Shown here in pieces: positions 1 to 64,000 of a stretch of DNA of 64,000 nucleotides; within the stretch, counting starts at the first letter, position 1; each line of letters begins with the position of its first letter. Under the pieces are notes generated by a model. The model did no database searches, was not told the origin of the DNA, and saw nothing but the letters and a program-made list of their open reading frames with translations. Location: the NCBI RefSeq assembly GCF_016745395.1, contig NZ_JAERVJ010000009.1, positions 99,928 to 163,927 of the forward strand, written 5' to 3'. This stretch comes from Methylocystis sp. Sn-Cys (GTDB taxonomy: Bacteria > Pseudomonadota > Alphaproteobacteria > Rhizobiales > Beijerinckiaceae). The position numbers were made by a program, and so were the translations under genes.

Positions 1-48
1 GCCGCGTTTCATTGTTTTTCTGGCGCGCCGACGCCCTGGATGAAACCG

Positions 49-345
49 CTACTGTAGGGCACCGACGAAAGGCTGGCCCGGTGCGATCTGCATGACCGTC
101 GCGCGGTTTACATAGCCCATCTGGGTTACGTCGGCATAGGAGACGGGAGCGATCTGATTGGCTCGGAAAATATTGACCGCGCTCCCTTGGCGAGCGGCGA
201 TGCCCACGCCCGGCCCGATCTGGACGGCGGCAATGACGCTGATCTGCGGGGAGTCGAACCAGTAAATTTCATTGAACTGGAGAGGCTCGGCGTTGGCTGC
301 GAGCGTTCCGCCGCAAAGAACGGCGGCAATGGCGATAGAGCGCAT
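49..345 (-). CDS. Small secreted curlin-like protein
   Basis: A 98-residue protein with an N-terminal signal peptide (about residues 1-19, Ala-rich cleavage region ending ANA). The mature part is rich in Gln, Ile, Gly and Asn with spaced Gln-Ile and Val-Asn motifs, which resembles degenerate curlin-type repeats rather than a globular enzyme. It lies downstream of a similar small protein at 427-705 on the same strand, so the two probably form a pair of surface fibre subunits. No curli export genes (csgG, csgE, csgF) are visible; they could lie outside the window. The assignment rests on composition and context only. Confidence 0.55.
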   Translation of the reverse strand: MRSIAIAAVLCGGTLAANAEPLQFNEIYWFDSPQISVIAAVQIGPGVGIAARQGSAVNIFRANQIAPVSYADVTQMGYVNRATVMQIAPGQPFVGALQ

Positions 346-426
346 GCTTTGCTCCAGCTTGGACGGCCGGTTGGCCGCGGCTGATGAAACGGCCGCGACC
401 TGGTTCGCGTCGGAAGCCCTAATTCC

Positions 427-705
427 TCAGAAGCCGTTCGAGAATGGAGACAGGGGGGCGACCGTGATCTGATTGATGGTCGCGTTTTGGATGACGACAG
501 AGCCTGCCGACGCGCCGAAAATATATTGGCCGATGTGCGCCAAGTTATCCGTGCCCTTCCCTGTGTTTTGCCCGATTTGAGCTTGCTGGAGCGCAAGGGC
601 GCCGTCGACGCCCCCGACGAACTGTGTGATCGAGCCGTATGAGCTTGCCAGGGCGGCGCCGGAGAAACAGCAAAAAGCCACGGATAACGCCAGCAGTTTT
701 CTCAT
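427..705 (-). CDS. Small secreted curlin-repeat-like protein
   Basis: A 92-residue protein with a clear signal peptide (MRKLLALSVAFCCFSGAALA). The mature chain carries Gln/Asn/Gly-spaced segments such as QAQIGQN, NLAHIGQ and NATINQI, close to the curlin repeat pattern Q-x-G-x-x-N-x-A-x-x-x-Q. It is likely an amyloid-type surface or biofilm protein. It is transcribed away from the fused outer membrane protein gene at 1038, with a 330-bp intergenic region between them. A CsgD-like regulator is encoded at 4683-5435, which fits a curli-like role. Confidence 0.6.
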   Translation of the reverse strand: MRKLLALSVAFCCFSGAALASSYGSITQFVGGVDGALALQQAQIGQNTGKGTDNLAHIGQYIFGASAGSVVIQNATINQITVAPLSPFSNGF

Positions 706-1037
706 GAGTAGCTCCCTTGTTTACTCGATGTTTTTTAGATTTTACTTCGTCAATGCAAAAACGAGCCTATTCCCGGAAGCGCCAACCTCATAGGCGCCCT
801 TTTGGATTGGATGAAACTTAGTAATTTCCAGACTTCTCGACCCGAGCGCCTGCTTCCGACCCATAAGGGCGCGGCCATTGGGTCAACGCCGCGGCTCGGC
901 TCTTCTAAGTATAAATACATAGAAATACGTATAACTACGTATTTTCCTGTTGCAAAAACAGCGCAGCGCACGAAAACGACCATCATTATCCATTCTAATA
1001 CTGGCGCGGTCGTCGTGACGGCGCTTAGAGTTACGCG
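706..1037. promoter_or_regulatory. Divergent intergenic region with AAATACGTA palindrome
   Basis: This 332-bp region separates the minus-strand curlin-like genes from the plus-strand fused transporter gene. It is AT-richer around 900-960. At 923-944 there is a perfect inverted repeat, AAATACGTA-TAAC-TACGTATTT. A related ATACGTAT palindrome occurs at 5592-5599 upstream of the LuxR-type regulator gene. It is a plausible operator; no binding protein is proven. Confidence 0.4.
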
Positions 1038-4000
1038 ATGGTCTCCCCCGCCCCAGGCAATCCTTCCCGAAAACAGGCAAAGAAACCTTTGGCTAAGAAC
1101 CAGAAGTGCTCGAAGCGTCGCCGCCTCGGTCCTGGCGCTTATTGTCTGGCCGCCTGCGCCGCAGGCGTCGCATGGCCGGCGTCCATGGCTCGCGCGCAAG
1201 TATTGAACCCGACGGTTCTCGCGCCTGCGGCAAAGCTGCCGCAGGAGCGCGAGCTGCAAACGGTGGCCTCGCATGGGCGCGCCGGCCTCCAAATGCCCAA
1301 GGCGGCGGACAAGAAATTCGTCACCGTGCGCGTCGTGACGATTGCAGGCGCGTTCCCCGAGCTTGCCGAGCAGAACGCCGCGCTCGTTCAGAAGCTCCAG
1401 GGCAAACGGCTGAGCCTCGCCGAAATTTATCAGGCGGCCGCCGAACTTCAGGCCGCCTATTCGAAGTCCTTTCCGCTTGCGACGCTTTCGGCGCCGCGCC
1501 CCGACTTCGCCGATGGCGTGGTAAAGCTCGACGTCACCGACGGCGTCATCGAGAAGCTCGAACTCTCCGCCGTTCCCGAACGCGCGCGCGAGCTTGTGCG
1601 CGCCCGGCTGCAACCGCTCGTCGGCCAGCGCCATCTGGCGGCCGCCGAGTATCAGCGACGCACCCTGCTCGTCGGCGCCATCGCCGGCGTCAGCGGCCAA
1701 GCCTCGACGACGCCGCTCGATTCCCGTGACGGCTATTCTCTGAATGTCGCGGTGGTAGAAAGCCGCGTCGCGGGCGCGAGCGCGATTACCAATCGGCTGC
1801 CGAAGGAATATGGGACGTGGGAGTTTGCGCAGACCTTCGCGCTGAACAACGCCCTGGGGTTGGGCGAACAAATCGCTGGCGCGGTTTCGTCGACGCCGGA
1901 TTTCGAGCGCTATTTCAGCGGAACCTCAAAAAGCGAAGCTTATAGCACCGATGTTTTTGTGCCCATCGGGGCCGACGGCCTGGTTTTCGGCGCCGGCTAT
2001 CTCATGGCGCGATCCCGCCCGTCTCCCTATTTCTCCACGCTTCCAGACGAGCTTCTCTTTGCGGGGGAGCGCGTCACGGGAAGATTCGACCGCGTCTATG
2101 CCCGCGTCGCCTATCCGCTTTTCCTCACAACCGACCTCACCCTGCGCATTCAGGCGGACGCCGAGCACATCAACAACCGCTACCGTTACCGCCCCCTGCC
2201 GCTCGGCTTCATTCAACCGGCCTGGGCGCCTTTCCCGTCTCCGATCCAGGATGTTTTCCGAGACCGCTACAATGTCCTGAGGCTGTCCGCGGACGTCAAA
2301 TACCGCATCCCCTGGCTGGAGAACGCGACCTTTGCGGGTCTTATCGCTTATGGGCGGGGCCTTGGCGGCCGTTTGGACAGCACGGACTTCGCCTTTGGCC
2401 CGCCGCTGTCGCGCCTTGGCGCGAGCCCCAGTTTCGACCGGCTCAATCTGAAAGGCCGCCTCGACGTCGGCCTGCCGGAAAACTTCATCTTCTCCGCGAT
2501 CGGCCGCCTGCAAACGAGCTTCGGCAAGCCGCTCATGATCCCGGAAAACTTTTTGCTCGACGGCCCGGAAGCGGTGTCGGGCTATGCGTCGGGCACGCTC
2601 AACGTCGACCGCGGCGTCACAGCCCGCGCCGAGCTGTCACGGCCGGTCAATCTCGCGCTGCTCGGCTATAATCATTTGGTGTCGCCTTACGTGTTCGGCG
2701 CCTGGGGCAGCGGCGTGCGCGAAGAGCGCTCGCCGGGATTTTTCCGGCATATATGGGCCGAGACCTTCGGCGGCGGCGTGCGGACCGATACGAATTTCAC
2801 GGGCACGCCCTTCGGCGAGTCGCTCTCGATCGAGGTCGGTCGCGATTTGTCGAACATTCCGTTTCGCAACAGCGGCTATCGCACCAATGTGACTTACAAT
2901 ATGCGCTTCGCGGGCGACCCCTTCGCGCCCGAGGCGACGCCGGCCGCGCCAAGCGGCATTTTCAAAAAGGGCCCGCCGGATGAAAAGCCCGCCTCCCCTT
3001 TATGGGAGGGCTTCTACGCAGGTTTGAACGCCGGCTACACTTGGGATCCGAGGCCCGAGATCGCGACGGCCGGCGTGCCGCTCTGGACGGGCATCGACAC
3101 GTTTTTTACGGGGCTCGTTCCCCATTGGCTCGCGTCGGCGAATGGTCTGAGAGGCCGAGCGATCGAAGCCGGCGGCGGTTTCGCCGGCGGCGCCCAGACC
3201 GGCTACAATTTGCAATTCGGCAAGGTCGTCGCCGGCCTGGAGACCGACATTCAGGGGTCAAACGCACGAACCCGGCATGCGCTCACAAATGGCGGGGCTT
3301 CGTTTTTCGAGGTCGACGTCCAAAACCGGCTGTTCGCGGTCGAGCCTTTAGCGACAAGCATCGACCACACGAAGAACGTCGACTGGCTCGGAACGACGCG
3401 CGCGCGGCTCGGCTATCTCGTTACGCCGAGGTTTCTGGCCTATGCAACGGGCGGCGTGGCTTACGGCGAGGCGCGCGCGAGCACCTTCGTTCGTCAGAAT
3501 TGGGCGCCCTTCGCGCCACTCGGCCCGTTTCTGCAATCCGCCGGCGCGACCGGCGGCTACTCCGGCTTCAGAGTCGGATGGACGATCGGCGCCGGTCTCG
3601 AATGGATGTTTGCGCCCAATCTCAGCGTGAAGGCGGAGTACCTTCATTATGATCTTGGAAGCGTCAACTACGCGCTCTCTCCTCTTGTCACCACCCTTAC
3701 CCTGACCGGCGACACAAACGTCATCCTGCCTGGCGCGCACACGCAATTCCGTGGCGACGTCGTGCGCGTGGGTCTCAATTATTTCTTCGGACGGCCGGCA
3801 GGCGAATCTCCGGCGCAGGCGCCGGCGGCCTTCGCGCAAGGCTTCTATGCCGGCCTCAACGCCGGTTACGGCTGGGACGCGTCCCCGTCGGTCGCGCTGG
3901 CCGCGGGACCAATCCAGGCCGACATCGACCGAGCCGTTGCCGGCAATCTCGCCGGCTCCATGGCCGCAAGCGCGACAGGCGTCTCGAGCGCTTCCGCCAA

Positions 4001-4616
4001 TGGCGCGCTGGGCGGCGGCCAAGCTGGCTATAATTGGTTGATCGGCAATTATGTCCTCGGCGTCGAAGCGGATTTGCAGGGGGCGAGCCAAAAAGGCCGC
4101 GGCGGCTTCATTGGTTTCGCGCCAAACTCTGTCGCCGGCGTCCCCTCCGGGGCCTCCAGCACGGCGGTTCACAGCGAGAAAACGCTCGACTGGTTCGGCA
4201 CGCTACGGATGCGCGGCGGTTTCCTGGTCACGCCGTCCCTGCTCGCCTATGGAACCGGCGGCTTCGCCTATGGCGGCGCCACGGTTCAGAACTTGACGGC
4301 GCATCAAACCGACTCGACGCTTCTTTTCCTTCAGTCGACGGGTTCCGTTGGCAGTTATTCGGCCGGCCGGATTGGATGGACTCTCGGCGGCGGCATCGAA
4401 TGGAAATTCGCTCCCGACATAAGCCTGAAGGCGGAGTATCTGCACTATGATCTTGGCCGCGCGCAATATGGCGCCGGCGTGATCGCAACCGAGTTCCTCG
4501 GCCGCACCAATAAAGCCGCCCTAACAGCCAGCACGCGGTTCAGCGGAGACATTGCGCGCCTGGGACTGAATTACCACTTCGATCCCATTGCGGTCCTACC
4601 GGCCCTCACCCGGTAG
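1038..4616 (+). CDS. TpsB/FhaC-type outer membrane transporter fused to two Omp25-like barrels
   Basis: A 1192-residue outer membrane protein with three parts. Residues about 30-55 are a long, Arg-preceded signal peptide. Residues about 95-175 look like a POTRA domain and about 175-630 like a ShlB/FhaC (two-partner secretion) barrel; the conserved loop-6 tetrad, usually VRGY/F, reads VSGY at 513-516. After a Pro/Lys linker, residues about 655-925 and 930-1192 are two successive Omp25/31-type barrels, each beginning with the GFYAGLNAGY motif and carrying a GTTRARLGYLVTP or related strand. TpsB proteins normally have about 550-600 residues, so the C-terminal half is extra. A partner TpsA substrate with a TPS domain is not visible nearby. 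Start is the first ATG before the signal sequence. Confidence 0.8.
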   Translation: MVSPAPGNPSRKQAKKPLAKNQKCSKRRRLGPGAYCLAACAAGVAWPASMARAQVLNPTVLAPAAKLPQERELQTVASHGRAGLQMPKAADKKFVTVRVVTIAGAFPELAEQNAALVQKLQGKRLSLAEIYQAAAELQAAYSKSFPLATLSAPRPDFADGVVKLDVTDGVIEKLELSAVPERARELVRARLQPLVGQRHLAAAEYQRRTLLVGAIAGVSGQASTTPLDSRDGYSLNVAVVESRVAGASAITNRLPKEYGTWEFAQTFALNNALGLGEQIAGAVSSTPDFERYFSGTSKSEAYSTDVFVPIGADGLVFGAGYLMARSRPSPYFSTLPDELLFAGERVTGRFDRVYARVAYPLFLTTDLTLRIQADAEHINNRYRYRPLPLGFIQPAWAPFPSPIQDVFRDRYNVLRLSADVKYRIPWLENATFAGLIAYGRGLGGRLDSTDFAFGPPLSRLGASPSFDRLNLKGRLDVGLPENFIFSAIGRLQTSFGKPLMIPENFLLDGPEAVSGYASGTLNVDRGVTARAELSRPVNLALLGYNHLVSPYVFGAWGSGVREERSPGFFRHIWAETFGGGVRTDTNFTGTPFGESLSIEVGRDLSNIPFRNSGYRTNVTYNMRFAGDPFAPEATPAAPSGIFKKGPPDEKPASPLWEGFYAGLNAGYTWDPRPEIATAGVPLWTGIDTFFTGLVPHWLASANGLRGRAIEAGGGFAGGAQTGYNLQFGKVVAGLETDIQGSNARTRHALTNGGASFFEVDVQNRLFAVEPLATSIDHTKNVDWLGTTRARLGYLVTPRFLAYATGGVAYGEARASTFVRQNWAPFAPLGPFLQSAGATGGYSGFRVGWTIGAGLEWMFAPNLSVKAEYLHYDLGSVNYALSPLVTTLTLTGDTNVILPGAHTQFRGDVVRVGLNYFFGRPAGESPAQAPAAFAQGFYAGLNAGYGWDASPSVALAAGPIQADIDRAVAGNLAGSMAASATGVSSASANGALGGGQAGYNWLIGNYVLGVEADLQGASQKGRGGFIGFAPNSVAGVPSGASSTAVHSEKTLDWFGTLRMRGGFLVTPSLLAYGTGGFAYGGATVQNLTAHQTDSTLLFLQSTGSVGSYSAGRIGWTLGGGIEWKFAPDISLKAEYLHYDLGRAQYGAGVIATEFLGRTNKAALTASTRFSGDIARLGLNYHFDPIAVLPALTR

Positions 4617-4633
4617 CGCCGCGACCACGCACG

Positions 4634-4666
4634 AAAAAGCCGCGCGCTTTTCGCGTCGCGGCCTTT
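4634..4666. terminator. Bidirectional hairpin terminator
   Basis: A-run, GCCGCG stem (4639-4644), loop, CGCGGC (4657-4662), then CTTT. It sits between the converging gene ends at 4616 and 4683, as expected for a shared terminator. Confidence 0.55.
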
Positions 4667-4682
4667 GTTACGTGGACGAGTG

Positions 4683-5435
4683 TTACGCGCAGTAGGACGT
4701 CGGCGTTTCCTCCTGCTGCCCCGTCTGGCCGCGAACAATCTCCGCGATCCGGATCACCGCCTCGGTGCGGTTGCGCACTTGCAGCTTGCGCATGACGTTG
4801 CGGATGTGAACCTTCACGCTGCTCTCGCTCATGCTCAGCTCATAGGCGATGACCTTGTTGGATTTGCCTTTGAGCAAGGCTTTGACCACATCGTTTTCGC
4901 GGACCGTAAAATCGAACTTTGCATCACAGCGGATGCTCTCGTTCGACTCCTCCGGCCGCGTTTCCATCACCGCATTCGCCGGGACGAACACGCCTCCCAC
5001 GAGAACGAGCTTGATCGCCCTGGCGACGACTTCGAGCGGCGTGTCGCTCGGAATATAGCCCTTCGCGCCGCTGCGCAGGCTATTGGCGATGTGGCTGCGG
5101 CTTTCATTGTCCGAGAAGAGAACGACGGGGACTTCTTTCTCCCACTGCGACAATTCCCGGATCAGCTCGGATTGCTCGGCCTCGATCTGCTTGTCGACGC
5201 CGCTGAGGATAATGACGCAGGCGGAGGCGCCGGTCGGGTCCTGGCTCCAGGACGCCACGTCCGGATAGGTCAGGATTGGCAATCCGAGCTTTTTTTGCAG
5301 GCACATGGCCAAGCATTCTCGGATAAGCGCTCTCGTTTCGATGATGATGACGGACGGCGAGAAGGCGTCGGATAAGTTCTGGCTCGCGAAAATCTCCTCG
5401 CGCGAAAAGATCTCGTCTTGAGCTTCTCCAATCAT
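4683..5435 (-). CDS. LuxR-family response regulator with degenerate receiver (CsgD-like)
   Basis: A 250-residue transcription factor. Residues about 28-150 form a receiver-like domain: the acidic patch (IIIET) and the conserved Lys (K125 in GAKGYI) are present, but the position of the phosphorylated Asp at the end of strand 3 is Ser (S78, in ILSGVD). Residues about 186-240 are a LuxR/GerE helix-turn-helix (TVREND, SNKVIAYEL, SSVKVHIRNVMRKL). A non-phosphorylatable receiver joined to a LuxR DNA-binding domain is the architecture of CsgD and VpsT-type biofilm regulators. The neighbouring curlin-like and outer membrane genes are its most likely targets, which is inference. Confidence 0.8.
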   Translation of the reverse strand: MIGEAQDEIFSREEIFASQNLSDAFSPSVIIIETRALIRECLAMCLQKKLGLPILTYPDVASWSQDPTGASACVIILSGVDKQIEAEQSELIRELSQWEKEVPVVLFSDNESRSHIANSLRSGAKGYIPSDTPLEVVARAIKLVLVGGVFVPANAVMETRPEESNESIRCDAKFDFTVRENDVVKALLKGKSNKVIAYELSMSESSVKVHIRNVMRKLQVRNRTEAVIRIAEIVRGQTGQQEETPTSYCA

Positions 5436-5925
5436 GGCAACCCCCTACGCAAACCACAACACAACGTGGAATTAAACTTTAGCCGGATTAGTTTTCGTTG
5501 CAAGATAAATTTAATCACCTCCGTCAAGACTGAGAACCCGCGATTAACAGCAAAATTATAAGGCCAAGCTGCTTGCAGCATATACAGTATTATACGTATG
5601 TAAAACTACTTACCCAGGAAGGAGTGCGGAAAAACCACAAGACATTACACAACCCCGGTATGTCGCCCGTTACAACTCACGCATCTTCGACAACAGTGAA
5701 CAAGTCCGCCGCATACCGATCGTCCAGGACTGTCCCTGCTCTTGCTTCTCCCGCTATTTTGCCGACTCCGAAACCCCGCAGTCTGTCACATCGAAATCCA
5801 TCCCTCGCCAATTCACGCGGGTTCCGCAAAAGCTCAGGAAGAAACGAGGAAAGAAAGACGCTCTCGGGAGAGGCGAAAGAATATTAGGTTCCGAATGTCC
5901 GCGCCGCTCGAAAGGCTGAGGCCGG
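5436..5925. promoter_or_regulatory. AT-rich intergenic region, ATACGTAT palindrome
   Basis: About 490 bp without a convincing gene, upstream of the minus-strand LuxR-type gene and the plus-strand DUF763 gene. The part at 5460-5620 is markedly AT-rich for this genome and contains ATACGTAT at 5592-5599, resembling the palindrome at 923-944. Short open frames here show no family resemblance. Confidence 0.35.
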
Positions 5926-7290
5926 ATGCGCCGGGAGATAACGGCCTTGCATGTCGCGCCCGAGCGGATACATCCTGCCCAACACGCTCGCTTTCGGGAT
6001 TCAAACGTGACACGACGTTCAGGCAGCGCCGATCTGCCGCTTCATTACGGGCGCGTTCCGGCGTGGCTCAGCCAGCGCATGGCGCGCCTCGGCGCGGTGA
6101 TCGCCGAAGCGATCGTGCATCATTACGGCCGCGACGAGTTCCTGCGCCGTCTCGCCCATCCGTTCTGGTTCCAATCCTTCGGCGCCGTCATGGGCATGGA
6201 TTGGCACTCCTCCGGCGTCACCACCAGCGTGATCGGCGCGCTCAGACGCGGCCTGACGCCGCTCGCGGGAGAGCTTGGCCTACATGTCTGCGGCGGACGC
6301 GGCGCGCGCTCTCGCCAAACCCCGCTCGAGCTGAAGACCATCGGCGCGCGCGTGGGCTTCGATGGAGCGGCGCTTGCGCGGGCGAGCCGGCTTGTCGCCA
6401 AGGTGGACAGCGCCGCCGTGCAAGACGGGTTCGATATTTATCTGCACGGATTCATCGTAGCCGACGACGGCAAATGGGTGGTTGTTCAGCAGGGGATGAA
6501 CGGCGAGACGCGCTATGCCCGCCGCTATCATTGGCTCTCGGAAGGGCTGAAAGATTTCGTCGAGGCGCCTCACGCAGCCATCGATGGGGAGAACCAGGGC
6601 GAAATCGTCAATCTCACCGATTACAGGGCCAGCGCCTCGCGCGCGCGCCAGCTCGATCTTCTGCGCGACCTCGGGCCGGACGGCCTGCTGCGTGAGGTCG
6701 CCGCCGCCGAAGGCAAATCCGAGCCGGCGCCTGCGCAAACCACGCTCCCGCACCTCTTCATGCCGGCCCATCACGACGTCCGCCCCAAGGATGTGATGCT
6801 TCGCAGGCTGCACGGGGCCCTCGCCGCCGCCGCGGATCAGGGCCCACAAGACTTCGCCGATCTGCTGCTCGTGCCAGGCGTTGGCGCCCGCACGGTTCGC
6901 TCGCTCGCGATGGTGGCGGAAGTTGTCCACGGCGCCCCCTGCCGCTTCGCAGATCCGGCGCGCTTCTCGCTCGCTCATGGCGGCAAGGATCGCCATCCCT
7001 ATCCGGTTCCCATCGACGTCTACGACAAGACGATCGACGTGTTGAGAAGCGCGGTCAGCAGGGCGAAGCTCGGAAACGCCGACAGGCTCGACGCCCTTCG
7101 CCGGCTCGACGAGCGCGCGCGGCGTCTGGAGCGCAACGCTACTGGCCCGTCTCGGCCGCAATTTATTGAAGAGGAGCGGCGCCGCTCGCATGAATATGGC
7201 GGGCGAAGCGTCTTCGGCTGGGAGCCCGCTCCCGAGGGCGCCACGGAACCGCCCGCGGAAAGCCGGCGTAACAAAGCGACGCGCGCCTGA
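5926..7290 (+). CDS. DUF763 family protein
   Basis: A protein of up to 454 residues matching the DUF763 pattern: RSGSADLPLHYGRVPAWL near the start, a central FGAVMGMDWHSSG block, a YARRYHW segment, and a helix-hairpin-helix-like stretch LLLVPGVGARTVRSLAM near residue 320. The function of DUF763 is not established; the HhH-like motif suggests nucleic acid contact. The conserved homology begins just after GTG at 6007, so translation may start there (427 residues) rather than at ATG 5926. The radical SAM gene at 7370 follows on the same strand. Confidence 0.75.
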   Translation: MRREITALHVAPERIHPAQHARFRDSNVTRRSGSADLPLHYGRVPAWLSQRMARLGAVIAEAIVHHYGRDEFLRRLAHPFWFQSFGAVMGMDWHSSGVTTSVIGALRRGLTPLAGELGLHVCGGRGARSRQTPLELKTIGARVGFDGAALARASRLVAKVDSAAVQDGFDIYLHGFIVADDGKWVVVQQGMNGETRYARRYHWLSEGLKDFVEAPHAAIDGENQGEIVNLTDYRASASRARQLDLLRDLGPDGLLREVAAAEGKSEPAPAQTTLPHLFMPAHHDVRPKDVMLRRLHGALAAAADQGPQDFADLLLVPGVGARTVRSLAMVAEVVHGAPCRFADPARFSLAHGGKDRHPYPVPIDVYDKTIDVLRSAVSRAKLGNADRLDALRRLDERARRLERNATGPSRPQFIEEERRRSHEYGGRSVFGWEPAPEGATEPPAESRRNKATRA

Positions 7291-7369
7291 ACGGAAGAAA
7301 ATGGGCGTTTCGGCTGGCGCCGCAGTTGCGTTAAACTCTGGCCGCCTCTCCTATCCCAGCCGCTTGCAC

Positions 7370-8266
7370 ATGACGACTTTCCCTATTCGCTACGTCGAAC
7401 CTGTCTACCGCCCGCCGAGCGAAGCTGACTCGCTTATCCTGCCCGTAACCAATGGCTGCTCGTGGAATCGCTGCACATTCTGCGAAATGTATAGCGCGCC
7501 ACAAAAGCGCTTCCGCCCCAGAGATGCGCAGGAAGTGCTCGAAAGCATAAAGCGCTGCGGCGAACAATTGGGTCCAGACGTCAAACGCGTTTTCCTGGCG
7601 GATGGAGACGCGATGACGCTCTCGACCCGCCGGCTCGTCGCCGTGCTCGAGGCGATCCGACGCGATTTGCCGGGCGTGCGCCGGGTATCGAGCTATTGCC
7701 TGCCGCGTAATGTCCGAAAAAAGTCAGCGGCGGAGCTTAAAGAACTCAAGGAGCTCGGGCTCTCGCTCGTCTATGTCGGCGCGGAATCCGGCGACGACGA
7801 TGTGCTGGCGCGGGTCGACAAGGGCGAGACTTTCGCAACCACGCGCGAGGCGCTGGAAAAATTGCAGGAGGCGGGCGTCAAACGCTCCGTGATGATCCTA
7901 AACGGCCTCGGCGGAACCAAGCTGTCGCGCCAACATGCGCTGAATTCGGCGGCGTTGATGAATGCCACGCAACCGGAGTTCCTCGCCACGCTGGTGGTGA
8001 GCTTTCCCTACGGCGACGCGCGGCTGCGGGGAAATTTCCCAGACTGGGAGCCGCTCGACATATTGGGCCTCATGCGGGAGATGGAGCTGTTCATTTCCGC
8101 GCTGGAGCTGAATAGGACGGTCTTTCGCAGTGACCACGCCTCGAATTGGCTCGTCCTCAGAGGAACGCTGGGCGCCGACAAGTCCCGGCTGCTTCAAGAC
8201 CTGCGCAGGGCGATCGCCGAGCCGGATTCTGCGCCGCTGCGGCCCGCCTGGGCGCGCGGGCTCTAG
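7370..8266 (+). CDS. Radical SAM protein
   Basis: A 298-residue radical SAM enzyme. The cluster-binding cysteines are C30, C35 and C38 in NGCSWNRCTFC, a CX4CX2C spacing rather than the classical CX3CX2C. Further core motifs are VFLADGDAM (second strand), LSLVYVGAESGDDDVL and VSFPYGDARL. Substrate is unknown. ATG 7370 is chosen because homology starts there; an in-frame extension to 7166 overlaps the DUF763 gene and has no recognisable content. Same strand and 79 bp downstream of the DUF763 gene, so probably co-transcribed. Confidence 0.8.
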   Translation: MTTFPIRYVEPVYRPPSEADSLILPVTNGCSWNRCTFCEMYSAPQKRFRPRDAQEVLESIKRCGEQLGPDVKRVFLADGDAMTLSTRRLVAVLEAIRRDLPGVRRVSSYCLPRNVRKKSAAELKELKELGLSLVYVGAESGDDDVLARVDKGETFATTREALEKLQEAGVKRSVMILNGLGGTKLSRQHALNSAALMNATQPEFLATLVVSFPYGDARLRGNFPDWEPLDILGLMREMELFISALELNRTVFRSDHASNWLVLRGTLGADKSRLLQDLRRAIAEPDSAPLRPAWARGL

Positions 8267-8278
8267 CGGCGTCGCCCC

Positions 8279-9421
8279 TCACGGCTCGACAAAGAACGAC
8301 GGCGGCGCCTCTCCGCGCGCGATCAGCTCCAGCAGCCTGTCGCTGGCGGCCAGAGCTTCCTCGATCGTCACATCCATATCCAAATATCGATAGGTGCCGA
8401 GCCGCCCGACGAAACTCACCTTTTCGCTCGCGCGGGCGAGCTCGATGTAGCTGCGCAGCAGCTTCTGCTCATTGGCGAGCCGGATCGGATAATAAGGTAT
8501 GTCATCCGCGCCGGCGGCCCGGCTATATTCCCGGTAGCAAAGGGTCAAATCGAATGTGTCTTTTTCCCAGGGCGCAAAATATTTGTGTTCGGTTATTCGC
8601 GTGAACGGCACGTCGGCGTCGCAGTAGTTAATAACCGCAGCGCCCTGGAAGTCGCCCTTGTCGATCATTCGTTCGAAGTCGAGCGTGCGGTAGCCGAGCC
8701 GGCCGAGCCGGAAACCGAAAAAGCGGTCGAGCGGCCCGCTATAGAAGACATGAGCGAAATTCTCGCTCAGCTCCTCGAAGCGGCAGTTCAACCGGACGTC
8801 GACATTCGGCGCGCGGAGAATGTTCTCGGCCATCGCCGTGTAGCCGTTGCTGGGAATGGCCTGATAATGATGCGCAAAGTAACTGTCGTTGTAATCGAAT
8901 CTCGCGGGCAGGCGCTTCAGCACGGACGCCGGGAGGTCCGTCGGGCTTATGCCCCATTGTTTCGACGTGTATCCTTTGAAAAAGGCCTCGTAGAGCTCCT
9001 CGCCCATCAAGGCGAGCGCCTGCTCCTCGAAATTTTGCGGCTCTTCGATCTTACGCGCTTTCGAGGCGATGAAAGCGCGCGCCTCGGCCGGCCCCATGCA
9101 TCGTTTGAAGAACTGATTGATCGTCATCAAGTTCAAAGGCAGCGAATAGACGCCCGACTTGGCGACGGCGACGACGCGATGGTTATAGGGCCTCATCTCC
9201 GCGAAGCGCGTGACGTAAGACCAGACCCGTTCGTTCGAGGTGTGAAAGATGTGAGGGCCATAAATATGAGTCATCACGCCCGTTTCAGGGTCACGGGCGC
9301 TGTGACAGTTGCCGCCAAGATGCGATCGCTCGTCGACGACCAGAACCTTGTGCCCCGCCTCGCCCAGGCTCCTGGCGATCACGGCGCCGCTCAAGCCCGC
9401 GCCAACCACGCAATATCTCAT
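8279..9421 (-). CDS. glf: UDP-galactopyranose mutase
   Basis: A 380-residue flavoenzyme interconverting UDP-galactopyranose and UDP-galactofuranose in the cytoplasm. The N-terminal FAD motif VVGAGLSGAVIA (about 4-15), the HLGGNCHS segment, THIYGPHIFHT, YTSKQWG and the RFDYNDSYF block are all typical of Glf. Length agrees with the family. It supplies galactofuranose for surface glycans. It lies on the opposite strand just upstream of the giant repeat protein and glycosyltransferase genes, which makes a link to that glycosylation block possible but unproven. Confidence 0.93.
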   Translation of the reverse strand: MRYCVVGAGLSGAVIARSLGEAGHKVLVVDERSHLGGNCHSARDPETGVMTHIYGPHIFHTSNERVWSYVTRFAEMRPYNHRVVAVAKSGVYSLPLNLMTINQFFKRCMGPAEARAFIASKARKIEEPQNFEEQALALMGEELYEAFFKGYTSKQWGISPTDLPASVLKRLPARFDYNDSYFAHHYQAIPSNGYTAMAENILRAPNVDVRLNCRFEELSENFAHVFYSGPLDRFFGFRLGRLGYRTLDFERMIDKGDFQGAAVINYCDADVPFTRITEHKYFAPWEKDTFDLTLCYREYSRAAGADDIPYYPIRLANEQKLLRSYIELARASEKVSFVGRLGTYRYLDMDVTIEEALAASDRLLELIARGEAPPSFFVEP

Positions 9422-9840
9422 CTGGCCCCTCGCAAGTTCATCGAGGGAAACTACTGGGTCAGGCTGGCGCGACGCTGCCGGGCCCCGGCCAGAAAATCGA
9501 CCTATGACGCGCCTTTAAGCGTCGCTGGAAACTTCTTGTTAGAAAGATGCCGTTACTGTGGTCAAGCCGGCCGTTCGCCCGGCTAGTTCGCGCGTAGGAC
9601 AGATGATCTGTCCACCATTGTCCGAAGACTCCTTGGCGACGTTTTCCTGATCCGCCGATCTCGAGCCTCGGTCCACGCGACGTGTCCTGCCCCTTTTCGT
9701 AGCTTTTGTGCCCCGGCCGCATTTGCGCGCGGGGATCGCCGCCACTCGCGCGGCGGCGATGGCGCGCGCAGCAGCGTCTGCGGAGAGGGCTTTCAAAGTG
9801 AACTCTTTGGGACGCACACCAACAGCTCAAGGGCCGGCAT
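9422..9840. promoter_or_regulatory. Intergenic region upstream of the giant repeat gene
   Basis: About 420 bp with no convincing gene between divergently oriented glf and the repeat protein. A perfect hairpin or operator-like inverted repeat, GGACAGA-TGA-TCTGTCC, lies at 9597-9613. An AAGGG stretch just upstream of ATG 9841 could serve as ribosome binding site. No riboswitch-like structure was recognised. Confidence 0.35.
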
Positions 9841-12800
9841 ATGACCTCCATCATTTCTTCGCTCACCCCCAGCCAAGTCGCCTCGCTCTCGACGAGCACG
9901 ATCTCAAAGCTCACGACCGACGATATAGCGGCTATGACGACCGCTCAGGCGGCGGCACTGACGTCGAGTCAGATCCGCGCCCTGAATACGGATGACGTCG
10001 CGGCGTTTTCGGCGACGCAGATGAGCGCCCTTAGCTGGAGCGCCATCCTCGGCTTCACGAGCACGCAGATCACCGCGATTACCAGCACCGACCTCACGTC
10101 GCTGTCCACAGGTCAGGTCGCCGCTTTCACCACGAGCCAGCTACACGCGCTCTCGACCGACCAGATCGCGTCTCTCTCGACAGCGCAAATCGCGGTTTTC
10201 GTTTCCGCCCAAGCCAATGCGCTGACCACTGACAGCGTCGCTGCGCTCGCCACCGACCAAATCGCGGCGATGAAGACCAATGCGGTCGCAGGATTGAGCT
10301 CCGCACAGATACAGGCGCTCTCCTCGGTGCAGATCGGCGCTCTCACAACCGCCCAGATCTCGGCGATGACCTCCTCCCAGGCGGCCGCCTTGTCGTCGGA
10401 TGACGTCGCCGCTCTTTCCGCAAGCCAATTCAGCGCCTTCGGCGCCCGCGACCTCGCCGCGCTGACCACCAGCGCCCTCGCCGGCGTCTCGACCTTGGAC
10501 ATCGCCGCGCTGAACACGTCGCAGGCGGCCGCGCTCACGAGCGCGCAGATGCACGCGCTTTCGACGGACCAGGCCGCCGCCTTGACCACGGCGCAAATCG
10601 CCGTCCTCGGCTCCAGCCAGATTGCGGCGCTGACCACCGACGCCGTCGCCGCTCTGTCCACGGATCAGATCGCGGCGTTGAAAACGAGTTCTTTTGCAGC
10701 GCTGGGTTCCGCGCAAATTCAGGCCCTCTCGACCAACCAGGCCGCCGCCCTGACCACGGCGCAGGTCGCGGCGCTGACGACCGCCCAAACGGCCGCGCTC
10801 ACCTCCGACGACGTCGCGGCCTTCTCCACCGCGCAGTTCGGCGCCCTCTCGGCCCGCGACATCGCCGCTTTGTCCACGAGCGCCCTCGCCGCGGCCTCCA
10901 CTGCCGATATTGCGGCGCTGAGCACCGCTCAGGCCGCCGCCCTGACCACCGCTGAAATCAGCGCCCTCTCCACCGATCAGGCGGCCGCTCTCACCACCGC
11001 CGCCGTCGCCGCGCTAGGCTCCGGCCAGGCCGCCGCGCTGACGACGGACGCGGTCGCCGCGCTCTCCACCGATCAGGTTGCGGCGCTCAAGACCCTCGCC
11101 GTCGCGGCGCTGACCACCGCGCAGATCGGCGTCCTCTCGGCCGGTCAGACAATCTCGCTGACCACCGCGCAGGTTGCCGCGCTGAAGACCACGCAGATCC
11201 AAGCGCTTTCGGCGATCCGGGTCGCCACCCTGACCACCGAGCAGGTGGCCGCGCTCGGCTCCACCCAGGCCGCCGCGCTGACCACCGACGAAATTGCCGC
11301 GCTCTCGACAGACCAGGTCGCGGCGCTCAAGACCAGCGCCATCGCCGCGCTGAGCACGGCGCAAATCGACACATTGTCGACCAGCCAGGCCGCCGCCCTC
11401 GGCACTGCCCAGATTGTCGCGCTCACCACCGCGCAGGCGGCGCGCCTGAGTTCGGACGACATCGCGGCGCTCTCGACGGCGCAGCTTGCGGCTTTCGAAA
11501 CGCGCGACCTCGCGGCTTTGTCCTCGAGCGCCTTCGCCGGCGTCTCGACGGCGGACATCGCCGCTCTCAGCACGGCGCAGGTCGCCGCTTTGACGACCGC
11601 CGAGATGCGCGCGCTGTCGACCGATCAGGCCGCGGCGCTCACCACGGCGCAAGTGGCGGTCCTCGGCTCCCGTCAGGCGGCCGCGCTCACCACGGATAGC
11701 GTCGCAGCGCTCTCCACGGATCAGGTCGCGGCGTTGAAATCCAGCTCTGTCGCCGCCTTGAGCACGGCGCAAATCGTTACGCTGACGACCGCTCAGGCGG
11801 CGGCGCTGACCACCGCTCAAGTGGCGTCGCTGACCACCGCGCAAGCGGCGGCCCTTTCCTCCGACGATCTGGCCGCCTTCTCGACCGACCAATTCGCGGC
11901 GCTGAGCTCTCGCGATCTGGCGGCGCTCACCTCCACCGCCCTTACCGGCGTGTCGACGGCTGAGATCGCCGCGCTGAGCACCGGGCAGATCGCGGCGTTC
12001 ACGGCCGTGCAGATGCGCAGCTTGTCGACCGATCAGACCGCCGCTCTGACGACCGCCCAAGTGGCCGTCCTCAGCTCCGGCCAGGCCGCCGCCTTGACGA
12101 CCGATAGCATCGCAGCCCTCACCACCGACCAGATCGCCAGCCTGAGGACGTCCACTGTCGCGGCGCTCGGCAGCGCGCAGGTCCACGTCCTGACGACGGC
12201 TCAGGCGAGCGCGCTGACCACCGCCCAGATTGGCGCCCTGACAACGGCGCAGACGGCCGCGCTGACGACCGACGACATCGCCGCCTTCACCTCGACGCAG
12301 TTCGACGCCCTCAGCTCCCGCGACCTCGCGGCGCTGCAAACGAGCCAGTTGGCGGCGGTCGCGACCGAGGATCTCGCGGGGCTGTCCACCTCGCAGGTCG
12401 CCGCCCTGACGACCAGGCAGCTCCATGCGCTCTCGTCCGATCAGTCCTCCGCTCTGACGACCGCTCAGATCGCCACGCTGTCGTCCGGGCAGGTGGCCGC
12501 GCTCACGACCGACAGCCTCGCCGCTCTCTCCACGGATCAGATCGCGGCGCTCCGGTCGGCCGCCATCGCGGCGCTGAGCACGGCGCAGATCGACGTGCTC
12601 TCGACCGCCCAGGTTGGCGCGCTGACGACCAGCCAGATCGCCGCCCTGACGACGACGCAAAGCGCGACGCTCTCCTCGGACGACGTGGCCGCCTTCACCA
12701 CGGCGCAGTTTGGCGCGCTCGAGGCGCGTGACCTTGCCGCGATGTCGACGAGCGCGCTCGCCGGAGTGTCGACGGACGACGTCGCCATCCTGAGCGCCGC

Positions 12801-15609
12801 GCAGGCCGGCGCGCTGACGAGCGCGCAAGTTCGCGCGCTGTCGACGGACCAGGCGGCCGCGTTGACGACCGGTTCGGTCGCGGTCCTGGGCTCGGCTCAA
12901 GCCGCCGCGCTCACCACCGACAGCGTCGCGGCGCTGTCGACGAATCAGCTCTCCGCCTTCAAGACGAGCGCGGTCGCCGCTTTGACCACCGCGCAGGTCC
13001 AGTCCTTGTCGACGGCTCAGGCCGCGGCGCTGACCACGGCCCAGGTCGTCGCCCTGACCACCACGCAGACGCGCGCTCTGTCGACGGATCAGGCGGCGGC
13101 GCTGACAACCGATCAGGTGGCCGCTTTGAGCTCCCGGCAGTCGGCCGCTCTCACGACGGACAGCGTTGCGGCGCTTTCCACCGATCAGGTTGCGGCGCTC
13201 AAGACCAGCGCAGTCGCCGCGCTGAGCACAGCGCAGATCCACGCGCTCTCCACGGCGCAGATCGCGGCGCTCACGACCGCGCAGATCGGCGCCCTGACGA
13301 CGTCTGGGGCCTCGGCGCTGTCGTCCGACGACATCGCCGCCCTCTCGACGGCGCAGTTCGCGACGCTGAGCACCCGCGACATCGCCGCCTTGACGACCGC
13401 CGCTCTCCTCGGCGCCTCGACCGACGACCTCGCCGCGCTCAGCACGGGCCAGTCCTCGGCCCTGACGTCGAACCAGGTGCACGCGCTGTCGACCGACCAG
13501 GCCGCGGCGCTGACGACGGCGCAGGTCGCCGTCCTCAGCTCGGGCCAGGCGGCCGCGCTCACCACGGACAGCGTCGCGGCGCTCTCCACGGATCAGATCG
13601 CGGCGCTTTCGACCAGGGCTGTCGCGGCCCTCGGCACAGCGCAGATCAGCGCTCTGTCGACGGCTCAGGTGGCGGCCTTCGCCACCGCCCAGATCGCCGC
13701 TTTGACCTCGGCGCAAGCCGGCGCTCTCTCCTCCGATGATGTGGCGGCCTTCTCGACCGCCCAATTCGCGGCCTTGAGCACGCGCGATATCGCAGCCCTG
13801 TCGACGAGCGCCATCGCCGGCGCCTCGACGGACGACATCGCAGCTCTGAGCACGGCCCAGGCGGCCGCCCTCACCACCGGCCAGGCGCATGCTTTGTCCA
13901 GCGCTCAGACAGCCGCGCTGACGACGGCGCAGGCCGCCGTTCTCAGCTCGGCCCAGGCGGCGGCGCTGACGACCGATAGCGTCGCGGCTCTGACGACGGA
14001 CCAGGTGGCGGCTTTGAGATCGGCCGCCATCGCAGCCCTGAGCACCGCTCAAATCGGCATCCTGTCGACCGATCAGACGGCCGCTCTCACCACGGCGCAG
14101 ATCGTGGCGCTGACCAGCTCGCAGACGCATGCGCTCTCGACCGACCAGGCCAAGGCGCTGACGACGGAGCAAGTCGGCGCGCTTTCCTCGCGCCAGGCGG
14201 CGGCGCTGACCACCGACAGCGTGGCCGCGCTTTCCACCAGCCAGGTTGCGGCGCTCAAGACCGGGTCGCTCGCGACCCTGAGCGCGGCGCAGATACGCGC
14301 CCTGTCGACCGATCAGGCGGCGGCGCTGACCACGGACCAGATTGTCGCTTTGACCACGGCGCAGACCGCCGCGCTCTCCTCGGACGACGTGGCCGCGCTC
14401 TCCACCGCGCAGTTCGGCGCGCTGGAAACCCGGGATATCGCCGCCCTGTCGACGGCGGCGATCGCCGGCGCCTCGACGACCGATATTGCGGCCTTGAGCA
14501 CCGCCCAGGCGGCGGCGCTGACGGCGGCTCAGGTCCATGTCTTGTCGACCGATCAGGTGGCCGCCTTGACGACGGCGCAGGTCGCGACGCTCGGCTCGGC
14601 TCAGGCGCACGGGCTGACGACGGACAATGTGGCGGCGCTCTCCACGGATCAGGTCGCTGCGCTCTCGACCGGCGCCTTGGCCGCGTTGAGCAGCGCCCAG
14701 ATCGCCGCCCTCTCCTCGGCTCAGGCGGGGGCGCTGACCACGGCGCAGATCGCGGTTCTGTCCACCACGCAGGCGGCGGCTCTGTCGTCCGACGACGTGG
14801 CGGCCTTCACCACTGATCAGTTCGCGGCGCTCAGCCCCCGGGACATCGCCGCGCTGTCCACCGCCGCCATCGCGGCCGCTTCGACCGCCGATATCGTGGC
14901 GCTCAGCACGGCTCAGGTCGCGGCTCTGACAGCGAACCAGCTCCCAGCGTTGTCGACCGATCAGGTGGCGGCGATGACCACGGCGCAGGCCGCGGTGCTC
15001 CAGGCGTCGGCCTTGACCACCGCCGGCGTGGCGGCCATGTCGACCGACCAGGTGGCGGCGCTCAGGACCAACGTGGTCGCCGCCTTCAGCACCGCGCAGA
15101 TCAGCGTCCTGACCACGGCCCAGGCCGCCGCGCTCACCACCGCGCAGGTGACGGCCCTGACGTCGAGCCAGGTCGCCGCTCTCACGACGGACGATATCGC
15201 AGCTTTCAGCGCCACGCAGTTCGACGCGTTGGACGCCCGCGACATCGCCTCGCTGCTCACGACCCAGATTGCCGTCGTCTCGACTGCAGACATTGCGGGC
15301 CTGTCGACGGCGCAGCTCTCGGCAATGACCACCGCGCAGTTGCAGGCGTTGTCGACGGATCAGACTGTGTCGATCACCACCGCCCAGATCGGCGCGCTCA
15401 GTTCCACGCAGATCGGGGCGCTCGAGAGCGCGGACTTCACGGCCTTCTCGACCGATCAACTGGTCGCGATCTCCACGCAGTCCATCGCCGGCTTGTCGAC
15501 CGACGACATCGGGGCCCTGAGCACCACGCAAGCCAGCGCGCTGACCACCACGCAGATCAATGCGATGTCGTCTGCGCAGGTCAACCGGCTGATGCAACTG
15601 TTCCAGTAA
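9841..15609 (+). CDS. Giant Ser/Thr-rich octapeptide-repeat protein
   Basis: A 1922-residue protein that is in 8-residue register from residue 1 to the end: 239 octads of consensus (S/T)(S/T)x(Q/D)(V/I/A)xA(L/F), one octad shortened to QASAL (residues 1721-1725), and a tail MQLFQ. Six introductory octads precede 12 higher-order modules, each opening with an (S/T/N)(S/T)DD octad. Nine modules have 17 octads and three have 27. There is no signal peptide, no transmembrane segment and no Cys that I can see. Each octad begins with two hydroxy residues, giving several hundred possible O-glycosylation sites, and a GT41-type transferase is encoded next. Each octad fits a capping box (T-x-x-Q) plus a short helix, so an alpha-solenoid is possible, but fold and function are unknown. 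Secretion route is also unknown. Confidence 0.85.
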   Translation: MTSIISSLTPSQVASLSTSTISKLTTDDIAAMTTAQAAALTSSQIRALNTDDVAAFSATQMSALSWSAILGFTSTQITAITSTDLTSLSTGQVAAFTTSQLHALSTDQIASLSTAQIAVFVSAQANALTTDSVAALATDQIAAMKTNAVAGLSSAQIQALSSVQIGALTTAQISAMTSSQAAALSSDDVAALSASQFSAFGARDLAALTTSALAGVSTLDIAALNTSQAAALTSAQMHALSTDQAAALTTAQIAVLGSSQIAALTTDAVAALSTDQIAALKTSSFAALGSAQIQALSTNQAAALTTAQVAALTTAQTAALTSDDVAAFSTAQFGALSARDIAALSTSALAAASTADIAALSTAQAAALTTAEISALSTDQAAALTTAAVAALGSGQAAALTTDAVAALSTDQVAALKTLAVAALTTAQIGVLSAGQTISLTTAQVAALKTTQIQALSAIRVATLTTEQVAALGSTQAAALTTDEIAALSTDQVAALKTSAIAALSTAQIDTLSTSQAAALGTAQIVALTTAQAARLSSDDIAALSTAQLAAFETRDLAALSSSAFAGVSTADIAALSTAQVAALTTAEMRALSTDQAAALTTAQVAVLGSRQAAALTTDSVAALSTDQVAALKSSSVAALSTAQIVTLTTAQAAALTTAQVASLTTAQAAALSSDDLAAFSTDQFAALSSRDLAALTSTALTGVSTAEIAALSTGQIAAFTAVQMRSLSTDQTAALTTAQVAVLSSGQAAALTTDSIAALTTDQIASLRTSTVAALGSAQVHVLTTAQASALTTAQIGALTTAQTAALTTDDIAAFTSTQFDALSSRDLAALQTSQLAAVATEDLAGLSTSQVAALTTRQLHALSSDQSSALTTAQIATLSSGQVAALTTDSLAALSTDQIAALRSAAIAALSTAQIDVLSTAQVGALTTSQIAALTTTQSATLSSDDVAAFTTAQFGALEARDLAAMSTSALAGVSTDDVAILSAAQAGALTSAQVRALSTDQAAALTTGSVAVLGSAQAAALTTDSVAALSTNQLSAFKTSAVAALTTAQVQSLSTAQAAALTTAQVVALTTTQTRALSTDQAAALTTDQVAALSSRQSAALTTDSVAALSTDQVAALKTSAVAALSTAQIHALSTAQIAALTTAQIGALTTSGASALSSDDIAALSTAQFATLSTRDIAALTTAALLGASTDDLAALSTGQSSALTSNQVHALSTDQAAALTTAQVAVLSSGQAAALTTDSVAALSTDQIAALSTRAVAALGTAQISALSTAQVAAFATAQIAALTSAQAGALSSDDVAAFSTAQFAALSTRDIAALSTSAIAGASTDDIAALSTAQAAALTTGQAHALSSAQTAALTTAQAAVLSSAQAAALTTDSVAALTTDQVAALRSAAIAALSTAQIGILSTDQTAALTTAQIVALTSSQTHALSTDQAKALTTEQVGALSSRQAAALTTDSVAALSTSQVAALKTGSLATLSAAQIRALSTDQAAALTTDQIVALTTAQTAALSSDDVAALSTAQFGALETRDIAALSTAAIAGASTTDIAALSTAQAAALTAAQVHVLSTDQVAALTTAQVATLGSAQAHGLTTDNVAALSTDQVAALSTGALAALSSAQIAALSSAQAGALTTAQIAVLSTTQAAALSSDDVAAFTTDQFAALSPRDIAALSTAAIAAASTADIVALSTAQVAALTANQLPALSTDQVAAMTTAQAAVLQASALTTAGVAAMSTDQVAALRTNVVAAFSTAQISVLTTAQAAALTTAQVTALTSSQVAALTTDDIAAFSATQFDALDARDIASLLTTQIAVVSTADIAGLSTAQLSAMTTAQLQALSTDQTVSITTAQIGALSSTQIGALESADFTAFSTDQLVAISTQSIAGLSTDDIGALSTTQASALTTTQINAMSSAQVNRLMQLFQ
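9985..15591 (+). repeat. Tandem array of 408- and 648-bp coding modules
   Basis: Module starts, each at the (S/T/N)(S/T)DD octad: 9985, 10393, 10801, 11449, 11857, 12265, 12673, 13321, 13729, 14377, 14785 and 15184. Modules are 408 bp (17 octads) except those starting at 10801, 12673 and 13729, which are 648 bp (27 octads), and the one at 14785, which is 399 bp because of a 9-bp loss at 15001-15015. In the long modules octads 7-16 are present twice (10945-11184 and 11185-11424; 12817-13056 and 13057-13296; 13873-14112 and 14113-14352). Repeats have diverged in sequence but keep length and order. Confidence 0.9.
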
Positions 15610-15636
15610 GCGCGACACACTGGAACAGCCACAATT

Positions 15637-15675
15637 GCCGCCGAGGGTGCGTAAGCCTCCTCGGCGGCTGCTTTT
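15637..15675 (+). terminator. Rho-independent terminator after the repeat gene
   Basis: Ten-base stem GCCGCCGAGG (15637-15646) and CCTCGGCGGC (15659-15668) followed by TGCTTTT. It would end transcription of the giant repeat gene before the GT41 gene at 15796, so the two may be separate units or partly read through. Confidence 0.65.
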
Positions 15676-15795
15676 GAAGCTCGAGCAAATTCGGCCGCAA
15701 TCGCCCTCCCGAGCGGCTGCACATGCCTGGCGCAAGCTCTCTTTGCCAAGGTCCGTTGGGATTGCCCTCAATGTTCCCAACTGGACTGCCAACGC

Positions 15796-17832
15796 ATGCT
15801 GACGCCGGCCTCCCCCTTGGCGAGCGGGATCGAAATTTTCAACCTCGCCGTTCATCGCGCCAAGCGCCGAAACCTGCCGCTCGTCGAACTTTTCGACAGC
15901 GCCGATAAATTGCGACGCGCGGGCCAGCCGGCGTTGGCCAGCGAGCTTTACAAGACATGGATCGCCTTCAACGGCGAACATGAGCTGCTCCACATGGCCT
16001 ATTTCAACTATGCGGTCGGCCTGCGGGAACAGGGCGACATTTCCGGCGCCGCCATCGCTTTGCGGGAGTGCCTTCGGGTCAAGCCGGATTTCGCCCAGGC
16101 GCATATCAATCTCGGCCGCGCATTCGAAGATGCGGGAGACATCGGCGCGGCGGTTCAGCAATGGCGCGCTCTGAGCGAAAAGCTCGCCGAGGTGAACGGC
16201 GAGACGATGGCGCATAAAGTTCTCGCCTTGCACCAAATCGGCCGCGTCCTCGAAGGCGTCGAGGATTTACAGGGCGCCGAGGAGGCCCTGAAGCAGGCGC
16301 TCGAACTGCGGCCCGACAAAACCGAAGCCGCGCAACATTGGATTTCGCTGCGCCAGCGCCAGTGCAAATGGCCGGCCGTCGCCGCCGCCGAGCGCCTGCC
16401 GCGCCGCAACCTCATCGACGGCATGTCGTCGATGTCGCTCGCCGCCTATGCCGACGATCCCATGTTCCAGCTCGCCAAGGCGTATCGCTACAATAAGTCC
16501 GTCGTCGGTCGTCCGGCGAGCGCGCCGCTCGCGCCGCGCGAGAGAAAGCCACGCGCGCCGAACGCGCGCCTGCGGATCGGCTATGTCTCCTCCGATCTGC
16601 GCGAACATGCCGTCGGCTTTGCGCTCGTCGAAGTCCTGGAAGGGCACGATAAAGCCCGTTTCGAGATCTTTGCTTATTACTGCGGCGAGGATCGCCCCAC
16701 CGACGAAACGCAATCGCGCATAAAGGCCGCCGTCGATCACTGGATCGACATCAAACCGATGGACGACGCCCAGGCGGCGATGCGGATCGCCGATGACGAG
16801 ATCGACATTCTCGTCGATCTCAACGGCTACACCAAACATGCGCGCACGCGGATTTTCGCCTATCGCCCCGCGCCGGTCATCGTGAACTGGTGCGGCTACC
16901 CCGGAACGATGGGCAGCCCCTATCATCATTACATGATCGCCGATCCGGTGATCGTGCCGGAAGAAAACAAGATCTTCTACTCCGAGAAGGTCCTGTGGAT
17001 CGGCTGCAATCAGCCGCTCGACCGCAAGCGCCGCATCGCCGAGCGCCGTCCGACGCGCGAAGAGGCCGGACTCCCCAATGACGCCTTCGTCTTCGCCTGC
17101 CTCAATGGCATGCAGAAGATCACGGCGAATACTTTCGCCTTGTGGATGTCGATCCTGAAGGCGACGCCTAACAGCGTCCTGTGGCTTTTGACGGGCGGAG
17201 CCGACGTCAATGAGCGTTTACGCAAAGCCGCCGCGGAACATGGCGTGGCGTCGGAACGCATTCTCTTTGCCGAGAAAGCGCCGAACCCGCTTCATCTGGC
17301 GCGCATCCCGCTCGCAGATCTTTTCCTCGATACTCTGCCCTATGGCGCCCATTCGACCGCCGCCGACGCGCTCACGATGGGCCTGCCGGTCCTGACGTTG
17401 CGTGGCCGCAGCTTCGCGGCCCGCTTCTGCGCAAGCGTTGTCACGGCCGCCGGGCTGGACGATTTCATCTGCGCCACGCCCGAGGAATTTTTCGCGCGCG
17501 CGACGGAGTTCGCGCGCAACCCCGCCGGGCTGGCGGCGCGTCGCAAGGCGCTTGTCGAAAACCGGGATCGCAGCGCCTTGCGGGACATTGAAGGAACCGT
17601 GCGGCGGCTCGAATCGGTCTTCGCCGAAATGCACGAGGATTTTGTCGAGGGACGCACGCCGACGCCCGATTTGACCAATCTCGACGTCTATTACGAGATC
17701 GGCTGCGAACTCGATCTCGAATCCATCGAAACGCTGGGCGAAGACGCCTATCGCGCGCTGTATCGAGATAAGCTGAAGGAATGGAGCGAGCATATGCCCA
17801 TTCCGCAAGACCGCCGGCTGGCGGATTTTTAA
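15796..17832 (+). CDS. TPR / O-GlcNAc transferase-like (GT41) glycosyltransferase
   Basis: A 678-residue protein with tetratricopeptide repeats at about residues 35-190 and a C-terminal GT41 domain at about 258-660. Hallmarks of the OGT/SPINDLY catalytic region are seen: RIGYVSSDLREHAVG with candidate catalytic-site His271, the FACLNGMQKIT segment with Lys441, and the nucleotide-sugar loop LDTLPYGAHSTAADAL at 511-526. GT41 enzymes transfer a sugar, usually from UDP-GlcNAc or UDP-Glc, to Ser/Thr or Asn of proteins in the cytoplasm. Its position directly after a Ser/Thr-rich giant protein points to that protein as substrate, which is inference. Donor sugar cannot be told from sequence. Confidence 0.85.
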   Translation: MLTPASPLASGIEIFNLAVHRAKRRNLPLVELFDSADKLRRAGQPALASELYKTWIAFNGEHELLHMAYFNYAVGLREQGDISGAAIALRECLRVKPDFAQAHINLGRAFEDAGDIGAAVQQWRALSEKLAEVNGETMAHKVLALHQIGRVLEGVEDLQGAEEALKQALELRPDKTEAAQHWISLRQRQCKWPAVAAAERLPRRNLIDGMSSMSLAAYADDPMFQLAKAYRYNKSVVGRPASAPLAPRERKPRAPNARLRIGYVSSDLREHAVGFALVEVLEGHDKARFEIFAYYCGEDRPTDETQSRIKAAVDHWIDIKPMDDAQAAMRIADDEIDILVDLNGYTKHARTRIFAYRPAPVIVNWCGYPGTMGSPYHHYMIADPVIVPEENKIFYSEKVLWIGCNQPLDRKRRIAERRPTREEAGLPNDAFVFACLNGMQKITANTFALWMSILKATPNSVLWLLTGGADVNERLRKAAAEHGVASERILFAEKAPNPLHLARIPLADLFLDTLPYGAHSTAADALTMGLPVLTLRGRSFAARFCASVVTAAGLDDFICATPEEFFARATEFARNPAGLAARRKALVENRDRSALRDIEGTVRRLESVFAEMHEDFVEGRTPTPDLTNLDVYYEIGCELDLESIETLGEDAYRALYRDKLKEWSEHMPIPQDRRLADF

Positions 17833-17857
17833 GAGCGCGTTTCAGGAGAAACTCGAC

Positions 17858-19204
17858 ATGGAAAAGCAGAAGACGATTCTGGTCACTTTCGCGGGAAGAA
17901 AGGATCGGATGAGCCTGCTGACGCGTTACGTCGACGCCGCGATCGAGCGCGGGCTGATCGACGAGTGGCATGTCTGGGACTTCACCCGCAACGCCGCCGA
18001 CGCGCGCTGGCTCCGCGAGCGCTTCCCCATCGCGCAAGTCACGCCGAGCCATACGGACGAATATTTCCTTCTGCCCGGAACGCTCTCGGTGCGGGGAAAC
18101 AATCGCAGCGTCAAATTCAGCGTTCGCGCCACAAATGACGTGCACATCGGATTGCGCCGTCGCGGCGCTTCGGGAACGAGCTATGAGATTGTCATCGGCG
18201 GATGGAACAATCGCGCAAGCGCCATTCGGCGCTTTGCGAATCCACTCGCGCTGACAGCCACACAATTGAGAAATCACGAGGAGCCGCCCGCCGTTTACGC
18301 CTCCACGCCCCAGATTCTCCCCGAGTTCGATTTTGTGGATGTCGAAATCCGTTTCGGCGCCGATGGCCTGAGAATATCCGTCGCCGGCGACGACATCCTC
18401 CGTGACGACCTGCCTGTCGCCGACGGCGAGTTCGAAGCCCTGTACCGAACCGGATTTGGCGCCAATGGCGACTGGCGTTTCGAGTGTTTCAATTTGCACG
18501 CGGCGCGTCTGTTCGTCGGCGGAAGGGCGCCTTTTTATTCGAAGGACGTGATGTTCTACACGACGGCCTATCAATATTACGCCGCCAATCGCGACCTCCA
18601 TGCGCGAGACGTCTTTCTCAAATGCGACGACGACATCGTCTATGTCGATCTCGACCGGCTCGGCGATTTCATCGATTTCCGCCGCGCCAATGACGATTAT
18701 TTCCTGATCAGCGCGAATGTCGTGAACAATGGCGTCTGCGCCCATTTCCAGCAGCAGTTCGGCGCGATCCCGCACAACGAGATGGCGCTCGAGCTTCCGC
18801 CCGGCGGGATGTGCGGATCGCTCTGGAGCAGCGGCGCCAAGGCGGAAGCGCTTCACCGGCTCTTTCTGCGCGCGCCGTCGCGCTTCACGCTCGAAGAGCC
18901 GACCGCTCTCGCGTGGAACGAAAGGGTCAGCATCAATTTCGTCGCTTTCCTCGGCCGCGATCTCGTGCATATCCCCGACATCATGTCCGACGACGAGCAT
19001 GACCTCTGCTATGGCGTGCGCAAGCGCGCCCGCAAGGAGAACAGCGTCTATTTTCCCTTCGTCGTCTCTCACTTGTCATTCTGGCGCCAGGACGCGGAAA
19101 TGAATGTCGCTGGCCTGGTGTCGGCTTACGAAAGACTCGCCGATCAAAGCCTGAGGCGCACGATCGCGGCGCCACGATCTCAGGCGGCGAAGAGCGCGGC
19201 GTAA
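17858..19204 (+). CDS. Glycosyltransferase-like protein with inserted FAMeT-type domain
   Basis: A 448-residue protein starting 26 bp after the GT41 gene, so probably in one operon. The N-terminus (ILVTFAGRKDRM, then VDAAIERGLIDEWHVWDF) and the segment KCDDDIVYVDLDRL (about 250-263) look like a nucleotide-sugar fold with an acidic metal-binding DxD-type motif. Between them, about residues 75-225, lies a different domain with HIGLRRRG, YEIVIGGWNNRAS and a C-terminal WRFECFNL strand, which resembles the farnesoic-acid O-methyltransferase-type (FAMeT) carbohydrate- or ligand-binding domain. Likely role: sugar transfer linked to the neighbouring repeat protein. The family call is tentative. Confidence 0.65.
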   Translation: MEKQKTILVTFAGRKDRMSLLTRYVDAAIERGLIDEWHVWDFTRNAADARWLRERFPIAQVTPSHTDEYFLLPGTLSVRGNNRSVKFSVRATNDVHIGLRRRGASGTSYEIVIGGWNNRASAIRRFANPLALTATQLRNHEEPPAVYASTPQILPEFDFVDVEIRFGADGLRISVAGDDILRDDLPVADGEFEALYRTGFGANGDWRFECFNLHAARLFVGGRAPFYSKDVMFYTTAYQYYAANRDLHARDVFLKCDDDIVYVDLDRLGDFIDFRRANDDYFLISANVVNNGVCAHFQQQFGAIPHNEMALELPPGGMCGSLWSSGAKAEALHRLFLRAPSRFTLEEPTALAWNERVSINFVAFLGRDLVHIPDIMSDDEHDLCYGVRKRARKENSVYFPFVVSHLSFWRQDAEMNVAGLVSAYERLADQSLRRTIAAPRSQAAKSAA

Positions 19205-19333
19205 CACCCCTTAGGAGCGCCGGCGCGTCTCACAGACGCGCGGCGTTTCGCCGCACATCGGCGCCATTTGCGCTTGCTTGACCGCCTTCCTGTCCGTCTC
19301 TAGCCTTCAGTCCTGAAACCAAAGGCGGCGGCG

Positions 19334-19726
19334 GTGGATCCTCTGAAGCGACAGAGCGGCTTTGCGCGCATGTTGGCGACTCTTGTCGCTGGCCTGCTGC
19401 TCTTGCAGCTTGCTTTCGCGGGCGCGCCTGCGTTCGCGGCCTCAGGTTCCAGCGTTATCTGCTCGACGCAAGACGCCGCAAGCGGGAACGGACAGCCCGC
19501 CGTTCCTCATGGCGGTCATCACCACGGCCTGTGTTGCATCCTGCATTGCGGGTCGCTGGACGCGCCGCCGCCGAAGCCATACGCTTCGATCAGGGTTCCA
19601 ATTTCTCCCGCGACGTCAGTTGACTCTCCGCCAACGAGATCAGCGCCGGAGCGTCGCCTGGAGCCAAAGAGAGCGCCGCAGTCTCCGCGCGCGCCGCCGG
19701 CCCAAGCGCATGCGGTTTCCGCCTGA
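19334..19726 (+). CDS. DUF2946-type His/Cys-rich exported protein
   Basis: A 130-residue protein with a hydrophobic N-terminus (about 13-35) that serves as signal peptide or anchor, followed by HGGHHHGLCCILHCG, a His/Cys cluster typical of DUF2946-type proteins and suited to binding copper or another soft metal. The C-terminus is Pro/Arg-rich and low complexity. Start is GTG at 19334; ATG 19370 is an alternative. It precedes the pmoC-like gene by about 200 bp on the same strand, a sensible place for a copper-handling protein in a methanotroph. Confidence 0.65.
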   Translation: MDPLKRQSGFARMLATLVAGLLLLQLAFAGAPAFAASGSSVICSTQDAASGNGQPAVPHGGHHHGLCCILHCGSLDAPPPKPYASIRVPISPATSVDSPPTRSAPERRLEPKRAPQSPRAPPAQAHAVSA

Positions 19727-19929
19727 GATCGTCTCGTAGCGGCTTCTCCCGGCCGCTTGGGAGAGATGATCCGGATCGGCGAGAACAACCGCGCCGCGCC
19801 ACGCCAATTAACGCTCCTCCTCTTTTTCAGAACGCTCAGCGAAGCGGCTTTTTCCCGGGCCGCTTCGCCCCGATAGCACGCGCGCGGAGACCCCCTTCGC
19901 GCGCCCCATAGACATTTTCGGAGAAAAAA

Positions 19930-20703
19930 ATGAGCACCATCAACACGCACGCCGCAGGCGCCGCAGAGCGCGCCGAGCGGATCGTCGATACGAAGCCGCT
20001 TCTTTTCGGCGTTCTGGCTCTGACCCTTTTCGTCGCCGCGTTGCGCCTCTTCGAACAGGCTTTCGGCTGGACCGTCGGACTGGATTCATTCGCTCCAGAA
20101 TTCGAGCTTTACTGGATCAATCTCCTCAAGGCCGCCGTCGTCCTCTCTATCGCCAGCGTCGCGCTCCTCGCGGGCTTGCTATGGCGCACGCGCGATCGCG
20201 AGCTCGAGAAGCTCTCGCCCGCGCGCGAAACGCGGCGGCTTCTTTATCTCGTGCAATGGCTGGTCGTCTTTGCGCTAGCTCTGTTTTGGGGCCTGAGCTT
20301 CTTCTCCGAGCAGACTGCCGTCTGGCACATGACAGCGGTCCGCGACACGGATTTCACCCCGAGCAATATCATCACCTTCTATATTTCATATCCGCTGTTC
20401 TCGATCATCGGGGTCGGCGCGTTCTTTTACGCGAAGACGCGCCTACCCTTTTTTGCCCAGGGCTACTCGCTCGCCTTCCTCGTGCTGGTTGGCGGGGTCT
20501 TCATGACGATCCCGAACGTCGGGTTCAATGAATGGGGCCACACCTCCTGGGCGATGGACGAGGGATTCGCGGGCCCTCTGCATTGGGGCTTCGTCTTTTT
20601 CGGGTGGATGTCGCTCGCCGTCTTCGGCGTGACTCTGCAGATCCTCGGACGGCTCCGTCAGCTCCTCGGAAATGAGGGTGTCGACGCTCTGCTCCGGCGC
20701 TGA
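19930..20703 (+). CDS. pmoC: Orphan PmoC/AmoC-type monooxygenase subunit C paralogue
   Basis: A 257-residue polytopic membrane protein colinear with PmoC of alphaproteobacterial methanotrophs: FGWTVGLDSFAPEF, the WHMTAVRDTDFTPS block, GAFFYAKTRLPFFAQGYSL, and NEWGHTSWAMDE followed by PLHWGFVFFGW. No pmoA or pmoB is adjacent. The copper-site pattern D-x3-H-x12-H expected in helix 4/5 reads T129, H133 and N146, so two of three ligands are lost. The second site, N200, H204 and H218, is intact. A GGAG ribosome binding site precedes ATG 19930. It may be a structural or regulatory paralogue, or an enzyme using only the second site; the sequence alone cannot decide. Family membership itself is clear. 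Confidence 0.9.
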   Translation: MSTINTHAAGAAERAERIVDTKPLLFGVLALTLFVAALRLFEQAFGWTVGLDSFAPEFELYWINLLKAAVVLSIASVALLAGLLWRTRDRELEKLSPARETRRLLYLVQWLVVFALALFWGLSFFSEQTAVWHMTAVRDTDFTPSNIITFYISYPLFSIIGVGAFFYAKTRLPFFAQGYSLAFLVLVGGVFMTIPNVGFNEWGHTSWAMDEGFAGPLHWGFVFFGWMSLAVFGVTLQILGRLRQLLGNEGVDALLRR

Positions 20704-20827
20704 TCGACAATGCGCGCTTGAACCCGGCGCGCATTGTCCCGGCCGGTGCCCCGTCCCCTCCCTCGACGGGCGCCGGCCGCCAAAGCGCGCTCAGCTTTGG
20801 CGACAATCCTTCCCCGGCGGATGACGA

Positions 20828-21166
20828 TCACGCCGGCGCACGCGCCGCCTTGACGGGGCCGACGTCGACCTGAATCTCGTCGCCTTCCACGCGCAGCTCG
20901 TAGGGATGCAGCGTGTTGCGCACGAGATGCGTCACGCATTTGCCGCTGGCGCCGTCGAATCCCCACTGGTGGTGCGGGCAGGACACCGTCTGCCCGTTGA
21001 AGGTCGCCTCGCTCAGCGGCATGTCCGCATGCGGGCAGCGCCCGCGATACGCCTTGAGCTCGCCACCCATTGGCCAAACCAGGAGCACGCTTTTGCGGCC
21101 GGCCTGGAAGAGGCCCATGCCCCCCTCGCTTACGGCGCTTGTCTGACAGATGAAGGTGAAGGCCAT
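20828..21166 (-). CDS. Rieske [2Fe-2S] ferredoxin
   Basis: A 112-residue soluble Rieske protein. The cluster ligands are C44 and H46 (CPH) and C63 and H66 (CPHH), spaced by 16 residues as in Rieske ferredoxins of the toluene-monooxygenase and dioxygenase type. Such proteins pass electrons from a reductase to an oxygenase. Start at 21166 is preferred because a GGGAGG ribosome binding site lies just upstream and homology begins there. It converges on the orphan pmoC gene; a functional link with PmoC is possible but not shown. Confidence 0.85.
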   Translation of the reverse strand: MAFTFICQTSAVSEGGMGLFQAGRKSVLLVWPMGGELKAYRGRCPHADMPLSEATFNGQTVSCPHHQWGFDGASGKCVTHLVRNTLHPYELRVEGDEIQVDVGPVKAARAPA

Positions 21167-21275
21167 CGGGGTCGCCTCCCAAAAAAGGAACGTCTGGCCG
21201 CCGACTCGCAAGTTGCGGACCAAGCGCTAGCGGCAGCTCCTTAAAAGACTTGCGTTCGTGGAAGCGCGCCAACTC

Positions 21276-21442
21276 ATAACGAGATCCGCCTGATTGGTTC
21301 GGTGTCATTCCCGACGCTCGCAAAGCGAGCGATCGGGAATCCAGAGCAAAACAAACGCTTTGCGGCTCTGGATTCCCGGTCGGGCTTTCAGCCCGCCGGG
21401 AATGACACGCCCCAAAGCGAGCTATTCAAACGGAAATGGTAT
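21276..21442. repeat. MITE-like palindromic element, copy 1
   Basis: A 167-bp element with imperfect terminal inverted repeats: left end ATAACGAGATCCGCCTGATT, right end (complement) ATACCATTTCCGTTTGAATA. The interior holds nested palindromes built from TCATTCCCG and CGGGAATC blocks. Close relatives occur at 23293-23454, 25919-26130 and 39329-39582. It lies between the Rieske gene and the MFS gene. Confidence 0.65.
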
Positions 21443-21447
21443 CCCCC

Positions 21448-22857
21448 TCAAGCCAGTTCCGTCTGCGCATGACTGACGCTTGCGCCATCGGACTTGCGCA
21501 ATCGCCAGAAAGAGAGAGACGAGAGGACGGTGAGCGCGCCGAGAGTCAGATAGGCGCCGTGGAGGGCGGCAATGACGGCGTGTGGATTCGACTGTGGCGC
21601 CGCGCCCAGAAATGCGGCCGCCACCAGAGACCCGATCGCAAGACCGAAGCTCATCGATATTTGCTGGAAAGAGCTCGCAATGGTGGCGGCCATGCTCGAC
21701 TCCGCCGGCTCGACATCCGCATAGGCGAGGCTGTTCATGCTCGTGAACTGAAGCGAGTTGAAGAAGCCGAGAAGGAAACCGATGGCGACGACGGCCGCGA
21801 TCGGCGTGCGTTCGGTCACCAGAGAATACAGGCAGATCGCGACGCCGATCATCACAGTGTTGCTGACGAGGACAGTGCGGTAGCCAAAACGCGCGAGTAT
21901 GGGCGCGGAGATGAATTTCATGCCCATGGCGGCGGCCGCCGTCGGCATCATCAGCATGCCCGACTCCCACGCCGGAAGCCCAAGGCCCACCTGAAACAGC
22001 AAGGGAGTCAAAAAGGGCAAGCCGCCCACGCCGAGCCTTGTGAGGAAGCCGCCGCCGACCGAAACCCGGAAGGTCCGCTTTTTGAACAAGGCAAGATCGA
22101 GCAGCGGAAAAGCAGCTCGGCGCGCATGCGCCCAATAGGCGAGAAGCAGCGCCATCGCGACGGCGAAAAGCGCGACGCCCAGCTCGGGGCGGATTTGATG
22201 TTCTCCGAATATTTCGAGAAGCCAGGAAAGAAGCGCCATGCCTGATCCAAAGAAGACAAGGCCCAGCCAGTCGAAAGGACGCTCACTCTCTCCCCGGTAA
22301 TCGGGCATGTAGCGATGGACCAGCCACTGCGCGACGATGCCAATCGGGACATTCACGAAGAAGATTTCGCGCCAGGAAAGCCAATGCACGATGAGGCCGC
22401 CGACCGTCGGGCCGAGAAGCGGCCCGATAAGCGCCGGTATGATGACGAAATTCATCGCCGTCAGCAGTTCCGCCTTTTCGAAGGTCCTGATGACGGTCAA
22501 TCTTCCGACCGGCGTCATCAAAGCCGCGCCGGCGCCCTGGAGTATTCGGGCGACAACCATTTGCCCCGCGTTTTGGGATAATCCGCACAGGATCGACGAG
22601 AGCGTGAAAACGGCGATCGCGGCGGCGAAAACCTTTCTGGTTCCGTAGCGATCAGCGATCCATCCGCTTACGGGGATGCCCACGGCCAGGCTCAAAACAT
22701 AGCTCGCCGCGATCGCTTTCAAGCTCAGCGGCGTGACCTGTAAGCTTTCGGCCATCGCCGGGACGGCTGTATTGACGATCGTCGCGTCGAGCTGCTCCAT
22801 AAAAAGGGCGGTCGCCACCACCCAGGGCAGGAAGCGCTTGATTGTAAGCTCGTCCAT
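21448..22857 (-). CDS. MFS multidrug efflux transporter, DHA2 (EmrB/QacA) family
   Basis: A 469-residue inner membrane protein with about 14 hydrophobic segments. Motifs typical of drug:proton antiporters are present: LDATIVNTAVPAM in helix 1, the loop 2-3 motif GWIADRYGTRKVF, and the motif-C-like GPLLGPTVGGLI in helix 5. No adjacent membrane-fusion (EmrA) gene is visible. ATG 22857 is chosen because GGGAGG precedes it; a TTG six codons upstream is weaker. Substrate is unknown. Confidence 0.88.
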   Translation of the reverse strand: MDELTIKRFLPWVVATALFMEQLDATIVNTAVPAMAESLQVTPLSLKAIAASYVLSLAVGIPVSGWIADRYGTRKVFAAAIAVFTLSSILCGLSQNAGQMVVARILQGAGAALMTPVGRLTVIRTFEKAELLTAMNFVIIPALIGPLLGPTVGGLIVHWLSWREIFFVNVPIGIVAQWLVHRYMPDYRGESERPFDWLGLVFFGSGMALLSWLLEIFGEHQIRPELGVALFAVAMALLLAYWAHARRAAFPLLDLALFKKRTFRVSVGGGFLTRLGVGGLPFLTPLLFQVGLGLPAWESGMLMMPTAAAAMGMKFISAPILARFGYRTVLVSNTVMIGVAICLYSLVTERTPIAAVVAIGFLLGFFNSLQFTSMNSLAYADVEPAESSMAATIASSFQQISMSFGLAIGSLVAAAFLGAAPQSNPHAVIAALHGAYLTLGALTVLSSLSFWRLRKSDGASVSHAQTELA

Positions 22858-22984
22858 CAAGCCTCCCGATCGCAAATCACGCAGAACTTCGCCTTCGCCG
22901 CTTCTAGACGGGCGCCCTGCGCCAACGCAACGCGGGTCCGCTCAGCGCGCCCTCGCAAATTTTTTGTCGTCTCAGGCGAACTTC

Positions 22985-23278
22985 TCAGCGTTCAAAAGAT
23001 TGATTCCATGCAACGCCTTCGGGGGTTGCGATCGAGCGCACGGAAAGCTCCGAGGCCTCCCTCGAGGGGGAGACCCAACGACGACCAGCTCGACCTGGCG
23101 GCTGACTTGTGAGCTTCAGGCAGCCGCCACATTCTTGTCTGCTAGCAGTTGCTGCGGCTCGGCGAAGAATAATCGCCGGGCCGTCGCCGTTTTCGTCCTC
23201 TCTCGCCTCCCACTCCAGCGCCAGATACAGCAGCACGGCCGCCGTGTGCGTGCGAGAATATTCCCTCAGCCGCGGCAA
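22985..23278 (-). CDS. Doubtful small hypothetical protein
   Basis: A 97-residue frame starting MPRLREYSRTHTAAVLLYLA with a short amphipathic, acidic middle (EWEAREDENGDG) and a Cys pair (ECGGC). It has no recognised family and no clear ribosome binding site. It could be a gene remnant, since it sits in a repeat-rich stretch. Confidence 0.25.
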   Translation of the reverse strand: MPRLREYSRTHTAAVLLYLALEWEAREDENGDGPAIILRRAAATASRQECGGCLKLTSQPPGRAGRRWVSPSREASELSVRSIATPEGVAWNQSFER

Positions 23279-23292
23279 TCTCTCGGCCGATA

Positions 23293-23454
23293 ATACGAAA
23301 TCCGCTTGATTGGTTCGGTGTATTCCCGACGCTCGCGCAGCGAGTGATCGGGAATCCAGAGCAAAACCTGCGCTTTTGTGGCTCCGGATTCCAGATGGCC
23401 CTCGGTCCGTCGGGAATGAAGCGTCAATGCGAGCTATTCAAACGGAAACGGTAT
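23293..23454. repeat. MITE-like palindromic element, copy 2
   Basis: A 162-bp relative of the element at 21276, with left end ATACGAAATCCGCTTGATTG and right end (complement) ATACCGTTTCCGTTTGAATA. The interior hairpin arms have diverged. Confidence 0.6.
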
Positions 23455-23458
23455 AAGA

Positions 23459-23533
23459 ATGCGCTCCTGCTTTTTGACTCTGCGCGCTTTCTCATCGCTC
23501 GCGCGATTCCATCCGGGCGGAAAGCGCGCTAGG
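23459..23533. repeat. 75-bp palindromic repeat, copy A
   Basis: GCGCGCTTTCTCATCGCTCG, a short loop, then GCGGAAAGCGCGCTAG. Nearly the same sequence occurs at 42379-42453. It is a hairpin-forming intergenic repeat. Confidence 0.55.
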
Positions 23534-23666
23534 GAACAATCAAAAAGCCGGCAGGTTGATGAGGTCTCATTTACTCCCTCCCAACTCGAGCGCCTGGCCT
23601 AAAACCGGGCGCTTCTTTGTGCCTGTCAAAAAAGAGCGCGCCTCGTTGATAAGGAGCGCGATAGAC

Positions 23667-23975
23667 ATGCCTTTTACCCCGTTCGGTTTCATGACGAAGC
23701 GGCTCGATGACCGCCCTTCATGCCTTGGGCGCCTCGCTGTCGCTGCGACTCTGCTCGTGGCGCCGCCGTCGACGGCAGCCTCACAAAAGCGCAGTCGCGG
23801 CGCCGGCGATCACGTGACGATGTGCGCCTATGAGGCGCAAAAATCGGTGGCTCGACGGCACGGTCTTTCGGGCCAACGCAGCGATTCTTTGGCGCTGCGG
23901 ATTTATGCGAATCCGGACATGGCCCGGGAAGCAGATAACGCCTTCGACGCCTGCGTGAGACATCAGAGCCGATAG
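23667..23975 (+). CDS. Small secreted hypothetical protein
   Basis: A 102-residue protein with a possible signal peptide (LGRLAVAATLLVAPPSTAA, about 21-39) and a mature part containing two Cys (TMCAYEAQKS and DACVRHQ) that could form a disulfide. AAGGAG at 23651-23656 is a good ribosome binding site for ATG 23667. Family not recognised. A periplasmic location is inferred. Confidence 0.55.
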   Translation: MPFTPFGFMTKRLDDRPSCLGRLAVAATLLVAPPSTAASQKRSRGAGDHVTMCAYEAQKSVARRHGLSGQRSDSLALRIYANPDMAREADNAFDACVRHQSR

Positions 23976-24110
23976 GCTCGCGGCGCCATTTTGCGGGTCG
24001 GAGACCGTCTCCGTCGAGCGACCGCCTCGACCGGCGCCTCGATCCTTGCCTTATTTTTGCTTCAGCCGATTGGTTGAATTTAATACATTCGTTTGAAATG
24101 GACGTTCGCC

Positions 24111-24341
24111 ATGTCTGAAAGCCTTGTCCCTAAAATGGCCGCCCTGTTCCGCGCCGCTTTTGCCAATGCTGCTCCCGGCCTGATTGCAGCGCTTCTGTTT
24201 TACTGGACGCCGAGCGTGCAAACGCCCGACCCCCGGCAGGCGGCCCGAGCCGAAAGAAGCGAGGCGATCAGCGTCGGCGGCGCCTCCAAGGCCGGCCCAG
24301 TCGGTCACGCGGGAGTCGCCTCGGAGGTCCCGCCTCGTTGA
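24111..24341 (+). CDS. Possible small membrane protein
   Basis: A 76-residue frame with one hydrophobic segment (about 10-30, ANAAPGLIAALLFYW) and a low-complexity Ala/Arg/Glu tail. No family recognised and no strong ribosome binding site, so it may not be a gene. Confidence 0.3.
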   Translation: MSESLVPKMAALFRAAFANAAPGLIAALLFYWTPSVQTPDPRQAARAERSEAISVGGASKAGPVGHAGVASEVPPR

Positions 24342-24389
24342 GTTACCTGGTCAGCATCCGATTTTGGCGGGCCGCTCGACGCACCGATT

Positions 24390-25547
24390 TCACCCGATGA
24401 TCGCGTGTGGCGTAAAGCGCGCGCGATTGGAGGTGATGAGCGCCTTATCCTCGCGGATGCCAAGACCCGCCGGCGCATCGCCGACGAGCCAGCAGCCAAG
24501 GACGGGACGCCGGCCGTCGAATGCCGGCAGGGGACAAAACGCCTGGCGGACATATCCTTCCCGGCCATAGCCGTCCGTCTCGCCCCGGGCGATGCAGACG
24601 CCGTCTACGAGTTCGATGTCGGCCCCCTCGCGCGAATAGATCGGCTTGCGCGCATATTTCACGCCGAGCTTTTCCGCTTGCGGGTCGTCCTCGAAATAAC
24701 AGGGCAAGAGATTCTTGTGTCCCGGCGCCATATCCCAGAGCAGCGCCAGCGCGCCCTTGTTCGATAGGATCATCCTCCAGGGCGGCTCGACGAGGCGCGT
24801 CAGCCCGACGGCTGAGGATTTGCCAAAAGAGTCGGCAAACATCCATTCCCAGGGATAGAGCTTGAAGAGAAACTCGATCCTGCGCCAGTCTGGATCGATG
24901 AACTCATCGTGTTTCAACCCTATTCCACTCATGTCGAGAAGCTTCGTCACGAGCCCCGCCTCGCGCGCGCATTCGGCGAGATAGGCTGTCGTTCCTGCAT
25001 CTTCGGCGTTTTTTGACATACAGCAGAGATGCAGCAAGCGGCTCGGCGCGATCTCTCCGATACGCGCGACGAGCTTCTCGTGCAGCGAGTTGAACTGGTC
25101 GGCGTCTTGCGGCAGCTCGCCCCGCGCGATTTGGGATTGAAGCCAATGCCATTGCACGACCGAGGATTCATAGAGGTTCGTCGGCGTGTCGGCGTTGAAT
25201 TCGAGGAGCTTGGGTTCGCTTTTGCCATCGTAGACGAAATCGAAGCGGCCGTAGAGCGAGGGGTCGCGCCGCCTCCAGCTTGCGCGTATTACGTCGAAGG
25301 CGCATTCTGGAATCCTCAATCGTCGCATCAGATGGTCATGTTCGACGACGTTTTGGACGAGCGAAAGGCAAAGCGCATTCAGCTCGGCCGTCGCCGCCTC
25401 GAGCCTGTCCTCTATCTCCGCCAGTGAGAAGACGTAGCGCGCGCTTTCCTCCCAATAGGGCTCGCCATCCGCATAGGCGTAGTCGAAGCCTATCTTTTTC
25501 GCCTCGGCCTCGAAGTTTGGACGCGGCGAAGAAGCCTCGCGCTTCAT
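24390..25547 (-). CDS. Glutathionylspermidine synthase-like ATP-grasp protein (YgiC/YjfC type)
   Basis: A protein of about 385 residues with the preATP-grasp and ATP-grasp layout of the glutathionylspermidine synthase family: WEESARYVFSL near residue 35, FDFVYDG and LEFNADTPTNLYE (about 100-130), LYPWEWMFAD, and a KPIYSREGADI segment (about 300) in the nucleotide-binding lobe. YgiC-type members lack the amidase half of E. coli Gss and their substrate is not established. It starts at the TGATG overlap with the upstream small membrane protein gene, so translation is coupled. Confidence 0.85.
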   Translation of the reverse strand: MKREASSPRPNFEAEAKKIGFDYAYADGEPYWEESARYVFSLAEIEDRLEAATAELNALCLSLVQNVVEHDHLMRRLRIPECAFDVIRASWRRRDPSLYGRFDFVYDGKSEPKLLEFNADTPTNLYESSVVQWHWLQSQIARGELPQDADQFNSLHEKLVARIGEIAPSRLLHLCCMSKNAEDAGTTAYLAECAREAGLVTKLLDMSGIGLKHDEFIDPDWRRIEFLFKLYPWEWMFADSFGKSSAVGLTRLVEPPWRMILSNKGALALLWDMAPGHKNLLPCYFEDDPQAEKLGVKYARKPIYSREGADIELVDGVCIARGETDGYGREGYVRQAFCPLPAFDGRRPVLGCWLVGDAPAGLGIREDKALITSNRARFTPHAIIG

Positions 25548-25915
25548 CAACCGCCTCCGCCGCCATGGCCGGCGCCCACCGCCCCGAAGCCGCCGAATCT
25601 CGCAGCGCCCCCGCCGCCGCCACCACTACCACCGCCACCTCCGGAACCCGATGAGTCGGAGGAGCAGGCGGTCTCCGTGGCTGAGTCCGTTGCGTTCCCC
25701 GGAGAGCATCTGGCTTGTTCGATCCACTGAACGAAAAGAAGCACCGCGAATCCCACCGCGAGAGGCACATAGATGGCGAGGTTGGCGAGGAAGAGCGCGC
25801 GCCGCTGCTCTTCCTCGGTCGGCACCGGCGCTCCGGCAAAGCCTTCTCGCGCGTGGAAGATGATGGGCGGCGGATTGTGGCCGCGCTTGCCGGGGGTTTC
25901 GCCCGCATTGGTCAT
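25547..25915 (-). CDS. Small membrane protein with Gly-rich tail
   Basis: A 122-residue protein with a cytoplasmic N-terminus, one transmembrane helix (about 42-62, LANLAIYVPLAVGFAVLLFV), two Cys, and a C-terminal tail made almost entirely of Gly, Ser and Ala. Its stop overlaps the start of the glutathionylspermidine synthase-like gene (TGATG). Proteins with Gly/Ser-rich tails (YgiB type) are known neighbours of YgiC, but sequence similarity to YgiB is not evident to me. The MITE-like element begins 4 bp upstream of the ATG, so the promoter may lie in the element. Confidence 0.65.
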   Translation of the reverse strand: MTNAGETPGKRGHNPPPIIFHAREGFAGAPVPTEEEQRRALFLANLAIYVPLAVGFAVLLFVQWIEQARCSPGNATDSATETACSSDSSGSGGGGGSGGGGGGAARFGGFGAVGAGHGGGGG

Positions 25916-25918
25916 CTT

Positions 25919-26130
25919 ATACGAGATCCGCTCGATTGGTTCGGCGCCATTTCCGCCGCTCGCGCCGCTTGGACACGGGCAATCACCGCCGACGATGCAA
26001 TCCAGGCCCGCATCGCTGTTCTGGATTGCTTCGCTTCGCTCGCAATGACGGGCTCTGTGCAAAACCGCGCTCTTGTGGCTCTGGATTCCCTGCCGGGCTT
26101 TCAGCGCGCCGGGAATGCACTCGGACGCTT
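25919..26130. repeat. MITE-like element, copy 3, with partial REP sequence
   Basis: Left end ATACGAGATCCGCTCGATTG matches the other copies. The interior contains CAATCCAG and CTCGCAATGACGG blocks of the REP family at about 25999-26050. No matching right terminal repeat was found, so this copy is probably truncated or rearranged. Confidence 0.5.
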
Positions 26131-26272
26131 ACAGCGACGAAGCCCCAGGCCACGAATTCGATGACGCAAAAGACCGCGCAAAAGGCGATGGCGGCGGCAA
26201 AGTGGGCTGCAAAACCAAGGAGTCCTGAAAAAATGTCATTCAGAGCGTCGTCCGTGAAAATCTCCGTCGACC

Positions 26273-26349
<77 letters not shown>

Positions 26350-26468
26350 CTGTCGCGAGTCGACGCGTCTCCCTTCTACATTAAGGCGGGCGCGCCCGCA
26401 ACGGCGGCGCCTCTTCGCGCGCCTCGGGGCGCATGCTATCGGGACGCGGTCAAAAGCGGGGGCGGAAT

Positions 26469-27590
26469 ATGGCGGGTCTTTTCGAGCGCTGGCTGGATGA
26501 TCTGCGGGCCCGTCGCGACAGGCTGATCGCCGATCCCAAATTCCAGCGCTGGTCGCTCGCCAACCCTTTCACCCGGCCGATCGCCCGGCGGCGCGCGCGG
26601 GCGGCGCTCGATCTCACAGCCGGCTTCGTCTATTCGCAGGTGCTGTTCGCTTGCGCCCGGCTGAAGCTCTTCGAAGCGCTCGCGGGCGGGCCGCAGACGG
26701 TTTCCGATCTTGCCGCGCCCCTTGCGCTCTCAGAAGCGGCGACGCGGCGGCTGCTCGACGCCGCCGCCTCGCTCGACCTCACCGAGCGACGCGCGGGCGG
26801 GCGCTATGGTTTGGGCCAGCTCGGCGCGGCTTTTCTCGGCAATGCAGCGGCGCGCGCGCTCGTTGAGCACCAGCCCCTGCTTTACGCCGACATCGCCGAC
26901 CCGGTGGCGCTGCTGCGCGGCGAGAAGCGCGCGGCGCTCGCCGATTACTGGCCCTATTCGGACCTCGAGCAACCCAAGGCGCTGAGCCCGGGAGACGTCG
27001 CGCCCTATAGCGCGCTGATGGCCGCCTCGCAGCCCATGGTCGCCGAGCAGGCGCTCGACGCCTATGACATGAGGCAGCACAAGCGTCTCATGGACATCGG
27101 CGGCGGCGAGGGCGTTTTCCTTTGCGCCGCCGCGGCGCGCGCCCCCGATTTGCAGCTCGCGCTCGTCGATCTCCCTGCCGTTGCGGACCGCGCGCGCACG
27201 CGGTTGGAGGCTGCGGGCCTCATGGCGCGCGCGCAAATTCACGGCGGCGATTTCTTGCGCGACGATTTGCCGAAAGGCGCCGACGCGGTCACGCTGATCC
27301 GCATCGTGCACGATCAGGATGACGAACGAGCGCTGATGCTTCTGCGCAACATCCGCCGCGCGATGGAGCCGGGCGCGACGCTGCTGATTATCGAGGCGAT
27401 GTCCGGCGTGACGGGCGCCGAGCCGCTCGACGCCTATTACGGCTTCTACACGCTCGCCATGGGCCGCGGCGAGCCGCGCCGGGTGGAGGAGATCGAAGCT
27501 CTACTACGGCAGGCGGGGTTCGGCGGGTTCAGACTGCTCGACAACGCCTTGCCGACGCTGACGAGCATTCTTGCGGCGAAGGCCATTTAG
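26469..27590 (+). CDS. CrtF-like SAM-dependent O-methyltransferase
   Basis: A 373-residue class I methyltransferase of the plant-type O-methyltransferase family. There is an N-terminal winged-helix dimerisation domain (about 40-110, FVYSQVLFACARLKLFEAL, SEAATRRLLDAAA), then the SAM motif LMDIGGGEGVFL (about 204-215), the DLPAVADRAR acidic strand and an RIVHDQDDERAL catalytic region. The pattern matches hydroxyneurosporene/demethylspheroidene methyltransferase (CrtF). No carotenoid or bacteriochlorophyll genes are adjacent, so the substrate is uncertain. ATG 26469 is chosen because the conserved part starts there. Confidence 0.75.
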   Translation: MAGLFERWLDDLRARRDRLIADPKFQRWSLANPFTRPIARRRARAALDLTAGFVYSQVLFACARLKLFEALAGGPQTVSDLAAPLALSEAATRRLLDAAASLDLTERRAGGRYGLGQLGAAFLGNAAARALVEHQPLLYADIADPVALLRGEKRAALADYWPYSDLEQPKALSPGDVAPYSALMAASQPMVAEQALDAYDMRQHKRLMDIGGGEGVFLCAAAARAPDLQLALVDLPAVADRARTRLEAAGLMARAQIHGGDFLRDDLPKGADAVTLIRIVHDQDDERALMLLRNIRRAMEPGATLLIIEAMSGVTGAEPLDAYYGFYTLAMGRGEPRRVEEIEALLRQAGFGGFRLLDNALPTLTSILAAKAI

Positions 27591-27597
27591 CGTTCCC

Positions 27598-27679
27598 GTC
27601 ATTGCGAGCGAAGCCAAGCAATCCAGGGCAGCCGTCGCGAGCCTGGGTTTGCTTCGTCGCTGCGCTCCTCGCAATGACG
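27598..27679. repeat. REP-type palindrome (CGTCATTGCGAG family)
   Basis: CGTCATTGCGAGCGAAGC at one end and CTCCTCGCAATGACG at the other, about 80 bp apart with an imperfect hairpin between. Relatives are at 39432-39514, 59763-59844 and 59947-60028. Lies between converging genes. Confidence 0.65.
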
Positions 27680-27680
27680 A

Positions 27681-29321
27681 CTATTGCTTCGATCTCCGCC
27701 AGGCGATCAATCCCGCCGTCGAGCCATCCAGCCCCACGGTCGACGCGCTGGCGCTCTCCACGATCGGCCCCAGCTTGTTCGCGAGTTCCTTGCCGAGCTC
27801 GACGCCCCATTGGTCGAAGGGATTGATGTCCCAGATCACCGACTGCACGAAGACCTTATGCTCATAGAGCGCGACGAGGCGCCCCAAGGTGCGCGGATCG
27901 AGCCGGCGATAGAGCAGCACGCTCGTCGGACGATCGCCGGAGAAGACCTTATGCGGCGCAAGCCTTTCGACCTCGTCTGCGCCAAGCCCCTGCCCGCGCA
28001 ATTGCGCCTTTGCCTCTTCCAACGTGCGACCGCGCATAAAGGCTTCGGACTGAGCGAGGCAGTTCGAGAACAGAAGCGCGTGATGATGCGCGTCGGCGGC
28101 AGTAGGCTCGGCGGCGACGAGGAAGTCGATCGGCGTGACGTCCGTGCCCTGATGCAGCAACTGAAAGAAAGCGTGCTGCCCATTGGTGCCCGGCTCGCCG
28201 AAAACGATCGGCCCGGTGCGATGCGTATCGAAACGGCCGTCGCGCGTCACCGACTTGCCATTCGACTCCATATCGAGCTGCTGCAGATAAGCGGGAAAGC
28301 GCGCGAGGCGCTGATCATAGGGAATCACCGCATGGGCGCGGCGATCGAGCGTGTTGCGGTGCCAGACGCCGAGCAGGCCCATGAGCACGGGGATATTCTC
28401 GTCGAGCGGCGCCGAGCGGAAATGCTCGTCGATATCGAAGCCGCCCTGCAGGAACTGCGTGAAGTTCTCCGGGCCGATGGCGATCACGAGCGCAAGACCA
28501 ATCGACGACCAGATCGAATAACGCCCGCCGACCCAATCCCAGAAACCGAAGACGCGCGAAGCGTCGATGCCAAAGGCCGCCACCTTGTCGAGCTTGGTGG
28601 AGACAGCGGCGAAATGCTTGTTCACCGCCGCCTCGCCGAGCGCCGCGACGACGCGCGCGCGGGCGCTCGCGGCGTTCGCCATTGTTTCCTGCGTGGTGAA
28701 GGTCTTCGACGACACGATGAAAAGCGTGCGCGCCAGATCGAGCCCCGCAAGCGTGTCCGCGAGATCGGCGCCATCGACATTGGAGACGAAATGCGCGCGC
28801 GGGCCATTCTCCCCATAGGGCGAAAGCGCGCGCGCGGCCATGACCGGCCCGAGATCGGAGCCGCCGATGCCGATGTTCACAATGTCCGTAAAAGGAAGCC
28901 CCGTCGCGCCCTTGGCCTCGCCGCTGCGAATGGCGCGCGCGAAGGCGAAGACCTTCTCGCGCTCGGATTCGATTGCCGGGCGCATATCGGCGCCGCCGAT
29001 GACCAGCGCTCGCGACGAGAGATCGCGCAGCGCCATATGCATGGCCGGGCGCTTCTCGGTGTTGTTGACGGGCTCGCCGGCGAAGAGCGCGTCGCGCCGG
29101 CCTTCGAGCTGGCGCGCCTTGGCGAGCGCCACGAGCAGATCGATCGTTTCGCGCGTCACCTTGTGCTTCGAGAAATCGAAGAGGAAATCATCGTCGAGCG
29201 AGACGCTGAAATTGTCGAAACGCGCGCCATCCTTTTCGAACAAGTCGAGCGTGCGGACGTCGTCGAGCGAGGGCGCGTGGGTCTCCAGGGCGAGGAATGC
29301 AGCGGCGACAGCGTGAGTCAT
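27681..29321 (-). CDS. pgi: Glucose-6-phosphate isomerase
   Basis: A 546-residue cytoplasmic enzyme converting glucose 6-phosphate and fructose 6-phosphate. The signature DWVGGRYSIWSSIGL, the GIGGSDLGPVM loop, the SKTFTTQET segment and the C-terminal SPFDQWGVELGK-like motif (NPFDQWGVELGK) are all present, and length is typical. It matters for hexose phosphate flow in a methanotroph, both for glycan precursors and for pentose phosphate reactions. It stands alone on its strand. Confidence 0.97.
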   Translation of the reverse strand: MTHAVAAAFLALETHAPSLDDVRTLDLFEKDGARFDNFSVSLDDDFLFDFSKHKVTRETIDLLVALAKARQLEGRRDALFAGEPVNNTEKRPAMHMALRDLSSRALVIGGADMRPAIESEREKVFAFARAIRSGEAKGATGLPFTDIVNIGIGGSDLGPVMAARALSPYGENGPRAHFVSNVDGADLADTLAGLDLARTLFIVSSKTFTTQETMANAASARARVVAALGEAAVNKHFAAVSTKLDKVAAFGIDASRVFGFWDWVGGRYSIWSSIGLALVIAIGPENFTQFLQGGFDIDEHFRSAPLDENIPVLMGLLGVWHRNTLDRRAHAVIPYDQRLARFPAYLQQLDMESNGKSVTRDGRFDTHRTGPIVFGEPGTNGQHAFFQLLHQGTDVTPIDFLVAAEPTAADAHHHALLFSNCLAQSEAFMRGRTLEEAKAQLRGQGLGADEVERLAPHKVFSGDRPTSVLLYRRLDPRTLGRLVALYEHKVFVQSVIWDINPFDQWGVELGKELANKLGPIVESASASTVGLDGSTAGLIAWRRSKQ

Positions 29322-29495
29322 TTTCGTCTCGGTGCGTTGCGCGGGCCGAATCGGCGGCCCTCAGGCGGAGGAAACTTACCTGAACGCCGGGCCGATTGCA
29401 GCGCGGCGCAGCTCAAGGGATTTTTCGCTGTATTATGACATCCAGATGTGGGAACGATCTCCGTTCAGTGAATGTTTTTTGACAAAAGGACGACG

Positions 29496-30539
29496 ATGAA
29501 CCCGATTCCGCTCCTCGACGTGCGCGACGGCGGTCCCGTGGCCCATGCTCAGGCGCGGATCGACGCCGCTGCGGCCCTACGCGACGCCTGCCTTGGCGCG
29601 GTCGCGCCGCTGGCGCGCTATTGTCTGTCGCCGATCGACCAATTGGCGACAAACTGGCTGCGCAAATCGGCGTCCGCCTATCGCGCCGAGCTCGAGCACG
29701 TCGCCGCGATTTTGGGTTTCCCGGGCGCGATGACGCTCAACATGTCCTATCTCTTCGCCTGCACGACCCAGGCCTATGAGGGGCCGGACGGCCTGCCCCG
29801 CATCCGCCGCACGCTGGACTGGCCGTTTCGCGGCTTGGGCGAGGCGGTGGAAATGGCATGGCAGTCGGGGCCGGCCGGCGATTTCTACAACGCCACCTGG
29901 CCGGGCGCCGTCGGCGTGCTCAGCGCCATGGCGCCGGGCCGTTTCTGCGCGGTCATCAATCAGGCGCCCATGCTACGGCGAACGACTGGGAGCCTGGGCT
30001 TCGCCCTGGACGCAGCGCTCAATCTTCGCAACGCCCTGGCGAGCGAAGGCGGCTGGCCGCCCGACCATTTGCTGCGCTACGCTTTCGAAACCTGCGAGAC
30101 TTTCGAGGACGCCGTCCAGCTCATCGCCCGCGAGCCGCTGGCGCGGCCGACGCTCTTCACGCTGGCCGGCGTCAAGCCGGGCGAAATGGCGCTGATCGAG
30201 CGCACGGAGCGCGAGGCGCGCATCTATCGCGGGCCGGTGATCGTCGCCAACAACTGGCAGGAGCCGCAGCCGGGCTGGCAGGCGCGCATGAGCCAGGCGA
30301 ACAACGACGCCCGCGTGGCGCTGATGCAGGGTATCGCGCCCGACGCGCCGCGCTTCTCCTGGGTGGTGGAGCCGGTGCTGAACCGACTCACGCGGCTGGC
30401 GGTGGAAATGTGCTCCGCCGGTGCGGGCGATCTGGTCGCGCGCGGCTATGAAAGCCCATCACTGCTGAAAGGTTGCCCGCATCCAGTGACGCAAGATTTC
30501 CATTTGCGCGCCGCGAGCCCGGTGGCGCTGGCGGCGTAA
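29496..30539 (+). CDS. Acid ceramidase-like Ntn hydrolase
   Basis: A 347-residue protein resembling the acid ceramidase/N-acylethanolamine acid amidase branch of Ntn hydrolases. The proposed nucleophile is C89 in LFACTTQAYEGPDG, followed by RRTLDWPF (the Arg and Asp pair seen after the Cys in the family), GAVGVLSAMAPGRFCAVINQ, and VANNWQ near residue 250. In family members autocleavage before the Cys activates the enzyme, which breaks an amide bond of an acylated substrate. There is no obvious signal peptide. ATG 29496 is chosen over 29472 because an AAAGGA site precedes it. Confidence 0.65.
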   Translation: MNPIPLLDVRDGGPVAHAQARIDAAAALRDACLGAVAPLARYCLSPIDQLATNWLRKSASAYRAELEHVAAILGFPGAMTLNMSYLFACTTQAYEGPDGLPRIRRTLDWPFRGLGEAVEMAWQSGPAGDFYNATWPGAVGVLSAMAPGRFCAVINQAPMLRRTTGSLGFALDAALNLRNALASEGGWPPDHLLRYAFETCETFEDAVQLIAREPLARPTLFTLAGVKPGEMALIERTEREARIYRGPVIVANNWQEPQPGWQARMSQANNDARVALMQGIAPDAPRFSWVVEPVLNRLTRLAVEMCSAGAGDLVARGYESPSLLKGCPHPVTQDFHLRAASPVALAA

Positions 30540-30540
30540 C

Positions 30541-30594
30541 TGGACCGCGCGCCTTCAGGCGCGCATTTCTGCGAGCCTGAAGGCGCGCGGTCCA
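30541..30594. repeat. Perfect 20-bp-stem hairpin repeat (TGGACCGCGCGCC family)
   Basis: A perfect 20-bp inverted repeat (30541-30560 and 30575-30594) with a 14-base loop between two converging genes; it probably acts as a terminator or transcript stabiliser. Degenerate relatives lie at 49723-49781 and 57169-57228. Confidence 0.7.
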
Positions 30595-31557
30595 TTAGAC
30601 CCGCGGCGCAGCCGCCCGTCTCAAACGGTCATTGATCGCCTCGCCCAGCCCCCTTTCGGGAATATGCGCGACGGCGACCTTCTCGACGCCGCGCGCGTCG
30701 AGCTCCCGCAGATAGGCGAAGAGATTGGCCGCCGCTTCGACGAGATCGCCCTGCGGCGAGAGATCGAGAACCAGCGCCCCCGGCGCCGCAAGCGCGGTCA
30801 GCCGGGCGCCGAAATCGAGCGCGCCCTCTTCCGCCTTCACCTCATGCGCCTCCAGCCGCAGCCGCGCATTCGGCGCATAGTGGGAGGCCGTCATGCCCGG
30901 CGCCATCACTTCGGCGCGGGTGGGCGCGCAGAGCTTGGCGCCCAGAACCTTCTCGATCTTCTCACGCGCAATGGCGCCCGGCCGCAGCAGGACCGGCGAT
31001 GCGTCGCAGAAGGAGACGATCGTCGACTCGAGCCCGGCGGTCGCGCGGCCGCCGTCGAGGATCATATCCACCCGCCCGGACAAATCCTCCGCCACATGCG
31101 CCGCCGTCACCGGGCTCACATGGCCCGAGCGGTTTGCCGAGGGCGCGGCGACGGGCTTGCCCAGCGCCGAGATCAACTCCCGCGCTACCGGATGGTCTGG
31201 GATGCGCAAAGCGACGCTCGGCAGGCCGGCGCGAGCCAGCTCGCAGACGGATCCGCCGGGCGCGACCGGCGCGACGATCGTCAGCGGCCCCGGCCAAAAG
31301 GCTTCCGCCAGCCCGATCGCCGCCTCCGGCAGCAGCGCCTCGCGCCGCGCCGCCTCCAAATCTGCGACATGAGCGATCAGCGGATTGAAGGAGGGCCGCC
31401 CCTTGGCGTCATAGATGCGCGCCACGGCCCAGGCGCTGGTGGCGTCGGCGCCCAGCCCATAGACCGTCTCGGTTGGAAAGGCGACGAGCCCGCCGCCGCG
31501 CAAAATCTCCGCGGCGCGCGCAATCTCTACGGCGTCGGCGGGCGCGAGAATGGTCAC
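30595..31557 (-). CDS. tsaC: L-threonylcarbamoyladenylate synthase (Sua5/TsaC)
   Basis: A 320-residue enzyme making threonylcarbamoyl-AMP for t6A37 modification of ANN-decoding tRNAs. The YrdC domain fills about residues 10-210 with GGLVAFPTETVYGLGADA, the KGRPSFNPL motif and SANRSGHVSPVTA. A C-terminal Sua5 domain follows (about 225-320, AKLCAPTRAEVMAPGMTASHYAP), so it is the long Sua5 type rather than the short TsaC. It overlaps the end of the Anbu peptidase gene by four bases, which implies translational coupling. Confidence 0.93.
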   Translation of the reverse strand: MTILAPADAVEIARAAEILRGGGLVAFPTETVYGLGADATSAWAVARIYDAKGRPSFNPLIAHVADLEAARREALLPEAAIGLAEAFWPGPLTIVAPVAPGGSVCELARAGLPSVALRIPDHPVARELISALGKPVAAPSANRSGHVSPVTAAHVAEDLSGRVDMILDGGRATAGLESTIVSFCDASPVLLRPGAIAREKIEKVLGAKLCAPTRAEVMAPGMTASHYAPNARLRLEAHEVKAEEGALDFGARLTALAAPGALVLDLSPQGDLVEAAANLFAYLRELDARGVEKVAVAHIPERGLGEAINDRLRRAAAPRV

Positions 31558-32306
31558 GGCTCGCGGCCGCGATAGGGCGGCGCGGGGATCGCCATATGCG
31601 CCGCGCGCAGCGCTTTCGACCAGCTTTCGCGAAGATCGCGGAAATATTCGTCATTCGCGTCGATGCGCGTCGAGACTTCGAGCTTCATATCGCCCCTGCG
31701 CAGAAGCGCAATGTCGATCGGCAAGCCCACCGAAAGATTGGAGCGGATAGTTGAATCCATCGAGATCAGCCCAATTTTGAGCGCGTCATAGAGGTCGCTC
31801 TCATAGTTCACGGCGCGGTCGAGAATGGGCTTGCCGTATTTGTGCTCGCCGATCTGCAGATAATTGGTGTCCGGCGTGCATTCGATGGCGTTGCCAGCCG
31901 TATAGATCATAAAGAGGCGCGGCGCGCCGCCGCCGATCTGCCCGCCGAGCAGCAGCGAAACATCGAAGCTGACGCCGCTCGCTTGCTCGCCCGACGGCGA
32001 CGCCTCCTGCAACGAGCGGCGCACGGCGCGGCCGACGAGATGCGCCGCCTGCAACATGGTTTGCGGGGTCATGGCGCTTTCGATCTCGCCCGTCTCCGGG
32101 TTCTCGAACCCCTCATTGAGGAAATTCACCACGCCCTGCGTCACGGAGAGATTGCCCGCCGTAGCAAGCATCAGCACGCGCTCGCCGGGCTTCTCGAAGA
32201 CATGGAGCTTGCGGAAGGTCGCGATATTATCCAGGCCGGCGTTGGTGCGCGTATCCGCGATGAGCACCAGCCCGTCGCGCACCAGAATGCCGCAGCAATA
32301 GGTCAT
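31554..32306 (-). CDS. Anbu-type (proteasome-related) peptidase
   Basis: A 250-residue Ntn hydrolase of the Anbu/bacterial proteasome-related family. It begins [24 protein letters not shown], with the proposed catalytic Thr at position 2, and includes [15 protein letters not shown] and the [14 protein letters not shown] strand typical of Anbu. Family neighbours (alpha-E, circularly permuted ATP-grasp and transglutaminase genes) are usual but absent here; instead it is coupled to the Sua5/TsaC gene. Substrate is unknown. Confidence 0.88.
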
Positions 32307-32414
32307 GGAAGCTCTCCAGCGACGCCGCGACGCTCGCGGTCGCCCCGGTTTACAAGTTCCTCACCTGAAGGCACAAGGGCCGAAAGCAAGAGGCATCGTG
32401 TGCGGGGGCGGAGG

Positions 32415-33509
32415 ATGCGGATCGACGGCCGCGACTATCGGACGATATGGCTCGACGCAGATGGGCGGCGTGTCCATGTGATCGACCAGACCCGCCTGCC
32501 CCACCGCTTCGAGACGCTGGCGCTCGACAGTCTCGACGACGCGGCGCGCGCCATTCGCGACATGGTCGTGCGCGGCGCCCCGTTGATTGGCGTGACCGGC
32601 GCCTATGGCCTCGCGCTCGCCGCAGCGAGAGACGCGAGCAACGCCGCCATCGAGGCCGCCTACGCCCAATTGCTCGCTACGCGCCCCACCGCGGTGAATC
32701 TGCGCTGGGCGCTGGACCGCGTGAAAGCGCTGCTGCTTGCGGCGCCCCCTGAGACGCGCGCAGCGCGCGCCTATGCCGAGGCCGGGCGCATCGCCGAGGA
32801 GGACGTCGCCTGCTGCGAGTCGATCGGCGATCATGGCGCGGCGCTCATCCGCGCTGTGGCGGAACAGAACCCCGGCCGCCCGGTGAATATCCTGACCCAT
32901 TGCAACGCCGGCTGGCTCGCGACCGTCGATTGGGGCACGGCGCTGGCGCCCATCTACAAGGCGGCGCGGACGGGCGTTCCGCTTCATGTCTGGGTCGACG
33001 AGACGCGCCCGCGCAATCAGGGCGCGAGCCTCACCGCCTTCGAGCTGTTGAGCGAAGGCGTTCCCCATACGGTGATCGCCGACAACGCCGGCGGCCATCT
33101 GATGCAGCATGGGCGCGTCGATCTCATGATCGTCGGCACGGACCGCACGACGCGCGCGGGCGACGTCTGCAACAAGATCGGCACCTATCTCAAGGCGCTC
33201 GCGGCGCATGACAATGGCGTGCCCTTCTATGTCGCTTTGCCCAGCTCGACGATCGACTGGCGCATCGCCGACGGCGTCGCCGACATTCCGATCGAGGAAC
33301 GCGACGCGCGCGAGGTGACGCATATCGCTGGCCTGGGCTCCGACGGCGCTGTCTCGGAGGTTCGGCTGACGCCGGCGGGCTCCCCCGCGCGCAACTGGGC
33401 CTTCGACGTGACGCCCGCGCGCTATGTCACCGGGCTCATCACAGAGCGCGGCGTCTGCGCGGCGTCTAAGGAAGGGCTAGCGGGGTTGTTCCCGGAGCTT
33501 GCGGCCTAA
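32415..33509 (+). CDS. mtnA: S-methyl-5-thioribose-1-phosphate isomerase
   Basis: A 364-residue enzyme of the eIF2B-like family that converts methylthioribose 1-phosphate to methylthioribulose 1-phosphate. Seen: [15 protein letters not shown], the catalytic Cys in [12 protein letters not shown], the catalytic Asp in [16 protein letters not shown], and [17 protein letters not shown] near the end. ATG 32415 follows GCGGAGG. A much longer in-frame extension upstream is antisense to the Anbu gene and is not coding. The converging class II aldolase gene at 33537 probably acts on its product. Confidence 0.95.
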
Positions 33510-33536
33510 GCTCTGGGTCTTGCGACGACGGCTCGC

Positions 33537-34184
33537 CTACTGGCGCGGCCCGTAAGTCTTGAACCGCTCCACCGTCCGCATAATCTCGTCATCCGGCAAT
33601 ATGACCGGCGCGCCCGCCAGCGCGCCGAGATAATAGACCCGCGCCAGCGCCTCCAGCTCCACCGCGCGCCACAGCGCCTTGCGCATGTCGGGCCCCGTGA
33701 CGATCGCGCCGTGGTTCGCCAACAACACGCCGTCGCGATTTCTCAGCCCCTCGACGACGAGCCGGGAAAGCTCCGCCGTGCCATAGGCGGCGTAGCCGAC
33801 GCAGGGGACGGTCGGCCCGCCGAAGGCCGCGATCATGTAATGAACGGCGGGTATCTCGCGCCGCAGCGTCGCGAGCGTCGTCGCATAGGTGGAATGCATA
33901 TGGACGACGGCGCCGACGTCCGGCCGGGCGCGATAAACATCGAGATGGAAACGCCACTCGCTCGACGGCGGCAGCGGCCCTTCATAGGCGCCGCTACCGT
34001 CGGCGAGCGTCATGCGCGCGATCGCCTCGGGCGCAAGCTCCCGCGCCGGCACGCCGCTCGGCGTCACGAGCGCCGCCGCGCCGTCGCGCAACGACAGATT
34101 GCCAGCGGAGCCATGATTGAGCCCGAGGCGCTCGAGCTCGAGCGCCCCGTCCACGATGGCCCTTCGTTTCGCGGCTTCCGTCAT
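33537..34184 (-). CDS. Class II aldolase (possible methylthioribulose-1-phosphate aldolase)
   Basis: A 215-residue zinc-dependent class II aldolase/adducin-fold protein. The zinc ligands are in VVHMHSTYAT (HxH) and near LLANHGAIVTG, with the acidic residue of SSEWRFH preceding. It is closest in look to fuculose-1-phosphate aldolases. Lying next to mtnA, it fits the Ald2 enzyme of the DHAP shunt, which splits methylthioribulose 1-phosphate into DHAP and methylthioacetaldehyde. The alternative is the dehydratase MtnB or a true sugar-phosphate aldolase. Confidence 0.75.
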   Translation of the reverse strand: MTEAAKRRAIVDGALELERLGLNHGSAGNLSLRDGAAALVTPSGVPARELAPEAIARMTLADGSGAYEGPLPPSSEWRFHLDVYRARPDVGAVVHMHSTYATTLATLRREIPAVHYMIAAFGGPTVPCVGYAAYGTAELSRLVVEGLRNRDGVLLANHGAIVTGPDMRKALWRAVELEALARVYYLGALAGAPVILPDDEIMRTVERFKTYGPRQ

Positions 34185-34260
34185 CCCCGCCCCATTTCGC
34201 GCGACGATATTGCCCGCCCGGCAGATTGCTGTATAGGACGTAACGTCCCCGGGACGACAG

Positions 34261-34336
34261 GGGCCGGTAGCTCAATGGTTAGAGCCGACCGCTCATAACG
34301 GTCTGGTTGGGGGTTCGAGTCCCTCCCGGCCTACCA
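34261..34336 (+). tRNA. tRNA with CAU anticodon (Met or Ile2)
   Basis: Acceptor GGGCCGG pairs with CCGGCCT, D-arm GCTCAATGGTTAGAGC, anticodon stem GACCG-CTCATAA-CGGTC with anticodon CAT, T-loop TTCGAGT, discriminator A and encoded CCA. The short D-loop is like tRNA-Ile2 (lysidine type), but alphaproteobacterial elongator tRNA-Met is also possible; the two cannot be told apart safely by eye. Confidence 0.9.
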
Positions 34337-34529
34337 ATGTTTTCAAATACTTATGGATAGCCTAAACGCACGGTGAACCTGCGGGAAATCGTCAACGCTT
34401 TGCTTTACGTGCGGAGCACCGGCTGCGAATGATTTGCAGCCGCGATCGACCGTCTACGATTATTTTGACTTGTGGGATTGGGGCGGCACGCTCTTGCGCA
34501 TGGCCTGTTTCATCCAACACTGCCAGAGG

Positions 34530-34735
34530 GGCGTTGGTTTCCTCGATGCCTTGCTGCCGTTTTCTTCATCTGCAGAGCGTCTCGATGGGGGACCTGCAGG
34601 AGGGCGCTGAAGCCCCTTCTTGGCCCAGACGCCCCGAATCTATCGCCCAGCATCATTGCGCGTCTGATTGAGTCCTGGCAGGAGGAGTATGATCGTTGGC
34701 AGCGTCGCAATCGATCTACCCGCCGTTTAACTGAC
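34530..34735 (+). pseudogene. Remnant of an IS256-family transposase
   Basis: In two frames the translation reads SVSMGDLQE then, after a one-base shift, ALKPLLGPDAPNLSPSIIAR and WQEEYDRWQRRNRS. This is the conserved N-terminal-to-central part of IS256 (mutator-type) transposases. The catalytic DDE region is missing and there is a frameshift at about 34610, so it is a dead fragment about 200 bp long. It marks past insertion next to the CAU tRNA gene. Confidence 0.7.
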
Positions 34736-34750
34736 CACGGTGGAGGCTCA

Positions 34751-34933
34751 ATGGGCGGCGTAGCAACAGCCGTCGAATTGGTCTGCAAGGGGCCAACTGA
34801 ACGGCGCATTGAGCTTGCGCTTACCTATTACCGTAACCCCGGGGGCGACTATTGGCTCGACCTCGGGATCAATGCTGCAGCTGAGTTAACAGCTTCTGTT
34901 TCCACGCTAGGCGTAACTGCAATGGAAAGTTAA
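34751..34933 (+). CDS. Possible small hypothetical protein
   Basis: A 60-residue frame starting MGGVATAVELVCKGPTERR and ending shortly after ELTASVSTLGVTAMES. Content looks more protein-like than random (LALTYYRNPGGDYWLDLG) but no family was recognised. It follows the IS256 remnant directly and might be the tail of an interrupted gene. Confidence 0.35.
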   Translation: MGGVATAVELVCKGPTERRIELALTYYRNPGGDYWLDLGINAAAELTASVSTLGVTAMES

Positions 34934-35970
34934 GACTGCGTTCTCAAAAAGCGTTTACTTCGGGACGTCCGATGATGAGCACGTCCTGGTGGTTGTGCCA
35001 GCCGCGCTCGATGTAGCCCAGAATACGAGTGCTTTTTTCGTCTTCCGCCAGGCTCATTGTCCAATGGGGGGCGGCTGAAGCTCACGCCGTAGGTTTGCTG
35101 CTTCGGAAATAGGGCAGTCGTCACGCTGCTGTCGTATTCGACATAAGCGAAACCTTCTTTAGCAATAAGGGTTTCGGCGTCTTTTGCGGCATAGGCGACA
35201 TCAGGAAGGTAATTCCAGCCGTCGGGTTTGTTCTTTTGTATGTATTCCGAGCGCCGTCCGTGAACTGTCACAATGGCGATGCCGGTTGGGCTTAGACTCC
35301 GCGCCAATAGCCTTAAAGCAGCACGGAATTGCGGTTCAGGGAGGTGCGTGAGGAGCGACCCGCAGAAGATCAGATCGAATTCACGCTGAAAATCGATCTC
35401 GTCGAAATTCTCACGTGAAACGATCGTTTCGACTTTCAATATTTCAGCACAGAATTGCAGATGTCTGTCGTAGAGGTCTGAGGCGACAACGACGGCGTCT
35501 GGAAAGAATGCTTGCAGATGTCGGGTCACGCGGCCAGACCCGCTAGGGAAATCCAGTATCGTTTTGGGCGGTTGGCGGCCCGTGTTTACGAGGGCTCCAA
35601 TGATGACGCGAAGCGCGTCGATCCCCACGTCAAGGTACGCCTGCATGGGGGTCCCTGCCGCAAATTCATTATCTACAGGATTTAGTTCCAAATTGACGCC
35701 GCTGTCGCAGTAGTTTTGATACAGTGATTTGTATATTTCGGACATTCGGAAGTAAGTATTTATGCCGTTCGTAAAATCCTGAAAATCCTGCATCCATTGC
35801 AGTTGGCTTTTGGTTTCCAGCTCGTGCTCACGCTCTTCAGTTCCCGCGACTGCATCTGCGATGAAAAGCGGTCGCGTTTCTCCGGGGCGTAAGACTGCGC
35901 GAATGCGTTTGAACGTGTCGCCGACAAAGCGCGCGGTCGTATTGTCGTGCCAGATTTTCGGTTGCGGCAT
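34930..35970 (-). CDS. SAM-dependent methyltransferase with C-terminal frameshift
   Basis: A class I methyltransferase of about 345 residues with the SAM motif TILDFPSGSGRVTRHL (about 135-150 from ATG 35970), VVASDLYDRHLQF and FDLIFCGSLLTHL. Near the C-terminus the frame changes sense in a run of six G on the plus strand at about 35064-35071: removing one base restores an ending HWTMSLAEDEKSTRILGY, GWHNHQDVLIIGRPEVNAF and a stop at 34944-34946. So the gene carries a frameshift, or the base run is miscalled. ATG 35970 follows GGAG. Proteins of this kind often accompany glycan biosynthesis genes; the substrate is unknown. Confidence 0.7.
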   Translation of the reverse strand: MPQPKIWHDNTTARFVGDTFKRIRAVLRPGETRPLFIADAVAGTEEREHELETKSQLQWMQDFQDFTNGINTYFRMSEIYKSLYQNYCDSGVNLELNPVDNEFAAGTPMQAYLDVGIDALRVIIGALVNTGRQPPKTILDFPSGSGRVTRHLQAFFPDAVVVASDLYDRHLQFCAEILKVETIVSRENFDEIDFQREFDLIFCGSLLTHLPEPQFRAALRLLARSLSPTGIAIVTVHGRRSEYIQKNKPDGWNYLPDVAYAAKDAETLIAKEGFAYVEYDSSVTTALFPKQQTYGVSFSRPPLDNEPGGRRKKHSYSGLHRARLAQPPGRAHHRTSRSKRFLRTQS

Positions 35971-37120
35971 CGTGCGTCTCCGTGAAAAAGGGCTGAAAGG
36001 AAGGGGTTGCATCAAATGGTCAACGGTCAAAACATAGACGATCTCAACGCGTGACCTCGAAAGTCAGGGCCGCGATCTATGCCTGGGATGGACAAAGCGG
36101 ATTTCGAACCGGCGAGCGAGTTGCGCGTCAGCTAGGGTGTGCTTGTCGTTGGCGGCATCTCCTCGATCTCGACGAGGCGCTTGTTGTTCTGCTTTTCTAT
36201 GAAAAAAGCGGGGACATTCCCCGGATTTGCTGTCACTTCGAACGCTGAAAATAGCTGAAAGGGCATTGGCCTCAGCTCCTCAAAAACAATCTACAGAAAG
36301 GAAATCTCTATTTGATCCAATTTAAGCCCATCAATCGTAATTGGTCAAGCCGGCCAAGACACGTGCTGACGCTTTTGAAAGCTGTGCTGTCACAGCGCCT
36401 CGACAAACGGCGCGAGGGCTTGGGCGGTCGCCTGCAGTCTCTGCCGCGCGCCATTTCCGCAAGCAGAGCGGTCGCCGACATTCGCGGGCGTCTCATTGAG
36501 CGGGAGAGCGGGACGGAGAAGCTTAATCGTCGTCGCCTTTCAATCACAACCCTTTCAGGTGCCTCAAGGTGTTTTCGGACAAGCTCTTAGGAATCAGGCG
36601 TGAATCCGGGGCCATTCAGAGTTAAAAAAGCCGGTGGCTCAGGGGCGGGCGGAGCTTCCGGAACCAAGTAAATGCCATCGCTTCCTTGTTTTGTTGAAAA
36701 TAATGCGACCTTGTAGTATATTATATTAATAACTTGCCATCTGTGTTTTACCGTAATTTTCAGCTGCGGGCCATTCGTGGCAATGATTTTTGTGAATCAA
36801 TCTCTTGCTATAGGCGAAAAGAGTGAGAGCGAGGTAATGGGCGTAAGCGTACTCCCACTCCAGAAAGAGCATCGACGGCGGCATGATTCTTGTAGATTTT
36901 CAAATATACCTTCTATTAGCCAGCACATTCTCCTCCGCATAGTTTCTTCGTATAAAGAGGTCTCGGAGCCGCGCGTTTGGTGTTTCATAGGATGACAGCA
37001 GCAACGGTCGTCACTACTAATCCGATTGCGGCACGCCTTGAGAAGGTGACACGTCTTTTACTGTTGCTATCTAGCGCATATAAAGTTATATTTCTTATAT
37101 GTGTCAAAAATAGGGAACCT
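35971..37120. other. Gene-poor AT-richer stretch
   Basis: About 1.15 kb without a convincing gene. Short frames at 36051-36248, 36308-36590 and 36777-36995 have no recognised content. A TATATTATATTAATAA stretch at about 36717-36732 and codon use unlike the flanks suggest acquired, decayed DNA. Confidence 0.45.
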
Positions 37121-37693
37121 ATGATGTCTATGCAATCACGCGATTTATTTAACGATCAAGTTTCAGACGGCATTTCTATTGGAAGAGCAACTTATTGGGA
37201 TCCGTCAGTCGCATTTCACACATTTGGCGTTGAAGAGATTATTATCGGGAGATATTGTTCGATCGCTGCCAATGCAGTGCTCATGGCTGGCGGCGAACAC
37301 TATTACAACACAGTTTCTACGTGGCCGTTTGATAATTTCCTCCAGGGTCAGGCAAATCCGACCCGAACTTATTGTGTGAAGGGACCGCTCGTAATCGGCT
37401 CGGATGTTTGGATTGGCCGTAACGCATTGATCGGCGCCGGAGTTCAGATAGGGCATGGCGCAGTGATCGGCGCGGGCGCGGTGGTGAAAAAAGATGTGCC
37501 ACCATATGCGATTGTCGTAGGGAACCCTGCCCGCGTTCTAAAATTTCGCTTCAGCGACCCGGAAATCGAAGCCTTACTGGAAATCGCGTGGTGGGAGTGG
37601 GCTGCAGAGGATGTAATCGCTCGCTCGGAGTGGTTCTATCGTCCGATTAACGATTTCATTCGTGAATTTGGATTGAGGAGCATGGATGCCTAA
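37121..37693 (+). CDS. Hexapeptide-repeat acetyltransferase (CatB/Vat type)
   Basis: A 190-residue left-handed beta-helix acyltransferase. Seen: [47 protein letters not shown] with the catalytic-type His (GEHYY), then hexapeptide turns [32 protein letters not shown], and the [22 protein letters not shown] end. Family members acetylate xenobiotics (chloramphenicol, streptogramins) or sugars in polysaccharides. ATG 37121 is chosen by homology; an upstream in-frame extension to 36977 is hydrophobic and not conserved. DNA here is AT-richer than the surroundings, consistent with acquisition. Confidence 0.85.
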
Positions 37694-37737
37694 ATCAATG
37701 CCTTTTTGCGTCCGGCGCAACCATCGGCGCGTGGAAA

Positions 37738-37773
37738 TAAAAAAGCGGGCGCCGGAACAATCCAGCGCCCTTT
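37738..37773. terminator. Bidirectional terminator
   Basis: A-run, stem GGGCGC (37747-37752) and GCGCCC (37765-37770), then TTT. It lies between the converging genes ending at 37693 and 37805. Confidence 0.55.
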
Positions 37774-37804
37774 GTGTTGCCCAAACGGCGGAGCCTGGAC
37801 GGGC

Positions 37805-38209
37805 TCACTTGCGCGGTTGGGTCTCACGCTCATTGCGGCTCTTGCTCGAGATTTCCTCCGGCGGCTGCCACACGATCTTTGAACCGGACGTCATCGCCGC
37901 GCCCTGCCCGTTTCTGGCCGAGCGGAGCTTCTCGACGGCGCTGGCGGCGACTTGCCACTCGTCCGCGCTCCAATAGGTCGAGTCCGGCTTCGCGGGTGAA
38001 GCGGGCTGCGTGGGCGCGGCGTAGCCGTAGAGCTCGCGCGGCGCGTTTTGAACAGCAGAAAGCAAGCTCGACGCATCGACCGTATCGTTCAGGCTTTCTG
38101 CTATACGACTAGACCTTGTCCCGCCAATAAGGCCGAGTCCGACGATCAGCGCGAGCAGCGCCGCAGGGCCGGCCACGTGTCGATTGAGTCTTGGCATGGT
38201 CATGACCAC
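37805..38209 (-). CDS. Hypothetical membrane-anchored protein
   Basis: A 134-residue protein with one N-terminal hydrophobic segment (about 12-30, AGPAALLALIVGLGLIGG) acting as an anchor or uncleaved signal, and a polar Ser/Pro-rich C-terminal part with YWSADEWQVAASAVEKL. Family not recognised. Translation may begin at the third Met (MPRLNRH) since all are in frame. Probably periplasmic. Confidence 0.55.
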   Translation of the reverse strand: MVMTMPRLNRHVAGPAALLALIVGLGLIGGTRSSRIAESLNDTVDASSLLSAVQNAPRELYGYAAPTQPASPAKPDSTYWSADEWQVAASAVEKLRSARNGQGAAMTSGSKIVWQPPEEISSKSRNERETQPRK

Positions 38210-38497
38210 GGTCTCCAGTTGGAAGATAGGTCATAACGCTCCGATCCAGCGTGTGTTTCAGTGATTTTTTTCTCGCGGCTCTCTCGCTGCTCTCTTGGCC
38301 GAGCCGACGTCCGCCGCCAAGGCGCGGCGCGCTTAAGCCGAATCGCCAAATTGCGGTCCTTGTCTGCGCGGCCTTACAAACAGTGCCCCGCGCCCCCGGC
38401 AAACAGACGGGCGCGCAGCGCTTGGCAGGGACAGAAAGCGGCGTTCGCAAGGGAGAAAGGCGACGCCGGGTTTGGCTCGCTGTGCAGGAGGTCGCAA

Positions 38498-39328
38498 ATG
38501 CGTCGTCACGCGGATTCCGGCGTCATTGGATATGCGCCTCCCCTGCAGGAGGCGCGCGAGCGGGAGCTTCCGCCGCCATCCGACGCAACGGCCGGCGCCG
38601 CGAGGCCAATCCTTCGGGCCGTCGTGATGGCGGGAGGGAAGGGGACGCGCCTCTATCCCTATTCGGCGCATTTTCCCAAACCGCTCATCCCTTTGGATGA
38701 TATGCCGATCCTCGAGCTGCTGCTGCGGCGGTTGAAAATGGCCGGCGTCACCGAGGTGATTTTGGCCGTCGGCCATCTGCGCCATCTGATCGAAGCTTAT
38801 TTCGGGGACGGCGCGTCTCTCGGCCTCGATATTCGCTACAAGGGCGAAGACCGTCCGCTCGGCACGGCTGGCGGGCTCGGCGCCGTGCTGGGCGACCTCG
38901 ACGGCGATTTCTTCGTGACGAACGGCGATCTCCTCACGACGCTCGACCTCGACGGCATGATGCGCCAGCATCGGGAGAAGGGCGCGCATGCTTCCGTCGG
39001 CGTCTTCCAACGCAATGTGAAGCTCGAATTCGGCCTGGTGGAGATCGACGCCGAGCGCCGATTGACTGCCTATTACGAGAAGCCGCAGAACAGCTATCTC
39101 GTCAGCATGGGAATCTACATTCTGAACGCGGACGCTGTCCGGCCGCATATCGAAACGAATGCGTATCTCGATATGCCTGAGCTTCTTTTGCGGATGAAAA
39201 TGGCGGGAAAAGACATTCGCTGCTTCCAGGACGATTGCGTCTGGCTCGACATCGGCCGGCCGGACGATTTCGCGCTGGCTCAGAAAATGTTCGCCGAGGA
39301 TCGGCAGCTCTTCCTAGGGTCGGAATGA
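38498..39328 (+). CDS. Sugar-phosphate nucleotidyltransferase
   Basis: A 276-residue nucleotidyltransferase. After a variable N-terminus of about 38 residues comes the signature AVVMAGGKGTRLYPYSAHFPK with the catalytic Arg and Lys, then PLGTAGGLGAV, the metal-binding FVTNGDLLTTLD, and VWLDIGRPDDFALA near the end. The family makes NDP-sugars such as GDP-mannose or NDP-heptose; which one is uncertain. AGGAGG lies just upstream of ATG 38498. It would feed surface polysaccharide synthesis. Confidence 0.85.
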   Translation: MRRHADSGVIGYAPPLQEARERELPPPSDATAGAARPILRAVVMAGGKGTRLYPYSAHFPKPLIPLDDMPILELLLRRLKMAGVTEVILAVGHLRHLIEAYFGDGASLGLDIRYKGEDRPLGTAGGLGAVLGDLDGDFFVTNGDLLTTLDLDGMMRQHREKGAHASVGVFQRNVKLEFGLVEIDAERRLTAYYEKPQNSYLVSMGIYILNADAVRPHIETNAYLDMPELLLRMKMAGKDIRCFQDDCVWLDIGRPDDFALAQKMFAEDRQLFLGSE

Positions 39329-39582
39329 CGCCATTTCCTTTGTATAGCGCGCATGGGGACGTGTCATTCCCGGCGGGCTGAAAGCCCGACCGGGAACCCA
39401 GAGCCATAAGAGCGGTGCTTTCGCTCAGAGCCGTCATTGCGAGCGAAGCGAAGCAATCCAGGGCTGCGATGCGGCGCTGGATTGCTTCGTCGGCTCCGCC
39501 TCCTCGCAATGACGGCGGTAATTCCGATCGCTCGTTTTGCGAGCGCCGGGATCAACACCGAACCAATCAAGCGGATATCTGT
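39329..39582. repeat. MITE-like element, copy 4, carrying a nested REP
   Basis: Inverted relative to the others: the right end reads ACACCGAACCAATCAAGCGG and the left end CATTTCCTTTGTATAGCG. A complete REP palindrome of the CGTCATTGCGAG family (39432-39514) lies inside it, as if inserted. It begins directly after the stop codon of the nucleotidyltransferase gene. Confidence 0.6.
39432..39514. repeat. REP-type palindrome nested in the MITE-like element
   Basis: CCGTCATTGCGAGCGAAGCG at the left and CTCCTCGCAATGACGGC at the right with inverted CAATCCAG blocks between; same family as 27598-27679. Confidence 0.65.
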
Positions 39583-39595
39583 GATTGGTTCTTAT

Positions 39596-39629
39596 TATAA
39601 AACAGGCCCGCGGGAACCCCGCGGGCCTC
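39596..39629 (-). terminator. Terminator of the fused porin gene
   Basis: An 11-bp GC-only stem (39605-39615 with 39619-39629) followed on the minus strand by TGTTTTAT. It is about 75 bp past the stop of the minus-strand gene ending at 39704. Confidence 0.65.
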
Positions 39630-39703
39630 AACTTGTTGCCGAACTTCCGAGGCGGCTTCGTCCTTCGAGACGCGAGCGTCGGGAACGACAGGAGCGCCGG
39701 GGT

Positions 39704-42193
39704 TCAGTCCTTGCTCAGCATATCAAAATGCCGGCTGATCCCCGCCTGGATGAGATTCCCGTCGAATGTCGTGCGCGTATTCGTTGCGACGGCATAGAAG
39801 CCGTTGGGCTGAACGGCGACGCCGCGGGCGTAGACTGATCCGAGGTCGTAACGAAGATACTCTGCCTTCGCCGACCAATTCGGCATGAACATCCATTCGA
39901 CGCCGCCGCCCGCCGTCCAGCCGATGCGCGAATCGTCGAACGTCGCCGTGGCGTTGGTGATATTCGCGCCCGCCGCGCGCCGCGTGAACAGCGCCGTATT
40001 CGAGGTCACGCCGCCATAGGCCATGCCGCCCGTGCCGTAGAGCTGAACGGTGGGAGTCACCAGATAGCCGAGCCGGCCGCGGATCGTGCCGAGATAATTG
40101 AGCGTCGCGGTACGTTGGTCGTAATTGATGAAGGCGTTCGCCCCGACGGGAACCAGGTTCGCCTGCCACTTCGTCGCCGTATTGCCGGAGACACCGTGAA
40201 GATCGGCCTCCAGGCCCGCCACGACATTATTGTCGAATCTCCAGTTCGTGCCGAGATGGAGGCCGCCGATGAAACCGGCAAGATTGCTGGAGCCGGCGGG
40301 CATCGTCGACGCAAGCGCCACGGGCGTGCTCGCGGCCGCATTGCTGATGGGATAGACGGCGCCGTTCCAGAACGGGCTCGACCAAGCCCCGCCCCCGTTC
40401 AGACCGACATAGACGTCGCGCCAGCTCGGCGCTTTCGCTTCCGTAGCATTCAGCTTGACGCCGTCCCAGAACTGCGACACCGGATCCTTCGTAATCGGCT
40501 GGCCGTCGCCAAAGGCGTTCACGCTCGCTTCGAGATAGAAGAAGTCGGTCGGCTTGGCCGTCAGCCCGTTCGTCGTTCCCGTCTGACCGGGGAAGGACTG
40601 CGGATAATAAGGCTGCAGCGCCACCGCCTGCGCGAAGCTCGACGTAAAGGAGCCCGGCCAGAATCGGGCGTAGCTCGCCGTCAGATTGATAAATTGGGAA
40701 AGCTTGTAGCGGGCGCGGATGTCGAACTCCGTGCCGACGAAAGTCCCTCTATTGCCAAGCGGGGCAGAGAGATTGGCGCGGTCCCACGCCCCGGCGGCGC
40801 TTGCCAGCCAATAGGCGCTGAAGGCCGTGTCGATCTGCAGGTTTTTCGCTGGCGTGAACTCGAGGCGCGCCTTCGGCGCCTTCATATTGTTCCACGCCAT
40901 ATAGTCGTTTCGAGAGAAGGGCTGATTGAAGCCGTAGAAGATGTCGAAATTCTGGCTGGCGCTGTCGTAAGGGCTCTTGTCGCCGGAGCCATATGTGTAA
41001 ACCAGGCTGACGCGCGGCTTCCAGGGGTGATCGGCGAAAGTATAGCCCGCCTCGATGCCATAAGCGATGGAGTCGAGCTGCACGGTCCTTTGCACGGCAG
41101 TCGTATTCGCGCCGATCGCCGCGAACTCGCCGGTGTAGCCGAGCTGCTTGTTGATGTCGAAGTCATAGTCGAAATTGCCGAGCACGCCATAAATGCGCAC
41201 GCCCGGCGCATAGGTCTCGCGCGCGACCTTGAGCGAATTCGATGTGTTGAAGGGGTCGGCGAATTGCTTTCGGCCAATGAAGTAAGGCTGCACCGTCGCA
41301 TATTCGGACCAACGGCGGATGCTGAGCACGCTGCCGTAAATCCAGTTCTGCCAGTCGGGCCGGTCGAACTGATAGGGGTAACGCACCACCGGCCGCATCA
41401 GGAAGCTGTCGAGATCCCAGTCGTTGTCCTTCTTGCCAATCTTGACGCGAAACCCTTCAAAATTATTCGTCGTGTTGCGGAATTCATTTTCCGCGATCAG
41501 ACGACGGTCGAGCAGCTCGAAATGGAAGCGGCCGGCGCGCGCCATCAAGGGTCGATCGTTGCCGCGATCGTCCTTACCAAAGGCGTCTTTGAAGTAGAGT
41601 TCGCCATAGGCGGAGATCAGATCGGTCTCGTTTATCTCCTGGCCCTGGTACTGATAGATGCTGTTGAATGCGCGCGAATCCTGGAACTCGACCACAGCGC
41701 GGAACGGGTCGAGAATGTTCTGGATGCCGAGATAGACGCGCGTGCGCGACAGCCAGAGCGAATTCGGGAACATTTTGCGCTGCGACGACGGCGGGTTCTG
41801 CGACGTGTTGGTCCACGGCCGGTAGTCGTTCTGGCGATATTCGAATCGCGCGCGTGAATCGAGGCCGACGTTCAGCCAGTCGATTCCCTCGAACTCCTTA
41901 TAGGTCTTGCCGAGGTTGCGCACATAGGGCGGGATGTCCGGCTGCGGCTCCAGACGATAGGCGCGCGTAGGCACATAATAGCTTTTCGGTCCTTGGGGCT
42001 TGGCTTCGGCCGGCTGACCAGCAACGGGCTTCAACGGCTTGTTCGACCCGGAAGCCTTCTTTTTTGTCTCTTGCGCTTTCGTCTCGACCGCATTGGCGGC
42101 GGCCTTTTCTTCGGCAAGAGCCCAAGCGGGCGCGATCGCCACAAGCGCCGCGACCGCGACCCCGAGCTTCAACTGCCGCTGCAAATTTAGCAT
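39704..42193 (-). CDS. Alginate-export-type barrel fused to an Omp25-like barrel
   Basis: An outer membrane protein of about 829 residues. After a signal peptide (about 5-27, ending ALA) and a Lys/Pro-rich stretch, residues about 90-570 match the alginate export (AlgE-like) porin family: WLNVGLDSRARFEYRQNDYR, SRTRVYLGIQN, RAGRFHFELLDRRLIAENEFRN. From about residue 588 a complete Omp25/31-type barrel follows (VYVGLNGGGAW, GTIRGRLGYLVTPTVQLYGTGG, SAKAEYLRYDLGSVY, ending in a barrel-type C-terminal region). The second barrel is extra to the family. ATG 42193 follows GAGGGGTGGGG. An operator-like palindrome at 42283-42301, shared with the sulfate operon, suggests sulfur control and uptake of a sulfur compound as one possible role. 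Confidence 0.82.
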   Translation of the reverse strand: MLNLQRQLKLGVAVAALVAIAPAWALAEEKAAANAVETKAQETKKKASGSNKPLKPVAGQPAEAKPQGPKSYYVPTRAYRLEPQPDIPPYVRNLGKTYKEFEGIDWLNVGLDSRARFEYRQNDYRPWTNTSQNPPSSQRKMFPNSLWLSRTRVYLGIQNILDPFRAVVEFQDSRAFNSIYQYQGQEINETDLISAYGELYFKDAFGKDDRGNDRPLMARAGRFHFELLDRRLIAENEFRNTTNNFEGFRVKIGKKDNDWDLDSFLMRPVVRYPYQFDRPDWQNWIYGSVLSIRRWSEYATVQPYFIGRKQFADPFNTSNSLKVARETYAPGVRIYGVLGNFDYDFDINKQLGYTGEFAAIGANTTAVQRTVQLDSIAYGIEAGYTFADHPWKPRVSLVYTYGSGDKSPYDSASQNFDIFYGFNQPFSRNDYMAWNNMKAPKARLEFTPAKNLQIDTAFSAYWLASAAGAWDRANLSAPLGNRGTFVGTEFDIRARYKLSQFINLTASYARFWPGSFTSSFAQAVALQPYYPQSFPGQTGTTNGLTAKPTDFFYLEASVNAFGDGQPITKDPVSQFWDGVKLNATEAKAPSWRDVYVGLNGGGAWSSPFWNGAVYPISNAAASTPVALASTMPAGSSNLAGFIGGLHLGTNWRFDNNVVAGLEADLHGVSGNTATKWQANLVPVGANAFINYDQRTATLNYLGTIRGRLGYLVTPTVQLYGTGGMAYGGVTSNTALFTRRAAGANITNATATFDDSRIGWTAGGGVEWMFMPNWSAKAEYLRYDLGSVYARGVAVQPNGFYAVATNTRTTFDGNLIQAGISRHFDMLSKD

Positions 42194-42282
42194 CCCCACC
42201 CCTCGTCCTTTAATTGTCCCCTGCCCGCGCCGCATCGTCGCTAGCATTTCCGATTCCAATTCAAACCCAGCCAGCCCTACCT

Positions 42283-42301
42283 GTCTATGGAATTAATAGA
42301 C
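42283..42301. promoter_or_regulatory. Operator-like palindrome GTCTAT-N7-ATAGAC upstream of the fused porin
   Basis: GTCTAT (42283-42288), seven-base spacer GGAATTA, ATAGAC (42296-42301), about 90 bp upstream of ATG 42193. The same arms and spacer length occur upstream of the sulfate-binding protein gene (47260-47278). Confidence 0.6.
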
Positions 42302-42378
42302 TATATAATCTTTTACGCTAAACCGTTGCCGTAATGCCACACTGCGCCCGCGCCCGTGGCGACCAAATGCTCGCATGA

Positions 42379-42453
42379 AAGCGCTCCAGCTTTCTGAATC
42401 TGCGCGCTTTCTCATCGCTCGCATGATTCCATGCGAGCGGAAAGCGCGCTAGG
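42379..42453. repeat. 75-bp palindromic repeat, copy B
   Basis: Matches 23459-23533 almost base for base in the arms CGCGCTTTCTCATCGCTCGC and GCGGAAAGCGCGCTAG. It lies between the fused porin promoter and the methyltransferase gene end. Confidence 0.55.
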
Positions 42454-42535
42454 CTAGCGGTCGTTCCGCGACAAGGCAAAATACGGGTAGATTGGGCTTT
42501 TGGCTCGCGCTCGCCCGGCGAGAGCGCCGCTATTG

Positions 42536-43347
42536 CTATTTCTGCAACACAAAGAAGAGTCGCGGGTAACGCAGAAGCACTTTGCCGTTGGGTTGCCTCG
42601 GATAGGCTTGCGCGAGACGATCGCGATAGCGCGAGAGAAAGTCCGCGCACTCTTCCGCATTCAATAAATCGAGGAACGGACGCAACCCGGAACCTTCAAA
42701 CCAATCGACGACGCCCTGGTGACCATCGAGCGGATGGATATAGACCGTTTGCCAAATGTCGATATGCTGGCAAAAAGGCGCGAAAAGATCGTAATATTCG
42801 TCGGCCTGTCCGATGACCGTGAATGATTTCGCGACAGGCACCAGCCGATTGGCCCAAGGACCGTCCGCCGCCACCATGCGCATGGCGGCGTGAGAGAACT
42901 CATGGGTGTTGTCTGGCATTTGCACTGCGAGGCGCCCACCCGGCCGCAGCGAATCGAGCAACGCCTGCATCAGCTTTCGATGATCGGGAAGAAAATGCAG
43001 CGCGGCGTTGGCGAATATGACGTCGGCATGTTCGGGCGGCGCCCAATCGGCAATGTCTTCCTTGATGAAGCGCGCGCCTGGCACGCGCTCGCGGGCGACA
43101 GCGAGCATATTGTCGGACTTGTCGACGCCCACGACCTCCGCGCCCATAAAGCTGCGCGTCAGCAATTCCGTGCTGTTGCCCGGGCCGCAGCCGAGATCAT
43201 AAACGAGCCGCGTTTCGCAAAATGGGATGCGCGCCAGCAAATCGCGCGCGGCGCGCGTGCGCTCTTGCTCGAACTTCAGATAGAGATCCGAGTTCCAGTC
43301 GCCCGTCGCGGCGCGCGTCAAAGGGGAATCGTCGACCGAGACGGCGG

Positions 43348-43351
<4 letters not shown>
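42536..43351 (-). CDS. tam: Trans-aconitate 2-methyltransferase-like protein
   Basis: A 271-residue class I methyltransferase. SAM-binding motif [16 protein letters not shown] (about 48-63), [14 protein letters not shown], then [12 protein letters not shown] and [14 protein letters not shown]; the C-terminal part with VEWF-like [16 protein letters not shown] matches Tam. Tam methylates trans-aconitate with SAM. Its start overlaps the end of cysA by four bases, placing it as the last gene of the sulfate uptake operon, which is an unusual setting. The substrate could therefore differ from trans-aconitate. Confidence 0.85.
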
Positions 43352-44442
<1,091 letters not shown>

Positions 44443-44443
44443 G

Positions 44444-45337
44444 TCAGTGCCGCCTTCCGCGCGCTGCGAGAGCGTCGGCGTGCCGCCATTCGAGGAAGGT
44501 TTTGATGCCGAGCGTGACGAGCGCCAGGCCTGCAAGGAGAACCGCGAGCGCGAAAGCGGCGACGTTGTTGTACTCATTGTAGAGAATCTCCACCTGAAGC
44601 GGAATTGTGTTGGTCGAGCCGCGAATGTGGCCCGAGACGACGGAGACGGCGCCGAATTCGCCCATTGCGCGGGCGTTGCACAGAAGCACGCCGTAGAGCA
44701 GGCCCCATTTGATATTGGGCAGCGTCACAGTGAGGAAGGTGGTGAAGCCCGAAGCGCCGAGGGTGAGCGCCGCTTCTTCTTCCACAGTTCCCTGTTCCTG
44801 CATCAACGGAATGAGCTCGCGCGCGACGAAGGGGAAGGTGACGAAGATCGTCGCGAGCACAATGCCCGGCACAGCAAAGACCACTTGCCACCCATGCGCC
44901 GAAAGCCAATGGCCGAAGAGACCCTGCGCGCCGAACACCAGCACATAGACGAGACCTGAAACGACCGGCGACACGGAGAAGGGCAAATCGATCAGCGTGA
45001 CCAAAAGGCTCTTACCGGGGAAAGAGAATTTCGCGATCGACCAGGCCGCCGCAAGACCGAAGATGAGATTGGCGGGCACGGCGATGGCTGCGACGATCAA
45101 AGTGAGCTTCACCGCCGCGATGGCGTCCGGCTCGCTGAACGTCTCCAGAAAGGTCGGCAAACCCTTGGCCATGGCCTCGGAAAAAACCACGGCCAGCGGC
45201 GCGAAGAGAAAGATCAGCAGAAAGACGAAGGTCGTCGCGATCAGCAGATGGCGCGTGGCGGGCGCATCCTGCGTGACGGGACGCACTTTCGCGCCCGTGC
45301 GGGTGCGTGGGAGAGATGCGACGGCGGTCTCAGACAT
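44444..45337 (-). CDS. cysW: Sulfate ABC transporter permease CysW
   Basis: A 297-residue inner membrane permease with six hydrophobic segments and the EAA-type cytoplasmic loop [27 protein letters not shown] that docks the ATPase. The [33 protein letters not shown] segment is typical of CysW. It overlaps cysT by eight bases and is immediately followed by cysA. Confidence 0.95.
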
Positions 45338-46193
45338 GACCGAACCTCTTGCGGCTCCAGGCCTGGATCAAATTGATGACGAGCAGCGCGATGAAGGAAA
45401 TGGCGAGCATGATGGTCGCAATGCCCGTGGCGCCGGCGTAGTCATATTGCTCCAGCTTCACGACGATCAGCAGCGGCGCAATCTCCGACACATAAGCAAT
45501 GTTGCCAGAGATGAAGATCACCGAGCCATATTCGCCGACGCCGCGTGCGAAGGCGAGCGCGAAGCCGGTCAGCAGCGCGGGCACGAGCGGCGGCAAAAGC
45601 ACGCGCACGACCGTTTGCAGGCGTGAGGCGCCAAGCGTGCCGGAGGCTTCTTCGAGCTCGACTTCGAGCTCCGAAATGATCGGCTGCACGGTGCGCACGA
45701 CAAAAGGCAGGCCGATGAAGACGAGCGCGACGAGAATGCCCCAGCGCGTGAAGGCGATCTTCACGTCAATATCCGCGAGCGGCGCGCCGAACCAGCCGTT
45801 GGGCGCGTAAAGCGCGGCGAGCGAAATGCCCGCGACGGCCGTGGGCAAAGCGAAAGGCAAGTCGACGAAGGCGTCGAGCAGGCGCCGGCCGGGGAAATCG
45901 TAGCGCGTCAGCGTCCAGGCGACGATCAGGCCGAAGATGAGATCGATGATCGCCGCCAAAAAGGCGATCGAAAAGGTTGTCTGCAGAGACGCCGCCACGC
46001 GCGGCTCGATGGCAATATGATAAAGGCCGGAAAATCCGAGCCCCGACGAACGCCACACCAGCGTCGCCAGGGGAAACAGCACGACAAGCCCCAGATAGAG
46101 CAGCGTGTAGCCAAAGGTGAGGCCGAAGCCGGGGATGACGCTCGGCGCTTTGAAGCGCCGAGCGTTGCGTCCTGCGAAGGTCGGGGAGGTCAC
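45330..46193 (-). CDS. cysT: Sulfate ABC transporter permease CysT (CysU)
   Basis: A 287-residue inner membrane permease. Six hydrophobic segments, the [26 protein letters not shown] stretch and the EAA loop [20 protein letters not shown] identify it as CysT. Pairs with CysW to form the channel. Its start overlaps the end of the sulfate-binding protein gene by four bases. Confidence 0.95.
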
Positions 46194-47230
46194 TTCGCAG
46201 GCTCTTGTTTCTGGATGTCGTCGAACACGCCGCCGTCGGCGAAGAACTTCTTCTGCGCAGCGGCCCAGCCGCCGAAGGTCTTATCGACCGTGAAGAATTC
46301 GATCTTGGGCAGTCTTTTCAGATCTTCCTTCGCCGCGGCTTCCGGATGCGCGGGGCGATAGAAATTCTTCGCGATGATCGCCTGCGCTTGCGGCGTGTAG
46401 AGGAAATTGACATAGGCCTCGGCGACTTTCTTGTTGCCCTTGGCCTCCGCATTGCCGTCGACCACCGCGACGGGCGGCTCGGCCAGCACCGAGAGCTTCG
46501 GCGCAATAATCTCGAATTTATCGGCGCCGAATTCCTGCAGCGCCAGGAAAGCCTCGTTCTCCCAAGCGATCAGCACGTCGCCCAATCCGCGCTGGGCAAA
46601 GGTGATGGTGGAGCCGCGTGCGCCCGTATCGAGCACAGGGGCGTTCTTGTAGATGGCCTTGACCAAGTCCTTGGTCTTGGCCTCGTCGCCCTTGAATTTA
46701 TCCAATCCATAGCCCCAGGCGCCGAGGAAGTTCCAGCGCGCCCCGCCGGAGGTCTTGGGATTGGGCGTGATGACCGCGACGCCGGGCTTGGCGAGATCGC
46801 TCCAATCCTTGATCCCCTTCGGATTGCCCTTGCGGACCAGGAAAACGATCGTCGAGGTGTAGGGCGAGGCGTTGTTCGGAAGGCGCTTTTGCCAATCGGC
46901 GGGGATCTTCCCCGTCTTCGTCGCAATGGCGTCGATGTCGGCGGCGAGCGCCAATGTCACGACGTCGGCGTTGAGGCCGTCGATCACCGCGCGGGCCTGC
47001 GCGCCGGAGCCGGCATGCGAGGCTTGCAGCTCGATCGTCTCGCCGGTCTTGGCCTTCCAGTCCGCGGCGAAGGCCGGGTTGATCTGCTTATAGAGCTCGC
47101 GCGTCGGATCGTAGGAGACGTTCAGCAGCGCCTGCCCCGCCTGGGCGGACATGCCGCCGAATACGCCAAAAGCCCCAGCCAACGCCAACATGCGAAGAAG
47201 CGCGTCGACCTTCCCCCACCCCTTATGCAT
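46190..47230 (-). CDS. sbp: Periplasmic sulfate-binding protein
   Basis: A 346-residue solute-binding protein. Signal peptide about 10-32 ([19 protein letters not shown]). The mature protein has [55 protein letters not shown] and [18 protein letters not shown], all hallmarks of Sbp/CysP. It delivers sulfate to CysTWA. ATG 47230 is chosen because the signal peptide begins there. Operon order is sbp-cysT-cysW-cysA-tam, with overlaps throughout. Confidence 0.95.
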
Positions 47231-47258
47231 CTTTCTACTCCATCTATTAGACCTAGAA

Positions 47259-47279
47259 AGTCTATAGTCGGAATAGACT
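47259..47279. promoter_or_regulatory. Operator-like palindrome upstream of the sulfate operon
   Basis: AGTCTAT (47259-47265), seven-base spacer AGTCGGA, ATAGACT (47273-47279), about 30 bp upstream of sbp ATG. Core arms and spacer length match the palindrome at 42283-42301. A further half-site-like ATTAGAC lies at about 47246. Likely bound by a sulfur-responsive regulator, identity unknown. Confidence 0.65.
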
Positions 47280-47330
47280 ATTTGGCAAGGGGGTTTTTCG
47301 CCCCGTTGAGGTTTCAGAATTATCCACAGT

Positions 47331-47612
47331 CTAATCGATGAATTTGACCACATCCGAAAGGGTGATCGCGACGACGCCGTCGGCGGCCACCTGGCCGCGG
47401 GCGTATTTCTCGCTGGCCACGGCCTCCAGCGCCGCACGGTCGGCGTCGAGCTGGCCTCTCAGCTCGTCGTCGTCGGGAAGCGCGGAATCGCCCTCCAGAG
47501 CGTCGTCCGAAATGAACACCCGCACAGTCTGCTGGGCGCCCCGAATGCGCATCGAAAAGGAGAAGCCATTGTCCTCCCGCACGATTTCTGAATCGATATG
47601 CTCAAGCGGCAT
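47331..47612 (-). CDS. DUF1488 family protein
   Basis: A 93-residue cytoplasmic protein with the pattern of DUF1488: an N-terminal beta-rich part ([23 protein letters not shown]) and a helical C-terminus ([16 protein letters not shown]) ending [11 protein letters not shown]. Function unknown. ATG 47612 is chosen by homology. Confidence 0.7.
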
Positions 47613-47674
47613 CAGCCCGCGCCTCTCGCTCCGTTTCGAAAGAAATGCGCAAGACGCCGTTCGGTTCCCGTTTA

Positions 47675-48070
47675 TCAGGCGTCCATCGCGCAGCGATCCG
47701 AGACGCCCTCGGCATCGGGCTTGAGCCCGATCCACCGGTTCACGGCGGCGGGATCGAAGCCCGACTCGCAGTGGTCGCCGACCCGCATGAGCGGCCGGCG
47801 GATGAGGCCGGGGTCGAGGATCAACATCACCAGCGCCTCCTGCGGATTCACGGCGTCGGGATTCACCTCTCCCGATTTCACGCGCGGGGAAGCGGCGTTG
47901 AACCACTCGCGCACAGGCTTGGCCCCGAAATAGGGACGCAGGCTCGACGCGCTCCAGGGCTCGTGGAGAAGGTCGCGGACGTCCACCTGATGGCCCGAGG
48001 CGAGCAGCAGCGCTTTTTGTTTCGCATTGCTGGCGCAGCCGGGCTTTTCATAGAAAATGACATTCGCCAT
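47675..48070 (-). CDS. ArsC/Spx-family protein (NifO-like)
   Basis: A 131-residue thioredoxin-fold protein of the arsenate reductase-like family: MANVIFYEKPGCASNAKQKALLLASGH with a single N-terminal Cys (C12), and a central LRPYFGAKPVREWFN, then LIRRPLMRVGDH with the Arg usual in the family. The pattern is closest to nitrogenase-associated NifO proteins. No nif genes are in view, so the role is open. ATG 48070 follows GAGAGG. Confidence 0.75.
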   Translation of the reverse strand: MANVIFYEKPGCASNAKQKALLLASGHQVDVRDLLHEPWSASSLRPYFGAKPVREWFNAASPRVKSGEVNPDAVNPQEALVMLILDPGLIRRPLMRVGDHCESGFDPAAVNRWIGLKPDAEGVSDRCAMDA

Positions 48071-48218
48071 TGGCAGCCTCTCTACGAGACGGCGATATAC
48101 ATTTTGCCTATCGCACCACATATTATAGCGCGTAATGCCGCGATGCGGCGCCCGAATGACATGCAAGCGCCCAGGCGCCACGCTCTAATTTCGCGCAGTC
48201 TGCCCAACTCTTGAGAAA

Positions 48219-48923
48219 TCAACGCGCGAGCGCCCAGGTGACGGAGACGCGCTCGGTGACGCGCTGCAAACCCGGCCGCAGGGGCGCCGAAAAGGCGTCG
48301 CGCGCCATCGCGACGCGGGCCTCCGACATCGGCCTCGGCGCGGCTTCGTCGAACGGGCGAATCTCCACGACGCGCCCGAGCCGCAGGCCCGCGGCTTCGG
48401 CGTAAACCCGCGCGCGCCGCTCGGCGTCCTTCACCGCTGCGGCCCGTAAAGCGTCGCGTTTCGCGGTCAGATCCGAATTGTCGTAATCGACGCCGTCGAC
48501 GCTGTTGGCGCCCTTGTCGATCACCGCGCCGATGACGTCTCCGGCTTTCTCGGCGGGCTTCACGAAGACCGCCAGACTATTGCTCGCCCGATAGGCTTGA
48601 ACGGTTTTCGCCTTGCCCTTGGCGTCCCGATCCTCGGTGGAAATCGGGGACAAAAACACGCCCTGCGTCTGCACGTCGGCCTTGGCGACGCCCATCGTCT
48701 CGAGCTGCGAAAGGATGGCCTCGATCGCTTTGGCGTTGTCGGAAGACGCCGCCGCCGCTGTCGGACGCTCGGTTATGACGCCGAAATGCAAGACGGCCCG
48801 GTCCGGGGCGATCTCCTCCGACGCCTCGCCGACGACAGAGACATTGGGCGTCGTGTCCTTGAGGGATTCTGCCCGGGCGAAGCCGCAAAAGATCATTGTC
48901 GCTGCGAGGATGAAACGAATCAT
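48219..48923 (-). CDS. SIMPL-domain (DUF541) periplasmic protein
   Basis: A 234-residue exported protein with a signal peptide (about 1-18, ending ARA). The mature part shows the SIMPL/DUF541 pattern: NVSVVGEASEEIAPDRAVLHFGV, a helix with AKAIEAILSQLETMGV, DVQTQGVFLSPI, and a C-terminal VKDAERRARVYAEAAGL. Related to the periplasmic YggE oxidative stress protein, whose exact activity is not settled. ATG 48923 starts the signal peptide. Confidence 0.82.
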   Translation of the reverse strand: MIRFILAATMIFCGFARAESLKDTTPNVSVVGEASEEIAPDRAVLHFGVITERPTAAAASSDNAKAIEAILSQLETMGVAKADVQTQGVFLSPISTEDRDAKGKAKTVQAYRASNSLAVFVKPAEKAGDVIGAVIDKGANSVDGVDYDNSDLTAKRDALRAAAVKDAERRARVYAEAAGLRLGRVVEIRPFDEAAPRPMSEARVAMARDAFSAPLRPGLQRVTERVSVTWALAR

Positions 48924-49034
48924 GGCATATCCCTGCGCCAAAGTGCAGCCGCAAAAGCGCCCGCTTGCGGCTTTAGCCGAGTTCAACCATACAGGAACCG
49001 AGCGTGGTCGTCCCGCGCGCCGCGAACAGGCCTC

Positions 49035-49715
49035 ATGCCCCTTCTTTACCATTACCCGCTTTGCCCGCATTCACGCTTCGTCCGGCTCACCCTCGCGGAA
49101 TATGGCGTCGCCGTTGAGTTGATCGAGGAACGCGCCACAGACCGCCGCCCGGAATTCCTCTCGCTCGATCCCGCCGGTCGGACGCCCGTCTTCATCGACG
49201 ACGACGGGACAATCGTGCCAAGCGCCGTGATCGCCGAATATCTGGACGAGACCTACGGCGCCCAGCAGGGACCGCAACGCCTTCTGCCGCCGGAAAAGCT
49301 CGCGCGGATCGAGACGCGCCGGCTCGTCGACTGGTTCAATGTGAAGTTCTTCGAGGAAGTGACGAGCTGGCTGGTCACTGAGAAGGTCTACAAGCGCTTT
49401 TCGCCGCAGGGCGGCGCGCCGGACATGGACCTCGTGCGCATCGCGCGCGCCAATGTCCGTCATCACATGCGCTATATCGGCTATCTGACCGGCGCGCGGA
49501 ATTGGATCGCGGGCGATCGCCTCACTTACGCAGATTTCGCCGCCGCCGCGCATCTCTCTTGCGTCGACTATCTCGGCGACGCCCCCTGGGAGGAGGACGA
49601 GGCGGCCAAACATTGGTATCAGCGCATCAAGTCGCGGCCGGCCTTCCGCCCGCTGCTCGCCGATCGCGCGCCGGGCATGACGCCGGGCCCCTATTACGCC
49701 GAGCTGGATTTTTAA
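49035..49715 (+). CDS. Glutathione S-transferase family protein
   Basis: A 226-residue GST. The thioredoxin-like N-terminal domain carries YPLCPHSRFVRLTLAEYG, the cis-Pro segment GRTPVFIDDDG and the glutathione-contacting motif VIAEYLDETYG; the C-terminal helical domain includes the N-capping box LTYADFAAAAHLSCVDYLG. Substrate unknown. It shares a divergent promoter region with the SIMPL-domain gene. Confidence 0.88.
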   Translation: MPLLYHYPLCPHSRFVRLTLAEYGVAVELIEERATDRRPEFLSLDPAGRTPVFIDDDGTIVPSAVIAEYLDETYGAQQGPQRLLPPEKLARIETRRLVDWFNVKFFEEVTSWLVTEKVYKRFSPQGGAPDMDLVRIARANVRHHMRYIGYLTGARNWIAGDRLTYADFAAAAHLSCVDYLGDAPWEEDEAAKHWYQRIKSRPAFRPLLADRAPGMTPGPYYAELDF

Positions 49716-49722
49716 GCCTGCC

Positions 49723-49781
49723 CGGACCGCGCGCCTTCCGGCGCGCATTTTTCTGAAGCGAGCCTGAAGGCTCGCGGTCCG
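49723..49781. repeat. Palindromic repeat (GGACCGCG family), degenerate copy
   Basis: GGACCGCGCGCC at the left and GGCTCGCGGTCC at the right with GCCTGAAGG inside; related to the perfect hairpin at 30541-30594. Confidence 0.5.
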
Positions 49782-49800
49782 ATGCTATATGTGCGGCCGT

Positions 49801-50925
49801 ATGACAACCGAGAGCGCGATCCGCGCCCACGCCCTCAGCCTCGGATTCGACGCCTGCCGCTTCACCACTGCAGAGGCTGATCCCCTATTGGCCGAACGCC
49901 TGTGTGCATGGATTGAATCCGGCGCGCATGGCGACATGGGTTGGATGGCGGAGACCGCCGACCGCCGCGTCTCCCCAAAGGCATTGTGGCCCGAGGCGAA
50001 GAGCGTCGTCATGCTGGGCCTCAATTACGGACCCTCGATCGATCCCCTCGCCGCGCTCGCCAACCGCGAGGCCGGCGCGATCTCGGTTTATGCGCGCCAT
50101 CGCGATTATCACGACATCGTCAAAGGGCGTCTGAAACAGCTCGCCGCCTTCATGCTCAAGCGCGCCGGCGGCGGCGATGTGAAGGTTTTCGTCGACACCG
50201 CCCCGGTCATGGAGAAGCCGCTCGCGCAACAGGCGGGGCTCGGCTGGCAGGGCAAGCACACCAACCTCGTCGCCCGCGATTTCGGCTCCTGGCTCTTTCT
50301 CGGGGCAATCTTCACCGATCTGGCGCTTACGCCCGACGCGCCCGAGCGCGACCATTGCGGCTCCTGCCGCAACTGCCTCGACGCCTGCCCGACAGGCGCC
50401 TTCACCGGGCCCTATCAGCTCGACGCGCGCCGCTGCGTCTCCTACCTCACGATCGAACATAAGGGTCCGATCCCGCACGCGCTCCGGGACGCCATCGGCA
50501 ATCGGATTTATGGCTGCGACGATTGCCTCGCCGTCTGCCCCTGGAACAAATTCGCCCGGGACGCGCGCGAGGCGAAGCTCGCCGCCCGGCCGGAGTTGGA
50601 AAGCCCCGCCCTCGCCGAGCTCGCGCAGCTCGACGACGCCGGTTTTCGCGCCCTCTTTTCCGGCTCGCCGATCAAGCGGATCGGCCGGGCGCGCTTCATC
50701 CGCAATGTTCTCATCGCCATCGGCAACAGCGGCGCGGCCTCGCTCGCGAATCAAGCCGAGCGGCTCCTCACAGACCCCGATTCGCTCGTGCGCGGCGCCG
50801 CGGTCTGGGCTCTCGCCAAGCTCGCGCCACAACGTCTCGTTGCATTGCGGCAGCTTTACGCCTCCGAGCGCGATGAGAGCGTTCGCAACGAATGGGCAAA
50901 AGTGACACACTTTAGAAAAAAATAG
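49801..50925 (+). CDS. queG: Epoxyqueuosine reductase
   Basis: A 374-residue cobalamin- and [4Fe-4S]-dependent enzyme for the last step of queuosine synthesis in tRNA. Seen: [67 protein letters not shown], and two ferredoxin-type cluster motifs [16 protein letters not shown] and [14 protein letters not shown], then a short HEAT-like C-terminus. ATG 49801 is preferred over 49789 by homology. Confidence 0.95.
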
Positions 50926-51024
50926 TCTCAAGGATCAATTTCGTGCGCTGCAGCACACTTGCCGATCAGCATTTCGATCTAATCTGAAGAAGATAAAGAC
51001 CCGATCGAGCCAGCCGGCGCGCCA

Positions 51025-52257
51025 ATGACCAGTTTCTCACGCGGACCTGCAGACGACCCATCCGAGGAGGCCGCGCGCCTTCTGCTCAGGATCGGCGTGT
51101 TCATGCTCTTCGTGATCTCGCTGCTCGCGCCGATCCTCGCACGGCAGACGGTCTATATCCTGCTGCCGGTCGGCGCGGCGCTGCTCCTCGCCTCCGCCCT
51201 GCTCTCCAGCAACAATTATTCTGGAAGCTCGCTGAAGGCGCTTCTGGCCTCGCCGCCGGTCTGGGCGGCGCTGCTTCTCGCCTTTTGGGCCGGCGTGTCG
51301 CTTGTCTGGACGCCCTTCGAGGGACCGGCCGAACGCTTTGGCAAGGCGGCGGCGACCATGGCGCTCGTTGCGGCCGCGGCGAGCTTCATGCCGCTGCGCA
51401 CCAAGACCTCCAACCTCAATCTGCTGCCGATAGGCGTCGCCGCCTCCGCCGTCGCGCTCGTCGCCATCACTTTGCTGACCGCGCCGAAATACTCGGTGGA
51501 GGACATTCTCGACGTGAGCCCGCTCGGGCGCGCCGGTCTCGGCCTCGCTCTGCTTGTCTGGCCGGCGATGGGCGCCCTGGCGGTGCGCGGTCGCTGGGTC
51601 ATGGCCGGCGGCTTGGGGCTCGCCACCCTCCTCGCCTGCTTCCTCGCAGGCGCGCCGAACGCGCTGCCGGCCCTCATCGGCGGCGGGATCGTCTTCGGAT
51701 TCGCTTTCGGGCGAGCGCGGGCCGGATCGCGCGTGCTGGCTGGCTTCATGGCGGCGGTCGTGCTGGTCGCGCCTTTGGCGGCGCTTGCGACGCAAGTTAT
51801 TTGGCCGGAACATTCGCCCGAATTCTTCAAGCACCTCGCCTTCTGGGGCCGGATGATCGCCAGCGACGGGCTGCGCACGCTGCTCGGCCATGGCTTCGGC
51901 GCGGCGACCTGGGGCGTGCTTGGCGGCTATCTGCCGCCGACCACCCCGCGCAGCCTGATCTTCCAAATCTGGTTCGATCTCGGGGCTCTGGGCGCGGCCG
52001 CGCTTGCGCTGGCCCTTGCCCGGGCGAGCCTCGTCGTCGGCCAGGCGCGCACGGCCCTCGCGCCCTTTCTGCTCGGGGGTGTAGCGGCCGGCTTCGTCAT
52101 CTGCCTGCTGGGTCCGGCCGCCGAGCAGCTCTGGTGGCTGACGCTCGCGGGGCTCGACGCCATCGCCTTCGCTCTGGTAATGCGCGGTCAATTCCGCAAG
52201 CGCCGCCCGGTCCTGCCGATCGGCCTTGGCGCGCGCCCGGCTGACGACGCCGTCTGA
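51025..52257 (+). CDS. O-antigen-ligase-like polytopic membrane protein
   Basis: A 410-residue inner membrane protein with about ten to twelve hydrophobic segments and a larger periplasmic loop containing FFKHLAFWGRMIASDGLRTLLGHGFGAATWGV, similar to the conserved loop of O-antigen ligase/polymerase (WaaL/Wzy) proteins. It probably handles polymerisation or transfer of a lipid-linked glycan. No other polysaccharide genes are adjacent. A WD40 gene follows after 15 bp. Confidence 0.7.
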   Translation: MTSFSRGPADDPSEEAARLLLRIGVFMLFVISLLAPILARQTVYILLPVGAALLLASALLSSNNYSGSSLKALLASPPVWAALLLAFWAGVSLVWTPFEGPAERFGKAAATMALVAAAASFMPLRTKTSNLNLLPIGVAASAVALVAITLLTAPKYSVEDILDVSPLGRAGLGLALLVWPAMGALAVRGRWVMAGGLGLATLLACFLAGAPNALPALIGGGIVFGFAFGRARAGSRVLAGFMAAVVLVAPLAALATQVIWPEHSPEFFKHLAFWGRMIASDGLRTLLGHGFGAATWGVLGGYLPPTTPRSLIFQIWFDLGALGAAALALALARASLVVGQARTALAPFLLGGVAAGFVICLLGPAAEQLWWLTLAGLDAIAFALVMRGQFRKRRPVLPIGLGARPADDAV

Positions 52258-52272
52258 CGAAAGAGTTTTTCC

Positions 52273-53280
52273 TTGGCTGAATATCCGTCGCTGACCTCCG
52301 CGGTCGAGCCGCTCGCGCTCGGCGAATCCGTCGTCGCAGGGGCCTGGCTCGGCGATACGCCCGCCTTCGCGCTGGCCGACGGCAATGTTTTTCTCGGCGA
52401 CGCCGAGGACAGCCGCCGGGTCGCCGCGCATCCCGACGCCGCCATACTCGTGGCGTCGAGCGACGGCCGGCGCCTCGTCACCGGCGGCGACGACGGCCGC
52501 GTGGTCGCGATCGACGCCACTGGCGCGCTCGAAACCATCGCCGACGAGAACGGCAAATGGATCGACGCGCTCGCCCTGCATGAAGGCGCAATCGCATGGT
52601 CGGCCGGCCGCAACGCCCGCGCCCGCTCGGCCAAGGGAGAAGTGAAGTCGATTGATCTGCCCTCGACCTGCCGTGGCCTCGCCTTCTTCCCCAAGGGCTA
52701 CCGCCTCGCCGCCGCCCATTACAATGGCGCGACGTTGTGGTTCCCCAACGCCGGCAAGCCCGAGGTTCTCTCCTGGAGCGGCTCGCATCTCGATACGACG
52801 ATCTCGCCCGACGGGCGCTTCCTCGTCACCTCCATGCAGGAGAACACGCTGCACGGCTGGCGCATCGCCGACGCCAAACATATGCGCATGGCGGGCTATC
52901 CCGGCAAAACCCGCAGCTTCTCCTGGTCCTTCGACGGAAAATGGCTCGCGACCTCGGGCGCCGACGCCTGCATCCTCTGGCCCTTCTCGGGCAAGGACGG
53001 ACCGATGGGCCAAAGCCCGCGCGAGTGCGGCGTGCGCACGAATGTGCCTGTGACCCGCGTCGCCTTCCATCCCGGCGCGCTGGTCGTCGCGATCGGCTAC
53101 GAGGACGGGATGGCGCTGCTGGCGCGCGTGACCGACGGTTCGGAGATCCTCGTGCGGCGCCCAGCGCAAGAGGCCAAGAACGCCCGCATCAGCGCGCTGG
53201 CCTGGGACGCCAAAGGCGCGCGCCTGCTGTTCGGGGCGGAAAACGGCGACGCGGGCCTGCTGACGCTGCCGAAGCAGTAA
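52273..53280 (+). CDS. WD40-repeat protein
   Basis: A 335-residue beta-propeller protein with about seven WD40-type blades, seen in repeats of GDDGRVVAID, SPDGRFLVTS, LHGWRIADA, SFDGKWLATSGADACILWPF. No signal peptide, so probably cytoplasmic. Start is TTG 52273, supported by the short gap to the preceding gene and lack of an alternative before the first blade. A scaffold role is likely; partner unknown. Confidence 0.82.
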   Translation: MAEYPSLTSAVEPLALGESVVAGAWLGDTPAFALADGNVFLGDAEDSRRVAAHPDAAILVASSDGRRLVTGGDDGRVVAIDATGALETIADENGKWIDALALHEGAIAWSAGRNARARSAKGEVKSIDLPSTCRGLAFFPKGYRLAAAHYNGATLWFPNAGKPEVLSWSGSHLDTTISPDGRFLVTSMQENTLHGWRIADAKHMRMAGYPGKTRSFSWSFDGKWLATSGADACILWPFSGKDGPMGQSPRECGVRTNVPVTRVAFHPGALVVAIGYEDGMALLARVTDGSEILVRRPAQEAKNARISALAWDAKGARLLFGAENGDAGLLTLPKQ

Positions 53281-53294
53281 CGGCGCCGCTTCCT

Positions 53295-53816
53295 TTATCG
53301 GATAGCAGGCCGCCAGATCACCAAACCTGCCGTTTCTGAGGGCCAGGCCACAACGGCCGCCTTCTTGCGCAAGGCGCGCGCGCTTTCGGTTTGCGGGTCG
53401 CTGAAATAGGCCGCGACCGCTTCCATGACGCCCGTCTCGCAGGGAATGTCGCGCCACAGAACGTCGACGCGCCGGCCAGTGTATTTGGGCGGGTCCAGCG
53501 GGCTGCGCCCGAATCTCGACGGACCGAAATCCGCCGTGAAGGGCTTGCGATTCCACAGCCGCGCGCCGGGGCGCGGGCGGAAGAACGCCCACATGTCGAA
53601 GTCTTGCACCCCGTCGCTCGCCGCGGGGGCGAGGAAGTGATCGGCGGCGCCCTGGCAGAGGCAGATCGCGAGAAGATGGCCGTCGTAGAGCGCGCGTTTG
53701 GCGGGATGCGCGATGAACGCCCTTTCGATCCGCTCGCGCGCAATATCCGCCAGCCGGCGCAGGTCCGCGATGTCGATCGTCTCGAAAGAGCGGGCGTTGC
53801 GCGGCGCCTTGCTCAT
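53295..53816 (-). CDS. Conserved-looking hypothetical protein
   Basis: A 173-residue cytoplasmic protein with an N-terminal helical stretch (IADLRRLADIARERIERAFI), then CLCQGAADHFL, GVQDFDMWAFFRPRPG and VDVLWRDIPCETG. The GVxDFDMW element is reminiscent of nucleotidyltransferase-fold proteins but no catalytic GS-DxD motif is seen. Family not recognised. Confidence 0.6.
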   Translation of the reverse strand: MSKAPRNARSFETIDIADLRRLADIARERIERAFIAHPAKRALYDGHLLAICLCQGAADHFLAPAASDGVQDFDMWAFFRPRPGARLWNRKPFTADFGPSRFGRSPLDPPKYTGRRVDVLWRDIPCETGVMEAVAAYFSDPQTESARALRKKAAVVAWPSETAGLVIWRPAIR

Positions 53817-53927
53817 GCGGTTTGCCCCTCTCAGCCCTCCATCGCGGAACGCCCCCGCTCCCTTCGGGTTTAAGTGTTACCCCGATGAACCGGCGCCAAA
53901 GAGCCACCCCGCCAAAGAGCCACGTCC

Positions 53928-54158
53928 ATGACCAACAAAGCCGAAAGCGATCCTCACCAGCATATCCGCCAGATGGCCGCCTATCTCCAGGAGACGATCA
54001 ACCGCCTGCACGAGGACATCGAGAAGGTCGATGAGCCGCAGCTCAAGGCCATGTTCGAAACCTCCGCCGAAGTGTTGAGCGGGCTCAAAAAGGCCTATAG
54101 CGACTACGAAGAGAAGAAGGAGCCCGCCTGGCCCGGCGGGCGCGAATTACATAGCTGA
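53928..54158 (+). CDS. Small helical hypothetical protein
   Basis: A 76-residue, strongly charged, probably all-helical protein (AAYLQETINRLHEDIEKVD and LKAMFETSAEVLSGLKKAYSDYEEK). No membrane segment or Cys. Located 24 bp before thiD on the same strand, so possibly co-transcribed. Function unknown. Confidence 0.6.
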   Translation: MTNKAESDPHQHIRQMAAYLQETINRLHEDIEKVDEPQLKAMFETSAEVLSGLKKAYSDYEEKKEPAWPGGRELHS

Positions 54159-54181
54159 GACGCGAAAGGAGCAAGCGGGAT

Positions 54182-54982
54182 TTGAACAAAACGCGCAAGC
54201 TCCTCTCGATCGCCGGCTCGGACCCCTCGGGCGGCGCCGGCATACAGGCGGATTTGAAAACCTTTTCCGCCTTCGGCTGCTACGGCATGGCGGCGATCAC
54301 CGCGCTCACCGCGCAAAATACGCGGGGCGTGGTCGCCGCCTTCCCGGTCGCGCCCGATATCGTCGCGGCGCAGATCGCCGCGGTGATGGCCGACATCCGG
54401 CCAGACGCCATCAAGATCGGCATGGTCGCGACGCCTGAGATCGCAGCGGCGATCGCCGGGGCGCTTGGAGACGCGCCGCCGAATGTCGTGCTCGACCCCG
54501 TGCTGATCCCGACGCAAGGCGCGAGCCTCGCCGCCGCGGGGCTGGAGCGCGCGCTGATGACGACGCTGCTGCCGCTCGCGCGGCTTGTGACGCCCAACAT
54601 CTTCGAGGCCTCGGCTCTTTCCGAGACGCCGCTTGCCCGCACGACCGACCAAATGGTCGCGCAAGGCCGCATGCTGGTCGAAGCCGGCGCCAAGGCCGTG
54701 CTGGTGAAGGGCGGCGATCTCTCGGGCGAGCCGGTCGATGTGCTTGTCGCGGATGGGGAGGCCCGGCTCTTCCATGGCCGCCGCATCGCGACCCGGCACA
54801 CCCATGGCACCGGCTGCGCGCTCTCCTCCGCCATCGCCGCCGGCCTCGCCAAGGGCGAACCGCTCATCGACGCCATTGCGGCGGCGAAGGTGTGGCTCGA
54901 GGGGGCGCTGGAAGCGGCGGACGGGCTGGAACTGGGCGAGGGGCGTGGGCCGCCGAACCATTTCTATGGGATGTGGCGCTGA
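54182..54982 (+). CDS. thiD: Hydroxymethylpyrimidine/phosphomethylpyrimidine kinase
   Basis: A 266-residue ribokinase-fold enzyme phosphorylating HMP and HMP-P in thiamine synthesis. Motifs: IAGSDPSGGAGIQADLKTF (about 9-27), the ALTAQNTRGV strand, DPVLIPTQGASL, TPNIFEASAL, LVKGGDL, and the anion-hole GTGCALSSAIAA with its catalytic region. TTG 54182 is the start, preceded by GGAG. No thiamine riboswitch was recognised upstream. Confidence 0.92.
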   Translation: MNKTRKLLSIAGSDPSGGAGIQADLKTFSAFGCYGMAAITALTAQNTRGVVAAFPVAPDIVAAQIAAVMADIRPDAIKIGMVATPEIAAAIAGALGDAPPNVVLDPVLIPTQGASLAAAGLERALMTTLLPLARLVTPNIFEASALSETPLARTTDQMVAQGRMLVEAGAKAVLVKGGDLSGEPVDVLVADGEARLFHGRRIATRHTHGTGCALSSAIAAGLAKGEPLIDAIAAAKVWLEGALEAADGLELGEGRGPPNHFYGMWR

Positions 54983-55105
54983 TACGCCCCCTCCCCGACC
55001 CTCCCCCGCTGGCGCGGGAGAGGGGGAAGAATTGTGGCCTTCATCAGCAAAGCTGATCGTGAGCGTCCCCTCTCCCGCTTGCGGGGGAGGGACAGGGAGG
55101 GGGTC

Positions 55106-55555
55106 TCAGCCCCCCAGCGCCGCCTTCACCGCAGCGCTCGCCTTCGCGAAATCCATACGGCCGGTGTATTTCGCCTTTAGCGCAGCGACAACCTTGCCCA
55201 TATCCTTGATAGACGTCGCCCCCGCCTCGGCGATCGCCGCCTTCACCGCCTCGGCGACTTCCTCTTGCGAGAGCTGCTGCGGGAGATAGCTGGAGATCAC
55301 CGCGATCTCGCTTTTCTCCTTGTCGGCGAGATCGGCGCGGCCGGCCTTTTCGTAGATGTCGAGCGACTCCTGCCGGCTCTTGATCATCTTCTGAAGGAGC
55401 GCGAGCACATCGTCCTCGGACAGGGTCTTGCCCGCGCCGCGCGCCTCGATGTCCTTGTCCTTCAGCGCCGCATTGATGAGCCGCAGCGCGTCGACCTTGG
55501 CGCTGTCGCGGGCCTTCATGGCGTCCTTGAGGTCCTGGTTGATCTTCTCGCGCAT
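55106..55555 (-). CDS. GatB/YqeY domain protein
   Basis: A 149-residue helical protein of the YqeY family: MREKINQDLKDAMKARD, VDALRLINAALKDKDIE, IAVISSYLPQQLSQEEV and a C-terminal KDMGKVVAALKAKYTGRMD. YqeY resembles the tRNA-binding tail of GatB but its role is not settled. Start 55555 chosen by homology; upstream in-frame sequence runs through repeat DNA. Confidence 0.9.
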   Translation of the reverse strand: MREKINQDLKDAMKARDSAKVDALRLINAALKDKDIEARGAGKTLSEDDVLALLQKMIKSRQESLDIYEKAGRADLADKEKSEIAVISSYLPQQLSQEEVAEAVKAAIAEAGATSIKDMGKVVAALKAKYTGRMDFAKASAAVKAALGG

Positions 55556-55624
55556 GGGAGACTTTCTTGGGGGTTTCCATTTCGGGGGCGGATGGATTAC
55601 ATCCACCTCAAGTGAATTTCTCGC

Positions 55625-55741
55625 GTCATGGCCGGGCTCGTCCCGGCCATCCACGCCCCGGGCTGCAAAGCCCGCGGGGCAAAGCGATGCACATGAGCAA
55701 GCATCCAGACGGATGCCCGCGTCAAGCGCGGGCATGACGCG
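55625..55741. repeat. GTCATGGCCGGGC-type palindromic repeat
   Basis: GCGTCATGGCCGGGCTCGTC at one end and the related GCCCGCGTCAAGCGCGGGCA at the other. A relative is at 62185-62326. Confidence 0.5.
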
Positions 55742-55794
55742 CGGTGAAGCGGCTGTCATAACGGCTCGCCCCACCCGAGCGCAACGGACGGAAG

Positions 55795-56985
55795 ATGACC
55801 CTCGATCAAGACAATGGCTGGACGAAGCCGGTGCATACCGGCGTGCTGGTGCTCGCGAGCGGCGAAGTGATCGAGGGCTTTGGCCTCGGCGCCGTCGGCG
55901 AGGCCGTGGGCGAAGTCTGCTTCAACACGGCGATGACCGGCTATGAGGAAATCCTCACTGACCCCTCCTACGCCGCGCAGATCGTCACCTTCACCTTCCC
56001 GCATATTGGCAATGTCGGCGCCAATGGTGAGGACATCGAGACGGTCGACCTCGCCCGCAGCGCCGGCGCCGTCGGCGCGATCTTCGGCCAGCCGGTGACC
56101 GACCCTTCCAATTTCCGCTCCGAGACGTCGCTGACCGACTGGCTGGCGAAGCGCGGCATTGTGGCGCTCTATGGCGTCGACACGCGCGCGCTCACGGCGC
56201 TCATTCGCGAGCGCGGCATGCCCAACGCCGTCATCGCTTATGCGCCGGACGGCAAGTTCGACATTGAAGCGCTCAAGGCCAAGGCCGCCGCCTGGCCCGG
56301 CATCGACGGGATGGATCTCGTGCCCAGCGTCGGCGCCAAGGAGCGCTACGACTGGAAGGAAACCCCCTGGCGCCTCGGCGCCGGCTATGGCGCGCGCGAC
56401 GGCGCGGCGAAGTTTCGCGTCGTCGCCATCGACTATGGCGTGAAGCGCAACATCCTGCGCCTGCTGGCCGAGGAAGGCTGCGAGGTGATCGTCGCGCCGG
56501 CGACGGCGACGAGCGTTGAAATCCTGGCGCTGAAGCCCGATGGCGTCTTCCTCTCCAACGGCCCGGGCGACCCGGCCGAGACGGGCAAATACGCGACGCC
56601 CGTGATCCGCGATCTGCTCGCCAAGAGAGTGCCGGTCTTCGGCATTTGCCTGGGCCATCAGATGATGGCGCTGGCCGTCGGCGCGAAAACGCAAAAGATG
56701 CCGCAGGGCCATCATGGGGCGAACCATCCGGTGAAGGACTTCACCACCGGCAAGGTTGAGATCGTCTCGATGAACCACGGCTTCGCCGTCGACCGCGACA
56801 GCCTGCCAGCGAACGCCGTCGAGACGCATCGCTCGCTGTTCGACGGCTCAAACTGCGGCATTGCGCTCACCGACCGCCCGGCCTTTTCGGTGCAGCACCA
56901 CCCAGAGGCCTCGCCCGGCCCGCAGGACAGCCATTATCTCTTCAAGCGCTTCGTCGAGATGATGGAAAAGGCGAAGGCGGCCTAA
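55795..56985 (+). CDS. carA: Carbamoyl-phosphate synthase small subunit
   Basis: A 396-residue glutamine amidotransferase subunit that supplies ammonia for carbamoyl phosphate (arginine and pyrimidine synthesis). The N-terminal domain has VGEVCFNTAMTGYEEILTDPSY; the class I amidotransferase domain has LSNGPGDPA, the nucleophile Cys in FGICLGHQMMA, and the catalytic His/Glu in VQHHPEASPGP. Length is standard. carB is not in the window. Confidence 0.96.
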   Translation: MTLDQDNGWTKPVHTGVLVLASGEVIEGFGLGAVGEAVGEVCFNTAMTGYEEILTDPSYAAQIVTFTFPHIGNVGANGEDIETVDLARSAGAVGAIFGQPVTDPSNFRSETSLTDWLAKRGIVALYGVDTRALTALIRERGMPNAVIAYAPDGKFDIEALKAKAAAWPGIDGMDLVPSVGAKERYDWKETPWRLGAGYGARDGAAKFRVVAIDYGVKRNILRLLAEEGCEVIVAPATATSVEILALKPDGVFLSNGPGDPAETGKYATPVIRDLLAKRVPVFGICLGHQMMALAVGAKTQKMPQGHHGANHPVKDFTTGKVEIVSMNHGFAVDRDSLPANAVETHRSLFDGSNCGIALTDRPAFSVQHHPEASPGPQDSHYLFKRFVEMMEKAKAA

Positions 56986-56999
56986 GGCCGCCTTCGTTT
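56973..56999 (+). terminator. carA terminator with the stop codon as loop
   Basis: Ten-base arms GAAGGCGGCC (56973-56982) and GGCCGCCTTC (56986-56995) flank TAA, which is the carA stop codon, followed by GTTTATT. Confidence 0.6.
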
Positions 57000-57004
57000 A
57001 TTGA

Positions 57005-57228
57005 CGAACCTCCGAGGCGGCCTCGTCCTTCGAGACGCGAGCTTCGCTCGCTCCTCAGGATGAGGCCTAAGTGTTTGGCGCAGATGCTAAAGCCCCTCAT
57101 GCTGAGGAGCTTGCGCAGCAGGCGTCTCGAAGCACGAGGGGCGTCGCCGCCACTTTTCAGGCGCCTTTCTGGACCGCGAGCCTTCAGGCTCGCTGAATGG
57201 ACAGCGCGCCCGAAGGCGCGCGGTCCAG
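57005..57228. repeat. Intergenic palindromic repeats
   Basis: At 57013-57150 a repeat with TCGTCCTTCGAGACGCGAGC and its inverted partner CGTCTCGAAGCACGAGGG; a truncated relative lies at 39645-39680. At 57169-57228 a copy of the GGACCGCG family. No gene in the stretch. Confidence 0.5.
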
Positions 57229-57234
57229 CTTGCG

Positions 57235-57951
57235 TCAGTTGCCGAAGCGATAGCTGACGCCCGCGGTGATGGCGCCCGAGCCGGCCTGATGCGCCGTCTT
57301 CAACCCCCAAGCGACAGGCGTCGTCTCGCGCGGCGTTCCAAGGCCGGTGACGCGATATTCGATCCGCCCGCTCCAGCGGTCGGAAAGCGCATATTCAACG
57401 CCGACTCCGACCGTGGGCGACCCCAGCAGAGAATTCTTATTTGCCCTCAGGCCGAAAACCGATCTGTACTCGTGGCGCACGTCGGCGACATTGAGGCCGC
57501 CCGTCGCATAGACCAGCAGCCGATCGAAGGCGACGACGCCGACGCGCCCGCGGAGCGAGCCGGAAACGCCGAGCACATTGCGCACCGAGTATTGCCCGAG
57601 CGGATCGTAGACATCATTGACCGCCCGCGCGCCCGTCACATCGGCGACGAGACCGCCGACAAAGGAGCCGAAGCGCCAATCGTAACCGACATGCGCGCCG
57701 CCCTGGAAGCTCCCGCCATGCCCGGTCTTGCTCGTGAACAGCAAAGCGTTGTTTACGGCCAAATAATCGCGCGAACGATCGGCAAAGCCGAGGAAGCCCC
57801 CCTGCACGCCGGCGTAAAGCCCCTGGAACAAGAGCGCCGGGGGCGGCGGAGGCGGAACGAGCGGCGGGGCCGCTTTGCGATATGGCAGATCGGCGGCGGC
57901 GGCCGCACTGGCGGCGCCGAGCGCCAGAATAGCGGGAATCAAGCGTTTCAT
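57235..57951 (-). CDS. Omp25/31-type outer membrane protein
   Basis: A 238-residue eight-stranded-barrel protein. Signal peptide about 1-19 (LALGAASAAAA), a Pro-rich linker, then FQGLYAGVQGGFLGFADR, VGYDWRFGSFVGGLVADVTGA, GSLRGRVGVVAFDRLLVYATGGL and YALSDRWSGRIEYRVTGLG, ending in an aromatic barrel strand (SYRFGN). It is the free-standing version of the barrels fused to larger proteins at 1038-4616 and 39704-42193. Confidence 0.88.
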   Translation of the reverse strand: MKRLIPAILALGAASAAAAADLPYRKAAPPLVPPPPPPALLFQGLYAGVQGGFLGFADRSRDYLAVNNALLFTSKTGHGGSFQGGAHVGYDWRFGSFVGGLVADVTGARAVNDVYDPLGQYSVRNVLGVSGSLRGRVGVVAFDRLLVYATGGLNVADVRHEYRSVFGLRANKNSLLGSPTVGVGVEYALSDRWSGRIEYRVTGLGTPRETTPVAWGLKTAHQAGSGAITAGVSYRFGN

Positions 57952-58086
57952 TGAGAGATCTCCAGTTTGAAGACAAAGAGGCTGTGTCCGCCGGAGCGAG
58001 GGCTCCGGCGTTGGGGAAGGCGATTGTCCTTTCGGTTGGCTCAGCGCGTCGTCATCGCGGGGGCGCGCGGATTGGCTTTCGCGTCG

Positions 58087-58716
58087 TCATCGGGAAGCGC
58101 GTTGGGCGTGCTTGTCGCAGAGCGGCGCGCCTTCTTCGAATTTGCGCAGATCCTCGGGCGTCTTGAGCAGAGCGCGCACATCGTAATTTTCGAGAAGCGG
58201 CAGCCAGCCGATCTCGTCGTCGGGGTGAATAAAGACGTCGATGGGAATGGCGCCGTCGGGCACATTTGCCTTGCGACAGGCGAGCCCGCGGTCGACTTTG
58301 ACGCCGTTATGACCGTGGCGCCCCTCGGCCTTCAACTTGCGCGCTTCCGCCTGCAACGCCTGCGCCGCCGCGAGGTCGCGCGGCGCGATCTCATACACGT
58401 CGAGCGGGCCGGTCTTCTGCGAGAGATTGGCGATCTCTTCCGCGTCTTTGGCATAGGCGGCGCGATGCAGGTGAATCTCGACATTGCGCTCGCCGTCCTT
58501 TTCGCCCTCGGACGCGAGCGTCGTCACGAGAACCGTCTTGTCCGGCGTCGGAGCCGCCCATTCCGGCGTTCGCAAAGCGAAGCGCAACTTCGTCAGATCG
58601 GCCGTCCCCATATCGAAAGCGCGGAGCTTCCATTGGGTGGCGATGGGGACGTCCCAGCTACACCCCGAGAGCAAAGCGGCGGAAAAGGCGATGAAAATCA
58701 AACCTGTGAGTCGCAT
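58087..58716 (-). CDS. Hypothetical lipoprotein
   Basis: A 209-residue protein with a lipoprotein signal (lipobox LLSGC, lipidated Cys at about position 19 from ATG 58716). The mature part contains LRFALRTPEWAAP, NVEIHLHRAAYAKDAEE, and a Cys pair (GLACRKAN and APLCDKHA). Family not recognised. Probably anchored at the periplasmic face of a membrane. Confidence 0.65.
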   Translation of the reverse strand: MRLTGLIFIAFSAALLSGCSWDVPIATQWKLRAFDMGTADLTKLRFALRTPEWAAPTPDKTVLVTTLASEGEKDGERNVEIHLHRAAYAKDAEEIANLSQKTGPLDVYEIAPRDLAAAQALQAEARKLKAEGRHGHNGVKVDRGLACRKANVPDGAIPIDVFIHPDDEIGWLPLLENYDVRALLKTPEDLRKFEEGAPLCDKHAQRASR

Positions 58717-58956
58717 GATAACAATCATCCTCCACGATCATTTTTTAATGTATTGCATTAAATTTTTTATGCGTCAATATTGGCGCGCAGAGAAAGCTTG
58801 CCCGCGTGGCGGCGGGCATGCTCTTTCGCCGCGTCGCGAGTTTTCGGCGCGTCACTTTGTCCGATGCGAGATCCGCTTTATCGGCTCGGCGTCATTCGCC
58901 ACGCGTCATGGATTTCAAAAATCGGCCCGCCGCGCCGCGGCCATGGAGAAAAAACA

Positions 58957-59532
58957 ATGACCGATACGATCGCCCTTATTTCGCCGGCCAATCCGCGGCT
59001 CTCGACCTTGCGCGCCAAGATCGGCTGGCTTTGCCAGACCATCCGGCTGCTCGCCATGAGCTACGCGCTGCTCCTGCTATGGGTTTTTTGCGACGCATGG
59101 GCGACGCGCGCGCCCTATGAAACAAGAGCGATGGAACTCTTCAAACTCGACGTTTCCGCTGCGTCTGCAACGCAATGGAACGCCGTGCTGGCGATGAGCC
59201 TTGCATTGTGGCTATGCGTCGCCGCCCTCACCTTCTCCATCTGGCGGCTTTTTTCGATCTATCTTGCGGGGGAAGTGTTCTCTCTTGAAGCCGCCGTTTG
59301 GCTGCGACGGATCGGGATTGCGGGACTGGTGGCGATCGTCGCCGATTTCGTCGAGCGCTCGGCCGTCATCTATACGCTGGCGATGCATCTGCCGGCGTCG
59401 GCGAAGACCAAACATATCTTCATCGGATCGGAGGACATCGTCCACATCATCCTGGTCCTGATGCTTCTCGCCCTCGCCCATATCCAGAAAACCGCGGCCG
59501 ACATCGCCGACGAAAATGCGCAGATCGTCTGA
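58957..59532 (+). CDS. DUF2975 membrane protein
   Basis: A 191-residue inner membrane protein with four hydrophobic segments (about 27-47, 72-92, 112-132, 147-167). The arrangement, and the Cro/C1-type regulator that starts in its stop codon, are typical of DUF2975 membrane proteins. Function unknown; the pair may sense or respond to membrane state. Confidence 0.78.
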   Translation: MTDTIALISPANPRLSTLRAKIGWLCQTIRLLAMSYALLLLWVFCDAWATRAPYETRAMELFKLDVSAASATQWNAVLAMSLALWLCVAALTFSIWRLFSIYLAGEVFSLEAAVWLRRIGIAGLVAIVADFVERSAVIYTLAMHLPASAKTKHIFIGSEDIVHIILVLMLLALAHIQKTAADIADENAQIV

Positions 59533-59753
59533 TGGCCATCATCGTCAATCTCGACGTCATGCTCGCCAAGCGTAAGATGCGCTCGCGCGATCTCGCGCAG
59601 TTGATCGGCATCGCCGAGCAGAATGTGAGCCTGCTGAAATCGGGCAAGGTGAAGGGCGTGCGCTTCGATACGCTGGAGAAAATCTGCGAGGCGCTTGCGT
59701 GCCAACCGGGAGACATACTCGAATATCGCCCGGACGAGCCTCCGAAGGATTGA
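59532..59753 (+). CDS. Small XRE-type (YozG-like) transcriptional regulator
   Basis: A 73-residue protein that is almost entirely a helix-turn-helix: MLAKRKMRSRDLAQLIGIAEQNVSLLKSGKVKG then FDTLEKICEALACQPGDILEY. Its ATG overlaps the stop of the DUF2975 gene (TGATG), so the two are coupled. Likely autoregulates the pair. Confidence 0.88.
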   Translation: MAIIVNLDVMLAKRKMRSRDLAQLIGIAEQNVSLLKSGKVKGVRFDTLEKICEALACQPGDILEYRPDEPPKD

Positions 59754-59762
59754 CGCCGCCTC

Positions 59763-60028
59763 CGTCATTGCGAGGAGCGCAGCGACGAAGCAATCCAGAG
59801 CCACATCACGGCCCTGGATTGCTTCGCTGCGCTCGCAATGACGGCGAGGTTTGCCCTGGATTTTTCTCGTCAGCCTTTTCAAAAAAGGCGCGGACTACCC
59901 GCCCGGACGAAGCCCCAAAAGGATTGATGCCGCTTTCCGCTCCCGCCGTCATTGCGAGGAGCAAAGCGACGAAGCAATCCAGAGCCACACGGCGGCCCTG
60001 GATTGCTTCGCTTCGCTCGCAATGACGG
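59763..60028. repeat. Two tandem REP-type palindromes
   Basis: Two copies of the CGTCATTGCGAG family at 59763-59844 and 59947-60028, nearly identical to each other, between converging genes. Confidence 0.7.
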
Positions 60029-60062
60029 CAGTATGCAAGGCCGCGGCCTCCCCCGCCGCCGC

Positions 60063-61691
60063 TTAGGCCTCCCGATAAAACACCAGCATCAGCCCGGCGA
60101 GAATAAAGCCGATCGGCCACACAAAGCCCGCCATCCGCTTCGCTCCGCCGTCGAGCCGTAACTCCAGCCAGCGCGACCATCCGGCCGCGACGCCGACGAG
60201 CGCCAGCGGCGTATGGGTAATCTCGATCAGCGTCTCTTCCTTGAGATTGGCGAGCGCGTGGGAATGGGTGAGGAGAAAAGCCGCCGCCGTCGCCGTGCTG
60301 ACCGGGAAGACATAAGGAGCCCACCAGGCCTTGATACGGCCTTGCCGCACCTGCCATTCGAACAGGCCGAAGATCACAATCAGCAGCGTCAGCAGGCGGT
60401 GCTGGGCGATTTCGGGATCGCGCAGGCTCTCGATGAGCCCGAGGCGCCCCAGCGGCCAGACCATCTCGTCCGCGCGCAGGAACAAAAAGCAAGCGAGGCC
60501 CAGGAAAACGAGCGGCCAATGCCGCATGACCGGCGCGAGACGGCGGCTCACGCGCTCCAGAAGCGCCATCACGCCCATGGCGATAACGAAAAGCCCCGCC
60601 CAATGGTGATTATATTCCGACCAGGCGATATCGGCCGGCGAGCGCGGCGGCTGGGCGCCGGGCGGCAGGTTTTTCAAGGCTTCTGGCGGCAGAGCGGCCG
60701 ACAGCGCTTCGAAGTCTGGACTGTCCAGCCGCACCGGCAGGCGCGGCTCCAAGCGATCGACGACTTCGGCGAAACTCGCCCGATCGTTCGGCAAATCGCG
60801 CGCCGGCGGCAGCGAGGCGAGCGAAGCGGCGCAGAACAGCACGGTGAGGCCGACGCCGATCTCCGTCTCGGCGAATCGCCGCGTGCGCAGCAGCGGGCCG
60901 GCCGGCTCCTGTTTCAGCTTGCGCACGGCCAGGAAGTTCAATCCGCCGAGGAGAAGCAGACCCAAAAGCAGCACGATCTTGGCGCTGAGCATGACTCCGT
61001 AGGACGTGCCATACATGGCGGGCGCCGCGCCCACATAAAACACCGCCATCAGCGCGCCGCCCGCGAGCAGCGCCGCCACCGCGCCGACGGACATGGCCGA
61101 AAAGCGCGCCGCGACGCGCGCGCGGGCCGTCGGGTCGGCGACACCGGTCAGCGCCATCAGAAAATAGGGAATGCCGCCGATCCAGACCGCCGCGCCGGCC
61201 ATGTGCAGGAATTCGGCGCAAGCGAGGACCGCCGCCCCCTCGAACTGGCTCGCGGCGTGTGTCGACCCCGCCTGGACCCCGATCAGCAGCGCCGCGAGCA
61301 CGGGCGCCGACTGACGAAGCGCGACGCCGCCGCGCTGCGCGCGCCGGGCGGAGACGGCGACGACAGCGGCGATGACGCCCGCAACGAGATCGACAGCGAC
61401 GGCGCGCGCGCCGGCGGCCTCTTGCGCGGGAATCTCGAGCGTGCCGACCAACATGACAGTGAGCGAGGCGGCGGCGAGCCATTCGGCGGCGGCGAGCCCG
61501 CTGGCTGAGACGAAGATCAGCCGCAACGCCCGCCGCTCCAGCGCCGCGCCCGCGCCCGCGAGCCTCGGGGCCAGCGGCCAGACGAGCAGCATCAGAAAGG
61601 CAAGCCCGCCGACCGCGACCGACTGCGCGGCCAGAATGACGCCGCGCAGCACGACGCTCAGAAAGCCATAGATCTCGATGAAGAGCTGCAT
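60063..61691 (-). CDS. copD: Copper resistance membrane protein CopD
   Basis: A 542-residue inner membrane protein with more than ten hydrophobic segments. The CopD-type core appears in HMAGAAVWIGGIPYFLMALTG, RFSAMSVGAVAALLAGGALMAVFYVG and YGTSYGVMLSAKIVLLLGLLLLGGLNFLAVRKL, with conserved His residues for copper. It takes copper across the inner membrane together with periplasmic CopC. Starts one base after the copC stop. Length is greater than short CopD, with an extra C-terminal membrane part. Confidence 0.88.
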   Translation of the reverse strand: MQLFIEIYGFLSVVLRGVILAAQSVAVGGLAFLMLLVWPLAPRLAGAGAALERRALRLIFVSASGLAAAEWLAAASLTVMLVGTLEIPAQEAAGARAVAVDLVAGVIAAVVAVSARRAQRGGVALRQSAPVLAALLIGVQAGSTHAASQFEGAAVLACAEFLHMAGAAVWIGGIPYFLMALTGVADPTARARVAARFSAMSVGAVAALLAGGALMAVFYVGAAPAMYGTSYGVMLSAKIVLLLGLLLLGGLNFLAVRKLKQEPAGPLLRTRRFAETEIGVGLTVLFCAASLASLPPARDLPNDRASFAEVVDRLEPRLPVRLDSPDFEALSAALPPEALKNLPPGAQPPRSPADIAWSEYNHHWAGLFVIAMGVMALLERVSRRLAPVMRHWPLVFLGLACFLFLRADEMVWPLGRLGLIESLRDPEIAQHRLLTLLIVIFGLFEWQVRQGRIKAWWAPYVFPVSTATAAAFLLTHSHALANLKEETLIEITHTPLALVGVAAGWSRWLELRLDGGAKRMAGFVWPIGFILAGLMLVFYREA

Positions 61692-61692
61692 G

Positions 61693-62049
61693 TCAGCGGC
61701 TCACGGCGAAGGGAATGTCGCCTTGCGTGATGTGCCCGTCGAGGCTCAACGCCTGCCAATGCAGGCGATAGGCGCCCGGCTCGAGTCCCGTCGCCTTGGC
61801 GTTCAGCGTGTCGGCGGACGCCGCATCGAGAATGGGGAGCGCGACAGCCTCGCCGCCGATCTTGAAAAGCTTCATATGCGAGCGCGCGGCGTCGATCCGG
61901 CTATTGAAGCGGATCTCGATCGCAAGCTCCTCGCTTCGGACCGTCTCGTCGGCGCGCGGCGTCGAGGCGAGCACAATGGCGTGGGCCAGGGCCGTCTCGC
62001 TCGCGCCGAGCATGAAAGCCAGGGCGCATATTAATCCAAGACATCTCAT
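61693..62049 (-). CDS. copC: Periplasmic copper-binding protein CopC
   Basis: A 118-residue protein with a signal peptide (about 1-22, ALAFMLGASETALA) and the CopC fold. The mature N-terminal His (AHAIVLASTPRADETV) and the C-terminal WQALSLDGHITQGDIPFAV with its His are the expected Cu(II) ligands. Forms a copper uptake pair with CopD. Relevant to a methanotroph with copper-dependent monooxygenase. Confidence 0.92.
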   Translation of the reverse strand: MRCLGLICALAFMLGASETALAHAIVLASTPRADETVRSEELAIEIRFNSRIDAARSHMKLFKIGGEAVALPILDAASADTLNAKATGLEPGAYRLHWQALSLDGHITQGDIPFAVSR

Positions 62050-62384
62050 GAGAATCGACCCGTGCGAAACCGCGCCCGGATGGGCTCAAGCCTTGCCGAT
62101 TATCCTATTCCGCGAGACCTTAGCAATGGCTGATGGATGGGGTCAGGGCTCCGAATTCGGGTTAACGCGCAGACGTGTTCCAACGTCATGGCCGCGCTTG
62201 TCGCGGCCATCCACGCCGCGCCGACGCGGAAAGCTGAGAATATAAGCGGAATCGACTCCGCTTGTTCTCCCAGCGTGTCGTCATGTCCCGGCGTGGACGC
62301 CCGCGACAAGCGCGGGCATGACGCGCTGCAGAGGGTTTTTAACCGGGATTCCATGCCCTGTGGATGGGGTTCTCCTGCCGCGCC
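62050..62384. other. Intergenic region with palindromic repeat
   Basis: Contains a GTCATGGCCGCGCTTGTCGC palindrome pair at about 62185-62326, related to 55625-55741. Otherwise I see no gene. Confidence 0.45.
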
Positions 62385-63086
62385 TCATTTGAGAAAGACG
62401 TAAATGTCGACGTCGACGCTGGCGTCGTCGCTTTTAAAATCGGTCAGATATTCCTCGATGATGAGGTCTTTGGTGTCGAGGCCCTTCTCGTCGAGATAGG
62501 CGGCGATCGCCTCATAAGTGGCGTCGATTTCATCATAGGCGCCGCGATGCTGGAATTTGAGCGCTTTGCCGGCGGGAGACGCGCCGATCTCCACGCCCTC
62601 GGGGAGCTTCGCCTTGCCTTCCGGCGCGGCGGCGAGCGGCGCCATGGCCTCGAAGGAAAACCCCGCATCGTCGGTCTTGGTGAAAACGGCGATCGGCCGG
62701 CCGTTGGCCGTCAGCCCCGCCTTGGCGACGGCGCCGCTGAGCTTTCTCAGCGCCTCGGAGAGCGTCTTGGCGGCGTCCTCCCATTTGCCCTGCCCTTTCA
62801 TCACGACGGCCGGACGCGCATCCACGTCGATGGTCTCGCTGATGACGGCGGGCGCGAGGTCCGGGGTCGCGGGCTTGGCCGCTTCGGCCTTGTCGTCGGG
62901 CTTGGTGGCCTCAGGGGTCGCGGGCGCCGTCGCGGCGCGCGAGGCGGGCGCCTCATCTTCCTCGGAGCCCGCCGGCAAGAAGCGCCTTTCGGCGAGAATA
63001 GCGGCGGACACGACGAGCAGCGTGAAAATCGCCAGCGCCCGCCAATGGGTGCGCAGGCTGTCGATCAGACCGGGTTCCTCGTCCAT
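62385..63086 (-). CDS. Membrane-anchored protein with GyrI-like (effector-binding) domain
   Basis: A 233-residue protein: a transmembrane helix at about 16-33 ([16 protein letters not shown]), an Ala/Pro/Lys-rich linker to about 80, and a C-terminal domain (about 85-233) resembling the SOUL/GyrI-like small-molecule-binding fold, with [44 protein letters not shown] and [10 protein letters not shown]. These domains bind ligands in transcription activators such as Rob; here it faces the periplasm and has no DNA-binding part. Confidence 0.72.
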
Positions 63087-63211
63087 CCTCGAAGCGTCCT
63101 TTTGGAGATGCGGTCTCTCATGACCGCTTCTTGCGCGAAATTGCGACGGGCGTCGGGCGGCGCAACTGTGGCGCTAGAGCGGCGCAGTCTCTATATACCG
63201 GGCGCGTCCCG

Positions 63212-64000
63212 ATGGAAAAACCAATGCGCCATCCGCTCGAAAATCTTCCGATCCTGCGCATGAACGGCGCCGGCAATGAAATCCTCGTGCTCGACCTGCG
63301 CGGGCGCGCGCATGTGCTGGCGCCGCGGGAAGCCCGCGCCATCGCCGCCGCGCCTGGCTTGCGCTTCGACCAGCTCATGGCGCTGCACGACCCGCTCGAG
63401 CCAGGCGACGACGCCTATATGCGCATCTACAATATCGACGGCTCGCTGTCGGGGGCCTGCGGCAATGGCACGCGCTGCGTGGCCTATGCGCTGGCGCGCG
63501 AGGGCAAGGAGCGGCTCTCGCTCGCAACCCAGGCCGGCCGCTTAGAGACGCGGCGCGAGGCCGAGACCGTCTTCACCGTCGACATGGGGCGCCCGCGGCT
63601 CGACTGGCGTGAGATTCCACTCGCCCGCGCGGCCGACACAAGCGCTGTTGCGCTCGATCCACCGGTCGCGGGCGCGCCGGCGCAATTTTCGGCCGTCAGC
63701 ATGGGCAATCCCCATGCGATTTTTTTCGTCGCGGACGCCGCGGCGATTGCGCTCGAAGATCTCGGCGCGCGGCTCGAACATCACCCGCTCTTTCCCGAGC
63801 GCGCCAATATCTCCTTCGCCCAGATCGTCGCGCGCGACGATATTCTCCTGCGCGTCTGGGAGCGCGGCACGGGCGCCACCAAGGCCTGCGGCTCGGCTGC
63901 TTGCGCGACTCTGGTGGCGGCGGCGCGCGCCGGTCTCACGGATAGACGCGCGCGCGTGCGGCTGCCGGGCGGCGACCTCTATATCGAATGGCGCGCCGAC
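63212..64000 (+). CDS. dapF: Diaminopimelate epimerase (cut by window end)
   Basis: The first 263 residues of an enzyme that converts LL- to meso-diaminopimelate for lysine and peptidoglycan synthesis. The two active-site Cys regions are visible: [14 protein letters not shown] and [12 protein letters not shown], each with the Cys of the acid/base pair. Also [12 protein letters not shown] at the start and GNPHAIFFV in the middle. ATG 63212 or the in-frame ATG 63224 could be the start. The last residues lie beyond the window. Confidence 0.93.

Follow-up and report, generated by a model that had tools for sequence, protein, structure and literature searches.

The window analyzed here is a 64,000-nucleotide stretch of the Methylocystis sp. 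Sn-Cys genome (contig NZ_JAERVJ010000009.1, positions 99,928 to 163,927). An ORF on its plus strand (9841..15609) is open throughout and encodes a giant protein of 1922 residues. On the same strand and 186 bp downstream lies a gene (15796..17832) for a 678-residue protein with TPRs and a Glyco_transf_41 (GT41) domain, followed after 25 bp by a gene for a Methyltransf_FA-domain protein (PF12248; 17858..19204, plus strand). A UDP-galactopyranose mutase (GLF) gene, recognized by Pfam, occupies 8279..9421 on the minus strand.

The giant protein is built of octads. Its self-identity is 0.423 at a lag of 8 residues and 0.467 at a lag of 16, compared to 0.059–0.161 at lags 1–7, and it parses into an 8-residue head, 214 octads (residues 9–1720), the 5-residue unit QASAL, 24 octads (residues 1726–1917) and a 5-residue tail. 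A first-pass annotation made from the DNA alone had described 239 octapeptides in a register kept along the whole chain. We recovered 239 units and a real 8-residue register, but the units are 238 octads plus one of 5 residues, and the register is not strict throughout: QASAL (residues 1721–1725; 15001..15015, plus strand) is its single break, a slip of 3. The second level of order in that description, 12 modules of which nine have 17 octads and three have 27 (9985..15609, plus strand), was confirmed by octad parsing. The modules start at octads 6, 23, 40, 67, 84, 101, 118, 145, 162, 189, 206 and 223 and measure, in order, 17, 17, 27, 17, 17, 17, 27, 17, 27, 17, 17 and 17 octads, the eleventh being 3 residues short; the 27-octad modules lie at 10801..11448, 12673..13320 and 13729..14376 on the plus strand. 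The proposed (S/T)(S/T)DD opening holds for every module apart from the first, which opens with NTDD, and is not exclusive to openings, as TTDD and STDD are also present in the lead-in and within modules. The modules had also been called diverged at the DNA level, and this is the case: when the opening 17 octads were compared across ten modules, mean identity was 66% for residues and 68% for bases, and identical residues shared the same codon in 50% of cases vs 45% expected from codon usage alone. Codon choice this close to random, together with 68% DNA identity, indicates that the modules are old and not fresh copies.

We found that the whole protein belongs to a curated Pfam family, PF20080 (ALTTAQ_rpt; hmmscan 1228.6 bits vs a cut-off of 26.4, with 74 stretches passing individually), a match that the first-pass annotation, unable to place the repeat with confidence in a described family, had missed. 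Whether that family is a well-studied one is a separate matter: Pfam describes it merely as 'ALTTAQ repeat', and a search of open-access PMC literature, a source in which absence counts as weak evidence, found no published study of the repeat and hence no published fold or function. As a curated family the repeat is ordinary; the combination of screw fold, phase rule and dedicated-looking glycosyltransferase set out below is unusual, and the 7/10/17-octad order of ALTTAQ proteins and their link to GT41 come from the present analysis. Among other domains, Sigma70_r4_2 was considered and rejected (its whole-protein score of 39.1 exceeds the cut-off of 25.7, but no single stretch passes), and we read this and the other short Pfam hits in the giant protein as helix-capping look-alikes. 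A heme-utilization annotation was likewise dropped, no support for it having been found.

Relatives of the giant protein are sparse in the genome sets searched. Within the window's family, ALTTAQ matches were detected in 9 of the 60 genomes (E 1e-3; two of the nine, G029 and G030, by a single match); they were also detected in 6 of 385 genomes of its class (E 1e-6; the window genome is counted in both sets) and in 17 of 145 genomes from the family that includes Duganella sp. BJB480 (G446; E 1e-10). A genome-contig collection held 12 ALTTAQ loci, in Rubrivivax, Duganella, Sinorhizobium, Rhizobium, Aquabacterium, Noviherbaspirillum, Ideonella, Methylomonas and Marinimicrobia, and 54 plasmid records carried the repeat. 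Two other genomes sampled from the window's genus had neither an ALTTAQ nor a GT41 match, and tblastn against phage records gave zero matches. Searching a viral fold library with the ALTTAQ model returned low-TM hits to uncultured Caudovirales proteins.

The first-pass annotation had proposed structure prediction of two to three modules as a check, and we modeled three 17-octad modules (residues 537–944; 11449..12672, plus strand). With an alignment of 65 aligned segments out of 135 candidates, AlphaFold predicted 51 helices of 4–6 residues in the 51 octads (pLDDT 97.2, pTM 0.85); one short helix per octad is thus predicted at high confidence when an alignment is supplied. The C-terminal 338 residues, which include the register break, were predicted without an alignment at pLDDT 66.2, with helices partly short and partly longer. 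By far the best sequence match in the PDB was 9zem_A, HeliScrew4 (E 3.3e-30 with a profile and 6.9e-17 with the single protein), followed by leucine-rich repeat proteins (E no better than 1.7e-12 with the profile, and 0.0047 when the single protein was the query), whose match to the profile indicates that E-values of such repeats are inflated. A 2025 preprint (PMC12822642) reports that random-sequence repeats include an alpha-helical screw that is new and tightly wound, a structure backed by CD and crystallography. Judging by its name, HeliScrew4 (9zem) is apparently the screw design of that preprint. HeliScrew4 and the ALTTAQ giant share octads such as LTPEQIAA and, in the predicted ALTTAQ model, one short helix per octad. 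They differ in that HeliScrew4 is a chain of 120 residues, which we read as coming from a random-repeat design, whereas the ALTTAQ giant is natural, 1922 residues long and rich in Ser/Thr, and has phased surface octads and partner genes. When the model was compared to PDB structures with Foldseek, mesothelin chains came up at probabilities of 0.89–1.00 with TM-scores of just 0.16–0.44, and 9zem was absent (both statements refer to the best 50 of 310 hits). Mesothelin, according to PMC10035497, packs its 24 short helices into a compact right-handed solenoid with nine layers; it resembles the ALTTAQ model as a short-helix solenoid at high Foldseek probability, and differs in its irregular repeats, its low TM-scores and its absence from the PDB sequence matches listed.

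Most of the functional information on the giant protein is borne by the neighboring GT41 gene, on which the first-pass annotation was silent. Its product (Pfam 240.9 bits) is OGT/SPINDLY-like: the top solved relatives are O-GlcNAc transferase (OGT) and XcOGT, and the alignment keeps the residues at His498 and Lys842, which we take to be the catalytic positions of human OGT. With its domain, its TPRs and the active-site His and Lys, the ORF at 15796–17832 is, as judged from sequence, a member of the GT41 O-glycosyltransferases, and we propose it as the O-glycosyltransferase of the giant. An all-against-all comparison of 346 neighbor ORFs (window plus L035–L060) identified GT41 as the commonest neighbor of ALTTAQ, with a cluster spanning 12 loci including the window, of which the L046 member is actually a TPR plus methyltransferase protein. 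The other clusters were ABC transporters of mixed kinds (7 loci), GLF (3) and one further cluster (3). A recurrent neighbor other than GT41 was also considered and rejected after this comparison.

GT41 (E 1e-20) was present in 8 of 9 ALTTAQ-positive and 15 of 51 ALTTAQ-negative genomes of the window's family (Fisher P-value 0.0013), and in 17/17 and 57/128 genomes, respectively, of the G446 family (P-value 3.9e-6), ALTTAQ-positive being defined by E 1e-3 in the former and 1e-10 in the latter (1e-6 in the class set). ALTTAQ and a GT41 gene were no more than 10 kb apart in 8 of 14 alphaproteobacterial genomes (among the matches listed and the loci fetched; 0.35 expected) and in 9 of 17 G446-family (Duganella) genomes, rising to 12 of 17 within 20 kb (among the matches listed; 0.32 and 0.55 expected); these counts were reached in none of 200,000 simulations. 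Among the genome-contig loci, GT41 adjoins ALTTAQ in 5 of 12 (two of the five genomes also belong to the 17 of the G446 family, and L039 is on a short contig), and all 12 genomes own some GT41. On plasmids the two genes are side by side in 8 of the 10 loci examined, which were drawn from 20 listed out of 54 records, L132/L140 and L136/L139 being near-copies in gene order. GT41 was not near ALTTAQ in G042, G099, G199, G030, G453, L035, L038, L042, L043, L045 and L046, nor in the two plasmid exceptions, L137 and L141; G030 and G199 have ALTTAQ matches and zero GT41. Short contigs or contig ends carry the ALTTAQ matches of G029, G050, G471, G516, G538, G571 and L039.

The arrangement of the two genes is often close. 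Measured with longest ORFs, GT41 lies on the same strand as ALTTAQ at a gap of 43–186 bp in the window, L036, L040, L044, L050, L123, L129 and L131, at 636 bp in L048 and with a 4-bp overlap in L052; it is divergent by 359–497 bp in L041, L054 and L130, and in L037 it lies 1.4 kb away with GLF in between. In L123 a single GT41 gene sits between two ALTTAQ genes. Such an arrangement could also arise if the adjacent GT41 served some other target, for example flagellin, and the ALTTAQ protein were an unglycosylated fibre linked to it through a shared surface-polysaccharide or motility island. A passage of PMC7591256 describes FlmG of Caulobacter, a cytoplasmic O-glycosyltransferase with a substrate-binding N-terminal part and a glycosyltransferase part, as glycosylating flagellins. 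The window GT41 is modular like FlmG, but it adjoins a repeat giant. The flagellar genes near ALTTAQ in L134 and the FlgK gene in L043 leave room for a flagellar GT41 target, and the 57 G446-family genomes that have GT41 and lack ALTTAQ indicate that GT41 has further targets. On the other hand, no flagellar structural gene was recognized among the 29 window ORFs scanned, gaps down to an overlap of 4 bp and the L123 arrangement suggest a dedicated pair, and the ALTTAQ-adjacent GT41 is the genome's only GT41 locus found in five cases (G028, L037 (G443), G520, G532 and G573), even if the sole locus is elsewhere in G444 (L038), G449 (L043) and G453. We consider a separate target rather unlikely.

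As for module spacing, the lengths seen in the giant are not arbitrary. In most relatives the best self-match lags are 7, 10, 17, 24, 27, 34, 41 or 44 octads, exceptions including L041, L043, L044 and L045. Fourier analysis of 30 arrays from 22 genomes, each represented by its longest in-phase run of at least 34 octads (arrays shorter than 34 octads in one register, among them L044 and one of L041, were left out), revealed a peak at 3.28–3.53 octads that was the strongest in 24 of 30 arrays and among the top three in 30/30, the latter count being weaker as a test because the arrays are kin. In the window array this peak, at about 3.4 octads, is second, behind one at 2.44 octads. No more than 5 of 100 octad shuffles, a null in which shared ancestry is not modeled, reached the peak in 26 of 30 arrays, the exceptions being L043, L049, L054 and L128. 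We infer from this computed period that one turn of the screw takes about 3.4 octads (27 residues). At that pitch 17 octads would complete five turns; 10 octads would come to roughly three turns, 7 octads to roughly two and 27 to a near-whole number, so that a residue would face almost the same way again after 7, 10 or 17 octads. Modules of 17 and 27 octads would then be the trace of surface features held on fixed faces; in the window these features are chiefly Asp residues at octad position 3, the main carriers of the 3.4-octad signal there. This turn is likely to explain the two-level module design, which is itself real, and the case made in the first-pass annotation for selection on phase is upheld.

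The same modules might instead record duplication history alone, with the 3.4-octad signal as a structurally meaningless echo of a copied block. In most arrays the best self-match lags can be written as sums of 7 and 10, the pattern that recombination between similar octads would leave; arrays of shared ancestry are non-independent tests; and L043, L049 and L128, whose superperiod is slight, fail to beat their shuffles. However, in L042, L045, L052 and L056, where there is hardly any superperiod, the 3.4-octad peak ranks first and stands above at least 97 of 100 shuffles. Furthermore, the signal is carried by different residues in other arrays (3D, 7G, 4Q, 2T and others), which points to a constraint on facing rather than to one inherited motif. 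An origin by copying alone is, in our estimation, unlikely.

In some relatives, genes that could serve export are encoded nearby. Type I ABC and HlyD genes lie beside ALTTAQ and GT41 in L044, G233, G328, L132, L133, L135 and L140. In Methylomonas (L044) genes for OEP, HlyD and a PrtD-type ABC protein (741.5 bits, cut-off 510.15) are divergent from the ALTTAQ gene, whose product has RTX repeats at its end; two GT41 genes come after the ALTTAQ gene. In G233 and G328 two GT41 genes, HlyD and an HlyB-like ABC protein (605.8 bits, under the cut-off of 725.55) are upstream of ALTTAQ, and no outer-membrane component (OEP) was found at either locus. The type I genes of Cereibacter L132 and L140 and of Pseudomonas L133 and L135 are identified by annotation, with TolC as well in L133 and L135. 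In Cereibacter sphaeroides MBTLJ-20, whose record gives 2.4.1 as its source, the ALTTAQ gene is A3857_RS23950, and beside it are the GT41 gene A3857_RS21140 and the ABC gene A3857_RS21135. BLAST with the L044 genes detected HlyD in 4 of 10 plasmid loci, only in L044 among the window and L035–L060, and in none of L123 and L125–L131. Type I export is thus well supported for some ALTTAQ members, and by extension the window protein may be exported in this way as well.

The window protein itself gives a different picture, which would suit a cytoplasmic scaffold or spacer modified much as eukaryotic OGT modifies its substrates, with export confined to versions that have RTX tails or type I neighbors. 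Inspection by eye reveals no apparent signal peptide at its N-terminus (MTSIISSLTPSQVASLS...), in agreement with the first-pass annotation; a Pfam scan found no C-terminal RTX repeats or secretion domain; and no type I secretion genes were found beside its gene. The LssB-type system of the window genome (847.7 bits, cut-off 693.1) is on another contig, beside its own Ig-domain giant. Many alphaproteobacterial ALTTAQ versions likewise have all-octad C-termini, and most of the loci compared are without type I genes. Nevertheless, the proteins of G233 and G328, which have a type I-like ABC and HlyD directly upstream, are also free of RTX and end in octads (...AQINALFM and ...AQVNSLFL), as the window protein does (...AQVNRLMQLFQ). 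Its composition, with 0 Cys and 115 D/E vs 40 K/R, suits an exported protein. We regard a purely cytoplasmic role as quite unlikely. Two-partner export through the TpsB-like protein encoded at 1038-4616 was considered separately and rejected, the giant having neither a TPS domain nor an apparent signal and consisting of octads from residue 9. That the giant is an ice-nucleation-type protein, as the 'ICE nucleation protein' annotation of plasmid relatives in Cereibacter would have it, is very improbable, since no Ice_nucleation Pfam match appeared at E 0.01 and the ALTTAQ model is predicted to be all helix, whereas the 16-residue repeats of the ice-nucleation central domain are modeled as a beta-solenoid in part of PMC9418140.

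Our preferred reading, to which we assign a probability of roughly 0.55, is that the giant protein is a Ser/Thr-glycosylated, GT41-modified and exported helical-screw fibre with phased modules. Membership in the repeat family and the linkage of the two genes are the established parts of this reading. The chain would form a very long alpha-helical screw, acidic and free of cysteine, with every octad folding into a single short helix that its Ser/Thr caps, at about 3.4 octads per turn. The neighboring GT41 would act as an O-glycosyltransferase in the cytoplasm, its TPR part recruiting the chain as it is made and its catalytic part adding sugars to octad Ser/Thr; the folded screw may hide these residues, in which case modification would need to precede folding. 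The modified chain would then exit by type I secretion and fold outside, where it would form a long fibre of the cell surface or the matrix. 

The HMW1C glycosyltransferase belongs to family GT41. HMW1 of Haemophilus is described in a passage of PMC3983070 as a giant surface protein that is glycosylated in the cytoplasm by HMW1C, encoded in the same gene cluster. The HMW1A/HMW1B/HMW1C system thus resembles the present one in encoding a giant protein and a glycosylating enzyme together, glycosylation of ALTTAQ being our suggestion. In contrast to HMW1, which has two-partner secretion, an N-linked sugar and a signal sequence, the present giant has no TPS domain, is made of Ser/Thr octads and pairs with a TPR-type GT41, and some of its relatives lie beside type I genes. 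The ALTTAQ system would act as HMW1C and FlmG do, in the cytoplasm and on a protein exported afterwards, with another substrate fold and another secretion route; should sugars be placed on the Ser/Thr octads, the linkage type would also differ from that made by HMW1C.

Should the preferred reading be correct, the two-partner design known from HMW1 would be joined by a GT41-modified version that uses type I export, candidate native substrates would be at hand for bacterial enzymes related to human O-GlcNAc transferase, with Cereibacter sphaeroides as one available laboratory host, and the rule of 3.4 octads per turn would explain the odd module lengths. Misleading annotations, such as ice nucleation and heme utilization, would be corrected, and a newly designed fold would have a natural counterpart across several phyla. 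The broader proposition, that the screw fold presented as "new" from random repeats in late 2025 occurs in nature as giant phased arrays that are dedicated substrates of many OGT-like GT41 enzymes, is tentative, with odds somewhat short of even.

Other genes near ALTTAQ may bear on the sugar itself. The Methyltransf_FA gene of the window is not a recurrent ALTTAQ neighbor, and its place in the ALTTAQ-GT41 system is uncertain. GLF, which is also near ALTTAQ in L037, L048 and L138, is a possible sugar-donor gene for the system. Within the clade of the window GT41 (58–60% identity), GLF is close in 3 of 5 loci (the window, L037 and L138; not L136 or L139), which suggests that the sugar could even be galactofuranose. 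Elsewhere, a GDP-mannose dehydratase-like gene is found near ALTTAQ in L122, gmd in L133 and FdtA in L040.

The Glyco_transf_41 domain, found with TPRs in the GT41 protein, returned 48 matches in each of two Marinimicrobia MAGs (G451 and G452, the genomes of loci L045 and L046) and 2-10 per genome in ten others searched alongside them; a single gene often yields two matches. Two giant genes for ALTTAQ proteins, the octapeptide-repeat family PF20080, are consecutive in some genomes, as seen for L048 (1923-10613) with L047 (13205-20000) and also at L123, where a GT41 gene is flanked by two such giants. Some public names in this family are misleading: the ALTTAQ proteins of two Cereibacter loci (L132, 8392-13077; L140, 8683-13368) and a Pseudomonas locus (L135, 11935-15033) are annotated as "ICE nucleation protein" or "heme utilization protein".

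Searching the viral fold library BFVD with the screw model, an AlphaFold prediction of residues 537-944 of the window's ALTTAQ protein with one short helix per octad, revealed matches to uncultured Caudovirales proteins (E down to 8.1e-6, probability 1.00, with TM-scores of only 0.2 or less), one of them 40% identical across 97 columns. Because of these matches, we suggest that phages may carry short octad screws.

In the window, a PF12248 (Methyltransf_FA) gene (17858-19204, + strand) starts 25 bp past the GT41 gene; relatives of its product were not found in the other ALTTAQ loci compared. Near the ALTTAQ locus lies an AmoC/PmoC subunit gene (19930-20703, +), which suggests a methanotroph or ammonia oxidiser, and neither PmoA nor PmoB was found among the 29 window ORFs scanned. 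A 1740-aa open frame antisense to the repeat array (11014-16236, -) is probably a shadow of its GC-rich repeat codons.

Domain matches also identified two outer-membrane fusions of unusual architecture. In one (1038-4616, +), a TpsB-like protein with POTRA_2 and ShlB domains also contains two stretches of OMP_b-brl barrel; the other (39704-42259, -) joins an OMP_b-brl barrel to a porin of the alginate-export type. Their small barrels share ~37% identity.
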